Shown here in pieces: positions 1 to 57,491 of a DNA stretch of 57,491 nucleotides (the stretch's first letter is position 1; every line of letters starts with the position of its first letter). The position numbers and the translations under genes were made by a program. The DNA comes from a virus. The notes beneath the pieces were generated by a model. It saw only the letters and a list, made by a program, of their open reading frames with translations. It was not told the DNA's origin and made no database searches. The stretch spans positions 1 through 57,491 of IMG/VR virus record IMGVR_UViG_3300042451_001035; one strand, written 5' to 3'.

Positions 1-522
1 CATAGAATAATGATCTAAATCTCCTATGTAAATAGATGCGTTTTGATGAAATGTAATATTGTTATCTTCCGGACCGGAAACGTCAGGGTAATTAATTCTT
101 TCAGTATATGCTTTACTATAGCAATTCCCATTATTAATGTTATCAGACAGACCCTCATACTTATTGTGGCAAAAGAAATAATGCTTTTGGCATCTGTAAA
201 TTTCTTTATCTGGTTCTAACTCTCTATACTTAGCTTGTAAACTAAGCGCCCAAGAAGCCATAAGATCATCATCGTCTAATCTATATATATAATCACCTGT
301 GCATTGTGCAAATCCATATTCTAGCTTTTTACCTATTGAGCTAAATCTAGTATCACAGTTTATGATTCTTACTTTTGGATGGTTAAATACATATTTTACT
401 TTGGGGCTATCATTCAAGACTACCATTTCGCTTTCGCCTTCCCAATCCTGCATTAAAAAAGACTGAATGGCTTCTTCCAATATGTGGTGTCTTTGGTATG
501 TTAAAGTTAATACACTAATCAT
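1..522 (-). CDS. Glycosyltransferase family 2-like, partial (C-terminus outside window)
   Basis: The minus-strand reading frame starts at 522-520 and runs off the left edge; 174 codons are visible. The N-terminus (ISVLTLTYQRHHILEEAI) is the usual first beta-strand and helix of a GT-A fold family 2 glycosyltransferase, and LDDDD at residues 82-86 is the DXD-type metal/nucleotide-sugar site. The family transfers a sugar from a nucleotide donor to a glycan or protein acceptor in the cytoplasm. Its start overlaps the stop of the upstream gene by four bases (ATGA), so the two are probably translationally coupled. The acceptor cannot be read from sequence. Last gene seen of the leftward sugar cluster. 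Confidence 0.85.
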   Translation of the reverse strand, partial: MISVLTLTYQRHHILEEAIQSFLMQDWEGESEMVVLNDSPKVKYVFNHPKVRIINCDTRFSSIGKKLEYGFAQCTGDYIYRLDDDDLMASWALSLQAKYRELEPDKEIYRCQKHYFFCHNKYEGLSDNINNGNCYSKAYTERINYPDVSGPEDNNITFHQNASIYIGDLDHYSM

Positions 523-1142
523 TTTTTTATATTTTTATATTTTTTAATGTCATCATCTTGTATTTTAGTAAATTGTGGCAACAAAGATGTAGTAGAAATC
601 TTGGTATCAACTCGTAAATTTTTTACATTATATCCACCGCCATTCACCCTCTCAAACAAAAAATCATCCCCACAAGCGATAAGTAGTTCCATTGGTATTG
701 TTATATAATTTTCTTTTTTTATAAACAACATACAACCCCACCCTGATGGCCTAAAGGTAGGCTTTTCTATTTCATATGGCAAACCTCTATCTATTGGATC
801 GTAATTACTGCAACATTGACCAATAATTCCTTTATCCATATGATCCTTAATAAATTCAAATATCTCAGTATTGAAGTTTATATCATCATTTAAAATAGCT
901 AAATTGGAATTTTTTGCCAAAGATACACCCAAGTTCCATGATGGATTGACAAACATATTTTCTTTAGTGCTTACAACCCTTACTTTAGGTATGATCTTAT
1001 CTATAAGATTAAAGTATTCATTTGAATTGTCAATAAGTATTATTTCATCTACCAAATGGCAATCTTGCAAATCATCAAGTAGTTTATAAATCCTATTTGA
1101 TTTCCACAATGTTGGTATAATTATGGAAAAATTAGTATTCAT
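519..1142 (-). CDS. Glycosyltransferase family 2-like, short
   Basis: A 207-aa protein with a family 2 GT-A N-terminus (FSIIIPT at residues 5-11) and a DXD-like NDD at 85-87. It is short for the family, covering essentially the catalytic domain, with no membrane segment, so it is probably a soluble cytoplasmic enzyme. The start at 1142 overlaps the upstream gene by 11 bases and the stop overlaps the next start by four, consistent with one leftward operon of sugar-transfer genes. Donor and acceptor are unknown. Confident about the fold, less about activity. Confidence 0.75.
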   Translation of the reverse strand: MNTNFSIIIPTLWKSNRIYKLLDDLQDCHLVDEIILIDNSNEYFNLIDKIIPKVRVVSTKENMFVNPSWNLGVSLAKNSNLAILNDDINFNTEIFEFIKDHMDKGIIGQCCSNYDPIDRGLPYEIEKPTFRPSGWGCMLFIKKENYITIPMELLIACGDDFLFERVNGGGYNVKNLRVDTKISTTSLLPQFTKIQDDDIKKYKNIKK

Positions 1143-2121
1143 TAATTTTTTCTTTTACATTTTGGTATATCCAAGTTGATACTTGATATTCATCTTCTGT
1201 TAATTCAGGCAAAAGCCAGTCTTGATTCATATCTTTGCTATGTAGCCATAAATGAGATACATATGGATATAATGTTCTAACTTTTTCAAGATAATCTAAT
1301 GCAATTGATTTGCTACATTTATAGAAACCCCATTCCATATCTTTTACTCCTTCCATTTCATTCCATAAATCACACATTTCCCCGCCATGCATACATCTAT
1401 CCCAATACGAGGATGCAGATACGAAATCTTCATATACATACATAAGCGTTAAAGCTAGATTATATGTTTCTCCTATGGATTTTATGTGCTTTTTACAAGT
1501 TTCTAATGTCAATGACTGCCATGAAAAATCATCTCCAATATAAATTGCCTTATCTGTATTAGCTATTTTTTCATTTGAAAGTATATCATGTATAAATAAA
1601 GAATTTGGTTCAAAATTAACCCAGCAATCATTACGAGGAAACATTTGGATATGGTCATAGCCTCTTATTTCCCTATGAATTCCATCAATACAATCTTCTG
1701 GTGTTAGATTATTATAATGGCAAGTATGTGGATCATACGACCTGCACACTATATTCTTAATAGTAGTAGGTGCTAATTCTTTAATTGCAAGGTCATCTGT
1801 ATCTATATAACTGCCACCAAACTTGTAAAGTAATACTAATCTTATTAAATCGCTTAACTCTCTAGGATGCGCATGTAAATAATATTTTTGAATATGTTCT
1901 TTAGACATAGGCAAATCATCAAATAATGTATCATCCCATCTATATATTTCAATACCAAATTTTGGGTCTAGCATCTCTTCTTTAATACTATTACTAACTA
2001 AATAAATTGGTCTTGTTGGATTAAAAACACGAGTGCTATATACGCAGTCTTGCAATATTTTTAGTCTTGATTCAGAGATATCGCCACCCCAGAAAAAAAA
2101 TATGTTTTGAATATTCATCAT
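1132..2121 (-). CDS. DXD-type glycosyltransferase (Gly_transf_sug / GT32-like)
   Basis: A 329-aa protein. Residues 89-110 carry the signature of the OCH1/capsular-polysaccharide type DXD sugar-binding family: LSDLIRLVLLYKFGG followed by SYIDTDD, with DTDD at 107-110. The N-terminus begins MMNIQNIFFFWGG; either methionine could start. The family moves hexoses onto glycans using a metal-bound nucleotide sugar. It sits in the leftward operon, overlapping both neighbours by a few bases. No signal peptide or membrane helix is obvious. Family assignment is strong; the substrate is unknown. Confidence 0.82.
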   Translation of the reverse strand: MMNIQNIFFFWGGDISESRLKILQDCVYSTRVFNPTRPIYLVSNSIKEEMLDPKFGIEIYRWDDTLFDDLPMSKEHIQKYYLHAHPRELSDLIRLVLLYKFGGSYIDTDDLAIKELAPTTIKNIVCRSYDPHTCHYNNLTPEDCIDGIHREIRGYDHIQMFPRNDCWVNFEPNSLFIHDILSNEKIANTDKAIYIGDDFSWQSLTLETCKKHIKSIGETYNLALTLMYVYEDFVSASSYWDRCMHGGEMCDLWNEMEGVKDMEWGFYKCSKSIALDYLEKVRTLYPYVSHLWLHSKDMNQDWLLPELTEDEYQVSTWIYQNVKEKINEY

Positions 2122-2756
2122 AATAAAAGCATATTGTTTTTACCAAAAAGTTCTATTTTTAATTCTTTTCTAAGAAATACAATATCTATTTGCACAAGCA
2201 CGTTATCTAAATGGTGCGCTTGTTCTAAGTTCATTGGGTAAAAACCAGCTTTATCAAAGTAATTTAGATATTCTTGTATGTCTGGTGCGCCTTCATTATA
2301 TTCTATAATAGGCATTTCAGTAAGAATTACCTTAACATTCTTCATGGTATCTGATGCGCCTTTAAGTATATCTAATTCAGATCCTTGAGTGTCTAGCTTT
2401 ATAAATTCAGGTAATGGTATATTGTTTGTTAAAACAAAATTATCTATAGTATTTGTTAATATTTTTTTAGGAATAAAATTAATATTCCATATTGTGTTTT
2501 CTTTGTAATAACTTTCTCCAGAGGCAGTTGAATCATAAAAATCAACTTCTTTGCCAACTTCATCACTTAGTAACTCAATAAAAAAATCTAATCCAGTATT
2601 TTGCAATCTTTCTTTATAATAATTAGATGCTTCAAATAAGTAAAATTTGGCTTCTGGAAGAAAACTTTTTGCATTAATAGACCAATGTCCTTGATTTGCA
2701 CCAATATCATATACTGTTTTGATGTCAAGTTTTTTGATAATTTCAATTAAATTCAT
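2118..2756 (-). CDS. FkbM family SAM-dependent methyltransferase
   Basis: A 212-aa protein from the ATG at 2756-2754. An upstream in-frame start at 2795 would give 225 aa, but the 2756 start makes the four-base ATGA overlap with the previous gene used elsewhere in this operon, and begins MNLIEIIKK, right before the fold. Motif I is VYDIGANQG (residues 15-23), the SAM-binding loop. The FkbM signature KLDTQGSELDILKG lies at 120-133. FkbM enzymes O-methylate sugars or small molecules. Placed among glycosyltransferases, it probably caps or modifies the same glycan by methylation (inference). Confidence 0.85.
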   Translation of the reverse strand: MNLIEIIKKLDIKTVYDIGANQGHWSINAKSFLPEAKFYLFEASNYYKERLQNTGLDFFIELLSDEVGKEVDFYDSTASGESYYKENTIWNINFIPKKILTNTIDNFVLTNNIPLPEFIKLDTQGSELDILKGASDTMKNVKVILTEMPIIEYNEGAPDIQEYLNYFDKAGFYPMNLEQAHHLDNVLVQIDIVFLRKELKIELFGKNNMLLL

Positions 2757-3679
2757 AGTACAGTTTTTTTGGCTACGCTTTGTATTAACTCCCAATATTT
2801 TTTTGACGCTGTACCTTCTTTTATATCCAAAGTTTCATTATAAGGCAACTTATTTATGTATAATGCTTTATAGAATAGACCGCTTTGATCATCTGTAACA
2901 CCTGCATTATGGTATATATTTAATCTGTCCCATTCTGCTTCGCTACTTGTCGCCCAAGCAAACTCTAATGCTGGATGGCATACGGTTTCTTTGCCCATCT
3001 TCCACCCATTCCAAAGTACGCTCCACATATCACTGCACCATATTTGTAGTTCATGATAAGTAGGGTTCGCTTGCTTTTTGATATTGTTTAAATCAGTAAT
3101 TTCTTTAAACAATCTTTCGCAATCTTTTTCTACATTTTCCCAATACTCCGCATTTATGCCTTTCATTAAGTATTGTGCGCCAATGCCATTTAATTCATTG
3201 TCTTTTACTACTTGCTTATCAATATCTACTATACGGCACATTTCATCAAGCACATCTTCTCCTTTGCTTATAATGTAGTCATGGCTTATATACCATCTAC
3301 AATCAGATCCATACCATTTATCATCTTGTAAAAATTGATCCCAATCAATTGGCTTGGTAAATGCAATATCACAATCATGATAAAAGATGGCTTCCTTTTC
3401 TAATTCAGGGAAAGCTTTAAAATGTTGCTTTAGTATGTTAGGTCTTATGGAAGATATATAGTGCCTTGTTTCCCTTGTATCATCATAGAAAAAAAATCTA
3501 GCTGGGTAAGCATTGGCTAATCTTATCCAATTATCTGGGATTACATTATTTACTTTCCAACATACTACATCAATATGGTTAGGATTAATCCCCATACTAA
3601 TGAAATTATTCAAAAGGGTTTCCACCTGCCAAACGTAATAATCGCTTGCAGGCTGCGCGCAGACAAAACGTAAATTCAT
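2753..3679 (-). CDS. Putative glycosyltransferase with DXD motif
   Basis: A 308-aa protein beginning MNLRFVCAQPASDYYVWQ. Residues 99-104 read FYHDCD, a DXD motif at the end of a beta-strand as in GT-A enzymes, followed by aromatic-rich segments. The exact CAZy family is not clear to me; GT8-like or an uncharacterised phage group are both possible. Second gene of the leftward cluster, six bases from the small gene before it and overlapping the FkbM gene. Role inferred from motif and neighbours. Confidence 0.65.
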   Translation of the reverse strand: MNLRFVCAQPASDYYVWQVETLLNNFISMGINPNHIDVVCWKVNNVIPDNWIRLANAYPARFFFYDDTRETRHYISSIRPNILKQHFKAFPELEKEAIFYHDCDIAFTKPIDWDQFLQDDKWYGSDCRWYISHDYIISKGEDVLDEMCRIVDIDKQVVKDNELNGIGAQYLMKGINAEYWENVEKDCERLFKEITDLNNIKKQANPTYHELQIWCSDMWSVLWNGWKMGKETVCHPALEFAWATSSEAEWDRLNIYHNAGVTDDQSGLFYKALYINKLPYNETLDIKEGTASKKYWELIQSVAKKTVL

Positions 3680-3684
3680 AAATT

Positions 3685-3876
3685 TTAATTTACTTCAACA
3701 ACTTCAGATGCTGATTGAGAAGCTTTGTATTGCTCCATTGCTAATCCTTGAATTAAATTAACAATTTCAATGCCATATTTTGTAGGCATTTCGCTTGCTA
3801 ATCTGTGTAAATGCTCGGTTTGAGCTGGATTTAAAGATGGAAACGGGATTGATACTGGTTCAGTTACTTGACTCAT
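3685..3876 (-). CDS. Small protein of unknown function
   Basis: A 63-aa protein (starts MSQVTEPVSIPFPSLNPAQ) with no motif I recognise. It has a predicted amphipathic helical middle (LHRLASEM, IVNLIQGLAMEQYKA) and no cysteines or membrane segment. It precedes the sugar-cluster genes by six bases and follows the DUF6165-like gene after a 44-bp AT-rich gap, so it is probably in the same transcript. A partner of one of the transferases is possible but unsupported. Confidence 0.55.
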   Translation of the reverse strand: MSQVTEPVSIPFPSLNPAQTEHLHRLASEMPTKYGIEIVNLIQGLAMEQYKASQSASEVVEVN

Positions 3877-3920
3877 ATGTTTTATTTTTTTTGCTAAATT
3901 AATTAAATTTATTAATATTC

Positions 3921-4298
3921 CTAATATTCCTTGTAAGACTTTTCTTCTACTAGCTCGGAGCCATACTTAGTGTTTATCTGCTTCTTGATAATTGCCCTCA
4001 CATCATTCAATTGGTACACTTCCCTAGCTAGTCCTATGAACTTTTCGGTAAATGACTTCATTCTTTCGCACTCCCTTAGATCATCCTCTACTTTCCATAG
4101 CTTTTTGTTTATGTTATAGAGTTCTTGTGTTAGTGGATCTGTCAATGCTTCTGGATGCTTTCTTTCTAATGCTCCCTTTATGTATTTCCACTCTTTCTCT
4201 ATATTCTCTAACTTATCTTTCTCGTATATAAGTAATTTTTTTATGGTAAGGATAGTATATTTATCTGCCACCTCACCGATGCTTGCTTCTATCTTCAT
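3921..4298 (-). CDS. DUF6165-like protein
   Basis: A 125-aa, mostly helical, charged protein. The opening IEASIGEVADKYTILTIKK, the middle LWKVEDDLRECE and the end GSELVEEKSYKEY match what I recall of DUF6165, a small domain often found fused to or beside TPR and glycosyltransferase proteins. Function unknown. First gene of the leftward sugar cluster and divergent from the plus-strand fusion gene at 4378. Family call is from memory of the pattern, without a search. Confidence 0.65.
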   Translation of the reverse strand: MKIEASIGEVADKYTILTIKKLLIYEKDKLENIEKEWKYIKGALERKHPEALTDPLTQELYNINKKLWKVEDDLRECERMKSFTEKFIGLAREVYQLNDVRAIIKKQINTKYGSELVEEKSYKEY

Positions 4299-4353
4299 AA
4301 TGTAAAGGTAGTAATTTTATTAATATTTATTTAATTTAATTAATTTAATTTTA

Positions 4354-4361
4354 TAGCTTTG
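4354..4361 (+). promoter_or_regulatory. Bacteroidota -7 promoter element (TAGCTTTG)
   Basis: TAGCTTTG fits TAnnTTTG and ends 16 bases before the ATG of the methyltransferase-glycosyltransferase fusion. A clear TTG -33 box is not seen in the AT-rich stretch upstream. The 79-bp gap between divergent genes must also hold a leftward promoter; TACCTTTA on the other strand is a weak candidate. Confidence 0.5.
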
Positions 4362-4377
4362 CCTAAAACATATAAAC

Positions 4378-5742
4378 ATGCCAACAAGCTATCCTCTTTA
4401 CAAAGATTCTGTCAGAAATTGGTTTTTACAAAATGTTTCATTAAATGCGTCTATATTGGATATTGGAGCAGGATGTGGGACTTATAGTGATTTAATTCGT
4501 GGTTATGGCTATAAGATGGATGCAGTAGAAATATGGCAGCCCTATATTGATAAATACGAATTAAATAAAAAATATGGTGTAGTTTATAATGAAAACATAC
4601 TTACCATAGGGTTTGACATACTTAATAAATATGATTTTTTTATTCTAGGTGATGTTTTGGAACATTTATCAGTAGAAGATGCGCAATGGCTTATGCTTTT
4701 TTTAAAACAAAATAACAAGCGATATCTTGTAGCAGTTCCATACGAAATGTTTCAAGGAGAATACGAAGGTAATGTCCATGAAACACACCTACAGCCTGAC
4801 CTTACGCCTGAAAATATGCTAGAAAGATACCCTGATTTAGAGTTACTTTATGGCAATAATTACTATGGTTACTATACAAATAAAAAACAAAAACATGAAA
4901 AAGCTTATGTCCTTTATGCTGACGATTCCTATTTGGATCTTGTGGATGCTTGTTGTCGTTCCATTAGAAACTTTAGCACTTATCCTATTTACGTTTATAT
5001 GCTTAATTCGGACAATAAGGTAAATGTAGAAAATACCAAAACCATAAGATGGGAATGTGATGTAATTCACTTAAAAAAGCGCAATGAATACATAAAAAGA
5101 GAAGATAAGCAAATCTATAAGCTATTAATAGAGCGACCTAAGATAGTATTAGATGCCTTGAAATATGCTGAAGTAGTTGCCTATGTGGACACAGATAGCA
5201 TAGCAAATTGGAATGTAGATTTTATTTTTGATTACTTTAATGCAGAATCAGATTATCCATATTTTACAAAAGGCATATACGATTTCTTAATAATCAATGG
5301 CAAAGGTGGTGCAAGTAGCTATGATGATTTAAGTAATACATTAGAAGCTCCATTATGTGAATTGTTTAAATCAGACCAATCAATAAGAAAATACACCGGC
5401 TATAGACAAACTGGTTATTTTGTTGCAGGTCAAAAAACTATTGATTTCTTAGATATTTGGAGCCATAGATGTCAACATCCAATGATATTAAAAGACAATG
5501 CAAGATATGCACCCTACAACGAAGAAAGCGTTTTGCAAACTTTAATCTATGATTTTAAAGCAACGAATGGTTTGCCATTAGTTTATGTAAATGGCTTACG
5601 CAAAGGACTTGAGTTTAAAGGACATGAGTATTTTATGGGCGAATGGTTCAAAGTACCAGCACAAAAAGACGATTTACTTTTTTATCATGGAGAAAAAGAT
5701 ATAGATAAGATTAATGAATTTATTGAATATTTAAAGTTATGA
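4378..5742 (+). CDS. SAM methyltransferase fused to a glycosyltransferase
   Basis: A 454-aa two-domain protein. Residues about 20-125 form a class I methyltransferase: SAM loop DIGAGCG (28-34) and GDVLEH (91-96). Residues about 175-454 look like a GT8-style GT-A domain: a strand AYVLYADDSY (176-185) and VAYVDTDS with DTD at 271-273. One polypeptide could therefore transfer a sugar and methylate it, or the methyltransferase half could act on a precursor. Soluble, cytoplasmic. It overlaps the next gene by four bases (ATGA), so the two are co-translated. The fusion is seen directly; the substrate is unknown. Confidence 0.75.
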   Translation: MPTSYPLYKDSVRNWFLQNVSLNASILDIGAGCGTYSDLIRGYGYKMDAVEIWQPYIDKYELNKKYGVVYNENILTIGFDILNKYDFFILGDVLEHLSVEDAQWLMLFLKQNNKRYLVAVPYEMFQGEYEGNVHETHLQPDLTPENMLERYPDLELLYGNNYYGYYTNKKQKHEKAYVLYADDSYLDLVDACCRSIRNFSTYPIYVYMLNSDNKVNVENTKTIRWECDVIHLKKRNEYIKREDKQIYKLLIERPKIVLDALKYAEVVAYVDTDSIANWNVDFIFDYFNAESDYPYFTKGIYDFLIINGKGGASSYDDLSNTLEAPLCELFKSDQSIRKYTGYRQTGYFVAGQKTIDFLDIWSHRCQHPMILKDNARYAPYNEESVLQTLIYDFKATNGLPLVYVNGLRKGLEFKGHEYFMGEWFKVPAQKDDLLFYHGEKDIDKINEFIEYLKL

Positions 5743-7781
5743 AGATAGTATTACTTTGCCCATCGTTAAGTACTGGTGGGATGCCTCAATTTGCCTTAAA
5801 AAGAATTCAAGAAATATTAAAGCATACAAGCAATATAGAAATGTATTGTATTGAGCTTAATTTTCATGGAGCTGACTTTGTGGTGCAAAGGAATCAAATA
5901 ATAGATATACTTGGAGATAGGTTTTATGAAGCTGGAGAGGATAAGATGCGAGTAATGGATATTATTAACGAAGTAAAGCCAGACATAGTACATATTGAAG
6001 ATGTGGCAGAAAGATTACCAATAGAATTGGCTACTGCATTGTATAACAATAGTAGAGATTATAGGATAGTAGAAACCCCACATGATGTTATTTTCAATCC
6101 TGATGCAGATAAGCTTTTTCACCCTGATTTGTACGCCTTTTGTACGCCTTTTCATGAAAATGTTTACGCTGGCATGGATTCCAAATACTTTACCATTCAG
6201 TACCCAATAGAAGAAAAGAAGGTAACAGATGAGATGAAATTTGAAGCAAAGAAGAAGCTTGGATTTTCTTTAGATAGAAAAACTGCTTTGCATATTGGTC
6301 TTTGGACTCCACAGAAGAATCAAAAGGAAACAATTGCCATTGCAAGGAAGTTTCCAGATATTGACTTTGTGGTAGCGGGGAATATGGCGGGGAACTTTCA
6401 GTTTTATTGGGAGGATTTAATTAAGGACTTGCCATCTAACTTTAAGGCACTTGGAGAACGTAGCGACATTGATACTTTGTTGCAAGCAGCAGATATTTTT
6501 ATCTTCCCTTCTACCAATGAATGTTCTCCTTTATCCTTACGCCATGCTATTGAGGTTGGTTTGCCCATTGTAGCCAATAATTTACCAGCTTATGAAGGAA
6601 CACTAGATAAATACATAAAGCCCCTAGAAACGGATTTAAACACCATTACAAGGGATTACAAGATACCAAATAGCAATAACTCAAGAAGATTTGCGCTAGA
6701 TCACGAAAAAATGTACGAAACAATACTAAAGTTTTCTATTAGAAAACAAATGGTAACTTTCCATGTAAACTTTATTGGTGCGCCATTTTTAGAGATAAAA
6801 GGGATAAGTGATAGCAATTTTCTAGTTAAGTTTTATGATGAAAAGAACGAGTGCCACTACACCAATACAATTAAAGCAAACCATTGGGTAAAATTAAACC
6901 GCCAGTGGTTTACCAAGTGGACTATTCGTGTATGGGAGAACGGGCAAGATTTAGTTTACAAATACACCCTTGACTTAGAAGATAAAGAAGTATTAATCAC
7001 AATAGACAGCAAGGCATTGGGTGATACAATGGCATTTATACCCTATTGTGAGGCGTTTCAGGAGAAGCATAAGTGCAAGGTAACTGTTTCTACCTTTTGG
7101 AATAAAATCCTTGATTATCCCAATTTAAAGCTTATTGAACCCGGTCAGTCAATTGGATGCTATGCAATGTACCATCTTGGATATTTTCATGATTCCGATA
7201 AGGAACCTGTGCCTGCAAATAAAGTTCCCCTTCAACAATCCGCTTCTAACATTCTAGGGCTTGATTATGTTGAGTTGGTACCGAAGGTTAAGGTAAACAG
7301 AGAAAGGCTGGATTTGGGCAGATATGTGGCAATAGCGACTAATTCTACTGCACAATGTAAGTTCTGGACTCGTGACCAATGGCAAATTTTAATAAATTAC
7401 CTTCATTCTAAGGGATATAGGGTAATAAATGTTTCAAGAGAAACTAATCCATTTGATAACTGCGAACCTATCTCAAACACTTCCATTGAATATACTATGC
7501 AGGTTATTGCGGGAGCTGAATTTATGGTGGGATTATCGTCAGGCTTAAGCTGGTTAGCTTTTGCCATTGGCACCCATGTAGTTCTTATAGCTAATTTTAC
7601 AGCAGTAGATTACGAATTTAGTACTAATTGTACTAGAATAGTCAATCCAAAGGTCTGCCATGATTGTTGGAGTGATCATAAATTGGATGCGTCACAATGG
7701 AATTGGTGTCCCCGAAATCAAAACTTTATCTGCCACACTTCAATAACAGCTCAAATGGTTATAGAAAAATTGCCTTTGTAG
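5739..7781 (+). CDS. GT4 glycosyltransferase fused to a TibC/BAHT-like protein heptosyltransferase (GT9)
   Basis: A 680-aa fusion. Residues 1 to about 340 are a GT4 GT-B enzyme: STGGMPQFALK near residue 10 and NECSPLSLRHAIEVGLP near 260. In the usual E-x7-E pair the first Glu is E261, but the second position is His269. After a beta-rich link (about 340-415), residues 420-680 resemble GT9 heptosyltransferases (KALGDTMAFIPYCEAF; GLSSGLSWLAFAIG near 598). The end carries Cys640-x2-Cys643-x13-Cys657-x7-Cys665 with WNWCP. This matches the iron-finger cysteine set of autotransporter O-heptosyltransferases (TibC/Aah, BAHT), which put heptose on Ser of adhesins. A virion protein substrate is my inference. 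Confidence 0.75.
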   Translation: MKIVLLCPSLSTGGMPQFALKRIQEILKHTSNIEMYCIELNFHGADFVVQRNQIIDILGDRFYEAGEDKMRVMDIINEVKPDIVHIEDVAERLPIELATALYNNSRDYRIVETPHDVIFNPDADKLFHPDLYAFCTPFHENVYAGMDSKYFTIQYPIEEKKVTDEMKFEAKKKLGFSLDRKTALHIGLWTPQKNQKETIAIARKFPDIDFVVAGNMAGNFQFYWEDLIKDLPSNFKALGERSDIDTLLQAADIFIFPSTNECSPLSLRHAIEVGLPIVANNLPAYEGTLDKYIKPLETDLNTITRDYKIPNSNNSRRFALDHEKMYETILKFSIRKQMVTFHVNFIGAPFLEIKGISDSNFLVKFYDEKNECHYTNTIKANHWVKLNRQWFTKWTIRVWENGQDLVYKYTLDLEDKEVLITIDSKALGDTMAFIPYCEAFQEKHKCKVTVSTFWNKILDYPNLKLIEPGQSIGCYAMYHLGYFHDSDKEPVPANKVPLQQSASNILGLDYVELVPKVKVNRERLDLGRYVAIATNSTAQCKFWTRDQWQILINYLHSKGYRVINVSRETNPFDNCEPISNTSIEYTMQVIAGAEFMVGLSSGLSWLAFAIGTHVVLIANFTAVDYEFSTNCTRIVNPKVCHDCWSDHKLDASQWNWCPRNQNFICHTSITAQMVIEKLPL

Positions 7782-7788
7782 CTACAAA
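7775..7788. repeat. Perfect 14-bp palindrome TTTGTAGCTACAAA
   Basis: A perfect inverted repeat containing the TAG stop of the GT4/GT9 fusion. The same core TGTAGCTACA occurs twice as a tandem site at 55767-55808 in the main control region. Here it lies between convergent genes, where no promoter is expected, so it may be chance or part of the terminator structure that follows. Confidence 0.5.
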
Positions 7789-7816
7789 TACAGGTATTGA
7801 TTAATGTACCAGTATT
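7787..7816. terminator. Putative bidirectional terminator hairpin
   Basis: Arms AATACAGGTA and TACCAGTATT pair at nine of ten positions around a 10-nt loop, between the convergent ends of the plus-strand sugar genes and the minus-strand fibre genes. The flanks are AT-rich but there is no long T run on either side, so efficiency is uncertain. Position is the main argument. Confidence 0.45.
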
Positions 7817-7821
7817 TCATA

Positions 7822-9381
7822 TTATTTATTTTTAAGTTGCTCTATTTCTGATTTTAACTCTTGGATAGCTTTTAGCATTGGGGTAATTAATCGCATATAT
7901 TCAATACCTACCATTTCTTTTGTACCATCTTGTTTAGCATTATAATTGATTAAAAAGTCTGCTATTGGTGCAGTATCTTCTGCAATTAATCCATAAACTA
8001 ATTCATCATAAACTTCATCTGTATATTTTTCTTCTTCATCTTTTTTACGATAATTAAAAGTAACAGGATTTAAACTATAAATCCAGTCTACATTTGACAA
8101 ATTTTGTATATTTTTTTTAGATGCACGAATAGATGAAATTCCACCTATTCTATAATCACTACCAATATATAATATTCTTGTTGTAGCTACTGCCGTATTA
8201 TTATAAACAGCAGCATTCATGTTAATATTACCATTTGATGTGATTCTGATTCGTTCTTCAAGACTACCACTTCCACTTCCGCCAGTTTGAAATATAATAC
8301 TACCACCACTACCACCCGATAAATACGATTGTATTTTTAAATCAATGTTTGTACTATTTATATAGTTTCCAGTATATGATGCTTCTTGTCCTATTGCAAA
8401 TCTTGTATTGTTTCCGCTTTCGCCTATTGATATTACATCACTTCCTAATGCTCTAATTATATGCAAAGACGCAGTAGGACTACTCGTTCCGATTCCAACG
8501 TTACCACCCGATGTGATTATCATTTTTGTACCAGAAGAGCCATCAGTCCAAAATTCTATACCTCTTGAAGTAGCGGCTGCTATATATAAATTATCAGCAG
8601 TGCCAGCAAATATTCTATGTGTACCATTTGTAATACCAGTTAATCCTAATGTTCTGTAAGTACTACCATAAGTTCCGTCATATCCTAAATATAAAGTTGA
8701 TGCAGCCGTTATAGTACTTGAGAATGTAGCAGCACCAGTAGATGATATAGTAAGTCTTGGAGTACCGCCACCAGTTGCTAATTCCATTTGATCACTTGAA
8801 TGACTATACAAAATATAACCAGTATATGCACCACTACCAGAGGTTGCATCTGCAAACATTAAACCACTTTGACCAGTTGTGCCACCGAATATTGTTATGC
8901 CTTTTGCACCAGAGCCATTGCCTACAACTAGATTTCCATATCCACTTGAATCAAGAAACGCTTGAGGATTTGAATAACCTATTCCAATTAAACCATTGTT
9001 AGAAATAAATAATCTATCAGTTCCGGTTGTAGCATCTGCGCCTTGAGAATTTCCTTGTCTTATTGCAAAATCTCCAAAGTTATTATTGTTAGTTATAATA
9101 GTCCAATCTCTTGTTGCTACGTTTGTATTTGTTGCTTTCCAATATGCAGCAATAGATGTGCCATCTGTAATAGTTAATCTAGCGGTTGACATAGCAGCAG
9201 ATCCAAAAGCACCACTACCAGTAAAAGTTGCACTTGTACCTGTCAAAGCACCAGTAAGGTTAGTAGCTCCTGTTACTTGTAGTTTAAATGAGGCATTGGC
9301 AGCACCGCCTATTCCTATATTAAGAGAGGTGTCTTGTTGAACACTTTGCGCAAGTAAACCTAATTTGTTTGTAAGCCCCAT
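7822..9381 (-). CDS. Tail fibre with C-terminal S74 intramolecular chaperone domain
   Basis: A 519-aa protein. An N-terminal module (LNIGIGGAANASFKLQVTG, then LTGALTGTSATF) is shared with the neighbouring fibre. A long Gly/Ser/Thr-rich beta-structured shaft follows, and from about residue 416 a peptidase S74 (endosialidase chaperone) domain: NPVTFNYR, YGLIAEDTAP, then a coiled coil AIQELKSEIEQLK. S74 domains trimerise fibres and cut themselves off with a Ser-Lys dyad. Here the dyad region is SSIRASKKNI (416-425), one residue longer than the usual SDxRxK spacing, so cleavage may be altered. Last gene of the leftward fibre operon. Probably a receptor-binding fibre. Confidence 0.85.
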   Translation of the reverse strand: MGLTNKLGLLAQSVQQDTSLNIGIGGAANASFKLQVTGATNLTGALTGTSATFTGSGAFGSAAMSTARLTITDGTSIAAYWKATNTNVATRDWTIITNNNNFGDFAIRQGNSQGADATTGTDRLFISNNGLIGIGYSNPQAFLDSSGYGNLVVGNGSGAKGITIFGGTTGQSGLMFADATSGSGAYTGYILYSHSSDQMELATGGGTPRLTISSTGAATFSSTITAASTLYLGYDGTYGSTYRTLGLTGITNGTHRIFAGTADNLYIAAATSRGIEFWTDGSSGTKMIITSGGNVGIGTSSPTASLHIIRALGSDVISIGESGNNTRFAIGQEASYTGNYINSTNIDLKIQSYLSGGSGGSIIFQTGGSGSGSLEERIRITSNGNINMNAAVYNNTAVATTRILYIGSDYRIGGISSIRASKKNIQNLSNVDWIYSLNPVTFNYRKKDEEEKYTDEVYDELVYGLIAEDTAPIADFLINYNAKQDGTKEMVGIEYMRLITPMLKAIQELKSEIEQLKNK

Positions 9382-9385
9382 ATCT

Positions 9386-10939
9386 TTATCTATTAATAAG
9401 TGAGTTTATTGTTTGTTGTTGTTCGTTTACTTTTTGTGTTAGTTCTTGGATGGCTTTAATCATTGGGGATATAAATTGGTCATATCTTAATGCCATAGTA
9501 TCTGTTTCTTCATCATATACATAACCACCAAAATCAATGTCACCTAAAACTTCTTTAACTTCTTGTGCTATTAAACCATAATGATTTCTTTTACCTTCAT
9601 TTGCAGTAATTGTTCTTTTTACTACTTCATTTTCATTATCGGATTCACAAGTTTCAACACTATTTCCACCCACTATCCATTTATAAGATACTGGTCTTAG
9701 TTTATTTATAAAATCTAAACCTAAATTTGAATTAGTAATATCTTTTTTTTGCCTTGCATCGGATGTTTGTATCGTTCCATTTGCTGCCCAAATAGCAGAC
9801 CATCTTGCTCCGCTTGCTCCCATTGTATATGTATTATCAACTCCGGCTTTTATTGCACTTTGTGGATACATTAAAATATCAACACCACTATCTGCTGCAA
9901 TTTGAAATGAATTTGCATCTGCATATAAATAACCAATTGCTCCACCACCATTTCTTTGCAATCCTATTAACGAACTAGCTATTCCATTTACAACTAATTG
10001 ACCTCTATTTGTATTGCTGTAGATTGGAGTATCTGTACCAATAAGGACTTGTGTTCTTTCCGAATTACCATTGACTCTAATTCTTTCAGCACCATTAGTA
10101 CCGATACGCATAAAATCTCCGGTGTGATTATATTCAAGAAAACCTATATACAAAGCTGCACCACTACCATCACCAAAGTATAAACTTGATACTCCATTTG
10201 TTGCCGCACCTATTGAAATTACATTGTTACCACTAAAATCACCAACTTGTAAAGCACTATTAGGACTAGTCGTTCCGATTCCAACGTTTCCATTCCCAAG
10301 TATTGCCATTCTATATGCGTCAGCAGTTACGGAGTAAATTCTAAATGCTGCCGTTGCCGCTACGCCACCATCACTTTGAATTATCCAATCCGATGCAGTA
10401 CCTCCATTATTTTTTAATCTTAAACCACTTGCAGATGCACTACTTTCCATTGTAATTGCAGTAGTAGCGGATGTATTAAATGTAGCAGCACCAGTAGAGC
10501 CACTTAATCTAAATCTTGTTACATCTGCTGTTTGTATAACTAAATCAGTATATGCTCCAGTAGTACCATAAGATGTACCTAAAAGTGCATCAGTTCCATT
10601 GTGTCCTATATAAGTAAATGAATCAGTAGCACTTGCTATTGTAGCTATACCATAATTTCCACTTGTAGCTTGTTTAGACCATACTTTTCCATTATCTCCA
10701 CCGCCTACACCAGCAGGTCTGCCAGTTGTATTTATAGCTAAAACTCCTGATGTTGTTGCTAATGTAACTCCACTAGTAAAACTAGCACTTGTACCTGTCA
10801 ATGCCCCTGTAAGATTAGATGTACCAGTTACTTGTAATTTATAACTACCAGAAGCTGCTCCTCCTATACCTACATTATAAGATGAATCTACTGCTATTGC
10901 ATTTGATAATATTGCGTTACCTGTATTTAATGATGGCAT
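9386..10939 (-). CDS. Tail fibre with C-terminal S74 intramolecular chaperone domain (paralogue)
   Basis: A 517-aa paralogue of the next gene leftward: same N-terminal module (NVGIGGAASGSYKLQVTG), a divergent beta-rich shaft, and an S74 domain from about residue 392. The dyad region SDARQK has the classical spacing (Ser393, Lys398), followed by HYGLIAQEV, a Tyr/Asp-rich segment and a coiled coil QELTQKVNEQQQTI. Expected to trimerise and release its chaperone. Two fibres with one base plan but different shafts suggest alternative receptors or a hetero-fibre. Four bases separate the two genes. Confidence 0.87.
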   Translation of the reverse strand: MPSLNTGNAILSNAIAVDSSYNVGIGGAASGSYKLQVTGTSNLTGALTGTSASFTSGVTLATTSGVLAINTTGRPAGVGGGDNGKVWSKQATSGNYGIATIASATDSFTYIGHNGTDALLGTSYGTTGAYTDLVIQTADVTRFRLSGSTGAATFNTSATTAITMESSASASGLRLKNNGGTASDWIIQSDGGVAATAAFRIYSVTADAYRMAILGNGNVGIGTTSPNSALQVGDFSGNNVISIGAATNGVSSLYFGDGSGAALYIGFLEYNHTGDFMRIGTNGAERIRVNGNSERTQVLIGTDTPIYSNTNRGQLVVNGIASSLIGLQRNGGGAIGYLYADANSFQIAADSGVDILMYPQSAIKAGVDNTYTMGASGARWSAIWAANGTIQTSDARQKKDITNSNLGLDFINKLRPVSYKWIVGGNSVETCESDNENEVVKRTITANEGKRNHYGLIAQEVKEVLGDIDFGGYVYDEETDTMALRYDQFISPMIKAIQELTQKVNEQQQTINSLINR

Positions 10940-10940
10940 T

Positions 10941-11198
10941 TTACTTTTGTTTTAATTCATTTGCTTTTTGTAATTCTACATAAGCTGCAATTACCTCTGA
11001 AGTCCAAATTGCATTAGCTATTGCTTTTACTTTTTCGTTTTCATTAGTAATATCATCACCCGGAGATACAGCATGTCTATGGTATGTTCTTGTTAATTCT
11101 ATGCCATCTTTTTCAATGATTGTAGCAGTTCTTACTTGAATAGAATTGTTTTCTACTAATTCTATTTTGTCAATGATTGTTTTTTCTGTTAATGCCAT
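10941..11198 (-). CDS. Small fibre-locus protein of unknown function
   Basis: An 85-aa protein with a beta-rich first half (IIDKIELVENNSIQVRTAT, YHRHAVSPGDD) and a helical end (AIANAIWTSEVIAAYVEL). Similar small proteins occur beside tail fibre genes in many phages; I do not know a proven role. It lies between the collagen-like protein and the S74 fibres with gaps of 17 and 1 bases, so it is co-transcribed. A tail accessory or assembly factor is possible. Confidence 0.65.
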   Translation of the reverse strand: MALTEKTIIDKIELVENNSIQVRTATIIEKDGIELTRTYHRHAVSPGDDITNENEKVKAIANAIWTSEVIAAYVELQKANELKQK

Positions 11199-11215
11199 TT
11201 TATTAATTTTTAAAT

Positions 11216-14200
11216 TTAAACATAATATGTACCCGCTAATACAACATAACCAGCACCATCATAACTTACGCTTGATGTAGTACCGCCTCCTGCTGGATAT
11301 TGTGATATAAATATTAAAGTATTGCTTATTTGTACTCTTGCAGTCATTATACCATTTGCACTTAATGTAATATTTGATGTTTCACCAATAGCACAAGCAG
11401 GATATATACCTGCTGCGTCAGCAACGTAAGGCAATCCACCAATATACAAATTTCCAGTTCCAGTTCCAGCACTCCAATCACAATATAAATTAAAATTTAC
11501 TGCTCTACCTATTTTTACATAACGACCATTTTGTGCGGAATAAGTTGCAGTTCCAGCAGTTGAACTACCTACCACAACTGGAGTAAAAGAACCTTCTTCA
11601 TAATCATCTAAATTATTTGCGTTATTAACATTTACTTCCGTTGTTGGAAATTGAATACCTCCCGTTGTTGCGGTTGCTCCACCTATCCCAATTCCACTTG
11701 AGAATGTAGCAGCACCGGTAGAAGCTATTGTAAGTCTTGGAGTAGTGCCGGTTTGTAATATTAAATTTCCACCACTTTGTTGAAATATCCCACTACCATA
11801 ACTACCACCTCCATTAAAAAATATACCACCATTTGCATAAGTAAATACATCGCTACCAAATGTAGCACTTCCGGAAAATGTAGCAGTACCGGTATTTCCT
11901 ATTGTAAGTGCGGGTAACCAAGTTAATGCAGCGTTAGCAGTTCCGCTTACTGCAAATTCAAATGTATGAGTACCTATATTTGCTATGTATCTTGTTGCAC
12001 GATTTGTAGTTTTATATTTCCAACCTCCATCATAATATCCATTACCCACAATTCCGATTTCTTGGTCATAGCTATAATAAGAACTATTACCATTTTGTAT
12101 AGCAAATAAACCCGCTAAACCTCCATAAATATTTGATTGACCACCTATTGCTAATTGACCACTAAACGTAGCACTTGTACCACTTAAAGCTCTAGAAACT
12201 AAAGTAACAGTAGTACCATTATCTGTAATTGCACTATCTCCTATTGTAGCTGTTGCTGTGAACTTTGGTATTGTATTAACTGTACCACTTCCACCAATAC
12301 CACTATAAGCTCCTACTGCATAAGAATAAGCATATACTACTACTATATCATTTAATTGACAAGCAGTTCCTAATACTATACTTGTACCATTGGTCGCAGT
12401 ATATTCTGATTGAGCTAAATTAGATCCATTATAAAATACATCTATTAACCCTTGTGTATATGTAACTGCAAATGTGGTCTGACCAGCAGTCGCAGTAAAT
12501 GTAGTTATTGTCCTTAAAGCATTTGTTGGTAAAAATGCAGTTAAGTAGTTATCAATTTCAACAATCTGACCAACTGTTAAAGCATCTGTTAATACCACAG
12601 TAGTACCATTGGTCGCTGTATAATCCACGCCATTAACCAATTTAACTCCATTCACAAACACATCTACCATCCCTAAATTATACCCATTAGCTACAGTAAA
12701 TGTAGTTTGACCAGCCGTTGAAGTAAACACCTGAACCGCCCTCGCTGAAGTTGTTGCCATACCACTCGTTCCAGAAGAACCAGATGTACCAGTCGTTCCA
12801 GAAGTTGCTGACGTACCAGACGTACCAGTCGTTCCAGACGATCCAGAAGAACCTGACGAACCAGATGTCCCACTCGTACCTGCGGTGCCAGATGAACCAG
12901 AAGTTCCAGTCGTGCCAGATGAACCTGACGTACCACTAGAACCAGCCGAACCAGATGAACCCGTAGATCCATCAAGACCACTTGTACCAGAAGTACCACT
13001 TGAACCAGCCGAGCCACTTGAACCTGTATTTCCACTAGAACCATTGATACCACTAGAACCAGAAGTTCCACTCGTACCAGAAGTTGTACCTACAGCTATA
13101 CCAATTTGTTTTATGTTGGTAATAATTGAAGGTGCTGCTGGTATTGCTCCTGCTGCCGCCACTGCTGTTATTTGAACATGGTTGCTATCTGATGAGAAGT
13201 AAACCTCGTAGTAATCTCCTGCATTTGCGCTATCAATGATAGAAACAAATGGCAATTGTTTAGTTGAGTTAGAATTTAAACCTAAAATAGAGTCTGTTCT
13301 AATGATATTGCTACCATTTTTCTTTAACCAAATATCAACTTCGGAAGCTGAACCACCTTGAGTTTTTTCTACTTGTAATGAATAACCTATTTCATAGATA
13401 CCAGTATGTTGAACAGTAAGTTGTGAACCACTGAAAACAATACCATTACTATATTCATCATTTGTATATGTAATTGGAGTTGGTGTATTTGCCGCAGTTA
13501 CCACTTGAGTAGCTGTACTTGTAAACGCACCATACCAGTTAGCAATAGAAGCACCTGAAGTACCATCAATACCATTACGACCTGAAGTCCCTGCCGTACC
13601 ACTGCTGCCACTAGATCCACTTGTGCCTGACGAACCACTGCTGCCACTGCTGCCAGAAGTTCCAGTCGTACCACTTGTTCCAGCCGAGCCACTAGAACCA
13701 CTCGTACCGCTAGATCCATCCCCTCCACTCGCACCATCCAAGTTAATTGCCCATGATGAATAAGTTCCACCACCTACTGTTCTAAAAGGCGCGCCAAAAG
13801 ATAAAGAACCTGTTGATGGATTATAAGCTGTAACCTCACACTCTTGGAAGTTATTAGCGTCATAAACCACAATAATAGATTGAGCTACCGTATATGCTAA
13901 TTGAGTTGCTACAGTTATTGTTCCTGCATTACCCAAAGTAAATGTTGATGTTGATGTTGTGGCATATCTATCTCCCTGAACACCACTTGTACCACTTGTA
14001 CCAGCTGTTGCAGATGTACCAGATGTGCCAGATGTACCAGAAGTCGCTGATGAACCTGACGTACCAGATGTTGCTGATGAGCCAGATGTACCAGATGTAC
14101 CTCCTGTGCCATCTGTTGCAGATGTACCAGAACTGCCTGATGTACCAGATGTACCAGTTGAACCTGATGAACCAGATGAGCCAGAAGTACCAGAAGTACC

Positions 14201-14527
14201 TCCCGTACCATCTGTAGCAGAAGTTCCAGACGTTCCAGATGTAGCACTTGAACCTGATGATCCAGAAGTTCCAGACGAACCTGATGATCCAGTTGTGCCA
14301 GAAGTTCCAGCCGAACCTGACGTACCAGTCGTGCCTGAAGTACCAGACGTAGCAGAAGTTCCAGACGTACCAGACGTTCCAGCCGTACCACTACTACCTG
14401 CCGTTCCAGATGTACCTGATGAACCAGAAGAAAAACTTGTAGCTGTAACGATACCATCGTTTGCAACAAGAACTCCATTTAGCCCTCTAACTTTTAAATC
14501 GCCCGAAAAAAGACCTTGTATACTCAC
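11216..14527 (-). CDS. Collagen-like Gly-X-Y tail adhesin, Ser/Thr-rich
   Basis: A 1103-aa protein. After a short head (MSIQGLFSGDLKVRGLNG) it has three collagen-like tracts with Gly at every third residue and X/Y almost only Ser, Thr or Ala. They lie at about 13979-14427, 13550-13735 and 12757-13083. Proline is absent from the triplets. Between them are beta domains, one C1q/TNF-like in style (YNGIY-type strands, residues about 325-475). After tract three come two copies of a fibre repeat (VFTSTAGQTTFTV / TFTATAGQTTFAV), the LTGALT-type module seen in the S74 fibres, and a tailspike-like end (DDYEEGSFTPV). Likely a trimeric fibre; Ser/Thr make it a good glycan acceptor (inference). Confidence 0.8.
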   Translation of the reverse strand: MSIQGLFSGDLKVRGLNGVLVANDGIVTATSFSSGSSGTSGTAGSSGTAGTSGTSGTSATSGTSGTTGTSGSAGTSGTTGSSGSSGTSGSSGSSATSGTSGTSATDGTGGTSGTSGSSGSSGSTGTSGTSGSSGTSATDGTGGTSGTSGSSATSGTSGSSATSGTSGTSGTSATAGTSGTSGVQGDRYATTSTSTFTLGNAGTITVATQLAYTVAQSIIVVYDANNFQECEVTAYNPSTGSLSFGAPFRTVGGGTYSSWAINLDGASGGDGSSGTSGSSGSAGTSGTTGTSGSSGSSGSSGTSGSSGSSGTAGTSGRNGIDGTSGASIANWYGAFTSTATQVVTAANTPTPITYTNDEYSNGIVFSGSQLTVQHTGIYEIGYSLQVEKTQGGSASEVDIWLKKNGSNIIRTDSILGLNSNSTKQLPFVSIIDSANAGDYYEVYFSSDSNHVQITAVAAAGAIPAAPSIITNIKQIGIAVGTTSGTSGTSGSSGINGSSGNTGSSGSAGSSGTSGTSGLDGSTGSSGSAGSSGTSGSSGTTGTSGSSGTAGTSGTSGSSGSSGSSGTTGTSGTSATSGTTGTSGSSGTSGMATTSARAVQVFTSTAGQTTFTVANGYNLGMVDVFVNGVKLVNGVDYTATNGTTVVLTDALTVGQIVEIDNYLTAFLPTNALRTITTFTATAGQTTFAVTYTQGLIDVFYNGSNLAQSEYTATNGTSIVLGTACQLNDIVVVYAYSYAVGAYSGIGGSGTVNTIPKFTATATIGDSAITDNGTTVTLVSRALSGTSATFSGQLAIGGQSNIYGGLAGLFAIQNGNSSYYSYDQEIGIVGNGYYDGGWKYKTTNRATRYIANIGTHTFEFAVSGTANAALTWLPALTIGNTGTATFSGSATFGSDVFTYANGGIFFNGGGSYGSGIFQQSGGNLILQTGTTPRLTIASTGAATFSSGIGIGGATATTGGIQFPTTEVNVNNANNLDDYEEGSFTPVVVGSSTAGTATYSAQNGRYVKIGRAVNFNLYCDWSAGTGTGNLYIGGLPYVADAAGIYPACAIGETSNITLSANGIMTARVQISNTLIFISQYPAGGGTTSSVSYDGAGYVVLAGTYYV
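12757..14427 (-). repeat. Low-complexity DNA encoding Gly-Ser/Thr triplets (three blocks)
   Basis: Three blocks of near-repetitive 9-nt units (antisense appearance: accagaagtt, ccagacgtac, cacttgaacc) encode the Gly-X-Y tracts of the collagen-like protein. They are about 449, 186 and 327 bp long with unrelated coding DNA between. Such tracts can slip or recombine and change length between isolates. They also create long open frames on the opposite strand rich in Val, Pro, Asp and Glu, which are not genes. Confidence 0.85.
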
Positions 14528-14529
14528 AA

Positions 14530-15072
14530 TTAAACGTATTTAAATGTTGTTAAATTTTTGTTTTGACCATTCAACTTAGCTTTTAATGTAGTTGGTTTTA
14601 AGCCAAGTACATCGGCTGCCTCATTGATACCAACGTAATAAATGCCAGTTGATTCATCTAATATTAATTTAGATGTCTTTTCCCTTGCTTTTCTGCCATT
14701 GGCGGCTCCATTTTTTTTACCTCCATTACTTAATGCTTTAAGCATTTTATCATTTACAACTCTTAAACCAGTATCGCAAGCATGTTTTTGATTCTCTGAT
14801 GGCGTACACCATTCAAGATTAAAAAGCATATTATTTGCCTTATCCCCGTCTATATGATTAACTTGAGCTTTATTTTCAGGGTTTGGGATATACGTTTCTG
14901 CAACTAATCTATGTATAGTTTGCCACTTACACCCTTTTTCGTTAAATAACTGAACACGAGGATATCCTGCTGTAGTCTTGTTTGTTTGACTCAAAAATCT
15001 CATTGAAAACAATGAAAAGATTTTACCGTCAACGGTAACTAAGTAATTTGGATATTCTTTAATTTGGCGCAT
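14530..15072 (-). CDS. HNH homing endonuclease (NUMOD4-HNH-NUMOD1)
   Basis: A 180-aa protein. Residues 4-25 (IKEYPNYLVTVDGKIFSL) are a NUMOD4 motif. Residues 54-94 carry the HNH core HRLVAETYIPNP...VNHIDGDKANN (71-81) and LEWCTPSEN. The C-terminus (VGINEAADVLGLKPTTLKAKL) is a NUMOD1-type DNA-binding helix-turn-helix. These free-standing enzymes cut phage DNA at specific sites and spread by repair. It sits neatly between two structural genes with 2-3 base gaps and interrupts neither. Confidence 0.9.
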   Translation of the reverse strand: MRQIKEYPNYLVTVDGKIFSLFSMRFLSQTNKTTAGYPRVQLFNEKGCKWQTIHRLVAETYIPNPENKAQVNHIDGDKANNMLFNLEWCTPSENQKHACDTGLRVVNDKMLKALSNGGKKNGAANGRKAREKTSKLILDESTGIYYVGINEAADVLGLKPTTLKAKLNGQNKNLTTFKYV

Positions 15073-15075
15073 ATG

Positions 15076-15627
15076 TTATTTTACTAATATTCTTACAAAT
15101 TCATTTAGGTAGAACGCAACATCTGAAGATACAGTTAGAGTACCTGTAGATGAATTCCAAGATACTTGATTTCCAGATGGAACACCTGATGTGATAATTG
15201 TACCAACATCAATACCACCTCTTGATGCATAAAGTAAAGTTGTATTTATTGCTTCAGAGAATGTGATACTTGCTGTTCCTTCTACTGCAAACTTAGAGTA
15301 CTCGCGTACGCCTTGTCCACCACCGCCCGGTACTACGTTACCACCAGAGCTACCATTAGCTAATATTTCTTGTGCTATACCAATTTTAGATCCACATAAA
15401 GCATAAACATAATTTGCTACGCCTTGTAATGTTTGTGGATTATCACCTGTACCGTTTTCTAGATTTTGATCATTACCATATTCTAAGGCTTTCCATTCCA
15501 TATAAAGCTGAATTGGTTTACGAGGATCAATGGTGCCATTAAAAAAAACCCTTTCCTTTGGGATACTACTATTCCAAAGGTATTCAGATATTTTCGCTAA
15601 AGATATTACTTCTGCTGGTGTTGCCAT
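15076..15627 (-). CDS. Putative virion/tail protein
   Basis: A 183-aa protein. The N-terminal half is helical and charged (EVISLAKISEYLW, RKPIQLYMEWKALEY). A Gly-rich hinge (about 96-105: SSGGNVVPGGGGQG) leads to a beta-rich end (TLTVSSDVAFYLNEFVRILVK). I do not recognise a family. Its place between the fibre genes and the next small structural gene, overlapping its neighbour by one base, suggests a tail or fibre-attachment component. Confidence 0.6.
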   Translation of the reverse strand: MATPAEVISLAKISEYLWNSSIPKERVFFNGTIDPRKPIQLYMEWKALEYGNDQNLENGTGDNPQTLQGVANYVYALCGSKIGIAQEILANGSSGGNVVPGGGGQGVREYSKFAVEGTASITFSEAINTTLLYASRGGIDVGTIITSGVPSGNQVSWNSSTGTLTVSSDVAFYLNEFVRILVK

Positions 15628-16145
15628 TAGAAAAAGTATGATGAGTTAGTAGATATAAATGTTGCTCTATTCAATGCAGATTGTGCGCTGAATATATCTG
15701 AAGCAAATGAAATTGCTTGATATGCGCTATCCAATTCTACTCTTAAAATCATTTTTGTTTGATACCAATTTGTACTAGCAGTCAAATTAGAATTTGCCAC
15801 CTGACTTTCAGTTAGACCATAATAAAATGTTTCATTATATGCAGTAAATGCGTATGATGTAGTTTTATTTGCAACAAGAACATTACTTGATGTTAACCAT
15901 TGAACAGTTATACTTAATGCGGAATCTTGTGTTAAAACATTTAAACTGATACTTACGTCTGCTAAAGCCCAATCAATATAATCTGTAGTTGTTCCAGTAG
16001 GAACTAGATAAGTACCATTTGATTGTAATAAATATACTCTACGCTTCGCAATGGTTACGTCTGAACCAGTTGAAGTATCTGTAAGAGTTATAATATTAGG
16101 CGTGCCACTATTTTGGCTTGCTGTGAAATTTGGAGAAATTGGCAT
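15627..16145 (-). CDS. Putative virion/tail protein, beta-rich
   Basis: A 172-aa protein from the ATG at 16145-16143. An upstream TTG at 16163 would add six residues but lies inside the promoter box TATATTTG, so the ATG is preferred. The sequence is beta-rich and Ser/Thr/Asn-rich (MPISPNFTASQNSGTPN, SISLNVLTQDSALSITVQW), like many phage tail or neck proteins. First gene of the leftward fibre operon. Function not known. Confidence 0.62.
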   Translation of the reverse strand: MPISPNFTASQNSGTPNIITLTDTSTGSDVTIAKRRVYLLQSNGTYLVPTGTTTDYIDWALADVSISLNVLTQDSALSITVQWLTSSNVLVANKTTSYAFTAYNETFYYGLTESQVANSNLTASTNWYQTKMILRVELDSAYQAISFASDIFSAQSALNRATFISTNSSYFF

Positions 16146-16160
16146 TACTAAAAATTTACC

Positions 16161-16168
16161 CAAATATA
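16161..16168 (-). promoter_or_regulatory. Bacteroidota -7 promoter element (TATATTTG) for the fibre operon
   Basis: TATATTTG on the minus strand is a full match to TAnnTTTG. It sits 16 bases before the chosen start of the first fibre-locus gene, and just downstream of the short gene at 16186-16350. No convincing TTG -33 box was seen. It would give the fibre genes (16145 to 7822) their own transcript. Confidence 0.55.
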
Positions 16169-16185
16169 AGAAATTTATAGGAATT

Positions 16186-16350
16186 CTACCCCATTTTTCT
16201 TTTCTTCATGGCTTTTAGCTTGCTTACCTTAGCTGGTAGTTTCTTTCCTTTACTAGCTTGGTTCCATTCGTTAACATCCACCCCTTGTTTTTCAAGTTCT
16301 TTTTTGTTCACATTGAAGTAGGCTTGTTGTGCTTTTGACTTGTATGGCAT
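16186..16350 (-). CDS. Small basic protein (54 aa)
   Basis: A complete frame from ATG (16350-16348) to TAG (16188-16186). It encodes a 54-aa lysine-rich protein beginning MPYKSKAQQAYFNVNKKE and ending KAMKKRKMG. Small basic proteins with such openings recur in Bacteroidota and marine phage genomes; no function is known to me. It follows the 2515-aa gene by three bases, so it is likely in that operon. DNA or RNA binding is plausible from charge alone. Confidence 0.6.
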   Translation of the reverse strand: MPYKSKAQQAYFNVNKKELEKQGVDVNEWNQASKGKKLPAKVSKLKAMKKRKMG

Positions 16351-16353
16351 ATT

Positions 16354-19300
16354 TTATTCTTTTTTAGACTCTTCCATAGCTTTCTTCATTTCCAACTCTC
16401 CAAAGTCCGTATTTTTAATATCTTCTATAATTGCATCTATGTCTTTTTCATCTTCAGGAGTCAATGTTCCAGCAGGTAATTTTCTTATTTGCTTCATAAT
16501 TTCATTAATCTGCTTTTGCTGTTCCTTTGTAGGATTCACAATACCAAATCCGACATTTCCTCTAATTCTATTAATAAAATCAGATTTATCTCTAAATTCT
16601 GCTTTTTCATCAAATAAAGTTGCTGCTTCAGCTGCAATAGGAATTCTGGTGAATCTATCTACAATTGTATTAACTCTTCTTCCCGGAACAAATAATCCAG
16701 CCATAGTTTGGAATGGTAATCTTGCTTCTACTTCATCAATAGTAGTTTCAAATTTTTCACCACCAGTTCCACCCATTTGATTAATTTGATAATTATCAGC
16801 CATTAAAGATGTTGCTAAAAATTCAGGTAAATGGTTTAAGAATAAACTAGCAGCTTTGGGCAATCTTACACCAAAAAATTCCCACTCTCCAGCTTTTAAT
16901 TGTTCGCCATCTGATCCCATAATTTTACGCTTTCTTTGATCTTCAAAAGTGCCACCATATTTTACCATACCATTTTGTAAACCATACATAGTAGCAAGCA
17001 TAATTCCGCTACCAAATAAACCTCTTCCAATAACACCATTTATGTAAACTCTTTCTTTAAGAGGTATTCTATTCCAACCATCTTTTATAGCACCAACTAG
17101 ATTATCATAGGTTTTACCGTCAACTTCATTTAATTTCATTCCTTTTTTAGTTTCAGTAGCTAGTCTGACAAAACCTTCAACTCCTAAACTAGCATAATCT
17201 ACACCTCTTTTTGCTAAGTTAACAGCAATTGTTGATACAGGCATAAGACCTTTAGTGATATATCTCAATGCTGCACTTTTTTCACTACCCTTTCCTCTTG
17301 AAATTATTTTAGATAATGCAGTTTTATTTGTTAACCTTCCCGCCTCATAAGCATCAGCAGCTAATACCATTGCTGTACTTATATTTTCAGGACTTAATTC
17401 CATTCCTTTTCTTTGGAAATCCTTTAAAGTAGATGAAAATACTTTCATCATTTCAGGTCTTGCAGATAAAGATGATTTCATAGCACCATGCATCCTAATC
17501 CAACCATCTAACACATACCCTGTTTTACCTAAAATGGTTCTATATTCAGATATATCTTTTTTAGATGATTTACCAATGTTTACATCATAATCTGTAGCTC
17601 CATGTTTTAAATATTGCCAGAATGAATTTAAAACATTAGTTTCAATACTATTGTATAATGTTGAAACTGCGTATTCTAAATCTGCTTTTTTAAATTCTTT
17701 ATCAGCTGCTTTTATATCGTTTGCATTACCATTTTCATGTGCTAATTCCAAATTCTTTAAAGCAATATCTCTATTGTTTTGCAATTTGTTAATGTATTTT
17801 TGCGCATCTTCTTTGTTTTTAAATGCAGCAAATGTTTTAAATCCTTTTTTAACAGAATATAAACTTGTATATGGCGCACCTGTAATATAAGATGCCACCC
17901 TACCAGTTGTTAAATCAACCATAGAATCCATAAATGGCTTAAAACTACCAGCTTCTGCAACTTTAGCAGTTGTATGAATACCACTTACTAAGAATTTTGT
18001 ACTTAAATCAAGAGCTTTTTCAAAGCCTGTTCTGTTTTTTTCCTTTGCATCTGCAATCATTCTGTTTAATTGACCAGACTTATTCTCTCTTGCTTTATTT
18101 AATCTAACTAATTCATCATTTCTTCTATAATCGTATGTTGTACTAGGTAATTTAGTAAAATTGCCTGATGCTATATCAGTTTCAGCGCTTCTTATTTCAT
18201 TCTCCCATTGTTTTTTTAATCTTTTAGAAGCTAATTCATCAGCTGTTAATTGATTATTATTTTCTAAATCAGTCAATATTGTTTCTATAGATTGTCTTTC
18301 TTCTTTAGTTAAATTTTCATCCTTAGATAATTTATTTAATTTGTTATAAGCTTTATTTATTTGATCATCTAATTTTTCGCCACTTGGAGTTAAATCATTT
18401 AATATAGTTTTTAATGAATCATTTAAATTTTCATTTTCAATATTAGATTTAACAAAGTTATTTATATCATCAGCTAATGAACTAACTACGCCTTGCTTAG
18501 TCCCTTGTAAATCTAAATCTCTTTGAGCTTTTAATTCAGCTATTTTATTATTCTTTTCAGATTCAGGTAACCCGCTTTTTTCTATTTCTGCTAAAGCATT
18601 TTGATAGTTTCTTTCTACTAAAATTGGAGATTTTGCGCTTTTTTCTAATTTAAGACCTAATGAGGCATAAGTTTTATCTCTTTCTTCTCTCGCAGCAAGC
18701 AACGCTTCACTAGCTTTTTTAGGATCTTTAATAGCTTGCTCATAAACAGATTGCGTTTCTTTTACAAACTTAATCTCTCTATTAATTTCATCTATTTTAT
18801 CTTGCTCTGTCTTAGGAGATTTACTTACCTTTTGTTCTTTCTCGGCATTTCTTCTCTCATTTAATAAATTCTTTATTTTCTCATCTATTTCTTTTTCATA
18901 TTCAGATCTAACTTTTTGTTTGCCTTCTTTAGTTTCTTCTAAATGATAATCGTCTGCTGCTTCTAATGCTTTTAACTTTGCTTCTTTTACAGCTAATCTT
19001 TTTACATCAGCTTTCTTTTGATTTATTTCATTTTCAATTTTAGCTTTTGTTTCTTTTTTAAATTGACCTCTTTCAGCATATGCATCTGCAACTTGTTCTC
19101 TTGTTACGTTTGGTAATATTGTTTTTAAATCTTTAGTAGCAGCATCTAAAACTTGATCATTTGTTAAATTCTCACCTAAGTATGAATTAACAATATCTTT
19201 AACTAAACCCTTGTCAGAAATTTTCTTAGTAATATCACTTGCATTTTCTGCTTTTGATATTTTTAATATTTTATCCATTACTTCTTGCTTATTAGGCAAT

Positions 19301-22300
19301 TGTGCTTTGGACATAATAGTTTTAACATCGCTAATAAGTCTTGCTGAATCAACATCTTTAAATTTTTCAACAGCTTTCTTTATGGCTTCTGTAACATTTT
19401 CTCCTAGTTCTACAGCTGTAGCTACTGCATCCAAAACATTTGCTACAATTTCTTTATAACTTCCTAAATCAATAACACCTGCTTTTTCTGCACCACCTAA
19501 TGGCCCCGCACCTTTTAAAAACTTATCAAGTTCATCGGACCTTCTTAATTGAGAAGCAAGATCTTTAAGTTGCTTTGATTTCTTTTGTTTTTCTTCAGGT
19601 GTAGCAGATTTCATTCCTTCTTGGAAACCTTCTTTTTTACCTTCAGCACGAGCTTTTTCTAAAGCTGCATTTATTTCTTGATCATTTAATATAGATATAT
19701 TTTTATTTACTTCTTTTTCAATAGCTTCAAAATTAGCTTTTGCTTTTTCAATTTTCTCAACATAAGGTCTTACTGTTTTCTTTTGTTCTGCTGTTAAATT
19801 GCTTTTATTTAATTCAGCAATTGTTTCAGGTACCTCTGCAACTTTAAGAACTTTTTTAAGATAATCTCTAGTTAGTTTTACTTGACTTCTATCTGTTTCT
19901 TGGAATACTAAATTAAATAAACCTAAGTTTCTACCTGCTTTATTACCTAATGTTCTTAAAACAGATAAAACTTCATTTCTTTGTTCATTTAGGCTTTCTA
20001 CTTCAGCTAAATTACCAGTTTCTTGTGCCTTTATTATTTTAGAATCAATATTTAATAAATGAGATCCCGCTGTTATGATATTATATTCAGTTGGTTCTGG
20101 CGTGCCTTTTGACATCAAACCAACTTCAATAGCTCTTTGAGTAGGAACATCAACACCATTTTTTTCTGCTCTTTTTGTAACTTCAGTTAATACATCTGTA
20201 GCTACAACATCTCCTCCTCTAACATCAAATTCTTTGCTAAAGTTATAGTTATCTCCTAATGCTTTTTTAGAAATTTGAATTTCTTTAGGAGTTTTAGAAG
20301 GTTTGACTTCTTCAACTATTGGTTCTACTACTTTAGGAGCTGTTTCAAGTGGTTTCTTTTTTTCAGAATATTTAGTCCAATCGCTAAATTCTTCCGGCAT
20401 TAAAGCCACTTTTTGTTCTGCAAATTTAAATTCAGATTGGCCTTCTTTAATTAATTTATTACCTTCTGTTACTTTACCTTCTTTTATAAGTTGATTACCT
20501 TCTTGCATTTTAGCAATCGCAGCATCATTAACTCCAGAAAAATTAACCCAAGAATTTTGACCTCTGGTTTCAGTTGTAATAGCTCTTTGAGCCTCTGGGC
20601 TAAACATTTTGCTATGATCTACCCATGCTGCTTCTTCCCCTACTTTACCAAATTGATTTCTTCCTACAAAATGACCAAAATAATCATGTATTGCACGAAG
20701 CTTTTCGTTTGCTGTAAAACCATTTGCATCTTTTGTAGATTCTCCTAAGAAAGGATGAGGTTCACCACCTTGATATATTTTAAGTTTTTTGTTATTAACA
20801 ATATCTTCAAACATTTCATCTGAATTTTTATAAGGATCATCCTTAATAAATTCAACCTCAATGCCTAAATCTTTTGTTAAATATTCAAACTGTTTATCAA
20901 TTTCTTTTGCAGCTTTTTCATAAGCAGCTTTTACTTCTGGATTGCTACTGTCATCTACAGGCAAAGCATCATAAGCATCTTTAACACGCTTAGACAATTC
21001 TGGATCAACCTTTTTAACAGATGTTTTTTCTACATCAGGCAGTCCTAACTCTTCTTTATTTTTATTTATGTAATCTTGAGTAGCTTTTTCAGCTTCTATT
21101 TTCGCCTGTTCAGATTTCTGACCATAGTCGCTACCGAATCGTCTTGCTCGTTCTTTTGCAAGCTGGATGGCATCAAGGATGTTTTGCCTAGATTCTGCTG
21201 AGTATTGTTTACCGATTTTATCCCCATACTGTTCAAGTATTCTACTATACTCCCCCTGTGATAAGAATCTTGTGTTGATGCTGTTTTCTTCGTGTCCTGT
21301 AACTTGTTTTCCATAATCTTTTGTTAAATTTATAAGATCAAAACCATTTTTATCTGAAGCAATAAACATTACCGAATTACCATCAGGTGTCAAAGATAGA
21401 TCTTGAACACCATATTTCCCAGCATTTTTATAAAAATCTTGTGCGGCCTCTTTATTTGCAAATGTAAACACATGTTCAAAATCTTTGCCTTTTACATCAT
21501 ATTTATTCATCATTACGCTATACTGACCTTCTGGAGCTAATGTACCTATTAAAGCAGCAAATAACTCTACTTGTTGGTCTGTACCTTTAACCTTTGGAGT
21601 AGAACTTGCTTCTCCTAATTCGCTAGTTGCACCATATTTACCTACAACATTTGGATCACTAAATACCTCTAAACCAATATCTTGTGCAAATTTGCTTGCC
21701 ATTTTTTTGAAAGATTGATAAGTTTTATTTTCAAAAGCTTTATCTGCTTGAGAAATATCTGTTATTTTACCTTCTCTAAATGGAGCATATCCTAATTTAA
21801 ATTCACTTACAGTGGGAGATACAATTTCTTTAGTTGGTTTAACTGCAACTTCAGGAGCTATATTGGCTTCTGGCATAATTACAGCAGCACCTTTGCCTTG
21901 TTGCTCTGGTCCTACAACTATTGTTTCAGCCGCAATATTTTCCTCTGGCATTATAACGGCAGCACCCTTGCTTGGCTCTACTATTTGAGGAGCTATGTTT
22001 TCTTCTGGCATTATAACAACAGGCTTTGTTTCTTCTGCCTTTGCTTTTAATGCTTTTTCAATTTCTGTCTTGTTATTTTCGTAGAATTGCAAATCTTCAG
22101 GAGATTCCATTTTTTCACCTTTTGCAATCCTATTAGCAAATTCACCAATTGCTTCAGATGGCTTTACTTTAACTTCTTCACCTACTTTATAACCAGTAAT
22201 ATCATCTACTTCTTCTGTTATACCTGTTGGGTCTTTTGATTCTAATACTTTTTTTATTTGATTATCATAAAAATTAATTTCTTTATTTTTATCAGCAATT

Positions 22301-23901
22301 TCTAAATCAATTTGTTTAGCTATTGCAGATGTAACCCCTTTTTTCTTTTCCTCTAAAGCAATTATATCAGCTTTTAAATTATCTGTTTTTTCTGTTAATC
22401 CAGTAACTGCTGCCACTTTTTCTTCCGGCACAAAGTCTTGTACTTTTGCTTTAGTTTCGGCAAACTTTGGTAATTCTTCAAGTGTTCTTTTCCCATCAGG
22501 ATAATTTTCGGCTGCTACCTCTACTATTTCTTTAGGTAATTCAGATAATAAATTTTTAGCAGCAGAAGATATGTATTTTGGGCCTGCATGAGCAAGCTTA
22601 AATGCAGCATCCATGATAGCATAATCGCCTGCGCCTCTTAATCCGTTTTCAATAGCTTCCGCATCAGTTATATCATAACCTTGAGCTTGTTGCATTTTTG
22701 ATCTGCCAAATTCAGCGGTTCCACCTATAGCTGATACTTTAGCTACACCTTTCAATCTCCCTCCAACGGCCTTTAAAAAAGATTCTTTTGCTGCACCTGT
22801 AATCATTTTAGAACCACCCCCGCCAACACCCCTAGCCATTGCTGCTGCGACTACCGCATCAGGTATTGCTGTAAGAGGAGCATTTTTCATAGCATTTTCA
22901 GCAGAAGTAACTCTATCCATACCATCTGCTAACCCTTTTTCGTATAAAAATCTTCTTTGATTTGCAAGGGCATTGTAATACATCTCTCCTACCATTGCTT
23001 GTTCACCTACATAAGGTATAGATAATAAGGCCATCATTTTTGGTAATCCCCCACCTAGCTCACCAAGATACCCCGCAAACCTTGAAGGTGCGCCTTCAGG
23101 AATATTTGGTTCTTTTTTTATTTTTTCATCTAACAAATCCGCTAATTCATTGGCATCATTTGTCATATTAATATTAGTAGATTCAATTGGGTCAGTAATG
23201 CTTCTTTTTAATGCATTACCAGCAGATTCCCAAAACCCTTCACTTCTAACTAAATATTGTTTTCCATCTTTTATACCAACTACTCTAGTAAGATCGTTAT
23301 CTCTTTCTTTTGTTATGTATTCTTGTATTTGTTTTTGAGCAGCAGGTTTTGAAGGATCAAATATCAATCCTTTTTTCTTGTATATATCCGAAAGCGTGTT
23401 TATAGCAGCTTCGTTTGTTTTAAGCTGTCTTTCATAAGCAGCTACTTCTTGCTTTGGTAAATTCGTAGGTATATTTAACTTGCCAATAGATGCTTTACCA
23501 CTTGGCTTAGGCGGTTCAACGCCTTTTTGAAGTAAATTAAGCTGCTCTTGACTAAACCCTTGTAATGGTAATTTTGATTCTGATTGGGCAGATCCGGTTC
23601 CACCAGTCGCGCCAAGATTTTTTTTTTCAGGGTCAGTAGAAAAATTAATACTAAATGTTTTAAAATCAGGCACTTCACTTGCGCCATATGCATCAACTAA
23701 GTTTTCATGAATTAATTTAGCATATGCAGGATCTTTTATTTTTTTAGTAAAAGTAACCTCGTCAGGAACTTCGTTTACCCCAAATGCCTCAACCAAGTTT
23801 TCATGTATTTTTTTTACATAATTTTTTGGCTTTGGTTGTGGGTCACCATAAGTAACTGTTTCTACAGGTACAATCTCTTCATTAATTATCTCTTCTGCCA
23901 T
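16354..23901 (-). CDS. Giant internal virion / polyvalent protein (2515 aa)
   Basis: Starts with two copies of a short unit, IHENLVEAFGVNEVPD (32-47) and IHENLVDAYGASEVPD (64-79). Hydrophobic Gly/Ala segments around 285-450 and near 2290 could insert into membrane. Residues about 629-680 hold three MPEENIA-type repeats. Near 1071 lies HDYFGH, followed about 35 residues on by ETRGQNSWVNF; I recall this pair from giant phage and plasmid polyvalent proteins but cannot name an activity. Residues about 1400-1960 are long charged coiled coil. Size, membrane segments and position among tail genes suggest an ejected cargo protein like T7 gp16. No RNA polymerase motif seen. Confidence 0.7.
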   Translation of the reverse strand: MAEEIINEEIVPVETVTYGDPQPKPKNYVKKIHENLVEAFGVNEVPDEVTFTKKIKDPAYAKLIHENLVDAYGASEVPDFKTFSINFSTDPEKKNLGATGGTGSAQSESKLPLQGFSQEQLNLLQKGVEPPKPSGKASIGKLNIPTNLPKQEVAAYERQLKTNEAAINTLSDIYKKKGLIFDPSKPAAQKQIQEYITKERDNDLTRVVGIKDGKQYLVRSEGFWESAGNALKRSITDPIESTNINMTNDANELADLLDEKIKKEPNIPEGAPSRFAGYLGELGGGLPKMMALLSIPYVGEQAMVGEMYYNALANQRRFLYEKGLADGMDRVTSAENAMKNAPLTAIPDAVVAAAMARGVGGGGSKMITGAAKESFLKAVGGRLKGVAKVSAIGGTAEFGRSKMQQAQGYDITDAEAIENGLRGAGDYAIMDAAFKLAHAGPKYISSAAKNLLSELPKEIVEVAAENYPDGKRTLEELPKFAETKAKVQDFVPEEKVAAVTGLTEKTDNLKADIIALEEKKKGVTSAIAKQIDLEIADKNKEINFYDNQIKKVLESKDPTGITEEVDDITGYKVGEEVKVKPSEAIGEFANRIAKGEKMESPEDLQFYENNKTEIEKALKAKAEETKPVVIMPEENIAPQIVEPSKGAAVIMPEENIAAETIVVGPEQQGKGAAVIMPEANIAPEVAVKPTKEIVSPTVSEFKLGYAPFREGKITDISQADKAFENKTYQSFKKMASKFAQDIGLEVFSDPNVVGKYGATSELGEASSTPKVKGTDQQVELFAALIGTLAPEGQYSVMMNKYDVKGKDFEHVFTFANKEAAQDFYKNAGKYGVQDLSLTPDGNSVMFIASDKNGFDLINLTKDYGKQVTGHEENSINTRFLSQGEYSRILEQYGDKIGKQYSAESRQNILDAIQLAKERARRFGSDYGQKSEQAKIEAEKATQDYINKNKEELGLPDVEKTSVKKVDPELSKRVKDAYDALPVDDSSNPEVKAAYEKAAKEIDKQFEYLTKDLGIEVEFIKDDPYKNSDEMFEDIVNNKKLKIYQGGEPHPFLGESTKDANGFTANEKLRAIHDYFGHFVGRNQFGKVGEEAAWVDHSKMFSPEAQRAITTETRGQNSWVNFSGVNDAAIAKMQEGNQLIKEGKVTEGNKLIKEGQSEFKFAEQKVALMPEEFSDWTKYSEKKKPLETAPKVVEPIVEEVKPSKTPKEIQISKKALGDNYNFSKEFDVRGGDVVATDVLTEVTKRAEKNGVDVPTQRAIEVGLMSKGTPEPTEYNIITAGSHLLNIDSKIIKAQETGNLAEVESLNEQRNEVLSVLRTLGNKAGRNLGLFNLVFQETDRSQVKLTRDYLKKVLKVAEVPETIAELNKSNLTAEQKKTVRPYVEKIEKAKANFEAIEKEVNKNISILNDQEINAALEKARAEGKKEGFQEGMKSATPEEKQKKSKQLKDLASQLRRSDELDKFLKGAGPLGGAEKAGVIDLGSYKEIVANVLDAVATAVELGENVTEAIKKAVEKFKDVDSARLISDVKTIMSKAQLPNKQEVMDKILKISKAENASDITKKISDKGLVKDIVNSYLGENLTNDQVLDAATKDLKTILPNVTREQVADAYAERGQFKKETKAKIENEINQKKADVKRLAVKEAKLKALEAADDYHLEETKEGKQKVRSEYEKEIDEKIKNLLNERRNAEKEQKVSKSPKTEQDKIDEINREIKFVKETQSVYEQAIKDPKKASEALLAAREERDKTYASLGLKLEKSAKSPILVERNYQNALAEIEKSGLPESEKNNKIAELKAQRDLDLQGTKQGVVSSLADDINNFVKSNIENENLNDSLKTILNDLTPSGEKLDDQINKAYNKLNKLSKDENLTKEERQSIETILTDLENNNQLTADELASKRLKKQWENEIRSAETDIASGNFTKLPSTTYDYRRNDELVRLNKARENKSGQLNRMIADAKEKNRTGFEKALDLSTKFLVSGIHTTAKVAEAGSFKPFMDSMVDLTTGRVASYITGAPYTSLYSVKKGFKTFAAFKNKEDAQKYINKLQNNRDIALKNLELAHENGNANDIKAADKEFKKADLEYAVSTLYNSIETNVLNSFWQYLKHGATDYDVNIGKSSKKDISEYRTILGKTGYVLDGWIRMHGAMKSSLSARPEMMKVFSSTLKDFQRKGMELSPENISTAMVLAADAYEAGRLTNKTALSKIISRGKGSEKSAALRYITKGLMPVSTIAVNLAKRGVDYASLGVEGFVRLATETKKGMKLNEVDGKTYDNLVGAIKDGWNRIPLKERVYINGVIGRGLFGSGIMLATMYGLQNGMVKYGGTFEDQRKRKIMGSDGEQLKAGEWEFFGVRLPKAASLFLNHLPEFLATSLMADNYQINQMGGTGGEKFETTIDEVEARLPFQTMAGLFVPGRRVNTIVDRFTRIPIAAEAATLFDEKAEFRDKSDFINRIRGNVGFGIVNPTKEQQKQINEIMKQIRKLPAGTLTPEDEKDIDAIIEDIKNTDFGELEMKKAMEESKKE

Positions 23902-25325
23902 TAGTCTTTCATTTTATTTTTTGGTTTCTTTGACCCTCCTATAATTTCTGATGTTCTTGCACTTCCAGCTGTTTTATCAGCAATTGTATTTTGAATGTCA
24001 TATGTAACATCAACTGCATTTTTCCAATCATATTGACCAGTTAAAATATTGCCTTTATCATCAAGTTTTGGATAAGCATATAATATTTTTCCATTAGCAT
24101 CCTCACCAAATACTGGAGTCAAACTAGATTTCTCATATTTAAATCCTTTATCTTTTAATTTTTTCTGCACTCCTAATGCAGCTTCTTTATCAATATAAGG
24201 ATCAACAATTGTTCTAGGTAAATTCAATTTTGTAACTCCTTTGTTATCAGAAAAAACTTCATTTGTTCTATAGCCTCCCATTGCCTTATTAAATATCTGT
24301 TGACTTCCTTGTAATGCTAATGCTTTAATTAATGCATTATTATTAGTAGCAGCATTTGCAGCTGTAATTTTATTTCTTCTTAGCCACTCTTGGAATTTAC
24401 CTTCATTATTTAATTCTGCAGCAGATTCAGATACTATTCTTTCTTTTGGTATTTTTGCAATACCAATTGCTCTAGCAAAATCTTCTACGCTTTTAATAGT
24501 TGGTATAAATTCCTTTCCTGTAATAGGATCAACTGATTTATATACTTCCCCAAATCTAGCATTTAATTTCTTTACATTTTCAGGATCTTTATATAATTCA
24601 GTAAACCATTCTTTTGTACCTTCATTTGTTCTAAAATCAGTTAAAGAATTTTCACCAAGTTTTTGAACTTGATCATCAGTTAAAATAGATTTTTTTATTT
24701 TTTTACTAAAGCCTGTTTCTTGTTTTGTTATTGGATCAAATATTACTTCTTCTTTTTCCATAATCATTGGAGTTAAATTAGTAGTAATATTAGATTCGTA
24801 TTTTTTATCATTAAAAGGATCGTATATTCTTATTTGATCTAATGCTGGAGCTACATAACCAGCACCAAAGGGCTTCATCGCATTACCCCATATTTCTATA
24901 AAATTAGGAGATACATGCTTCCCTTCAGCTATCGCTTTATCATGAATAGTCTTAAAAGCTTTTCTTTCCCCTGCCGCTTGTTTGGCTCCCCCAATGAAAT
25001 TTGATAACTCTCTAAATCCAGCATCTACGGTTGCTTGAGTATCATACCCATATTTTGATGGATTTGTGAGTTTTTCTTTATTTTTAATTGCAAAACCTTT
25101 TACTTCATTTAATTTATTAGTAAATATTTTTTGTTCTTCAGGTGTTAATCCTGCTGAATTTAAAGTTTTTTCATAATCTTTATAATATTTATCAATAGCT
25201 TCAGCCTTAGCTTGTTGCTTTTGCTGCATTTGCAAAAATACTTGAAGTGGCTTAGATGTAAAATCTACTGCAACATTACCCCCTCTATATGGGTTAACAC
25301 CCGATAATAATCCTGTAGATGCCAT
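23901..25325 (-). CDS. Probable internal virion / ejection protein
   Basis: A 474-aa protein, mostly helical and lysine-rich, with a Gln/Ala helix early (FLQMQQKQQAKAEAIDKYYKDYEK, about 30-53) and a basic tail (GGSKKPKNKMKD). No enzyme motif is visible. It lies between the giant internal protein (sharing one base) and the Gln-rich gp14-like protein. In podophages this three-gene set usually encodes proteins carried in the capsid and injected with DNA. Role inferred from position and composition. Confidence 0.6.
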   Translation of the reverse strand: MASTGLLSGVNPYRGGNVAVDFTSKPLQVFLQMQQKQQAKAEAIDKYYKDYEKTLNSAGLTPEEQKIFTNKLNEVKGFAIKNKEKLTNPSKYGYDTQATVDAGFRELSNFIGGAKQAAGERKAFKTIHDKAIAEGKHVSPNFIEIWGNAMKPFGAGYVAPALDQIRIYDPFNDKKYESNITTNLTPMIMEKEEVIFDPITKQETGFSKKIKKSILTDDQVQKLGENSLTDFRTNEGTKEWFTELYKDPENVKKLNARFGEVYKSVDPITGKEFIPTIKSVEDFARAIGIAKIPKERIVSESAAELNNEGKFQEWLRRNKITAANAATNNNALIKALALQGSQQIFNKAMGGYRTNEVFSDNKGVTKLNLPRTIVDPYIDKEAALGVQKKLKDKGFKYEKSSLTPVFGEDANGKILYAYPKLDDKGNILTGQYDWKNAVDVTYDIQNTIADKTAGSARTSEIIGGSKKPKNKMKD

Positions 25326-25975
25326 TATTTAGATTTTTTTGTTGGTTTCGTATTTGCAAATGCGCCAGATGCTGCAAGACTACCAATAGCACTTACACCT
25401 TGACCTACCATTTGCATGCCAGTATTATATCTTTCCCCAGCTGCTTGAGCTTTCATTTGCTCTAATTGCAATTGACGATTATACGGTGTCATTTGGTTTA
25501 TATCAAATTGTCTTTGATAATCAACTGATTTAAGTTGAGTAGCTTGACCAAGTTGTCCTAATCTTTGTTGCCTTGAAGCTTCGGCTTGTGCGCCTAAATT
25601 TTGCATAGCTCCCATTTGGTTAGCCTGCAAACGACCTATACCACCAATGGCTGATCTTCTATCTTGTAATGCACTAATACCCTGTGCAGTTGCTCTTTGA
25701 ATATTTCTTTGACCTACTTGATATTGCTGAGATTGATATGGATTTTCTCTATATCTATTCATTGCTTCTTGATAATATGCATCAATAGACTTATCTGGCT
25801 TATATAAAGGACTGCTTTGCGCTTGTCTTTCAAGAGCTTCTTGCGCTCTCTTTTGTTGTTTTCTACCACCAATCATGGATGCTGCCCCCATGCCAGCTCC
25901 TGCTAATGCAGATGCCCCTGCTATGGCTGTTGCTGCCGATACTGTGCCTGTTACACCTAATGCTATAAAACTCAT
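25325..25975 (-). CDS. gp14-like internal virion / DNA ejection protein
   Basis: A 216-aa protein. Residues 1-38 form a Gly/Ala-rich hydrophobic segment (VSAATAIAGASALAGAGMGA). A long Gln/Arg-rich helical region follows (QRNIQRATAQGISALQDRR, LQLEQMKAQAAGERY), and a basic end KPTKKSK. This architecture is that of the T7 gp14 / P22 gp7 class of small ejection proteins, which line the channel through the host envelope. It overlaps the cupin-like gene by four bases. Confidence 0.7.
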   Translation of the reverse strand: MSFIALGVTGTVSAATAIAGASALAGAGMGAASMIGGRKQQKRAQEALERQAQSSPLYKPDKSIDAYYQEAMNRYRENPYQSQQYQVGQRNIQRATAQGISALQDRRSAIGGIGRLQANQMGAMQNLGAQAEASRQQRLGQLGQATQLKSVDYQRQFDINQMTPYNRQLQLEQMKAQAAGERYNTGMQMVGQGVSAIGSLAASGAFANTKPTKKSK

Positions 25976-26466
25976 AACTCAATTTTTTTAGTTTCTTCTA
26001 ATGCTTTTAAATATTCAGTTTTAATATCAGTACCAGTTAAATAATTAACATGTGGTTCTAATATTTTTTCTTCAATTTTTTTTACAATATTTTCTTTATC
26101 TTCATCGTTTAAATCATTATATTCAGATTTCATTCCTTCTATTTTGTGAAATGTAGTCCAAATACAATCTTCCAATATATATAAAACTCTTCTTGTTCCC
26201 GGCTTTGTAATGCCAGTGTAAGGAGCTGTTATTTCATGCCATTCATCAGAATCAATAGATACAGCTACTTTACCATAAGAAACAATATACGGATGCTCTG
26301 TTTTATGAATCTTACTTGTTATTAAAGACCCAGCAGGCATAAATATTTCCCTAATATACATACCATCGGTAAATTTATGAGTAGTAAGACAGTGAACTGG
26401 TTCAAAATTTTCTAACATAGCCACTTCTAACTCATCTAACCTATCATCATTTTCCCTAATAATCAT
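25972..26466 (-). CDS. Cupin-like phage protein
   Basis: A 164-aa protein whose residues about 30-115 have cupin-style beta-strands and metal-site spacing: FMPAGSLITSKIHKTEHPYI, then GKVAVSIDSDEWHEITAPY, then LEDCIWTTFHKI. Histidines at the first motif and near the second strand could bind metal. Similar cupin-like proteins occur in tail gene clusters of many phages without a proven role. The C-terminal third is a charged helix. Shares one base with the gene before it. Confidence 0.65.
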   Translation of the reverse strand: MIIRENDDRLDELEVAMLENFEPVHCLTTHKFTDGMYIREIFMPAGSLITSKIHKTEHPYIVSYGKVAVSIDSDEWHEITAPYTGITKPGTRRVLYILEDCIWTTFHKIEGMKSEYNDLNDEDKENIVKKIEEKILEPHVNYLTGTDIKTEYLKALEETKKIEL

Positions 26467-27014
26467 TATCTATTATTCAATGGTGAATTAATATACTTAG
26501 TCGTTGCGCTGTTCAAATATACGAAAGAATTTGCACTTGCTTTCTCAAATTTTATAACCATATAATTCCCCTTTAAACTATCCCCCTCTATTAGCCCTCC
26601 CGGACTGCTAGAATCCCTTAAAAACGATGCTTGATACTCAGATTCCAAAGATACAAAATCAGACTCTAAAAGCTGACTTGTTTGCTTTATACTTGCACTA
26701 CCCCCTGTATCCATTTGGGTGTATATAACTGGGCAAGCCCATGTCGTATTACCCGTTTCCATTACTGAAATCCATGTCTTTTTATCCAATGAATTTGAGT
26801 TAAATACGTTGGTTATTGAGGCATTATATTGAGTGCCATAGAAATTACAGAATGGGGCTGTTCCATGCTCCCAAATTTGACCATTTTTAAAGGTAAACGT
26901 GGTAATATTAACAACACCCATAAATTCAGGGAAATATGAATAAAAAGCCTCAAATGCATTAGCATTTTCATCAAATGATATTGTATAAGGGTCTTGGTGA
27001 AATTCTAGTGCCAT
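26466..27014 (-). CDS. Virion protein, possible detached muzzle/stabilization domain
   Basis: A 182-aa protein rich in aromatic and beta-strand patterns (FEAFYSYFPEFMGVVN, TFTFKNGQIWEHGT, FYGTQYNASITNVFN). As I recall, crAss-like and related podophage stabilization proteins end in a similar domain (aromatic strands with a KNG-W-H-G and FYG segment). Here it is a separate gene 19 bases after the 2053-aa muzzle-like protein. The homology is from memory and should be tested. Structural role is likely from position. Confidence 0.55.
   Translation of the reverse strand: MALEFHQDPYTISFDENANAFEAFYSYFPEFMGVVNITTFTFKNGQIWEHGTAPFCNFYGTQYNASITNVFNSNSLDKKTWISVMETGNTTWACPVIYTQMDTGGSASIKQTSQLLESDFVSLESEYQASFLRDSSSPGGLIEGDSLKGNYMVIKFEKASANSFVYLNSATTKYINSPLNNR
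26514..26521 (-). promoter_or_regulatory. Possible internal -7 element (TATATTTG)
   Basis: TATATTTG on the minus strand lies near the 3' end of the 26466-27014 gene and 48 bases before the cupin-like gene start. It could drive the ejection genes separately. It is inside coding sequence, and the same 8-mer also appears in other coding stretches, so chance is quite possible. Confidence 0.25.
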
Positions 27015-27033
27015 TTTTTATATATTTTATGTT

Positions 27034-30000
27034 TTAGCATGATCCATCAAACATTGAAATTGTTGCTGTACCTCCATCGGCTATAATTAATCCACCAAAT
27101 ATTCTACTTGTTCCAGTTGCACTTATACATGTAATATTAGTTGCAGTATCTATAACCTCAACAGAGTCATTACTTACGTTAGTATAAGATACAACTATTG
27201 TTTGAGATGAGCCAGTTTGATTAGTTGTAGCAGATGCTCCATCTCCTGCAAATATAGGGAATACCGCTCCAGATACTTGTACTCCATTTACTGTAATATT
27301 TGTAATATTTGTACCAGCCGTTACGTTACTAATATCTACAAAAGCATAACCAAGCGTTGTTGTGGTTGTTGTAGGTGCAACAGTTGTTGTTGTAGGACTT
27401 AAAGTTGTGGTTGTTGGAACAGCAGTTGTTGTTGTAGTTGTCGGAGCAGCAGTTGTTGTTGTAGCTGCACATCCAAATACGCCTTGTGAAGTTAATGTAT
27501 ATAAAGTTCCACCAGGTAATGTTGTTGTACTACCTATAATGATTACTGTTCTTGTTGGGAAACCACTTGCAACTGCGGTACATCTTTCACTAGATGCGAA
27601 TGTTCCCGGAGCATATGCTATTGAGTATGCAGTAGAACTATTTGCACAATCTAAGATATTATAATATACAGGTGCTGGTGTGGTTGTCGTAGTTGTTGGA
27701 GCAGCAGTCGTTGTGCTTGTAGTAGGTACAGCAGTTGTTGTGCTTGTAGTTGGCACAGCAGTTGTTGTACTTGTAGTTGGCACAGCAGTTGTAGTTGTAG
27801 TTGTCGGAGCAGCAGTCGTAGTTGTAGTAGTTGGAGAACAATTAGAGCAATTACTAGATATAGTACAAGTTGTTCCACAGCTATATTCTCCTAATAATCC
27901 ACCAATTGGGCTATTTACTACAATTATAGAACCACCTTGAATACAATGATTTCTTGTAGCTCCAGCTAATAAGTTTGGAGATTGAGTTGTTCCATCACAA
28001 TTAGTTACTGTATAATTAATCGTTACAGAATCTTCATTTACCACTGTCCAACACTCACAAGGTAATGTAGTAGTGGTTGTAGTCGGAGTAGCAGTTGTTG
28101 TAGTGGTAGTAGGTACAGCAGTTGTTGTACTTGTAGTAGGAACAACAGTTGTTGTACTCGTAGTAGGAGCAAGAGTCGTTGTAGGTACAGCAGTCGTTGT
28201 ACTCGTAGTAGGTACCACAGTTGTTGTACTTGTAGTAGGAGCAGCAGTTGTAGTAGTTGTTGGATTACAAGATGCACCAATATCTGCAAAAATGTAAGGC
28301 GAAGCAGAATCAACAGAATCTAGTTGCGCACAAATAATAAGTGCCGCACCTCTATTTATACGACTACTATTAACTAAAACACCTGCACAAGTAAGATATG
28401 AGAAATCATAAGAATCTCTATTGTCCGTACCATCGTCAGCATAAACTGTATATGTAAAGCATGCTGGCGAAGCAGTTGTTGTACTTGTTGTCGGAGCAGC
28501 AGTGGTTGTCGTTGTCGGAGCAGCAGTGGTTGTCGTTGTCGGAGCAGCAGTGGTTGTCGTTGTTGTTGGCGCAGCAGTTGTAGTTGTAGAAGTTGTTGGA
28601 GCAGCAGTTGTGGTTGTTGTTGGCGCAACAGTTGTTGTTGTTGTTGTTGGATTACACGCTGCACCAATATCCGCAAAAATGTAAGGAGAAGAAGAAGAAA
28701 CACTATCCAATTGCGCACAAATCACAAGTGCCGCTCCCCTATTTATACGACTGCTTTCAATTAAAACACCTGCACAAGTAAGATATGAGAAAGGATAAGA
28801 ATCCCTATTATCTGTACCATCGTCTGCATAAACAGTATAGGTAAAGCAAGCTATTGCAGCAGTTGTCGTACTTGTTGTAGGTCCGCTAGTTGTGGTTGTA
28901 GTAGGTGCAATTGTTGTTGTTGTAGTTGGATTACAAGATGCACCAATATCTGCAAAAATGTAAGGCGAAGGAGATGTAACACTGTCTAATTGCGCACATA
29001 TTACAATTGCTGCCCCCCTATTTACACGACTACTATTAACTAAAACACCTGCACAAGTAAGATATGAGAAAGGGTAAGAATCCCTATTATCTGTTCCGTC
29101 ATCAGCATAAACTGTATAAGTAAAGCAAGATACTGGAACAGTTGTAGTACTTGTTGTAGGAGCTGCAGTTGTAGTTGTAGTTGTAGTTGGATTACAAGAT
29201 GCACCAATATCTGCGAAAATGTAAGGAGAAGTAGAAGCAACGGTATCTAATCTCGCACAAACAGTAATTCCGGGACCTTTATTTACACGACTGCTTTCAA
29301 CTAAAACTCCAGCGCAATTGATATATGAGAAAGGATAAGAATCTCTATCCTCTGTTCCATCATCTGCATAAACAAAATAATTAAAACAAGATACTGCTAA
29401 AGTCGTTGTACTTGTAGTTGGAGCAACTGGAGGACAAGGTCCTGTTTTACAATCTCCAACAGGCGTTAAAGTACCAGTACCTGCTACAATTTCAGCTTGC
29501 AATAACCCCCCAACCACAGACGCACAAATATACCTAATCCCTGCTGAAGGATAAGCATAGTTTTCATTTACACCGAAACAATTTAATGTAGCTACCTCTC
29601 CACCTGCTGATGTAATATTAACTTCAACACAATTACAAGGTTCAGGACTAAATGTTGTAGTAGACGTTGTAGGACTAAATGTAGTTGTAGTAGTACGAGC
29701 AACTGTGGTGGTAGTTGTAGTAGGAGCAATTGTTGTAGTAGTAGGAATTGAATATCTATTAATCTCCTCCATAGCAATAATGTATTTATTAGTATTTGCA
29801 TCAAATACACCATAAATACATGGATCACCAGTATAAACACCTCCATCAGAAACACCATTATTTAAATCTTTTCTGTATGCAGCTGTTTTACCAACAAAAA
29901 AAGAATTTGTTTTATAAAGAATACTAATTGGTTCAATTCCATTTTGGCTTAATCTACAAACCACACCTCTATAATTATCTACAAAGTAGTCTGCGAAGTT

Positions 30001-33000
30001 ATTCCATGCAAGACTTGTTGCAGCATCTCCAATACCATAATCACCTGCGTAATATTGTATTTTATTAATTAATTGGTCACTATTTGCTTGCAATGGGTTG
30101 CCTGTTACATCTTTTACAATTTGAGTCAAAATAGGCACATTACCTACTTTAAATTGCTGATAAACTTTCAAATACCTATCTCTAACATGCAATCTCAATA
30201 CATCTCCAAATGTTCTATCATATTCATCAAAATCTTCGTAAAGAAATCTATTAGTGGCGTTAAGGTTGGTGTTTGATTGATATGCTTGTCCAAATCTAAT
30301 TACAGTTGGGAAATAAGTTTGTCTTGCGTTTTCGTCAATAACAGATGGTCTGCCATTGCTATTTGTAACTAAATTATATGTATCGTTAAAACTTTGCTCA
30401 ATAATCCCAATTGTTTTTTCTTTTACAACTTGAAAATCAAATCTAAATGGTTGAACAATTATATTATTAGAACCAGTGTTGTCATTTGTAGATTTAGCTA
30501 CTATCCATACTTTTCCTGTTGCAGGTACAGTAAATCTTTTATTAATTGTAAATGTAGTAGACGTATTTTGAATTATATTATTAATCTCTATTGGTAATAA
30601 ATTAATTGTATATTTTGCAGCAGGCGAACCTGTTGAAGTACAAATAACAGCATATACTGAAAAAGTAGAAGTGCCATCAGATGACATATTAAAAGATCCA
30701 TTAACTGATAAAATAGTTTCAGCAGAACTTGATTTATTATAGAAAAAATAACCCACACTTGTCCAAATAGGGTATCCAGTTCCGGTTAAATTTATAAGTG
30801 CATTTGGTTGAGTTTGTATTCTATATGCAGCATTTTCTATTGATCTCTCTATAAAAATAGGGAACGATTCAGTTCTTGATACAAAAGATCCGGTAGTCCC
30901 AATATCAAATCCACTAGATGAAAAATTAAAATTGTCACTGTATGGTACTGTTCTGAGTCTATAAAACAAATCACCATTTGTTACAGGTACAACAGCACCT
31001 CCATTTGGTAATTGCGACATCCCAAAATGATACCTATCTAACGTACCCGGATTACCTATCCCATATTGTTTACCAAATTCATAAAAAAACCTCTGAGTTT
31101 CATTTGCATTACTGGTATAATTATATAATAATATTTCATAATGTTGAAAATCAGCCGTACCCGGAAAACGAAAATCAATACTTATATCATTACTAGGATA
31201 TCTTATTTTTAAGAAATTTCCGTTAGCTGTGTATGTATTGTTGTCTATAGCTATTGGAGCAGGCCAGCTAATATTATATTCAAATGTAGATACTGTACCA
31301 ACTATCTCATAATCATATTGAGCTGGAATAGGTCTTACATTATTCTCTGAATCATATCTTTGTATAAATCTAATTCTATCACCTTCTGTATAATTATAAG
31401 AAACAACATTTTGTGTAGAACTTATGGTTTCATTATATGCAGCTATATTATCAATCCCAATATAAAAAAATCTTGAACTATCTACATTATTACTTATTCC
31501 AGCAAAAGCAGAATCGCTTATCCAACATAATCTTTTATTATAAGTAGTATTATTTGATCTTAATACTTGATAATATGTAGCATATAATGGTGGTCTATTA
31601 AGAATATTTAATCTTATTTCAGGGAAATCTGTTGTGGATACTCTTGAAGGAGTATTAATTGTAGCATTAATAGATGTTTGTGCGCCAATGGTTCTCCCTT
31701 GTGCATCAAAATATTGAATAGCATATTGATAACCAGAATCCCATACATTGGCAAATCGGGTATTATCTGAATCATATAAAGGGATTGTTTTAAAACCTAC
31801 TGAGGTTAAAACAAATCCATTTGCATAATTCATAACTAACTTATTGCCTACTAATGATACTTGAGTATAACCTTTTAATACCATTGCAGCCGAAATACCA
31901 GCTAAAATTGTATTAACTGCTAAAGAAATTGAAAATGTTGAAAAATCCGCACTTAAATTTGTACCATCTGAAGCAAATGAATTAATAAAATAAGATCCAG
32001 CTGCATTATTTAATGTTACAACTTCTCCATTTACTCCATTAGTTCCAGTACCATAAAGGTAAATACTCATCTGTGTCCCAGTACCGCTATCTGTTCCATT
32101 CACCGTAGCTAGCAATAAAATACCAGCTTGGTCATAAAAAAAACTAGAAGAAGCACCAGTAAATTGATCAACAGATAAGTCCATTGCTGTTTTATCATAA
32201 CCTTCTAATATACCAGCATATAATAAAACATTCCCATTAGCTAATTCGGCTGCGTTAGCCCTTTGAGGAACCCAATCTTGCAATTGGTCAGATTCTATAA
32301 TATCTATTTGAGTATAAATAGAGTCGTTAAAAAACTTTGTAACGTAAATATCATTATCAATATTTGATACATTAAAAGATTCTATTAAAAACCAATCGCT
32401 AGTTACACCATTTGTAGTTTCTCTAAAACAAAGTTCTACAGCTTTTACATCTGGACCACCAGTTGAAAATAATACAGCTATTCTTGAATTATTTTTTGGA
32501 TTATCATCTGTAAGTGTTAAAGAAGGCTGTTGAGGTAACGGAACAATACTTTTTGAACTCCATACAGACTTTTCATTGTTATCATAAACATATCTGTATG
32601 AAAATTGAAACAACTTGTTTCTTAAATTGTTAATAGTTATAGTAGTATCATTTTCGTAAACTACTTTTGGTGGCATTACTGGAGGAGCTTTTGCAACTAG
32701 CAAATACTCTAATTTCCAATTATTACCGTATAAGTTAATTACATTTAAACTTTTTGGCGGATTATAACCATCGTTAAAAAATAAAATATCACCTTCATCA
32801 TCTCTATAAAATATATTTACCGATAATACTTTATAAGATGGGTTAAAATTTAATATATCAATACCATTACTTTGCGTTTTACTTATTAAAACAGGTACTA
32901 CTGCATTTGTATTTAAGTCATAATACAATATTGTATTAAAACCATTGCTATTCCATAAAAAATAATAAGCTCTATTTCTTACTTTGTCAGAATAAAAACC

Positions 33001-33195
33001 TATAACTTTATTTGTACCATTAGGTGCTGTATAAGGTATTAATGTATTTCCTTCTATGTTAGAAACTACTTTGTCAGCAGCTGCGCCTAAAGCATCTTTT
33101 GTTATATTTAAAGCGTCAATATAGTCATTATTACTAATTCTATAATCAGCATCATCTAAGTTTAGCTTTCCACTAAAAGGAGTATTTATTATCAT
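27034..33195 (-). CDS. Muzzle/stabilization-like tail protein with Cys-module and Thr-rich array (2053 aa)
   Basis: Residues 1 to about 1150 form a beta-rich body opening GKLNLDDADYRISNNDYIDA, in the style of podophage tail stabilization (muzzle) proteins, and follow the ring-protein genes as expected. Residues about 1150-2053 are a chain of small cysteine modules joined by TTTTTAAP-type linkers. Four are near-identical (CFTYTVYADDGTDNRDSY...CAGVL...ICAQLDS...DIGASC). Four others are unrelated in detail but share spaced cysteines and Gly, including one starting CNCVEV and one starting CECW. The linkers look extended and surface-exposed, good O-glycan sites (inference). Function of the modules, perhaps adhesion, is unknown. 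Confidence 0.72.
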   Translation of the reverse strand: MIINTPFSGKLNLDDADYRISNNDYIDALNITKDALGAAADKVVSNIEGNTLIPYTAPNGTNKVIGFYSDKVRNRAYYFLWNSNGFNTILYYDLNTNAVVPVLISKTQSNGIDILNFNPSYKVLSVNIFYRDDEGDILFFNDGYNPPKSLNVINLYGNNWKLEYLLVAKAPPVMPPKVVYENDTTITINNLRNKLFQFSYRYVYDNNEKSVWSSKSIVPLPQQPSLTLTDDNPKNNSRIAVLFSTGGPDVKAVELCFRETTNGVTSDWFLIESFNVSNIDNDIYVTKFFNDSIYTQIDIIESDQLQDWVPQRANAAELANGNVLLYAGILEGYDKTAMDLSVDQFTGASSSFFYDQAGILLLATVNGTDSGTGTQMSIYLYGTGTNGVNGEVVTLNNAAGSYFINSFASDGTNLSADFSTFSISLAVNTILAGISAAMVLKGYTQVSLVGNKLVMNYANGFVLTSVGFKTIPLYDSDNTRFANVWDSGYQYAIQYFDAQGRTIGAQTSINATINTPSRVSTTDFPEIRLNILNRPPLYATYYQVLRSNNTTYNKRLCWISDSAFAGISNNVDSSRFFYIGIDNIAAYNETISSTQNVVSYNYTEGDRIRFIQRYDSENNVRPIPAQYDYEIVGTVSTFEYNISWPAPIAIDNNTYTANGNFLKIRYPSNDISIDFRFPGTADFQHYEILLYNYTSNANETQRFFYEFGKQYGIGNPGTLDRYHFGMSQLPNGGAVVPVTNGDLFYRLRTVPYSDNFNFSSSGFDIGTTGSFVSRTESFPIFIERSIENAAYRIQTQPNALINLTGTGYPIWTSVGYFFYNKSSSAETILSVNGSFNMSSDGTSTFSVYAVICTSTGSPAAKYTINLLPIEINNIIQNTSTTFTINKRFTVPATGKVWIVAKSTNDNTGSNNIIVQPFRFDFQVVKEKTIGIIEQSFNDTYNLVTNSNGRPSVIDENARQTYFPTVIRFGQAYQSNTNLNATNRFLYEDFDEYDRTFGDVLRLHVRDRYLKVYQQFKVGNVPILTQIVKDVTGNPLQANSDQLINKIQYYAGDYGIGDAATSLAWNNFADYFVDNYRGVVCRLSQNGIEPISILYKTNSFFVGKTAAYRKDLNNGVSDGGVYTGDPCIYGVFDANTNKYIIAMEEINRYSIPTTTTIAPTTTTTTVARTTTTTFSPTTSTTTFSPEPCNCVEVNITSAGGEVATLNCFGVNENYAYPSAGIRYICASVVGGLLQAEIVAGTGTLTPVGDCKTGPCPPVAPTTSTTTLAVSCFNYFVYADDGTEDRDSYPFSYINCAGVLVESSRVNKGPGITVCARLDTVASTSPYIFADIGASCNPTTTTTTTAAPTTSTTTVPVSCFTYTVYADDGTDNRDSYPFSYLTCAGVLVNSSRVNRGAAIVICAQLDSVTSPSPYIFADIGASCNPTTTTTIAPTTTTTSGPTTSTTTAAIACFTYTVYADDGTDNRDSYPFSYLTCAGVLIESSRINRGAALVICAQLDSVSSSSPYIFADIGAACNPTTTTTTVAPTTTTTAAPTTSTTTTAAPTTTTTTAAPTTTTTAAPTTTTTAAPTTSTTTASPACFTYTVYADDGTDNRDSYDFSYLTCAGVLVNSSRINRGAALIICAQLDSVDSASPYIFADIGASCNPTTTTTAAPTTSTTTVVPTTSTTTAVPTTTLAPTTSTTTVVPTTSTTTAVPTTTTTTATPTTTTTTLPCECWTVVNEDSVTINYTVTNCDGTTQSPNLLAGATRNHCIQGGSIIVVNSPIGGLLGEYSCGTTCTISSNCSNCSPTTTTTTAAPTTTTTTAVPTTSTTTAVPTTSTTTAVPTTSTTTAAPTTTTTTPAPVYYNILDCANSSTAYSIAYAPGTFASSERCTAVASGFPTRTVIIIGSTTTLPGGTLYTLTSQGVFGCAATTTTAAPTTTTTTAVPTTTTLSPTTTTVAPTTTTTTLGYAFVDISNVTAGTNITNITVNGVQVSGAVFPIFAGDGASATTNQTGSSQTIVVSYTNVSNDSVEVIDTATNITCISATGTSRIFGGLIIADGGTATISMFDGSC
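27360..29750 (-). repeat. Thr-codon linker DNA (TTTTTAAP units)
   Basis: Interspersed blocks of near-identical units, read on the plus strand as gttgttgtagttggagcagc and variants, encode runs of Thr broken by Ala-Ala-Pro, Val-Pro or Ser-Thr. Blocks lie between the cysteine modules. The same unit occurs at the ends of the genes at 39585-39965 and 45655-46026. Long shared low-complexity DNA of this type is a substrate for recombination between the loci. Confidence 0.85.
28262..29388 (-). repeat. Four tandem 200-bp Cys-module cassettes
   Basis: Four copies of a 200-bp cassette lie at 28262-28461, 28649-28848, 28928-29127 and 29189-29388. They are separated by Thr-codon linkers of different length (start spacings 387, 279 and 261 bp). 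The encoded modules differ at only a few positions, mainly around NSS/ESS and the LDSV-x-S-x-SP segment. The copy nearest the body (29189-29388) is the most divergent. The pattern suggests recent duplication and unequal exchange. Confidence 0.9.
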
Positions 33196-33198
33196 TTT

Positions 33199-33969
33199 TT
33201 ATGCCTTAACAGTCATTCTTTGAGTGTCTAAATTTTGTTCGTAAGCTTGCATTAAGTACAATGGCTTAAATTGAGCATTAGCAATTCTTCTTTGATTATA
33301 AAATTCTTGCTTTCTATCTCTTTTATCTCCTAAGTTACCTTTTCTTGTGCTTGGCATACTAGCAATATCTCTCCAAGCCAACCATGAAATCAATGCTTCT
33401 CTAAATTGAATTGGTATAGAATATGTTTCCTCTGGATTACCACTAGATAAATATTCTATCATTAAATAAGAATAATAAAAATATTGATTTAAAAGAACCA
33501 CACCATTTGAATCATCAATATTAAATTGACCTACAAATGGAGAGCCACTAGGTAACCCATAAATATTTTGGAATCCATAACCATCCCAATAATTAAACCA
33601 TAATGGTATATCTTGTTGATACCATGCAGCTAGGGTATCATCTTGAGTCAAGGCCAATCTATCTGGTTGCTGATCTGCATAATATGTCATTTTGTTATTA
33701 AACTTCAATGGAATAATTTCTCCTACTGAATTTAATACACCTATTTTAGTATAACTAATATAATCATTAGGCAATTGAGCCGTATAATTTGTTGTATCAA
33801 TAGGTACTTTTACTGTTTTTATTTTGTAAAAAAAGTCAAGCCCTAATTTCTCCATACCCCTTACAGCTATATTGTATAATTTAGCGTATTTGTGTACGGA
33901 TTGCTCACTTTCATCAATATAATCATTGATTACAGAGTCTATTGTTATATAATTTCTAACTTGTGACAT
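33199..33969 (-). CDS. Ring/tail tubular protein, crAss-like style
   Basis: A 256-aa protein opening RNYITIDSVINDYIDESEQ, followed by a helical pair (KYAKLYNIAVRGMEKLGLDF) and a strand VKVPIDTTNYTAQLPNDYI. This order matches what I recall of tail-tubular/ring proteins of crAss-like and other Bacteroidota podophages, which join portal to tail. The C-terminal half is helical and basic (RKQEFYNQRRIANAQF). It sits between the muzzle-like gene and GroES. Homology is remembered, not searched. Confidence 0.68.
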   Translation of the reverse strand: MSQVRNYITIDSVINDYIDESEQSVHKYAKLYNIAVRGMEKLGLDFFYKIKTVKVPIDTTNYTAQLPNDYISYTKIGVLNSVGEIIPLKFNNKMTYYADQQPDRLALTQDDTLAAWYQQDIPLWFNYWDGYGFQNIYGLPSGSPFVGQFNIDDSNGVVLLNQYFYYSYLMIEYLSSGNPEETYSIPIQFREALISWLAWRDIASMPSTRKGNLGDKRDRKQEFYNQRRIANAQFKPLYLMQAYEQNLDTQRMTVKA

Positions 33970-33971
33970 AT

Positions 33972-34244
33972 TTAATTATTTGATGCGTAAGCTAATATAT
34001 CATTTTGACGAATCAAGAAAACAAGTTCATTATTTAAAATAACTGGTTCCCCTGCTCCTTTTACATGAAAAATAACATCGTCTTTTTTTGCTTCCATTTT
34101 TATTTTAGCTGTACCATTACCAACTGAAATTACCTTAGCCTTACAATTTCTTTCTCTGTAACCTTCTGGCAATAACAAACCACCTTCGGTAACTTCCTCT
34201 GGTGCAAATGGTTTTACTAAAACAAAATCTCTAATTGGTTTCAT
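33972..34244 (-). CDS. Phage-encoded GroES-like co-chaperonin
   Basis: A 90-aa protein with the complete GroES layout. The opening MKPIRDFVLVKPF is the first strand, EEVTEGGLLLPEGYRE is the mobile loop that contacts GroEL, AKVISVGNG is the turn before the roof, and the close is NELVFLIRQNDILA. Bacterial GroES is about 95-97 aa, so it is near full length. T4 gp31 is a precedent for a phage co-chaperonin needed to fold the capsid protein with host GroEL. Here it is embedded in the ring-protein operon, 3 and 8 bases from its neighbours. Confidence 0.9.
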   Translation of the reverse strand: MKPIRDFVLVKPFAPEEVTEGGLLLPEGYRERNCKAKVISVGNGTAKIKMEAKKDDVIFHVKGAGEPVILNNELVFLIRQNDILAYASNN

Positions 34245-34251
34245 ATATTAT

Positions 34252-34878
34252 TTAGTTGTTGTTATCTACTCCATCATTACTTGTATCTATTGGTCTTGAT
34301 CTTTCAAATGCTAATTGAGCTTTGATATATTCAATCATCATTGGGACGTAATCATCTGGTATAATTAATGTAGATTGTAAATTAGTAGAATCACCCCCAC
34401 TAATCATTCTTACATTTGCCGTATATTGAGATAACAATATAGATGATCTTACATATATATTTTTACCTTCAATCCAATATAATAATTTATTCTGAATTGG
34501 TCTAATGCTATCTATATAGCCAACTTGATTTGTGCTTAATGGTATAGCTGTTTGAGAAATCTTCCCTTCACCTACAAATTGTAAAGTTGCAACACCTTCG
34601 TTTTGACCTAATGCAACTGGTATTACAGGCAATGAAATAGCATATGTTGTAACGTTTTCATTAACAACTGGCAATGCCTTAAATGTAGTATAAAATGAAT
34701 TATTGACATAAGATATGCCATCCATTTGTATGTTATCTGTATAATTCTTTCTAGCCGCTAATGCAATTGCATCATTTAACCATTGATTAACTTGATTATA
34801 TGTAATACTTGAATCATCGGATGGTTGTCCGTTGTATATCTGTCTTAATATTCTTTCTATAAATGCGTATCTAGTCAT
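34252..34878 (-). CDS. Putative head-tail connector / ring protein
   Basis: A 208-aa protein. It has an N-terminal helical region (YAFIERILRQIYNG, NQVNQWLNDAIALAARKNY), a beta middle, and a C-terminal helix (VPMMIEYIKAQLAFERSRP) typical of head completion or ring proteins that dock on the portal. It sits between GroES and another ring candidate, sharing one base with the latter. No catalytic motif. Role inferred from order. Confidence 0.6.
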   Translation of the reverse strand: MTRYAFIERILRQIYNGQPSDDSSITYNQVNQWLNDAIALAARKNYTDNIQMDGISYVNNSFYTTFKALPVVNENVTTYAISLPVIPVALGQNEGVATLQFVGEGKISQTAIPLSTNQVGYIDSIRPIQNKLLYWIEGKNIYVRSSILLSQYTANVRMISGGDSTNLQSTLIIPDDYVPMMIEYIKAQLAFERSRPIDTSNDGVDNNN

Positions 34879-35567
34879 TATTGCCCAGTTTGTGTTACTT
34901 GATTAGCATATTGCTGTACTTGTCCGTCTTGTAAATTTAAGCCAATTAATTTTAATGCCCTAGCGATTATTTCTAATAAATCTACATTATCCCAAACAGG
35001 CTGTTGACTTCCCGTAGGTTGTGTACTTGGATTATATGTAGTTGGATTATATACTGGTCTGCCACTAACAGTGTTATAACCCCAAATAATTTCAGGTGCA
35101 TCTTTTACATAAGTTAAAATTGCACTGCCAAGTGTTACAGGATAAAATTGGAATCCAGTAGGTTCTAATAAATAAATAGGGTTAGTTGCAATTGGATCAA
35201 TTTGGCTATTATAATAAGAATATAAAGTATCTTGCTGCGCAAATCTAACTCTATTAAAAGCTGTTGTTATTACCGTATCAGCTTGCACATAATCAGCAGG
35301 ATAAACTGCTTCACCAGACCCATTAATAGTTAATGTAGCACTTGTAATTAATGGAGATAATCTTTGTCTAATATTTTCGTTTTGGCTATAATTAATCCTA
35401 GCCTGTGGTCTGCCATATTGATATTGCTGAAACTCTCCCAACAAATAATCTTGATAAGAAACTTGTGCTTGATTTATAGTCAAATTAAATTCAGATGGAG
35501 TCAAATAGCCATTTTGCGCCTTATTAACTGCAAACTGACAAATACGATACATATCATTAACATTCAT
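34878..35567 (-). CDS. Putative ring / head completion protein
   Basis: A 229-aa protein opening MNVNDMYRICQFAVNKAQNG, followed by LTPSEFNLTINQAQVSYQDYL. It has a Tyr/Gln-rich middle, a strand-rich region (SATLTINGSGEAVYPADYV), and a helical end (LLEIIARALKLIGLNLQDG). Similar proteins lie between capsid and tail genes in Bacteroidota podophages. It is the first gene after a terminator and a -7 box, so it starts the connector-tail transcript. Confidence 0.6.
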   Translation of the reverse strand: MNVNDMYRICQFAVNKAQNGYLTPSEFNLTINQAQVSYQDYLLGEFQQYQYGRPQARINYSQNENIRQRLSPLITSATLTINGSGEAVYPADYVQADTVITTAFNRVRFAQQDTLYSYYNSQIDPIATNPIYLLEPTGFQFYPVTLGSAILTYVKDAPEIIWGYNTVSGRPVYNPTTYNPSTQPTGSQQPVWDNVDLLEIIARALKLIGLNLQDGQVQQYANQVTQTGQ

Positions 35568-35584
35568 TGGAATAAGTTATACAA

Positions 35585-35592
35585 CAAATATA
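35585..35592 (-). promoter_or_regulatory. Bacteroidota -7 promoter element (TATATTTG) for the connector-tail operon
   Basis: TATATTTG on the minus strand lies 17 bases before the ring gene start at 35567 and just after the terminator closing the capsid operon. The nearest TTG upstream is only 11 nt away, not the usual 19-21, so the -33 part is unclear. Location between a terminator and a gene start makes it credible. Confidence 0.6.
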
Positions 35593-35604
35593 CGAAAAAG
35601 TAAC

Positions 35605-35635
35605 AAAAAAACCCCGTAATTTTTAGGTTACAGGG
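35605..35635 (-). terminator. Rho-independent terminator after the capsid operon
   Basis: On the minus strand CCCTGTAA pairs with TTACGGGG (eight pairs, one G-U) around an 8-nt loop, followed directly by seven T. It lies 26 bases past the stop of the 35661-36560 gene. Confidence 0.8.
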
Positions 35636-35660
35636 CTTCTTTTATTTAGAGGGGAAAGAA

Positions 35661-36560
35661 CTACATCAATTTCTTTAATTGCTCTAAAAATGCTTTACTC
35701 TCATCTTGAGGGAACATTGCGAAATCAACCAAATAATTCTGTGCTTTTTTGTCTGCTGGTATTTTGCAGATAAACCCACCGTTATTTGACCAATAAGCCG
35801 AACCCGCTTTTGTAGTAGTGTCAATTTTATTATCAATTAAAGCTTTTTTAACTATAAATGCTATTTCAACTTCTTTAGTACCAGCACTTTGCATAAATTT
35901 ATTAGGCTGCGCTTCTGCATAAAGTTCATAGTCATTTCTTAATGCTTCCATAGACTTAGGCATACCTAAATCATCTACAAATGAAATTCCCAAGAAATTG
36001 CAATGTTTGCGCATTTCCTCGTCACTAGCTAATGAAGCATATTTAATAGCTTCAACTTTAGCAACTCGTTTTGCTCTCTCAAGCTCTGCAGTTCTTTGTG
36101 GATTCCATTGGAAGAATGTGATTTTTCTAGTTCCTTTTCTATTTGCATTATCTAAATTAGCATTACAAAGACTCAAAAATTCAAGTGCTTCTACATCATA
36201 ATCAGCTACTCTTAATACTCTACGATCAAAAATTAAGCTTCTTCTATTTTGTTCTACAAATGTTTTTTCAAGACCTTTTTGATCTTCTACCCAAATGCTT
36301 GGATAGCCCCTCAAAAGCCTAATTCTTTCCATTCTGCCTTTCTTTTCATTCCATACATCATCAATACCTTCCATATGGTATTTACCATTCTTTTTAGTAT
36401 CTGATAATTTAAAAATCTTGAAAGTAGTTCCATTATTAGATGAAGGAGCTAATTCAATAGCTTGAGCTGCTTCTTCATACTGTCTTTGTACCTTTATTTC
36501 ACCTTGTTGTGAATAGTTGGCTTCTGATATACCAACTGATCTTGCCTTTAACTTAGCCAT
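35661..36560 (-). CDS. Capsid-operon protein of unknown function
   Basis: A 299-aa protein from the ATG at 36560-36558 (MAKLKARSVGISEANY). An upstream in-frame start at 36596 would add 12 residues that overlap the terminator hairpin, so the internal start is preferred. It is basic and helical with a strand-rich middle (FKIFKLSDTKKNGKYHMEG, IRLLRGYPSIWVEDQKG). I recognise no family. It lies directly downstream of the major capsid gene beyond a hairpin terminator; a decoration, minor head or cargo role is possible. Confidence 0.6.
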   Translation of the reverse strand: MAKLKARSVGISEANYSQQGEIKVQRQYEEAAQAIELAPSSNNGTTFKIFKLSDTKKNGKYHMEGIDDVWNEKKGRMERIRLLRGYPSIWVEDQKGLEKTFVEQNRRSLIFDRRVLRVADYDVEALEFLSLCNANLDNANRKGTRKITFFQWNPQRTAELERAKRVAKVEAIKYASLASDEEMRKHCNFLGISFVDDLGMPKSMEALRNDYELYAEAQPNKFMQSAGTKEVEIAFIVKKALIDNKIDTTTKAGSAYWSNNGGFICKIPADKKAQNYLVDFAMFPQDESKAFLEQLKKLM

Positions 36561-36579
36561 AAAATGGTTTTTAAATGTT

Positions 36580-36616
36580 AAAAAAGGTAGAGGCAATCAA
36601 TAAAGTTGCCCCTACC
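36580..36616 (-). terminator. Terminator hairpin directly after the capsid gene
   Basis: On the minus strand GGTAGGGGCAA pairs with TTGCCTCTACC (11 pairs, one G-U) around a 9-nt loop, followed by six T. It begins 22 bases after the stop of the major capsid gene. It would lower transcription of the next gene relative to capsid. Confidence 0.8.
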
Positions 36617-36638
36617 CGATAAATATTCAAATAACTAA

Positions 36639-38051
36639 TTAGTTACCTTGAACGATAATGAACTGGTTTGCTGCACAAACACGAGTACCACGATAAGTGA
36701 TCATCGCAATTTGATTAGTCATTGTACCATCTGTTGGATTAGGAGATCCACCACCAAATTGCCATACACGAATACCATTACCAACAGTACCACCTTGAGG
36801 AGGTTGTTGATACATAATAGTGATGTTCTTGTAAGCTTGAGCAGTTTTTGCATCCTTAGTTTCACCCATTGGATAGATTAAACCGAAATTACGGAAGTAA
36901 TCAACGTTTGGAGTTAAACCAGTTGTAACCTCAGTGTTGAATTGAGAGTACTTCTTAACAGACAATAAATATCCATCAATGAAGATTTCTTGGAAACCAT
37001 AAGCAACAGAAGCTTCTTTAGACTTCTCGCCTTGTCCATAAACGAAAGCACCAGCTGGGTAAGCAGCGAAGATACCATCAGAGAAATCTTGTCTTTGGAA
37101 GATATCAGTTAACCATGCAGATTGTTTAGCACAACCATTAACATCCATGATACGAGTAATCTCGTGTAATTTTTGGATATCTAAAGTACCCGGAGTGTAA
37201 CCAACTGTTTCACCGTCAGCAACTACTTTAGGGATGATACCTACAGAACCTTGAGAATTAGAATCAATTGCAGAGTTATTTTGTAAATCACCACGCATTA
37301 ATTTTGCTTCTACGTTGTTCTTGAAACGAACAAGAGTCTTATACATACCCTTGTAAGTGAAAGCGGTAACGCCATTAGCAGCCATATCTGGAGATACTGG
37401 GAACTCATAAAAAGTATCAGCCATTTGCGCTAAGTCAGTGTTAGACCAACCATCACGAATTTCAGTTACATAGTTATCATATCTTTGATCCAATTGGATT
37501 AAAGGATTGATTTGTTGAGAAGCTTCACCAGCATCTGCATCACCACCGAATAATAAAACCTCACCTGCTAACAATGAGTTTACACCAGCAGAAGCAAATC
37601 TTTGAGATGTTTGCTTAGGTGCAACTTGGAAAGTCCATGCATAAGCTACGCTATCGTCAATTGAGATGATAACACCCTCAATGTTAGAAGAAGCCACACG
37701 CAATGTTTCGTTAACTCTTAATGGAGTTTGAGTACCATTGTTGTAGTAAGCTTCTTGTCCTAAAGTTAAAGTTAAAGTAGAACCAACGCCTGCAGCAACT
37801 GTAGATTCGTTAGTAACACCCGGCATTAATTTACCTCTGTTTTCAAACCAGAAGTAATTTAAGTTTTTAACTTCTTCCATGCCGCTATGAGCAGCTAACC
37901 ACCAAGTAAAATCTTCATTGCCATACTTTTGAGTGTATTGCTTGTAATACTGTGGAGTTAATAATTGTAGATCAACCATAAGTTGTCTATTCTGGGTTTG
38001 CAACGATATATTACCCGGTTGCAAAATATTTGAGGTAGGTATTCCTGCCAT
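36639..38051 (-). CDS. Major capsid protein (probable)
   Basis: A 470-aa protein, the right size for an HK97-fold major capsid protein. It lies after portal and scaffold candidates as usual. It opens MAGIPTSNILQPGNISLQT and has an early helical arm (LQLLTPQYYKQYTQKYG). A long beta-rich middle and an end with many strands follow (GIRVWQFGGGSPN, MITYRGTRVCAANQFIIVQGN). No signal or membrane segment. A strong terminator follows, consistent with high expression. Assigned from size, order and composition; the fold was not checked. Confidence 0.75.
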   Translation of the reverse strand: MAGIPTSNILQPGNISLQTQNRQLMVDLQLLTPQYYKQYTQKYGNEDFTWWLAAHSGMEEVKNLNYFWFENRGKLMPGVTNESTVAAGVGSTLTLTLGQEAYYNNGTQTPLRVNETLRVASSNIEGVIISIDDSVAYAWTFQVAPKQTSQRFASAGVNSLLAGEVLLFGGDADAGEASQQINPLIQLDQRYDNYVTEIRDGWSNTDLAQMADTFYEFPVSPDMAANGVTAFTYKGMYKTLVRFKNNVEAKLMRGDLQNNSAIDSNSQGSVGIIPKVVADGETVGYTPGTLDIQKLHEITRIMDVNGCAKQSAWLTDIFQRQDFSDGIFAAYPAGAFVYGQGEKSKEASVAYGFQEIFIDGYLLSVKKYSQFNTEVTTGLTPNVDYFRNFGLIYPMGETKDAKTAQAYKNITIMYQQPPQGGTVGNGIRVWQFGGGSPNPTDGTMTNQIAMITYRGTRVCAANQFIIVQGN

Positions 38052-38098
38052 AATATTTAATTTTGTTTTTTAACGCCTCCTCCAAAGGCAATAACAAG

Positions 38099-39274
38099 TT
38101 ACGAACTAAATGCCCATTCTGCCATTCTTAGCCTTTCAGCTTCTATGCTATTAAGATCTGGTTTCGCTCCTTGTGGAGTTGGTGTTTGGTTGATATTAAT
38201 ATTTCCGTTCTTTTTTAAATGAGCTAACAATCTTTGGGATGCAGCTTCATTTGCTATTTTTGAAAAGATTTTTTCACGATTTTCAAGCAGATATTTATCT
38301 GCCATTATTTGTTGAACATTTGGTTTCCCTTCCTTGTTAAACCACCTATTCTCAAAATATAAATCTGTATCAAAATCCTCCAAATCATTCTTTATTGCCA
38401 ATCTTTCTTCTTCAGCTACATTAAATGAAATCGGTATTTCAACATCCTCGTCTTTTACCGAAACATTAAATCCATTGAAGGACTGGAATTCAGAATCTAA
38501 AGTTCTTTCATAAATTGATCTAGCTTCTTGCATTATCTCAAATTCTTCTTGAGATTGAGCTTCTCTAGCACTTTCATTATAAATATCAGGCAAAGTAATT
38601 TCGCTTCTTAATTTTTCAATTTCTGGCTTTAAAACTTTTGCCTCTATCATCAATCTTCTTTCAGTGTAATCAACTTGTGATTGCCATTGATTTACTTTTG
38701 CAGCATAATCATCATCTGATTCATCATAACCTTGTTCAGGTTTTAAAGGTACGAAAAATTGATCATAAAACAAAAGCTCAACATCTTCATCAGATAAACT
38801 TTTATGTTTATTTTTGATATTTGTTTTTACAATCTCAGCAGCTATTTCAGTGTTTAATTCTGAATTTACCAATTTTTCTAACCTTTTTTGTTGATTCAGA
38901 ACTTCATAAACATCATCTGCCTTACCCTCTTTAATTGCATCAAATAATGTTTTGCTTACATCATCTTTAAATTGAAATTGAGTATTTCTTTCGTTTTCTT
39001 CAATTAATCTAGAAAATGCCTCTTCAGCTTCATCTACAGTATCAAATCCAAATCTTTCTTTTATAAAAGAATTTGGATCAAAAGCTGAAGGTTGACTAAC
39101 TAAATTTTGATCTTCTTGATTAATTTGGGCCGATTGTTGTTCATTATTCGGCTCATTTGTTGCAGTAGGGGCTACTTCTACTTGCTGTTGCACTTGTGGT
39201 GCATTTTCATCCGAAAACGGATTGTAACCTTCTGCCAGCGAAATTGGCGCTGACATGTCTTGATTTTCTAGCAT
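38099..39274 (-). CDS. Scaffold-like protein
   Basis: A 391-aa, strongly acidic, helical protein with a Gln/Asn-rich N-terminal part (QVQQQVEVAPTATNEPN, about 28-44). Long charged helices follow (EEAEFSRLIEEN-like, LFDAIKEGKADDVYEVLNQQ) and a short C-terminal helix with Leu-Arg pattern. Lying between portal-side genes and the major capsid gene, with this composition, it fits a capsid scaffolding protein. No protease motif is seen, so maturation cleavage would need another gene. Confidence 0.65.
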   Translation of the reverse strand: MLENQDMSAPISLAEGYNPFSDENAPQVQQQVEVAPTATNEPNNEQQSAQINQEDQNLVSQPSAFDPNSFIKERFGFDTVDEAEEAFSRLIEENERNTQFQFKDDVSKTLFDAIKEGKADDVYEVLNQQKRLEKLVNSELNTEIAAEIVKTNIKNKHKSLSDEDVELLFYDQFFVPLKPEQGYDESDDDYAAKVNQWQSQVDYTERRLMIEAKVLKPEIEKLRSEITLPDIYNESAREAQSQEEFEIMQEARSIYERTLDSEFQSFNGFNVSVKDEDVEIPISFNVAEEERLAIKNDLEDFDTDLYFENRWFNKEGKPNVQQIMADKYLLENREKIFSKIANEAASQRLLAHLKKNGNININQTPTPQGAKPDLNSIEAERLRMAEWAFSS

Positions 39275-39298
39275 AAATGCTTATTTTGGGTTTTGTTA

Positions 39299-39565
39299 TT
39301 AATCTATAACTACATCGCCAGTACTATCTATTGTAATGGCGTATTTTACTCCTGTATTAGTCAATAATTGAACACCAAACCAATTTGTTCCATCTCCATA
39401 AACTGGTTGTGTTAATCTACTATTAGCGTAAAGAATACTAGATCCTGTCAAAGTTGAAGTTGTAGTATAAACTATTCTAGTTCCTTGCTTAACTCCAACA
39501 TTGTCTGCTTCTAGAGCTGTTGGATATGTATTTTGTGATAATACATATGCTATTGAATTTGCCAT
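39299..39565 (-). CDS. Small virion-like protein (head decoration candidate)
   Basis: An 88-aa, beta-rich, Thr/Ser-rich protein with no cysteines (MANSIAYVLSQNTYPTALEA, then IVYTTTSTLTGSSILYANSR). Size and place beside portal, scaffold and capsid genes suggest a head decoration or cement protein. No family recognised. It shares its short beta style with the proteins at 45655 and 46064, but I see no clear sequence identity. Confidence 0.5.
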   Translation of the reverse strand: MANSIAYVLSQNTYPTALEADNVGVKQGTRIVYTTTSTLTGSSILYANSRLTQPVYGDGTNWFGVQLLTNTGVKYAITIDSTGDVVID

Positions 39566-39584
39566 TTTATTTCTATTTTAAATT

Positions 39585-39965
39585 TTAAGGTGCAGCCGTT
39601 GTTGTTGTAGTTGCAGAACCTTGTAATAATAAATAATTACCAATAATACCAAATGCAACAATACCACTTGCTGCAATTGATGTAACATCAGCTTTTGATG
39701 TTAAATTAACGCCAGCAACAGATACCCAGTTAATAGGCACTTCTGGTGCTGGTAATAATTGTCCTGTAATAGAACCATTATCATTTGTAGTACTAAAACT
39801 AATTGTTCCAGATGTTCCTACAAATTGAACTACCGCTGAATCCCATCCAGATAAATCTTGATAAAAAGAATTATTTGTGTTAAATGATTCAGTCGCATCT
39901 ACAGTTGTACTAATTTTTGAACTGAATTTTTGTAGTCTTATTAAAAGCTTACTTACCGTTGCCAT
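39585..39965 (-). CDS. Small virion-like protein with Thr-rich tail
   Basis: A 126-aa beta-rich protein ending in GSATTTTTAAP. This is the same Thr-Ala-Ala-Pro unit found in the long linkers of the 2053-aa muzzle-like protein and in the tail of the 45655-46026 protein. The body (SGWDSAVVQFVGTSGTISFS) has no motif known to me. Gene order between portal and capsid suggests a head surface protein. The short tail may be a remnant or a minimal acceptor site. Confidence 0.55.
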   Translation of the reverse strand: MATVSKLLIRLQKFSSKISTTVDATESFNTNNSFYQDLSGWDSAVVQFVGTSGTISFSTTNDNGSITGQLLPAPEVPINWVSVAGVNLTSKADVTSIAASGIVAFGIIGNYLLLQGSATTTTTAAP

Positions 39966-39990
39966 TTTTTTTTATTTTAATTTTTTATAA

Positions 39991-42390
39991 TTATTGTTGT
40001 TGCATTTCTTGTTCCATCATCATTTGTTCTTCTTCAGTTGGTCCTTGCTGACCTTGCTGCATTTGTTCCTGTTCCATCTGTTGCTGCTGTTGCTGCGCTT
40101 GTTGTTCTAGAGCTTGTTGCTGTTGTTGATTTTGAACTTCAATTGGCACAGTTACATTTTGCAACATTCCATTTACTAATTGCTGTAATTGTGGTGGAAT
40201 AGGTATATTAGCTTTAGCAAGATCAAATACTCCTTGTAATATAATTTCTTTTTCTTTTACCAATGATTGCTGTTGAGCTAATGAAGTGTCTGCTTGCATT
40301 TTTGCTTGAATACTAGCTTGTTGCGCTTGAGCATTTTGCTCACTATTCATTTGAGCTTTTTCTTGTTCCGTTTTAATGTATCTTTTTTGAGCCTGTCTAA
40401 AATACAATTCCCCTAACTCAACATTCTCTTTTGCAATTCTCATTGCTTTAAACGGATCTAGATATACAATTAATTGAGGGTTAGATGCTATTGCATTGTT
40501 CATCATTGCTTGTAAATTTGCTACTTGCATATCACTAGGCAACATTTTTACAGTAGCAAGAAAGTTTCTATTTACAACATCTTTTTCTTTTAATAAATCT
40601 CTATATTTTTTAGAACCGTATGTAACACTTTTATTAATTAAACAAGATATTTTTTTAGCTGTTTCTTCCATTACATAAATATATGCATCATACATATATT
40701 CTGTAGCATTATTTGCTAAAATTCTTGAAGCTTCAATATTTGAGGCAGCAACTCTTGGTTGTGCGGCTTGATTCATTAAATTAGGATCTTCTCCTAACTC
40801 ATCTTTTAAAACTTGATAATGGAATTGATACAATTGAATTAAAGCTTGTAATTGAGGAGCAAAACCAGTATTAGCTAATTCAGTAATTGGAACTGGAATT
40901 CTATTACCTTCGGCATCTCTACCACGATAATAAAGCTTACCTGTTTGTTCCCAAATCTTTTGTACTTCTAATGGCTTTACAGAATCCCCTAAACCTAAAT
41001 CTAACTCTTGTAATGCATCTACATCAATTGAAGCACCAGCTGGTACCATTTTAGCTACCATTTGCTGTATCTTTAATCTAGCTAAAATCATCTGCTCAAT
41101 AGGCTCTTCTATTTTTTCAGGTACAGCCACATTACGCATATCGTAAGGGTCGTACATATAAAAGCTGTAAGAAAACTCTGCATTACCTATTTCTTTTGGA
41201 TCTTGTGGGCGAATCATATTTTTTTTAATACCCCACTTAATCATTGTTTGAGTAACCGGACAATATACACCTTCGTATATATTCCATTTTTTCTCTTCTA
41301 TATATTGTTGATTTTCGTCTAATTTTTCAGGTTTCCCTTTTTTAATTATAGTGCTACCATTTTTCTTTGTTTTAGTAACAGTATAACCATCAGAATCTAA
41401 TGTTCTAATTTCAAATTGCATTAAGTCAATATTCCATTCATCATAAGGCCTTAACCAAGCAACATTCCAATCTTGCATCCACTTAATCTTATCTGTTCTT
41501 TGATATTCCTTTGATGATTCCGCCAATCTAAAAATATCTTCTTCTGTTAAAGTTCCTCCAGCTGCAATACTATATCTTGCCCTTATTTCACTAACTTTCA
41601 TTGACAAAATATGTCCTCTATAAGTAGTATCTCTAAAATCAGGGAAATCAGAATAAGAATAAATTGCATTTTCAGGTCTAATCCATTGAACATGAACTTC
41701 ACCTTCTTCATCCATCCAAGTATAAGTACAAACTAATCCAACTTCAGCAGAATCATGTAATAATCTTTGTTTTAAAACATCATTCCATCCATTAGCTTCT
41801 AATACATTATTGCAACCAATACTATATAAAATTTCTTCTGGTAAATGGTTAAATTCCATTATCCATTGATCTAATTCATCTTTATCTTCTGCAACAAATT
41901 GATCTTTTGGTATAAGTTCTATACCAGATTGTTGTTGTAATGCAGCTAAATTTTCTTTATTCCTATATACAAACTCCATTTCATCAGCAGCTGCTTTTTT
42001 CATCATTGCTGATGCTGTATCATTAGCAACTACACTAATCTTTTCTTTACGACTCATCCATGATCCAACTAATCTTGCAACAATGGTATTACCAATAATA
42101 ATTGATTTCCAATTAATATTTACAAAGTTAGCTTTACTATTCATTTCCAAACGATCCATAAACACACTCATGTCTATTTTACCGTTTGCAATTTGTCTAT
42201 TTTTTTTAAATCTATTATTTCTTAACCAAAAATAAGTTTGGTTTCCGTAAATTGTAGAATAGATGCTTTGTGCAACATTTTTACCATATGCATAATCTTT
42301 TTTAGATGATACATCTGTAGTAATTTGAAACTTTTTTAAGGCTTCGCCATTGCTATTTGCTGCTGATATGAATAACGGACTATCTGCCAA
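39991..42390 (-). CDS. Portal protein
   Basis: A 799-aa protein, large as in crAss-like and other podophage portals. It lies directly after the large terminase gene. The sequence shows a helical wing (SVFMDRLEMNSKANFVNIN, IVARLVGSWMSRKEKISV), a stem-like region around AVEQMILARLKIQQMVAKM, and an extreme Gln-rich C-terminus (QQQQQALEQQAQQQQQQMEQ and onward). The portal forms the dodecameric DNA channel and docks terminase. The poly-Gln tail is low complexity and may face the capsid interior. Confidence 0.8.
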   Translation of the reverse strand: MADSPLFISAANSNGEALKKFQITTDVSSKKDYAYGKNVAQSIYSTIYGNQTYFWLRNNRFKKNRQIANGKIDMSVFMDRLEMNSKANFVNINWKSIIIGNTIVARLVGSWMSRKEKISVVANDTASAMMKKAAADEMEFVYRNKENLAALQQQSGIELIPKDQFVAEDKDELDQWIMEFNHLPEEILYSIGCNNVLEANGWNDVLKQRLLHDSAEVGLVCTYTWMDEEGEVHVQWIRPENAIYSYSDFPDFRDTTYRGHILSMKVSEIRARYSIAAGGTLTEEDIFRLAESSKEYQRTDKIKWMQDWNVAWLRPYDEWNIDLMQFEIRTLDSDGYTVTKTKKNGSTIIKKGKPEKLDENQQYIEEKKWNIYEGVYCPVTQTMIKWGIKKNMIRPQDPKEIGNAEFSYSFYMYDPYDMRNVAVPEKIEEPIEQMILARLKIQQMVAKMVPAGASIDVDALQELDLGLGDSVKPLEVQKIWEQTGKLYYRGRDAEGNRIPVPITELANTGFAPQLQALIQLYQFHYQVLKDELGEDPNLMNQAAQPRVAASNIEASRILANNATEYMYDAYIYVMEETAKKISCLINKSVTYGSKKYRDLLKEKDVVNRNFLATVKMLPSDMQVANLQAMMNNAIASNPQLIVYLDPFKAMRIAKENVELGELYFRQAQKRYIKTEQEKAQMNSEQNAQAQQASIQAKMQADTSLAQQQSLVKEKEIILQGVFDLAKANIPIPPQLQQLVNGMLQNVTVPIEVQNQQQQQALEQQAQQQQQQMEQEQMQQGQQGPTEEEQMMMEQEMQQQ

Positions 42391-42408
42391 TGTGATTGTA
42401 TTTTACGT

Positions 42409-42416
42409 CAAATATA
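42409..42416 (-). promoter_or_regulatory. Bacteroidota -7 promoter element (TATATTTG) before portal
   Basis: TATATTTG on the minus strand, 18 bases before the portal start in the 57-bp gap after terminase. No TTG box is visible at the right distance. It could give portal and capsid genes a transcript separate from terminase. Confidence 0.5.
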
Positions 42417-42447
42417 CTAAATATTAAGAATTTAGTAAAATTTTTAA

Positions 42448-44496
42448 TTAATTGAACTCTGGCTTATAGCTTCTAACCAATGGTTCCCGTTTAATTTGTT
42501 TTTGAACTGGTTCCATAAGACATACAATTAACATTAAAAATGATACCGTTTGGTCAAAATCAGTTCTATTGTTTGGATCAAACTTTTTGGCATCTTCTAA
42601 CAAGTTTTCAAAATCTATGGAATCTATATGTGATTCAAAATACATAATTCCAACATCTGTCTGCTTAGTTAAGCTAAACGGAGTTGTTGGGAAACCTTTA
42701 TGTCTTTCTGCTGATTCTCGTTTAGAAGGATCAATTGTTGAAAGTGGGTAAGAGCCTAAATAACCAACCCTACCTCTATCTCTAAAATATGATAAATAAT
42801 CATCACTATTATGCTCATACCAAGCTTGATAACCATAAAATTCAGCCGCTAAAAGAACTTGCTCATGCAATGTTTCTTTAATTTGTGGTCTACCGTACAA
42901 ATGACCTATTGCCTTACCTGTATTACCCGGATCTAATAAATCATATCTTCTACCAATCCAAGCTGATGCTTTTGAACCGTACTTACCACCTTGACTATTG
43001 CTGTAACCGTCAATTGCAATTGCGCCATCTGATACCCTACCCGGCTTTCTAGTTTTAACATCAAATGTATGCTTATTCTCTTCGCCCGGTTTTGGGAATT
43101 GAGTTATAACCCAATGAAAATCTTCTTCTTTATCATTAATATTTCTCCATCTTACTGTTTGATCAATATCTCGGTAAAAAATAATATGCCTTTTTAATAC
43201 AGGGTTTTCTTTTAAATATTGCTCCCTTGCTCCTATATTCATTACATTAAAAATACATTTATCGGAGTCTGTGCTAAACGCTTCATCAATTGTCAATGGT
43301 TCTTTTCTAACACGAGCAGACAATGCTCTTGGGTTATTTTTAACCGTTTCTCTATCTGCTAGAATTTGGTCTAAAGTTTTATTTTCATCAGGGAATCCAA
43401 AGTCGTCAAAGTTTCTAGTTCGCTTTGCAGACATAAAAAATCTATAAAGACCGCTTGAAGTCGTTCCATTATCTTGCCTTTTGTCTTGATTACTTTCCTC
43501 CCATAATAATTTAAACGCATCTTGAACACCATCTTTTTCTGTAGTTAATTTCTCTACTGTTGTAGTATATAAAGCCTTTCCAATAATCTTACCTTCATCA
43601 TCTAGCAAACAATAACGCACAACTTCGTGTCTGTCATAGACATTAACCTCTGTTGTTTTACCGCACTCATCCGCCACATACCTATGAAGCTTTTGTCCAT
43701 CATAAGCAACTGTATCTGCCGATTGATGGTCAATAATTGAACCTAATTCATCTTTGTCAACACTATCTTCTGCTTTCTTACCCCTTACGTTTGTCTTTTG
43801 GAATCTCATTTCTGTTTTAGGATTAACACCCAAAGACATATCATATTCTGGTCTAAAAAACTTAGGTAATCTTCTAAATGGATTTACTACAGTCTTAGCA
43901 AAGAATTTTTTGGCATCAGATCCTGTTTTAGACTGAATACCTCCGTTTGTCATCTTAGTTCTAGTAATGTATTCAGAAACAAATAAACCAGCCACAAATG
44001 ATTTACCAAAACGTCTTTTAGTTACTTCAAGCATCCCCATACACAATGGATCTTGAATACAATAGTCCATAAAATAGAACTTTTCTAAATCTGGAATACG
44101 AAACTTAGGATAACCAATATCTATAGGCCACCACTGTAAATATAAATAGTGTAAACCAGTTAAAAATAATGGCTTCCCATTGTTCATGTACCAAAAGCCA
44201 TTTAACCTTCTATCCCACTCTTGTTTCTTATATTCTTCTAGCCTCTCATCATAAAACTCGGCTTCATCATCTTTTTTCTTTTTGTCAAATTCATCCCACT
44301 TCTTCATCGTATCTTGATACCAATCTGGCAAAGCAATCCTTTTCCAATATTGCTCTGATTCAGTTTCAGATCTTTTATATACACCCCTAAATTCAACTTG
44401 TTTTGTAATTATATTATAAACATATCCCTCTGGAGGTAAATTACACTTTAACCCCTGAATGTCTATAATACTACCACCTTCAATTTTTTCGTACAT
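42448..44496 (-). CDS. terL: Terminase large subunit
   Basis: A 682-aa DNA-packaging motor. The ATPase has Walker A TKRRFGKS (159-166) and Walker B YVADE (273-277), with a long N-terminal extension typical of this phage group (aromatic stretch FWYMNNGKPLFLTGLHYLYL, 101-120). The nuclease half has the expected first acidic strand IAIDGYS (493-499, Asp496) and further acids near the end (DFDQTVSF). It cuts and pumps genome into the procapsid through the portal. It follows the candidate small subunit by two bases. Confidence 0.9.
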   Translation of the reverse strand: MYEKIEGGSIIDIQGLKCNLPPEGYVYNIITKQVEFRGVYKRSETESEQYWKRIALPDWYQDTMKKWDEFDKKKKDDEAEFYDERLEEYKKQEWDRRLNGFWYMNNGKPLFLTGLHYLYLQWWPIDIGYPKFRIPDLEKFYFMDYCIQDPLCMGMLEVTKRRFGKSFVAGLFVSEYITRTKMTNGGIQSKTGSDAKKFFAKTVVNPFRRLPKFFRPEYDMSLGVNPKTEMRFQKTNVRGKKAEDSVDKDELGSIIDHQSADTVAYDGQKLHRYVADECGKTTEVNVYDRHEVVRYCLLDDEGKIIGKALYTTTVEKLTTEKDGVQDAFKLLWEESNQDKRQDNGTTSSGLYRFFMSAKRTRNFDDFGFPDENKTLDQILADRETVKNNPRALSARVRKEPLTIDEAFSTDSDKCIFNVMNIGAREQYLKENPVLKRHIIFYRDIDQTVRWRNINDKEEDFHWVITQFPKPGEENKHTFDVKTRKPGRVSDGAIAIDGYSNSQGGKYGSKASAWIGRRYDLLDPGNTGKAIGHLYGRPQIKETLHEQVLLAAEFYGYQAWYEHNSDDYLSYFRDRGRVGYLGSYPLSTIDPSKRESAERHKGFPTTPFSLTKQTDVGIMYFESHIDSIDFENLLEDAKKFDPNNRTDFDQTVSFLMLIVCLMEPVQKQIKREPLVRSYKPEFN

Positions 44497-44498
44497 AA

Positions 44499-44885
44499 TT
44501 AATATCTTTTGCCAGCTAATTCGCCTACTGCATCGGCCATGTTTTCTGGAGAAAATGGCTTTCTATTAACTTGAACTACTTCTTTTTTATCGTTAGTTTC
44601 TTGATTAATACCAGCTAATACTTCTAAAGCCTTAATTGAAGCTGAAATTGTTCCAGCATCTACCCATATTTTTTGTAATCTTTCAAATGTCTTAATTTTA
44701 GGATCATCAATATCAATTGCAGTAAGACTTGTTTTATTTAACAATTCAGCCATTTCATTAGCTTTTCTATTAAGTGCATGATATAGTTTACCTATCCCAT
44801 CTTGTTGATAATAAGCATTTTTACCTTCTAAATAAGCTATTTGTTTTTCTAAATCCTTAATCTTATTTTCTAATTCTGCTGACAT
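44499..44885 (-). CDS. Coiled-coil protein, candidate terminase small subunit
   Basis: A 128-aa acidic helical protein. Residues 4-25 are a coiled coil (LENKIKDLEKQIAYLEGKN), followed by helices ALNRKANEMAELLNK and RLQKIWVDAGTISASIKALE. It is immediately upstream of the large terminase gene, where small terminase subunits usually sit. There is no obvious helix-turn-helix, so the role in DNA recognition is inference. Overlaps the preceding gene by one base. Confidence 0.5.
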   Translation of the reverse strand: MSAELENKIKDLEKQIAYLEGKNAYYQQDGIGKLYHALNRKANEMAELLNKTSLTAIDIDDPKIKTFERLQKIWVDAGTISASIKALEVLAGINQETNDKKEVVQVNRKPFSPENMADAVGELAGKRY

Positions 44886-45550
44886 TAATTTAATTTTTTA
44901 GCATCTGAAATATTATAACCAATCAATAAATCTCCTTTTACAACTTTTTCAGTCAATTCATGCTCAACCGAAATTACTTCGTTTCTATCGTTGCCTTCTG
45001 GATAATATCTTAATCTTATAATTTTACCTTCTGTCCCATCATCATTTTGATATATAATTTCATAATCACTTGATATTACAGTACCTACAACATTGCCTGC
45101 TAAATCTCCGCTTGTAACGTAAATTTTATTTTTAACCAATTTAGGTTCAATTCCTTCTAAGAAACCAGTGTATGGTTCAAAAATCCTTAACCCAGTAATA
45201 AAATTATTTAAAGCGTTCCATGTGGAACCTTTTTCCTTTCTCCACATAAAGCACTCTTCAATTGGTATTGAAAAATATTGCATGTCAGAAGATGCTTCAG
45301 CTGTTGGTTTTTGATAGTTGAAAATTTTATAAGTGTCATGAGTAGCATTATGGTGAATTAAAATTTCAGAACCAACAGGTATTCCGACAGCATCAACTAC
45401 TTCCGCGTTTACTGGCTTAACATAACGCATGTTAAAATTATCATATACTCTTTCTAGTTTAATCTTTGTGCCATCTTTAAACGTATGGCTGTTTTTACTT
45501 TCTAAATCAACCTTAATGATTACTCTATTACTTGGAGCTTTCAATTTCAT
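44885..45550 (-). CDS. Unknown protein with a possible GroES-like beta fold
   Basis: A 221-aa beta-rich protein opening KLKAPSNRVIIKVDLESKNS and later VVDAVGIPVGSEILIHHNA. It closes with VKGDLLIGYNISDAK. The first strand (NRVIIKVD), the turn-V-x-x-G spacing and the closing strand resemble the order of GroES-type folds, but no mobile-loop GG-L-P motif is present. I give this only as a weak hint. First gene of the terminase transcript. Confidence 0.5.
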   Translation of the reverse strand: MKLKAPSNRVIIKVDLESKNSHTFKDGTKIKLERVYDNFNMRYVKPVNAEVVDAVGIPVGSEILIHHNATHDTYKIFNYQKPTAEASSDMQYFSIPIEECFMWRKEKGSTWNALNNFITGLRIFEPYTGFLEGIEPKLVKNKIYVTSGDLAGNVVGTVISSDYEIIYQNDDGTEGKIIRLRYYPEGNDRNEVISVEHELTEKVVKGDLLIGYNISDAKKLN

Positions 45551-45554
45551 AATT

Positions 45555-45570
45555 AATTAATTTAATTAAA
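45555..45570 (-). promoter_or_regulatory. 16-bp element TTTAATTAAATTAATT (minus-strand copy)
   Basis: An exact minus-strand copy of the 16-mer also found at 50422-50437, 51820-51835 and 51848-51863, all in gaps upstream of genes. Here it lies just before the start of the terminase-side operon at 45550, in the 104-bp divergent gap. Confidence 0.5.
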
Positions 45571-45603
45571 ATTACACGATTTTTTATATCTACCAAAATT
45601 TAT

Positions 45604-45611
45604 TATATTTG
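45604..45611 (+). promoter_or_regulatory. Bacteroidota -7 promoter element (TATATTTG)
   Basis: TATATTTG, 43 bases before the ATG of the 123-aa Thr-tailed protein, followed by an A-rich leader. No clear TTG -33 box. It would drive the two-gene plus-strand unit ended by the terminator at 46348. Confidence 0.6.
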
Positions 45612-45654
45612 TATTGCCCAAAAAAAAATTTATAACAAAAAAAACAATTAAAAA

Positions 45655-46026
45655 ATGGCAAATCATGTAGCAGTTTATGTTTATCGTAGAAACCAATACG
45701 ATTTAACGAACCCTAATGGAACACCTGCAACTAGCGGTGTATTATTTTCATTACCAACCGTTGGATTACAAGTTCAACCTACTACTGTAGTAGCAAATGG
45801 CGTACAAATGAATTCATTAATTCTTATGTATCCAAGTGGTCTTAATCAACCAGCTGAAAAATTATATAGCGATGCATCAGTTGCTACTTTAATTACAGCT
45901 ATCAATGGTGGTGGTACTGTACCAACAACAACTACGACTACAGCAGCTCCAACTACGACTACAGCAGCTCCAACAACTTCAACAACTACAGCAGCTCCAA
46001 CAACTTCAACAACTACAGCAGCTTAA
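45655..46026 (+). CDS. Small virion-like protein with Thr-rich tail
   Basis: A 123-aa protein. The N-terminal 88 residues are a beta-rich domain (MANHVAVYVYRRNQYDLTNP, NGTPATSGVLF). The rest is TTTTTTAAPTTTTAAPTTST-type repeats, the same unit as in the muzzle-like protein linkers. The next gene is a paralogue without the tail (shared NQY-x-L-x-NPNGTPATSG and VANGV-x-MNS). It has its own promoter and terminator and faces away from the flanking minus-strand operons. A decoration or fibre-tip protein is a guess; the tail is a likely O-glycan site. Confidence 0.6.
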   Translation: MANHVAVYVYRRNQYDLTNPNGTPATSGVLFSLPTVGLQVQPTTVVANGVQMNSLILMYPSGLNQPAEKLYSDASVATLITAINGGGTVPTTTTTTAAPTTTTAAPTTSTTTAAPTTSTTTAA

Positions 46027-46063
46027 TTTAAAAAAATTTAAAAACAATCAAAAATATTAAAAA

Positions 46064-46327
46064 ATGGCAAGTATAGTATCAATTACAGCATATCAAAGAA
46101 ATCAATATGCTTTATTAAACCCTAACGGCACTCCTGCAACTTCTGGTATTTCTTACGGATTCCCAGTAAGCACAATTACAGCTTACCCAGCTCCTTCAGG
46201 AACAGTGGCAAACGGAGTGGTTATGAATTCAATAGTTGAAGTAGCACCTACTGGTTTAAACCAAGTACCGGTATTATTTTATACGAATTCTACTGTATCT
46301 CAAATTAATGCAGCAGCAAACGCTTAG
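46064..46327 (+). CDS. Paralogue of the Thr-tailed protein, without tail
   Basis: An 87-aa protein matching the first domain of the gene before it: RNQYALLNPNGTPATSG against RNQYDLTNPNGTPATSG, and VANGVVMNSIVEVAPTGLNQ against VANGVQMNSLILMYPSGLNQ. It ends INAAANA with no Thr-rich extension. Tandem duplication with gain or loss of the tail is the simplest reading. Function unknown; probably a virion surface protein by composition. Confidence 0.6.
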   Translation: MASIVSITAYQRNQYALLNPNGTPATSGISYGFPVSTITAYPAPSGTVANGVVMNSIVEVAPTGLNQVPVLFYTNSTVSQINAAANA

Positions 46328-46347
46328 TCTTAAAAAAACGTAAATTA

Positions 46348-46373
46348 GCCCCTTTTTAACGAGGGGCTTTTTT
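46348..46373 (+). terminator. Rho-independent terminator
   Basis: GCCCCT pairs with AGGGGC around an 8-nt loop, followed by six T. It ends the plus-strand two-gene unit, and its DNA overlaps the last codons of the convergent 46-aa gene at 46356-46496. Confidence 0.85.
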
Positions 46374-46496
46374 ATTTTCTTTATGTACTGTTTTTAGGTT
46401 TTTGTATATCCTTTTAGCATCTTCTAATGTTTTACCAGCACCTGCTGCCATAAATACAGATAATCTTCTTAATTTTTTAGCTGCTTTATTATTCAT
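46356..46496 (-). CDS. Small basic protein (46 aa)
   Basis: A complete frame from ATG (46496-46494) to TAA. The 46-aa product opens MNNKAAKKLRRLSVFMAAGA, continues GKTLEDAKRIYKNLKTVHK and ends ENKKAPR. It is lysine/arginine-rich and helical. It follows the 40-aa gene by 9 bases and closes the replication operon. Its stop lies inside the terminator of the opposite strand. No family recognised; nucleic acid binding is possible. Confidence 0.5.
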   Translation of the reverse strand: MNNKAAKKLRRLSVFMAAGAGKTLEDAKRIYKNLKTVHKENKKAPR

Positions 46497-46505
46497 AATT
46501 TAATT

Positions 46506-46628
46506 TTACCTCCCTTGACCGCGATATTGCTTGGGTTTTGGAGAATGTTTGTTATAAGATTTCTTTGCACTGCCTGTTTTTCTACTACCAAATGTTACCT
46601 TTCTTGAATCTGTTTTAACTTTTGCCAT
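46506..46628 (-). CDS. Small basic protein (40 aa)
   Basis: A complete frame from ATG (46628-46626) to TAA (46508-46506). The 40-aa product begins MAKVKTDSRKVTFGSRKTG and ends KQYRGQGR. It is strongly basic and probably disordered. Small proteins with this kind of opening and the YRGQGR ending recur in Bacteroidota phage genomes in my memory; no role is known. One base separates it from the winged-helix gene. Confidence 0.6.
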   Translation of the reverse strand: MAKVKTDSRKVTFGSRKTGSAKKSYNKHSPKPKQYRGQGR

Positions 46629-46629
46629 T

Positions 46630-46902
46630 TTATGTGTTATTTAGGATTAATTGGTACGAATATAAGCCATTTTCTAAATAATTTTTATTTAGGGTATGCC
46701 TACCAAATTTTTCTTTCCTAAAATCACGCAAACCTGCCGATACTGATGCTTCTGGAATATGAGTAATGGCTGAAATTTCACTAAGGGTTCTAAACCTTTG
46801 ATCTTGCATAAGTTCCTTTAATTTAAAATGGTTTTTAGCTAATCTTTTACCATCTCTTTCATGAACATAATCAGTTCCGTCAAATACTAATTCTTGTTGC
46901 AT
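46630..46902 (-). CDS. Winged-helix DNA-binding protein (putative)
   Basis: A 90-aa protein. Residues about 26-62 (FKLKELMQDQRFRTLSEISA, then HIPEASVSAGLRDFRKEKFG) form a helix-turn-helix with a basic recognition helix, followed by a wing-like strand pair (HTLNKNYLENGLYSYQLIL). It is likely a regulator or replication-associated DNA binder. It lies downstream of SSB in the replication operon. No target site could be read. Confidence 0.65.
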   Translation of the reverse strand: MQQELVFDGTDYVHERDGKRLAKNHFKLKELMQDQRFRTLSEISAITHIPEASVSAGLRDFRKEKFGRHTLNKNYLENGLYSYQLILNNT

Positions 46903-46903
46903 A

Positions 46904-47125
46904 TTATTGGGTTTTAAAATACTTTAAATCTATGTCCCCACCGTCCATTTTATTTGGGTAGATGAGTATGTCTTTATCGTAAAAGTTCCGCACCATACCA
47001 TTGTGGTAAAATACGACTTTCCAAACGGTGTTGACTTCTGATCCGTAGTCAATCCAAGCAATTGCTTTTCCTCTTCCAAGTGGTGTTTCAACTTCTATAG
47101 GATTTATTAATTCATGAATATACAT
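46904..47125 (-). CDS. Small conserved-looking protein of unknown function
   Basis: A 73-aa protein with a compact beta pattern (PLGRGKAIAWIDYGSEV, VWKVVFYHNGMVRNFYDKDI), no cysteines, and an SH3-like strand spacing. It sits between SSB (sharing one base) and the winged helix. I do not know a family. A small nucleic-acid or protein-binding barrel is plausible. Confidence 0.55.
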   Translation of the reverse strand: MYIHELINPIEVETPLGRGKAIAWIDYGSEVNTVWKVVFYHNGMVRNFYDKDILIYPNKMDGGDIDLKYFKTQ

Positions 47126-47463
47126 TATGCATTATTTTCGTCTTGTTTACCGGATAAAAGCTGTAAAGATGTAACTCTAGCATGCAACTGCGCAATCACT
47201 TCTTTTGTTTTATCGTTATTGTAAGTCTTTGCTTCTGGCTTACCTTCCATGTAAATCATTGTACCTTTTTTTAAGTAGTTAGATACATTTAATTTGTCTG
47301 TCCAATAAGCACATGAAACCCATGTAGTTTTATCTACATCTTCACCTTGTTGGTTTTTGAACTTTTCACTGTAAGCCATTGAAAAATTAATCACTGTTTT
47401 ACCATTCACTGTGTTTACTACTGCATCTTGTCCTAATCTTCCGATTACTGAAATTCTGATCAT
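47125..47463 (-). CDS. ssb: Single-stranded DNA-binding protein
   Basis: A 112-aa OB-fold SSB: opening IRISVIGRLGQDAVV, core INFSMAYSEKFKNQQGE and WVSCAYWTDKLNVSNYLKKG, then MIYMEGKPEAKTYNN. It coats ssDNA during replication. The C-terminus (SGKQDENNA) lacks the acidic DDIPF tip that bacterial SSBs use to recruit host enzymes, so recruitment may differ. It follows the primase-helicase by 18 bases. Confidence 0.92.
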   Translation of the reverse strand: MIRISVIGRLGQDAVVNTVNGKTVINFSMAYSEKFKNQQGEDVDKTTWVSCAYWTDKLNVSNYLKKGTMIYMEGKPEAKTYNNDKTKEVIAQLHARVTSLQLLSGKQDENNA

Positions 47464-47481
47464 TTTTTTGTTTTTTAATTA

Positions 47482-49347
47482 TTAAAATATTACTTCTCCA
47501 CCATCTTCATCTTTATATGGAAGCCATGATTGATTAGCTTCTTTTCTCTTCCAAAAATCAAGTCCTTTTTTATTCAACATCTCTTGTATAAAATCCCTTC
47601 CTTCAATAAAAAATCTTCTTCTATCCCAAATATACTCAACCATTACAAATCCTTTTCTACCAACGCTTTTCTTTTTAATTTTCTTAGAATGAAATTCTGC
47701 AACAGGACTTTTTGGATCTGTCTGTGCAAATGGTCTATGGTAAACGGTAATATTGTCCATTTTATTGTTCCACATAGCACCATCATTTATATCAAATACA
47801 TCAGGACATTTGTAGTTACCACTCCTATCCCTTTCCATTAATTTTGGATGCGCAATAACCCAAAAATACACATCATTCTTCTTCGCAAATCTTGAAAAGT
47901 CAGCTAATAATGTTTCCAAATACTTATCAGTTCTACCACCAAAACCTTTGTAATCATTGGTCATTTGGTTAAATGGATCAATACAACAAAAGTCAACTTT
48001 CTCTTGCACAATCAATTCAAGAAACTTTTCTTTGATATACTGTGGGGTAGGCGAAAGCATCTCTGCGCTAATATAAAAAATATGTTTAGAAATAAAATCA
48101 TATGCAGCCTCGTAAATATCATTAGCTGGTCTATTTGGGTTAAAAGGAGTACACTCGCATCCCAAAAGCATCTCTACAAAGTCATGAAAATATTCTTCCG
48201 CAGGCGTATCTTCAGGAGAGAATGTAGCAATCTTTTCGCCATACATGATGATTCTACTTAGCAATTGCGACTTTTGCCAAGCTGTTTTACCGTAGTTACC
48301 AATACCAGTAAGCAATGTAATTTCGCCTCTTTTTGGCTTAAAAATATAATCAAGCTCTGGAACGCCAACTCCCATAACCTTGTCAAAACCATTTTGATTG
48401 ATAAGCAAAGCTTTATCCTTTACATCAATTCCATAAACCACATCTTCAACCCTGTAATTATCCCCTTTCTCATCTACAAATTCTTTCTTAACATCAATCT
48501 CATAGTTAGTAGTTTTATTAACCAACTTCTCCTTTTGTAAGATAGCCGAACCAGCAATAGCCCTATTTGCCCTATATCCGCTCTTTACAGCCCCTCTCAT
48601 CTCTGACATAGTAAAGTCATTACTCACTAAATATTCGGCTGAAATGAGGCTTAAAGCGGCCTCCTCGTTGATTCCAAACCTACAACACGCAGATGCCAAC
48701 TTAAAAATGTAAGTATTTCGCTCTCCAGTGACAAAAGCATCGTTTTTATTCGTAAGCCACTTTAGTATTCTACGAAAGTTTTCAGAATCGTCAATTGTTT
48801 CAATTTCGTTGACTACAACTTTTTCTATTTTTTTTGCTTTTGTAAAGACAAGAGCTTTTTCGTTTATGTAAATATCTGGATCAAAACTTTCGTAACAAAC
48901 CCTGCTTACATTAATTCCGCTTCGGTCAATTTCCGGAAAAACCTCTTGTAATGATTGGAAATGCTCTCTGTGCTTTTTTCCATCTGCTATTTTAACCAAT
49001 GCTTTTAATCCATTACCAGAAGGGCTAACCCAACAAGCGTACACAAAATCCTTTTGAATAATTTCAGTCTGCTTATCCCTTAAATCAGAAATATCATCAA
49101 AATCTAAAACTATAAATCCGCTATGTGAAACCAATTGTTCATCCTTTCTATCTGCCCCGAACTTACCACTAAAGCAAATTGAAGGCAAATTGAGCTTTAG
49201 CTTATTAGCTTTTTCCTTATCCAAAGCCAACCTAATATCTAAGACCAAAGCCTTACTTGCACCTAGTTTAATCCTTTCAAGTGCTTTTTCAACGGTTATG
49301 AAATGTGGTTCCTTGCTAAAAATGTTTTTAAAAATAGTAACTTGCAT
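47482..49347 (-). CDS. Primase-helicase (VirE_N/BT4734-type primase with DnaB-like ATPase)
   Basis: A 621-aa protein. The N-terminal domain contains FIVLDFDDIS (78-87), the DxD motif of VirE_N/BT4734-type domains, which have been linked to the archaeo-eukaryotic primase fold. A PriCT-like helical segment follows, about 190-250 (AASACCRFGINEEAALSLI region). The C-terminal half is a RecA-fold ATPase: Walker A GIGNYGKT (348-355) and Walker B FCCIDPFNQ (near 457), then FWVIAHPKLM. It probably primes and unwinds DNA at the phage fork. It sits five bases from the initiator gene. Confidence 0.82.
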   Translation of the reverse strand: MQVTIFKNIFSKEPHFITVEKALERIKLGASKALVLDIRLALDKEKANKLKLNLPSICFSGKFGADRKDEQLVSHSGFIVLDFDDISDLRDKQTEIIQKDFVYACWVSPSGNGLKALVKIADGKKHREHFQSLQEVFPEIDRSGINVSRVCYESFDPDIYINEKALVFTKAKKIEKVVVNEIETIDDSENFRRILKWLTNKNDAFVTGERNTYIFKLASACCRFGINEEAALSLISAEYLVSNDFTMSEMRGAVKSGYRANRAIAGSAILQKEKLVNKTTNYEIDVKKEFVDEKGDNYRVEDVVYGIDVKDKALLINQNGFDKVMGVGVPELDYIFKPKRGEITLLTGIGNYGKTAWQKSQLLSRIIMYGEKIATFSPEDTPAEEYFHDFVEMLLGCECTPFNPNRPANDIYEAAYDFISKHIFYISAEMLSPTPQYIKEKFLELIVQEKVDFCCIDPFNQMTNDYKGFGGRTDKYLETLLADFSRFAKKNDVYFWVIAHPKLMERDRSGNYKCPDVFDINDGAMWNNKMDNITVYHRPFAQTDPKSPVAEFHSKKIKKKSVGRKGFVMVEYIWDRRRFFIEGRDFIQEMLNKKGLDFWKRKEANQSWLPYKDEDGGEVIF

Positions 49348-49351
49348 CGTT

Positions 49352-50125
49352 TTATTTGTTTAGTTGTTCAATCCTTTTTGAGTAATTTATGAAATCTTGA
49401 TTTTGATGTAATGAACCGCTTTTTGGTGGCTCTGAATTTGATTTATAAGTTTTTTTTAGGTGGGGAAGTGTATTTTTTATTTTAGTTTTCCAAACTTTAA
49501 TCTTCTTGCCATACCCATCATTCCAACCAGCATCTACCCAAGTTTGATATTTAGCTTTTAAAGAAAATTCATATTCAGAATAAACAGCCTTTAAATCATT
49601 CTCAACTACTTCCTTGCAATATGCTAAAAAATCATTTTCACTAGGTATATATTCTTTTATTTCTTTTACTTTACTTTCTTTTACTTTACTTTGCGGATTT
49701 TCTGGAGCAGAAACTCCGTCAGATACGGTATTATTAGTAGCGAATTTACCGTTTATGCGGAGTTGTTTCTTACTTTTATCTTTATTTGTACCTCTTTTTT
49801 CATAGACAGGTTTTAGCCTTTCATCTAGCGAATCTGAATTAATAAAGCCATTATTTAAGAATATCATCTCCAGTTTGATACAGTAATCCACCACATCCCG
49901 TATTTCTGTAGCAGAAACTCCAAAATCACCCGCCATTAGTTCAAATTCCACATCTGAATACTCAAATACATTACCATCAATACCAGTTAAATATTCTAAA
50001 GTCATTGACCAAATAGCATAACCTATTGCTCCAAACTTTGTACGAATGGCTTTAACCTTTCTATGGTTTCTCATATCCCTATCATGAGGGAAGTAATCGC
50101 AATAATTCTTTTTAGGGCGAGCCAT
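49352..50125 (-). CDS. DUF4373 / Lin1244-type replication initiator
   Basis: A 257-aa protein. The N-terminal domain (YFPHDRDMRNHRKVKAIR, then FGAIGYAIWSMTLEYLTG and FELMAGDFGVSATEIRDVV) matches DUF4373 (Lin1244/Lin1753 family), a winged-helix initiator domain common in Bacteroidota phages. A basic, low-complexity linker follows and a C-terminal helical domain (YSEYEFSLKAKYQTWVDAGW) that could load the helicase. It likely binds the origin. The order initiator, primase-helicase, SSB fits a replication operon. Confidence 0.82.
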   Translation of the reverse strand: MARPKKNYCDYFPHDRDMRNHRKVKAIRTKFGAIGYAIWSMTLEYLTGIDGNVFEYSDVEFELMAGDFGVSATEIRDVVDYCIKLEMIFLNNGFINSDSLDERLKPVYEKRGTNKDKSKKQLRINGKFATNNTVSDGVSAPENPQSKVKESKVKEIKEYIPSENDFLAYCKEVVENDLKAVYSEYEFSLKAKYQTWVDAGWNDGYGKKIKVWKTKIKNTLPHLKKTYKSNSEPPKSGSLHQNQDFINYSKRIEQLNK

Positions 50126-50135
50126 TTTTTTATAA

Positions 50136-50333
50136 TTAGTCGTTAGTTAAATCGGTTTTCAATGCCTCGTTAATACGAGTTATTTCTGCATCGGTAAATA
50201 ATAATTTACCCTGCATCTTTCGTGATAATTCCGATTCTGGTATTTTTGCATTAAGTGACAGCCACCTTTGTGTACGGCCATCTAAAGCCTCTTTTATCCT
50301 TTCGTGAAGCCTTAATTCAGTTTTGATTTCCAT
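50136..50333 (-). CDS. Small helix-turn-helix regulator (Cro/CI-like)
   Basis: A 65-aa protein from the ATG at 50333-50331 (MEIKTELRLHERIKEALDG). A TTG at 50360 would add nine residues but lies within the promoter's -7 box, so it is rejected. Residues about 22-52 (RWLSLNAKIPESELSRKMQG, then LLFTDAEITRI) form a Cro-type helix-turn-helix. First gene of the replication operon, facing the early genes across two divergent promoters. Autoregulation or a switch role is inferred. Confidence 0.7.
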   Translation of the reverse strand: MEIKTELRLHERIKEALDGRTQRWLSLNAKIPESELSRKMQGKLLFTDAEITRINEALKTDLTND

Positions 50334-50357
50334 AAATTTGTTTTGATTATTGGATGA

Positions 50358-50388
50358 CAAAAATAGTGTTATTTTTTAAATACCCAAA
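50358..50388 (-). promoter_or_regulatory. Bacteroidota promoter, replication operon
   Basis: On the minus strand TTG (50387-50385), a 19-nt spacer, and TATTTTTG (50365-50358): a full match to TTG-N19-TAnnTTTG. It lies directly before the HTH regulator and is the best promoter in the window. Confidence 0.75.
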
Positions 50389-50415
50389 TATTTTTAACTT
50401 TTTTTTAAATTTATT

Positions 50416-50444
50416 TTGTGGTTTAATTAAATTAATTATCTTTG
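50416..50444 (+). promoter_or_regulatory. Bacteroidota promoter, early rightward genes
   Basis: TTG (50416-50418), an 18-nt spacer, and TATCTTTG (50437-50444), 13 bases before the ATG at 50458. It overlaps a copy of the 16-mer TTTAATTAAATTAATT at 50422-50437. It is divergent from the replication promoter 28 bp away. Confidence 0.75.
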
Positions 50445-50457
50445 TTAAAATATTACT

Positions 50458-50709
50458 ATGAAAACAGCAATGCAAGAATTAATTTCTACTTTTCATTTAT
50501 ACCAAAATAGTGCATCTACTTATGAAGAGCAGGAACTATTGTCATTTTATATAAAATGTGTGGAAGATTTGTTGAAAAAAGAAAAAGAGCAGATAATAGA
50601 AGCACACGCATTTGGTGCTGATGATGTTGATTCTAATGGCGGTTTACTTTTGAGAGGTGTTAAAAATGCAATTTATTACTACAACCAAACCTATAACCAA
50701 AACAAATAA
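50458..50709 (+). CDS. Small early protein of unknown function
   Basis: An 83-aa acidic helical protein (MKTAMQELISTFHLYQNSAS, FYIKCVEDLLKKEKEQII, GVKNAIYYYNQTYNQN). First gene after the rightward early promoter. Short, acidic, helical proteins at this place often interfere with host factors, but nothing here names a target. No cysteines or membrane segment. Confidence 0.6.
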   Translation: MKTAMQELISTFHLYQNSASTYEEQELLSFYIKCVEDLLKKEKEQIIEAHAFGADDVDSNGGLLLRGVKNAIYYYNQTYNQNK

Positions 50710-50713
50710 CTTT

Positions 50714-50908
50714 ATGAAATTAGTAAAAAGAAAATATTCTAACCCTGCATCGTCTATGCCCGTTTTTGGTATTCCGGTTATATCTTATATAATACAAAAG
50801 TCAATTGGGATGATTAGTAATGGCAGAGATTGGTATTGGTTCATTTGTATTTCATTGACATTTTTAGGATGGTTAATAATAAATTTTAAATTAACTAAAA
50901 ACAAATAA
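50714..50908 (+). CDS. Small membrane protein
   Basis: A 64-aa protein from the ATG at 50714 (MKLVKRKYSNPASSMPVFG). An upstream in-frame start would lie inside the previous gene. Two hydrophobic segments, VFGIPVISYIIQKSIGMI (17-34) and WYWFICISLTFLGWLIINF (about 40-58), suggest two membrane spans with a short basic tail. Host-envelope or superinfection functions are possible but not shown. Confidence 0.6.
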   Translation: MKLVKRKYSNPASSMPVFGIPVISYIIQKSIGMISNGRDWYWFICISLTFLGWLIINFKLTKNK

Positions 50909-50911
50909 TTT

Positions 50912-51094
50912 ATGAATAGTTATCAAAAATTAAAATCAAGAATAAGAGAACTAGAAACAAAGTTGATGATAGTTTGTACTGATCCTAATAGTATGAATTC
51001 AATCTATATAAAGGCAGAGCAAAAATTAAAAGCTAGTTTAGAAAAATCTATGTGGGCAGGTAATGCAATTACAAAAGAAACTTATGGAAAATAG
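50912..51094 (+). CDS. Small helical protein
   Basis: A 60-aa charged helical protein (SYQKLKSRIRELETKLMIV, AEQKLKASLEKSMWAGN). No motif. Three bases after the membrane protein gene and overlapping the next gene by 11 bases. Its role in the early operon is unknown. Confidence 0.5.
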   Translation: MNSYQKLKSRIRELETKLMIVCTDPNSMNSIYIKAEQKLKASLEKSMWAGNAITKETYGK

Positions 51095-51254
51095 AGAATT
51101 GATATACGATTTAGCCAAAAGGTTAGACATGATTATAGAGGTTACAAAAGAAGGTAAATACATAGGCAAATACAGATTCATAAATGATAAACTACATAAA
51201 CTAAAAGAAGATGAGAAATTCAACAATAATAGTGAAGAAAAAAAGGTGCGTTAG
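51084..51254 (+). CDS. Small charged protein
   Basis: A 56-aa protein from the ATG at 51084 (MENRELIYDLAKRLDMIIEV); an earlier start at 51063 adds seven residues deeper in the previous gene. Lys/Glu-rich with a helical first half. It overlaps the NinG-like gene at its end by 44 bases in another frame, which makes its reality less certain than its neighbours'. Confidence 0.45.
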   Translation: MENRELIYDLAKRLDMIIEVTKEGKYIGKYRFINDKLHKLKEDEKFNNNSEEKKVR

Positions 51255-51747
51255 TTGCGGGAATATTGATTATCATTTTTCTAAAAAGATGTGCAAGCAA
51301 TGTGCTACAGTGGTTTCTACGCAAAAGAGAATGGAAGAATTTGAAGATGATTCAGAAAGTTTTCAAAACTTAGTTGCAGATCTTGACCATGTATTTAGCC
51401 AGTATCTAAGAAATAAATATGCAGATAAAACAGGTATGGTAGAGTGTTATACTTGTGGTAATAAACATACTATAGCAGAAATACAATGCGGTCATTTTAT
51501 GGGTAGATCAAATCTTGGAACTAGATGGATGGATGAAAATTGCAGACCTCAATGTATGGAGTGTAATTATTTCAAAACTGGGAATATTGAAGAATTTGAA
51601 TATAAATTACATAAAGAAAATGGGGCATTAGTTGAATACCTTAGAGAAATAGCAAGACAAGCAGTAAGACCAACAAGAGATGAGCTTAAATCTTTGATCC
51701 TAGAATACAGGGCAAAGCTGAACTTAGTAAAAAAGAAATTTATTTAA
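51211..51747 (+). CDS. NinG/Rap-like recombination protein
   Basis: A 178-aa protein. It has three Cys pairs: CVSC (13-16), CYTC (79-82) and CMEC (115-118), plus IQCGHFMGRS (91-100) and the RWMDENCRPQC segment. This is the pattern of NinG/Rap nucleases, which act on branched DNA in phage recombination. The C-terminal part is a basic helix (LKSLILEYRAKLNLVKKKF). The start at 51211 is the earliest ATG; a GTG at 51232 is possible. Confidence 0.85.
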   Translation: MRNSTIIVKKKRCVSCGNIDYHFSKKMCKQCATVVSTQKRMEEFEDDSESFQNLVADLDHVFSQYLRNKYADKTGMVECYTCGNKHTIAEIQCGHFMGRSNLGTRWMDENCRPQCMECNYFKTGNIEEFEYKLHKENGALVEYLREIARQAVRPTRDELKSLILEYRAKLNLVKKKFI

Positions 51748-51790
51748 TTTTACAGAAGTAATTGTAGATTGGTGGTTTTAAGCAAATATA

Positions 51791-51822
51791 CCCTCCTGTA
51801 TTTCTATACTGGGAGGGTTTTT
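51791..51822 (+). terminator. Rho-independent terminator
   Basis: CCCTCC pairs with GGAGGG and an inner GTAT/ATAC pair extends the stem, followed by five T. It lies 44 bases after the NinG-like gene. Confidence 0.85.
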
Positions 51823-51865
51823 AATTAAATTAATTTTGGTTATTATATTTAATTAAATTAATTTT
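51820..51865. repeat. Two copies of an 18-bp AT element
   Basis: TTTAATTAAATTAATTTT occurs exactly at 51820-51837 and 51848-51865, 28 bp apart, in the gap between a terminator and the next gene. The first 16 bases recur at 50422 and, inverted, at 45555. Confidence 0.85.
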
Positions 51866-51866
51866 A
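51836..51866 (+). promoter_or_regulatory. Candidate promoter after the terminator
   Basis: TTG (51836-51838), a 20-nt spacer, and TAATTTTA (51859-51866), one base off TAnnTTTG. It lies 14 bases before the ATG at 51881, and downstream of a terminator, so a promoter is needed here. Confidence 0.45.
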
Positions 51867-51880
51867 CAAAAAAATATAAA

Positions 51881-52078
51881 ATGGCAAGAAAAATAGATCC
51901 AGAATCAGTTTCAAGTAAGGTAGCTGATTTAAAATTAAGCGAAAGTATTAGATTAAATAATCCATATACTTCAGTTATGGTTATGGTTTCAAATCTTAAA
52001 AAGAAAAAAGGACACGAAAGTAAAATGTTTAAAATTAAGTTTATTGAAGAAAAAACAATTGTAACAAGAATAAAATAA
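51881..52078 (+). CDS. Small basic protein
   Basis: A 65-aa protein (MARKIDPESVSSKVADLKLS, MVMVSNLKKKKGHESKMF, ending TIVTRIK). Basic with mixed helix and strand. No family recognised. Opens the recombination sub-operon with the exonuclease; a small DNA-binding function is possible. Confidence 0.55.
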   Translation: MARKIDPESVSSKVADLKLSESIRLNNPYTSVMVMVSNLKKKKGHESKMFKIKFIEEKTIVTRIK

Positions 52079-52083
52079 GTATT

Positions 52084-52461
52084 ATGCACATCCAAACCGT
52101 TAACTACACTAGAACATTTAATTTAGGCAATTACTCTTCTGAAAAAATTGGTGTTGAATTTTCTCTTAATCAAGGCGAGTCTGCAAACAAAGCTCTTGAC
52201 ATTGCAAGAGATTTAGTAGAACAATATCATTCTGAAAATGTAAAAAGATTAAAAGACCTTTCAGAGTTTTGTGGAGTTCCTTATGATGATAAAATTTATC
52301 AAGAAATAATTCCAACTCAATCAAAACAAACATTAGCTGAAAAAACAAAAGCATTTATTGACTCTTGCAAAACGAAAGAGGAATTAAAAGCTTGGGAGTT
52401 AATGAGCAAAAGCAATCCTGAACTATTAGAACATTATAACAACAAACTAAACACACTTTAA
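52084..52461 (+). CDS. Protein beside the exonuclease, unknown
   Basis: A 125-aa protein. The first half is beta-like (VNYTRTFNLGNYSSEKIGVE, then GESANKALDIARDLVEQYH). The second half is helical (QTLAEKTKAFIDSCKTKEEL). It shares one base with the PD-(D/E)XK nuclease gene. Phage exonucleases are usually paired with an annealing protein; this one is too small and I see no RecT or Erf motif, so the partner may be elsewhere or novel. Confidence 0.5.
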   Translation: MHIQTVNYTRTFNLGNYSSEKIGVEFSLNQGESANKALDIARDLVEQYHSENVKRLKDLSEFCGVPYDDKIYQEIIPTQSKQTLAEKTKAFIDSCKTKEELKAWELMSKSNPELLEHYNNKLNTL

Positions 52462-53189
52462 TGAACTGGAACGAAACACTAATCAGAGCAAGCTCTGTCG
52501 GTTATTTAATGACCGAACCTGTAACTAAAGCAGATAAAGAAGCTGGAGTATTATCAAAGACTGCACAAAAACATTTAATTGAAGTTTATATCGCTGAAAA
52601 ATACGGAAGAAAGCGAGATATACAAACAAAGCAAATGAAGAAAGGCATTGAAGCTGAACAAGATTCTATTGATTTATTATCAATGTATCTTAAATTACCA
52701 TTTAGCAAAAATGAAGAACGATTTAAAAATGATTTTATAACAGGATTGCCAGATATTATAAATGGCGATACAATTATTGACATAAAGTCAAGTTATGATC
52801 TTTGGACATTCTTAGGTAATATACCAGACAAGTTAGATAACTTATACTATTGGCAAATGCAGTCTTATATGTGGCTTACAGGCACAAGAAAAGCTACTAT
52901 TGCGTATTGTTTAGTCAATACACCAGAAAGCATTATTCAACAAGAGAAATATTATCTACTTAAAAAGATGGATGTAATTTCAGAAGAAAGTCCAGAATTT
53001 ATCAAAGAAGCAATGAAGGTAGAATTCAATATGACATTTGATGATATATCAATTAATGAAAGAATACTTACGTTTAACGTAAATAGAAGTGAAGATGATA
53101 TTTTACGCATTGAAAATAAAGTTCTAAAAGCTAGAACGTTTTTACAAGAATTAGAACAAACGCATTTAAACTTTAATAATGAGTGCTAA
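52461..53189 (+). CDS. PD-(D/E)XK exonuclease (YqaJ/lambda exo type)
   Basis: A 242-aa nuclease. Motif GIEAEQDSI (62-70) supplies an early Glu; TGLPDII with Asp98 and the DIK triad IIDIKSS (Asp107, Lys109) are the metal site. YYWQMQSYMWLTG (129-141) is the Q/Y helix seen in YqaJ and Cas4-like nucleases. It likely resects double-stranded ends for phage recombination. It overlaps both flanking genes slightly, consistent with one operon. Confidence 0.85.
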   Translation: MNWNETLIRASSVGYLMTEPVTKADKEAGVLSKTAQKHLIEVYIAEKYGRKRDIQTKQMKKGIEAEQDSIDLLSMYLKLPFSKNEERFKNDFITGLPDIINGDTIIDIKSSYDLWTFLGNIPDKLDNLYYWQMQSYMWLTGTRKATIAYCLVNTPESIIQQEKYYLLKKMDVISEESPEFIKEAMKVEFNMTFDDISINERILTFNVNRSEDDILRIENKVLKARTFLQELEQTHLNFNNEC

Positions 53190-53532
53190 TATCATAAGTG
53201 CTGTTCAAAATTTAAAATTAGCTCAAGAACAGTTTGAGGATTTTTGTAGGCAATATCCTGAAACAAAAGGAGAAAAATTATTTAAAGTTTACGTTAGTAA
53301 AATTAATTGGATGTTTAATGATATTGTAACCCATCCATTTTTAACTGAAGAAGTAAGATCCGGTATTAAAAAAGAAATAAATAGTGATATATTTGCTATA
53401 CCAGCAATCCATGAAAAAGTTGCATTGTTAACCCCAGAGCAAAGAGAAATGATTGAGCTAACATTAGACGCAATGCTTGACGGAGAGGAGGTAAAAATAG
53501 TAGATATAAAACATTTAAATGATGGAGGTTAG
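53179..53532 (+). CDS. Unknown early protein
   Basis: A 117-aa helical, acidic protein (NLKLAQEQFEDFCRQYPETK, LLTPEQREMIELTLDAML). It starts 11 bases inside the exonuclease gene and overlaps the zinc-ribbon gene by 11 bases. No motif. An accessory recombination role is suggested only by location. Confidence 0.55.
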   Translation: MSANIISAVQNLKLAQEQFEDFCRQYPETKGEKLFKVYVSKINWMFNDIVTHPFLTEEVRSGIKKEINSDIFAIPAIHEKVALLTPEQREMIELTLDAMLDGEEVKIVDIKHLNDGG

Positions 53533-53698
53533 CGTTGTATATGAAGTAGCTGAAATAGTTTGTGACGCATGTTTAAATTATCATGTAGCAGTTATAGAAA
53601 CTGATATGATTAAATGGTTTGATGAAAGTGTTGAAGTAAGATATTTAGAAGAAATACAATGTCCGCATTGTGAAAAAATGACAAAAATAAAAAGATAA
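53522..53698 (+). CDS. Small zinc-ribbon protein
   Basis: A 58-aa protein from ATG 53522 to TAA 53696-53698. It has CDAC at residues 14-17 and CPHC at 49-52, the two halves of a zinc ribbon, separated by a beta-like acidic stretch (YHVAVIETDMIKWFDESV). It overlaps the previous gene by 11 bases and the next by one (TAATG), so it is co-translated. Likely binds zinc; nucleic acid or protein partner unknown. Confidence 0.65.
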   Translation: MEVSVVYEVAEIVCDACLNYHVAVIETDMIKWFDESVEVRYLEEIQCPHCEKMTKIKR

Positions 53699-53961
53699 TG
53701 GCAAAGAAAAAAACAGAGATACCAAAAGAAATACAAGTTTATACAGAAGGATGTGATTTTTGTATGCAGTTTGATTATGATGATCCTCATGTAATAGGGG
53801 CAAGCCCTGATGGTGATGGTGGATTAGAAATAGTATTAAAAGCATACCAAGATGCTGGTATTACTTTCGTGTGTCCAAACACTGGCAAAAAGCTTAGATT
53901 ATTTTCAAGACCTTTGTCTGATGCAGGTAAAAAAATATTAGAAGATCAGCCCCCAGCTTAA
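53698..53961 (+). CDS. Small cysteine-containing early protein
   Basis: An 87-aa protein with CDFC (19-22) and a later single CPNTGKK segment, so a partial zinc-binding pattern is possible. It ends DAGKKILEDQPPA. Neighbours a zinc-ribbon gene and a tRNA. No family recognised. Confidence 0.55.
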   Translation: MAKKKTEIPKEIQVYTEGCDFCMQFDYDDPHVIGASPDGDGGLEIVLKAYQDAGITFVCPNTGKKLRLFSRPLSDAGKKILEDQPPA

Positions 53962-53965
53962 TAAA

Positions 53966-54037
53966 TGCTGGTTGGTGTAATTGGCAACACTACAGATTTT
54001 GATTCTGTCATTCAAGGTTCAAATCCTTGACCAGTAA
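53966..54037 (+). tRNA. tRNA-Gln (anticodon UUG)
   Basis: The cloverleaf can be drawn in full: acceptor TGCTGGT/ACCAGTA with one G-U pair; D stem GTGT/ACAC; anticodon stem ACAGA/TCTGT with loop TTTTGAT giving UUG; variable loop CATT; T stem CAAGG/CCTTG with TTCAAAT loop; discriminator A. CCA is not encoded. It reads CAA, a codon much used in the Gln-rich portal tail and ejection proteins. It lies between early genes on the coding strand. Confidence 0.92.
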
Positions 54038-54052
54038 CTAATAAATATTTTT

Positions 54053-54379
54053 ATGTCAGTTAATTTTAATAGTACAAGATGTAGTTATTGTGAAAGAAGA
54101 TTTACTGAAAGTAATTATAGAACAAAAGAACATATTGTTCCATTATCTAAAGGAGGGAATAATTATTTTGAGAACCTTGTATGGATATGCAATGAGTGTA
54201 ATAATTTTAGAGGCAATAAAGACTTGCCATATTTTTATAATCAAATAAATAATATACTTAATAACAATAGAACTATTAAGATTAAAATTTACACTTATAA
54301 TAGGCAAGATTTACAAAATATGGTTAAAAACTTATCCTATTATAAAACTAAAGAACTTATGATTTCTTATGAGCGTTAG
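54053..54379 (+). CDS. HNH endonuclease
   Basis: A 108-aa HNH protein. Zinc pairs are CSYC (10-13) and CNEC (46-49), with the core EHIVPLSKGG (26-35), the NLVWICNECN helix and RGNK. Small HNH enzymes like this are homing or packaging nucleases. Located 15 bases after the tRNA; tRNA-adjacent HNH genes are common mobile passengers. It overlaps the convergent gene at 54357 by 23 bases. Confidence 0.88.
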   Translation: MSVNFNSTRCSYCERRFTESNYRTKEHIVPLSKGGNNYFENLVWICNECNNFRGNKDLPYFYNQINNILNNNRTIKIKIYTYNRQDLQNMVKNLSYYKTKELMISYER

Positions 54380-54641
54380 CAAACTTACGAGCTGCTTCAA
54401 CACTACCAAATCCCCAAGCCTTAAGAGCTAATGCTTTACGAGTAGGTTCACCATTTGGTTTTTTCATAGCACCTAGCATACCAGCAAAACGAGCTGCAAA
54501 AGAAACTCTACGAGGGTTAACGCCAGATTTAACAGGAGCTTTTAAATTACCACCTGTTTCTGCATTGTAAGATGCACGACCTTTTGCATTTAAGCCACCT
54601 TTAGGATTTTTTCCTTCTTTTCTTTGCCAAGCTCCAGACAT
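54357..54641 (-). CDS. DUF6321-like small basic protein
   Basis: A 94-aa basic protein whose opening GAWQRKEGKNPKGGLNAKG matches the DUF6321 pattern (W-x-RKEGK-x-x-GGLN-x-KG) found in many aquatic phages. A Gly/Arg-rich middle (SFAARFAGMLGAMKKPNGEP) and a helical Ala-rich end follow. Function unknown. It is the last gene of the leftward small-protein operon and overlaps the HNH gene tail to tail. Confidence 0.72.
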   Translation of the reverse strand: MSGAWQRKEGKNPKGGLNAKGRASYNAETGGNLKAPVKSGVNPRRVSFAARFAGMLGAMKKPNGEPTRKALALKAWGFGSVEAARKFANAHKKS

Positions 54642-54643
54642 AA

Positions 54644-54799
54644 TTATTTCTTTTCTTCTGATTTAATTTTCTTTTCTTGCTTTAGCATTTCAGGTGTTGG
54701 TTTTTTACCAGATCCAGCAGCTGCGCGGATGTTATCCCATAAACCTCTACGAGAATAAGAGCCATCTGCTCTTTTCATCATTTTTAATTTACTTTTCAT
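54644..54799 (-). CDS. Small basic protein (51 aa)
   Basis: A complete frame from ATG (54799-54797) to TAA (54646-54644). The product opens MKSKLKMMKRADGSYSRRG, then LWDNIRAAAGSGKKPTPEML. Proteins with the RADGSYS-x-RGLWDNIRA pattern recur in phage genomes as short conserved unknowns, as I recall. Its start overlaps the previous stop (TAATG) and it ends two bases before the DUF6321-like gene. Confidence 0.65.
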   Translation of the reverse strand: MKSKLKMMKRADGSYSRRGLWDNIRAAAGSGKKPTPEMLKQEKKIKSEEKK

Positions 54800-55170
54800 T
54801 ATTTTAAACTTAATAGGTATAATGTTGATGCAAACAACGCAGATATTTCATCTACTTGATTTTGAATCCAAGATTCTTGATAAATATCTTTTCTTTCTTT
54901 TTCAATTAATTCATAAGCAGATTTAAAATATTTAACCACCTGTTCTGGATTTTTATAATCTACAGGGCTGTCAATTTGGTATTTCATTGGTCTACCATGT
55001 ATGCCACTTACGCTTTCTACTAAACCATCTGTTAAATCAAGAATACCATCATAAAACTTATTTAAAGCCTTATGTACTGCATAAGAATCAGTTTGATGAT
55101 GCCAAACGACAGCTTGATCAAAAGAATCTTTTAAATAAGATACAAAATATGAAAATTTTTCTTCAGACAT
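54799..55170 (-). CDS. DUF5856-like, Dps/ferritin-like helical protein
   Basis: A 123-aa all-helical protein. AVVWHHQTDSYAVHKALNKF, then DLTDGLVESVSGIHG, matches what I recall of DUF5856, a Dps/ferritin-like four-helix fold in phages (H-H-Q-T-x-SYA-x-HKAL). His, Glu and Asp residues could bind metal, but activity is unproven. It sits in the leftward small-protein operon. Confidence 0.7.
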   Translation of the reverse strand: MSEEKFSYFVSYLKDSFDQAVVWHHQTDSYAVHKALNKFYDGILDLTDGLVESVSGIHGRPMKYQIDSPVDYKNPEQVVKYFKSAYELIEKERKDIYQESWIQNQVDEISALFASTLYLLSLK

Positions 55171-55197
55171 GTTATAATATTTTAGCTAAGATACGAA

Positions 55198-55476
55198 TTA
55201 TTTCCAATTTTCAGACTTCCAAATAGCCAAATCTATTCCAGTTAGCCCATTAGGAGGCTCAGGATTGCCGTTTTTAAGCTCTTTTTGAGGCACTTGAATA
55301 AACTTGGCGCTAATTTTACCATCAAAAACTTTATGTGGCAAATTTGAGTCGGTTCTGTTGTAATTATCCATTAAATAATTCACCACTTGCTGAACAGATG
55401 TCAAATTTTGCTCTTTTTGAATCATATCCAACTTATATAAGTCAAATCTAACTCCAATTGGTTTACTTTTTGCCAT
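55198..55476 (-). CDS. Small protein, possibly ribbon-helix-helix
   Basis: A 92-aa protein opening KPIGVRFDLYKLDMIQKEQN, then TSVQQVVNYLMDNYNRT. The strand-helix-helix layout of the first 40 residues is that of a ribbon-helix-helix DNA-binding domain, though the strand is short. The C-terminal half is Pro/Gly-rich with no motif. It could be a regulator of the adjacent control region. Confidence 0.5.
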   Translation of the reverse strand: MAKSKPIGVRFDLYKLDMIQKEQNLTSVQQVVNYLMDNYNRTDSNLPHKVFDGKISAKFIQVPQKELKNGNPEPPNGLTGIDLAIWKSENWK

Positions 55477-55479
55477 AAA

Positions 55480-55743
55480 TTAATAAGTATTTACATAAAT
55501 AGGAGTTTGATCGCCAACATAAGCAGAAAAACAGTTGAATTCAAGAAATTCCCAAGCATCTTCTTCCGAAAGCTCTACATCTACTTCCATTAAAAGTTTA
55601 ACCATAATTTCTTTTGAGTAAACCAGTTGTCCATTATCGGTTAATCCAAGAATTGCTTTATCATACCCATTTGGGTTGTCTGATAAATTTGGTTTAAGGG
55701 CTAAACATTCTTCTGCTGTTTGTAAAATTAATTCTAAATCCAT
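55480..55743 (-). CDS. Small acidic phage protein of unknown function
   Basis: An 87-aa acidic protein (LELILQTAEECLALKPNLSD, LSEEDAWEFLEFNCFSAYVG, ending TPIYVNTY). I recall similar small phage proteins ending in an A-Y-VG-x-x-TPI segment, without function. First gene leftward from the 466-bp control region; its promoter is expected around the two TGTAGCTACA sites. Confidence 0.6.
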   Translation of the reverse strand: MDLELILQTAEECLALKPNLSDNPNGYDKAILGLTDNGQLVYSKEIMVKLLMEVDVELSEEDAWEFLEFNCFSAYVGDQTPIYVNTY

Positions 55744-55765
55744 AGTGTTGTTTTTAAGTTTTTAA

Positions 55766-55815
55766 TTGTAGCTACAAAATTAAGTTAATTATTCCAAATG
55801 TAGCTACAAAATTAA
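55766..55815. promoter_or_regulatory. Tandem palindromic operator candidate (TGTAGCTACA x2)
   Basis: TGTAGCTACAAAATTAA occurs exactly at 55767-55783 and 55799-55815, 32 bp apart (about three helical turns). Each copy centres on the palindrome TGTAGCTACA. On the minus strand TACATTTG, a full TAnnTTTG match, overlaps the second palindrome, so a bound repressor would block the leftward promoter. Confidence 0.65.
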
Positions 55816-56183
55816 TTTAATTTTCACCCATCCCTATCCTATAACCTACATACTTAATACCAATTGCTAGTCAAACCAATGGCCATGATCCCATATAGAT
55901 ACAGGATAAATTGCACGACCATACCGCAACCAATACCAATGCCATGCATTACCATACAAACCAATGCTAGTGCCATTGCCCGCCATTACCCATACATGCC
56001 CATACCATACAAATAAAGGTGCTAGAATATCCTTAAAACAGGGGTACTCGGTGCTAGAATTTTGAAGCCCCATAAAAAGTTTTGGCCATTTTTTTCATAG
56101 GGTACCCTCAAGGATGTGTTGATGCAGAAGTGTTTGCTTTTTATTTAATAGAATTTTTTGGTGGTTATGGTAAAAATATTTTG

Positions 56184-56191
56184 TATATTTG
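56184..56191 (+). promoter_or_regulatory. Bacteroidota -7 promoter element (TATATTTG)
   Basis: TATATTTG ends 18 bases before the ATG at 56210. A TTG at 56158-56160 is 23 nt upstream, slightly long for the -33 spacing. It drives the rightward small-protein genes. Confidence 0.6.
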
Positions 56192-56209
56192 GGGTACTAA
56201 AATCATGAT

Positions 56210-56659
56210 ATGTTAAAATCAATGAAAAAAGGCGATCCAAAAAAGCCTTCATTAAGCTACGAAGCTAAAACAGCACAAGAAAAAGCTATAATTGACATGA
56301 AGTCAAAAGCAGAAGCTAGAAAAAAAGCGGCTGAAGAATCATTTGAAAAAATGGGCAAAGAAAAAAATATTGGATTTACTTCTACTGACGTATCTGAAGA
56401 AGAAAAAAGAAGCAAATATCCTCGCATGATGCTTAAAGCAAAACAAGCATTTAAAGAGTCACAAGAAAGAAAGGATAGTAAATATGGCGCAACATACGAT
56501 CCTGTAAAAAAAGAATATATGTACTCCAATGTCCAGTTAGGAGATGAACTTAGGGACAGAAGTACGCAAAAGATGGCAAAATCAGATATAGAAGAAGCAA
56601 GAAAATTTATGGCAGAAGATGCAGCCAAACTAAGAGCAGCTAAAAATAAAAAGAAATAA
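56210..56659 (+). CDS. Charged helical phage protein, unknown
   Basis: A 149-aa Lys/Glu/Ala-rich protein that looks almost fully helical (EKAIIDMKSKAEARKKAAEE, then SDIEEARKFMAEDAAKLRAA). It starts MLKSMKKGD; the Met at residue 5 is an alternative start. No motif. Such proteins occur as virion-associated or DNA-binding proteins in phages. First gene right of the control region. Confidence 0.55.
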   Translation: MLKSMKKGDPKKPSLSYEAKTAQEKAIIDMKSKAEARKKAAEESFEKMGKEKNIGFTSTDVSEEEKRSKYPRMMLKAKQAFKESQERKDSKYGATYDPVKKEYMYSNVQLGDELRDRSTQKMAKSDIEEARKFMAEDAAKLRAAKNKKK

Positions 56660-56660
56660 T

Positions 56661-56909
56661 ATGCAACAAGATCCAAAAGGAATGGTAAGAACGGAAATGG
56701 GCAGATTAGTAAAGAAGTCTGATCAAGATGCTTGGGAAAAGAAGGCATCAGACGCAATGCAAGATCAATACATGAATAGAGCAAAGGATGCAGCAAAAGC
56801 AAGAGCGATGAAATTAGGCTCTATGAAGAAGAAAAGTTTCCCAGACTTAAACAAAGACGGTAAAGTAACAAAAGCCGATGTCTTAAAAGGTCGTGGAGTT
56901 ATAAAATAG
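56661..56909 (+). CDS. Small protein with EF-hand-like calcium loop
   Basis: An 82-aa protein. Residues 62-73 (DLNKDGKVTKAD) are an EF-hand/dockerin-type loop with Asp62, Asn64, Asp66, Gly67 and Asp73 in register, followed by VLKGRGVI. The loop is near the C-terminus after basic helices (AKDAAKARAMKLGSMKKKSF). The FPDLNKDGKVTKADVLKGRG motif recurs at the ends of small phage proteins in my memory. Calcium binding is likely; partner unknown. Confidence 0.65.
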   Translation: MQQDPKGMVRTEMGRLVKKSDQDAWEKKASDAMQDQYMNRAKDAAKARAMKLGSMKKKSFPDLNKDGKVTKADVLKGRGVIK

Positions 56910-56941
56910 TTTAGTTGGTTATTATGTTTTCGTTTAATAAG

Positions 56942-56969
56942 CCTCCCTTAAAAAAGGAGGTTTTATTTT
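56942..56969 (+). terminator. Rho-independent terminator
   Basis: CCTCC pairs with GGAGG over a short loop (with a CTT/AAG extension), followed by TTTTATTTT. It lies 32 bases after the EF-hand protein gene. Confidence 0.8.
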
Positions 56970-57018
56970 GTACATAATTCTGTACGTTTTTTGGTAAATG
57001 TTACAATATGATGTATAT

Positions 57019-57035
57019 TGCATCAAACTGCATCA
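57019..57035. promoter_or_regulatory. Tandem TGCATCA operator candidate
   Basis: TGCATCA occurs at 57019-57025 and 57029-57035, exactly 10 bp apart, immediately before the ATG of a ribbon-helix-helix gene. Direct repeats one helical turn apart are typical of ribbon-helix-helix operators, so autoregulation is plausible. Confidence 0.45.
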
Positions 57036-57036
57036 C

Positions 57037-57219
57037 ATGAAAAAAAGAATTACAATTAGCCTTTCAGAAGAAAGTTACATTAAACTACAACTTCTAGCCA
57101 AAAAGAAAAAATGGTCATTAAGCAAAACAGTAGAGGACATTTTAGAAAGACAGATGGCAAAACAGAAACCAGCACTTCAATATGTGGGAGGGATAGGTTA
57201 TGAAAAAAGTAATCCTTAA
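57037..57219 (+). CDS. Ribbon-helix-helix (CopG/Arc-like) regulator
   Basis: A 60-aa protein from the ATG at 57037 (MKKRITISLSEESYIKLQLL). An upstream ATG at 56998 adds 13 residues not matching the family and would run through the tandem TGCATCA site. The strand KRITISLS followed by two helices (EESYIKLQLLAKKKKW, LSKTVEDILERQM) is the RHH fold. It probably represses its own gene and perhaps the RusA-like gene that overlaps its end by 20 bases. Confidence 0.8.
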   Translation: MKKRITISLSEESYIKLQLLAKKKKWSLSKTVEDILERQMAKQKPALQYVGGIGYEKSNP

Positions 57220-57491
57220 CATAACACCTCAGACCCATGTCAGGGCAACTCAAGGTGATTCAATATTTTTCAGAATACCTAGAGAGAAATTACGCCCAGC
57301 CGGTTTAAGCAGATTGATGAGATTAGAAAAGTACAACAAGTACAAGGTAGATCTATGCGCAGAAGCTAAATCAAAAAGATTCATCCTTCCCCCAGTCGGA
57401 GCTTCCATAACTTTCTTTATTCCAGTCCCACCATCTTGGTCTAAGAAAAAAAAGAAATTACATCATGGCAGATTCCACCAGTCCAAACCAG
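57200..57491 (+). CDS. RusA-like Holliday junction resolvase, partial (C-terminus outside window)
   Basis: A frame from ATG 57200 open to the window end, 97 codons. Residues about 69-97 (SITFFIPVPPSWSKKKKK, then HHGRFHQSKP) match RusA-family resolvases, whose catalytic KPDxDN motif should begin right at the window edge. RusA resolves Holliday junctions during phage recombination and packaging. The N-terminal 65 residues are less typical, so it could be a longer variant. Completeness cannot be judged here. Confidence 0.78.
   Translation, partial: MKKVILNITPQTHVRATQGDSIFFRIPREKLRPAGLSRLMRLEKYNKYKVDLCAEAKSKRFILPPVGASITFFIPVPPSWSKKKKKLHHGRFHQSKP

Follow-up and report, generated by a model that had tools for sequence, protein, structure and literature searches.

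A phage-borne TibC/BAHT-like transferase beside a proline-free collagen-like fibre gene: a candidate fibre glycosylation cassette

When a phage carries a block of glycosyltransferase and methyltransferase genes next to its fibre genes, on what do these enzymes act? The question is raised by one linear virus record of 57,491 bases (this whole stretch is called the window hereafter), which has nine genes of interest at its left end. The features discussed below are as follows, with supporting matches in brackets.

1-522, minus strand: GT2 glycosyltransferase, truncated by the contig end; accessory, variable (PF00535, E=6e-11)
519-1142, minus strand: GT2 glycosyltransferase; accessory, variable (PF00535, E=1.3e-7)
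1132-2121, minus strand: GT32-like glycosyltransferase (Gly_transf_sug); accessory, variable (PF04488, E=1.5e-8)
2118-2795, minus strand: FkbM-type SAM methyltransferase; accessory, variable (PF05050, E=2.4e-14)
2753-3679, minus strand: predicted GT-A-fold glycosyltransferase, conserved core (phrog_4417, E=7e-66)
3921-4298, minus strand: DUF6165 protein, conserved core (PF19662, E=4e-10)
4378-4872, plus strand: SAM methyltransferase domain of the two-domain protein 4378-5742 (TIGR03587, E=1e-5; PF13489, E=0.0015)
4873-5742, plus strand: predicted GT-A-fold domain, C-terminal half of 4378-5742 (invariant DxD and HGEK; fold match)
5739-6752, plus strand: GT4 domain of the fusion protein 5739-7781 (PF00534, E=1.9e-14)
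6753-7781, plus strand: thumb-less TibC/BAHT-like protein O-glycosyltransferase domain, by homology (PDB 4rap; TIGR04414)
7822-9381, minus strand: fibre protein with C-terminal peptidase S74 chaperone (PF13884)
9386-10939, minus strand: fibre protein with C-terminal peptidase S74 chaperone (PF13884, E=2e-13)
11216-14527, minus strand: predicted acceptor, fibre-like, with proline-free Gly-(Thr/Ser)-Ser collagen-like tracts (PF01391, E=2e-35)
27034-33195, minus strand: Thr-rich linker structural protein; candidate acceptor, unsupported (22 runs of four or more Thr)

The glycosylation block and its relatives

Six genes of the block adjoining the fibre genes encode seven glycosyltransferase (GT) domains between them, a total reached by adding two hidden GT-A domains to the GTs named by Pfam; the block also has two methyltransferase domains. 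Those missed by Pfam are 2753-3679 and the C-terminal half of 4378-5742. A DxD motif is invariant in the alignments of both, and Foldseek matches their predicted structures to glycogenin/UGGT (AlphaFold pLDDT 94.4, E about 1e-6) and to GT6/UGGT (pLDDT 92, E about 1e-7), respectively; as modelled, both are GT-A-fold transferases. The N-terminal methyltransferase of 4378-5742 is weak by Pfam and clearer by TIGR03587. A sequence-only reading of this DNA had described the block as converging on the fibre locus. The block is real, but its larger part (1-4298) lies on the minus strand, as do the fibre genes (7822-16163), and only the plus-strand part (4378-7781) is convergent with them.

We found no nucleotide similarity of the window to known phages. 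Its terminase has about 80 relatives in IMG/VR, and the nearest isolates are phages of Flavobacterium, Cellulophaga, Tenacibaculum and Maribacter (terminase identity about 21-30% among the matches listed), which makes a host in the Bacteroidota probable. One related record (G010, IMGVR 3300032323_002596), a 59.9-kb contig, is probably a palindromic assembly artefact, since it has two inverted copies of its terminase and Thr-linker genes.

The GT4-BAHT protein was present in 30 of 50 relative records, the remainder being mostly short. Four elements recur in the records that were examined in full: phrog_4417, DUF6165, the methyltransferase-GT-A protein and the GT4-BAHT protein. The DUF6165 gene adjoins the cassette in unrelated phages too, and an in-frame fusion of 1136-1179 aa unites the methyltransferase-GT-A protein with GT4-BAHT in several phages. 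The four left-most genes (GT2, GT2, GT32 and FkbM) mostly do not recur in these records: neither the GT2 gene at 519-1142 nor the GT32-like gene had a homologue in any of them, and the truncated GT2 had weak ones in two records of the window group (G022 and G031) and also in G040. The four are unconserved even in the nearest relative (G005), the GT4-BAHT protein of which is 96% identical.

A TibC-like transferase domain without the thumb

The key gene, 5739-7781, is named by Pfam as GT4 plus GT9, and is a GT4 domain fused to a TibC/BAHT (bacterial autotransporter heptosyltransferase) domain. Its C-terminal half matches TibC (PDB 4rap) with E=1.6e-42 and, at 212.9 bits, exceeds the NCBIfam TIGR04414 cut-off of 200. 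TibC residues Asp-110, Lys-230, Trp-305 and Thr-226 align with D429, K541, W605 and T537 of the window, and across 29 phage sequences the equivalent positions vary little or not at all. In all 29, the catalytic Asp, Lys and Trp are invariant, and so are the three iron-finger Cys that were checked (C640, C643 and C657, aligned with TibC Cys-339/342/358). A fourth Cys is invariant among the phages (alignment A1), Cys-370 itself falling beyond the aligned TibC segment. The link to TibC/BAHT enzymes suggested beforehand is supported by the matches and by the catalytic residues. TibC, a heptosyltransferase, is reported to act on Ser, not on Thr (PMC4358343), and the BAHT domain would, by homology, be a protein Ser transferase.

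The domain shares its catalytic Asp/Lys/Trp and iron-finger Cys with the TibC/TibA and AAH/AIDA-I systems of E. coli (PMC4358343; TIGR04414), and in these systems, as in the window, a Ser-rich repetitive surface protein is encoded nearby. Unlike TibC and AAH, the window enzyme is phage-borne and is fused to GT4 (in some phages also to the methyltransferase and GT-A domains). It also lacks Arg-286 and the thumb. The sugar-contact Arg-286 of TibC is replaced by Thr-586 in the window and by Thr throughout its group, with Arg in 3 of the 29 phages; as this residue is needed in TibC, the donor could have changed. The beta-hairpin thumb, which builds the TibC dodecamer, is deleted in the window group, and it is shortened or absent in the bacterial BAHTs paired with Gly-X-Y proteins (sequences listed). 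Whereas the partner of TibC and AAH is an autotransporter passenger, that of the window enzyme is a Gly-X-Y fibre: no autotransporter family match was found by Pfam near the BAHT gene, the neighbours of which are the Gly-X-Y protein and the S74 fibres. Some phages (L685, L816, L820 and L821) have a second, partial or divergent BAHT-like frame upstream of the main one.

The nature of this domain bears on two readings in which no virion protein is the target. Glycosylation of modified phage DNA is a known role of some phage GTs (PMC12619734), but it sits badly with a protein Ser transferase, and general domain scans of the proteins recognised no hydroxymethyl-pyrimidine synthesis gene; we regard it as very improbable here. 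Surface polysaccharide clusters often contain GT2, GT32 and FkbM genes, and the variability of the left-hand genes would likewise suit a block that alters the host surface glycan, for superinfection exclusion or receptor change. However, no flippase or Gtr-type membrane protein was seen in the block, its proteins show no clear membrane segment (one borderline stretch lies in the BAHT core), and a modification of the host surface leaves unexplained both the protein-Ser target of the BAHT family and its pairing with Gly-X-Y proteins, which makes this reading unlikely.

The Gly-X-Y protein and its pairing with the transferase

The sequence-only reading had noticed a Gly-Ser/Thr collagen-like protein and Thr-rich linkers in three structural genes, and both were found. 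The collagen-like protein (11216-14527) has 80 Gly-X-Y triplets in runs of six or more, in which every third residue is Gly; Ser and Thr fill 86% of the X and Y positions, and Pro is absent. Ser occupies 73% of Y positions in the window and 72-76% across phage tracts, in which X is mostly Thr or Ser; this Ser bias at Y fits a Ser-specific enzyme, as judged from sequence. The C-terminal part of the protein has modules in common with the S74 fibres (E=4e-12). An HNH endonuclease gene, which only some relatives have, lies between the fibre genes (14530-15072).

The Thr-rich linkers (27034-33195, 39585-39965 and 45655-46026) fared less well as the acceptors that they had been proposed to be. BAHT occurs in 4 of 25 records with such linkers, the other 21 having linkers without BAHT, and this weak association, together with the reported Ser-only activity of TibC (PMC4358343), led us to reject them as specific acceptors. 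Could the enzymes nevertheless act on some other virion protein (the linkers, the S74 fibres or the capsid), the Gly-X-Y protein being a mere neighbour? The three linker genes would favour this, as would a Thr-linker protein that adjoins the cassette in one phage (G211) and the tail and capsid glycosylation reported in mycobacteriophages (cited in PMC12619734). However, at least 2 of the 4 records with both linkers and BAHT also carry a Ser/Thr Gly-X-Y gene near BAHT, and in bacteria BAHT pairs with small Gly-X-Y proteins, so that we find another virion target rather unlikely.

A synteny search for joint gain and loss of transferases and acceptors had also been suggested, and was run on viral contigs sampled by DNA pattern for the type of Gly-X-Y repeat, independently of BAHT. 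Of 50 contigs that matched the pattern GTSGTSGTS and had a confirmed Ser/Thr Gly-X-Y frame, 26 carried BAHT, as against 0 of 47 real matches of the proline control GPQGPAGP (the sole reported match, 4e-4 with three stops, was discounted) and 1 of 50 for the lysine control GPKG(D/E)KG, the exception also carrying a Ser/Thr tract. The GPKG set includes some short records, and the controls may carry Ser/Thr tracts elsewhere in the record. The Fisher test gives about 1e-15, or 2e-7 when restricted to AT-rich records, kinship among phages being ignored in both cases. Many BAHT genes have a Ser/Thr Gly-X-Y gene within a few kb; measured from the pattern hit alone, 14 of 26 lie within 12 kb (8.3 expected), a modest excess over chance, and closeness judged in this way was set aside as evidence.

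The association is not complete. Whereas BAHT accompanies the Ser/Thr tract in 26 of the 50 records, at least seven records of 66-219 kb (G104, G107, G119, G123, G131, G143 and G146) have Ser/Thr Gly-X-Y proteins with neither BAHT nor GT9. Substitute enzymes were sought in the BAHT-negative phages: no GT9 was found, and GT4-like proteins occurred in 2 of 24 (one above the cut-off), and both candidates were rejected. Host enzymes, incompleteness or another role of the tract may account for these phages.

Within the window group, each BAHT-positive record read whole also encodes a Ser/Thr-rich, proline-free Gly-X-Y gene, which usually adjoins the BAHT gene and is convergent with it. Both genes are also present in five records without a recognisable window-like terminase (G040, G042, G043, G045 and G048), and in phages lacking such a terminase a portion of the Gly-X-Y protein has 76-84% identity. 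In the Microcystis phage Mel-JY01 (PP395634.1; L231, 2-3049), a Ser/Thr Gly-X-Y frame lies near BAHT, and the annotation there mostly shows hypothetical genes of the other strand. Transfer of this kind among unrelated phages would also be seen if fibre and cassette were exchanged as a unit by aquatic phages, neither acting on the other, and the Fisher tests are blind to kinship. Such hitch-hiking would have to accommodate the absence of BAHT from phages of similar AT content with Pro-rich Gly-X-Y proteins, the recurrence of the pairing in bacteria with unrelated small proteins, and a loss of the thumb that tracks the pairing; we consider it quite unlikely.

The bacterial evidence comes from a single GTDB genome scan, which gave 80 BAHT loci. 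Of the 20 closest bacterial BAHTs, 15 have a proline-free Ser/Thr Gly-X-Y frame in the flank retrieved, as against none of the other 60. Several of the partners are small and secreted-looking or lipoprotein-like, and 20 bases separate the two frames in Methylobacter. In a quick tree, whose root split is weakly supported (75), one side holds all 29 phage rows, all 15 Gly-X-Y-paired bacterial rows and three unpaired rows, and the other TibC and 49 unpaired rows; the thumb deletion tracks the same division (rows listed). In Lentisphaeria, three loci (L626, L631 and L632) have BAHT 26-35 bases from charged, Ser/Thr-poor Gly-X-Y proteins, which by their sequence are another BAHT/collagen-like pairing.

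A proposed mechanism and the donor sugar

Homology, catalytic residues, co-occurrence, fusions and thumb loss were computed; that the reaction takes place, at which site, with which sugar and in what sequence of steps, is inferred. It is fairly probable that the conserved core glycosylates the phage's own collagen-like fibre, with BAHT adding the first sugar to Ser of the tract. The core (GT4-BAHT, methyltransferase-GT-A, the phrog_4417 GT-A and DUF6165) would act in the host cytoplasm, before assembly. The best reading of the sequences is that Ser of the Gly-(Thr/Ser)-Ser tract, mainly that at the Y position, would be O-glycosylated. Because the thumb that closes the TibC ring is missing, BAHT probably acts as a smaller assembly on the extended repeat. 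Extension and methylation of the first sugar may fall to the GT4 and GT-A domains of the fusion and to the variable GT2, GT2, GT32 and FkbM enzymes on the left, and the glycan might plausibly stabilise the proline-less triplets and shield the fibre. The three purposes put forward beforehand (protection of linkers, stiffening of proline-free triplets, masking against antibodies or host defences) are all conjectural.

The first sugar is probably a heptose, D-glycero-D-manno-heptose from host-made ADP-heptose. HldE kinase-like genes were found in 6 of 44 BAHT phage records and in none of 24 large phages without BAHT, which taken alone is a weak indication; none is above the curated cut-off, G110 and LR756501 being near it. 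An adenylyltransferase domain above cut-off accompanies the gene in G110, GmhA is above cut-off in a 636-kb phage with BAHT (LR756504), and G211 has the operon-like order GT4, BAHT, HldE II (4e-32), HldE I (1.6e-26). No ADP-heptose synthesis gene was found in the near-complete relatives of the window group that were searched, or recognised in the window, and the donor would thus come from the host; the description of the system as self-contained was not borne out. The proposal of the Gly-Ser/Thr protein as acceptor, by contrast, gains support from the conserved residues, from the co-occurrence in phages and bacteria, and from HldE beside BAHT in one phage.

Side-chain sugars on Gly-X-Y repeats have precedents in the exosporium protein BclA and in mimivirus collagen, whose repeats are Pro- or Lys-rich and are served by other transferases; in the window, the tract is proline-free Gly-(Thr/Ser)-Ser and the sugar is predicted only. 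Glycans on phage virion proteins are themselves reported for the capsid and tail tube subunits of mycobacteriophages (Freeman et al. 2023, as cited in PMC12619734), whereas for the window they are predicted, the target being a collagen-like fibre and the key enzyme BAHT-like. In our literature search no paper joined the words heptosyltransferase, collagen-like and phage, and nothing linking O-heptosyltransferase with phage looked relevant by title and single mentions.

Tentatively, and with somewhat less than even confidence, one might speculate that the thumb-less BAHTs of phages and bacteria are a separate subfamily dedicated to proline-free Gly-(Thr/Ser)-Ser repeats, in which the sugar replaces proline as the stabiliser of the fibre, and that the pairing moves between unrelated phages as a cassette. 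From the present analysis, one family of phage glycosyltransferases acquires a probable acceptor, and a code emerges that can be tested, namely a proline-free Ser/Thr Gly-X-Y protein together with a thumb-less BAHT. If sugars do replace proline, this would explain how phages and bacteria make collagen-like fibres without proline or its hydroxylation.
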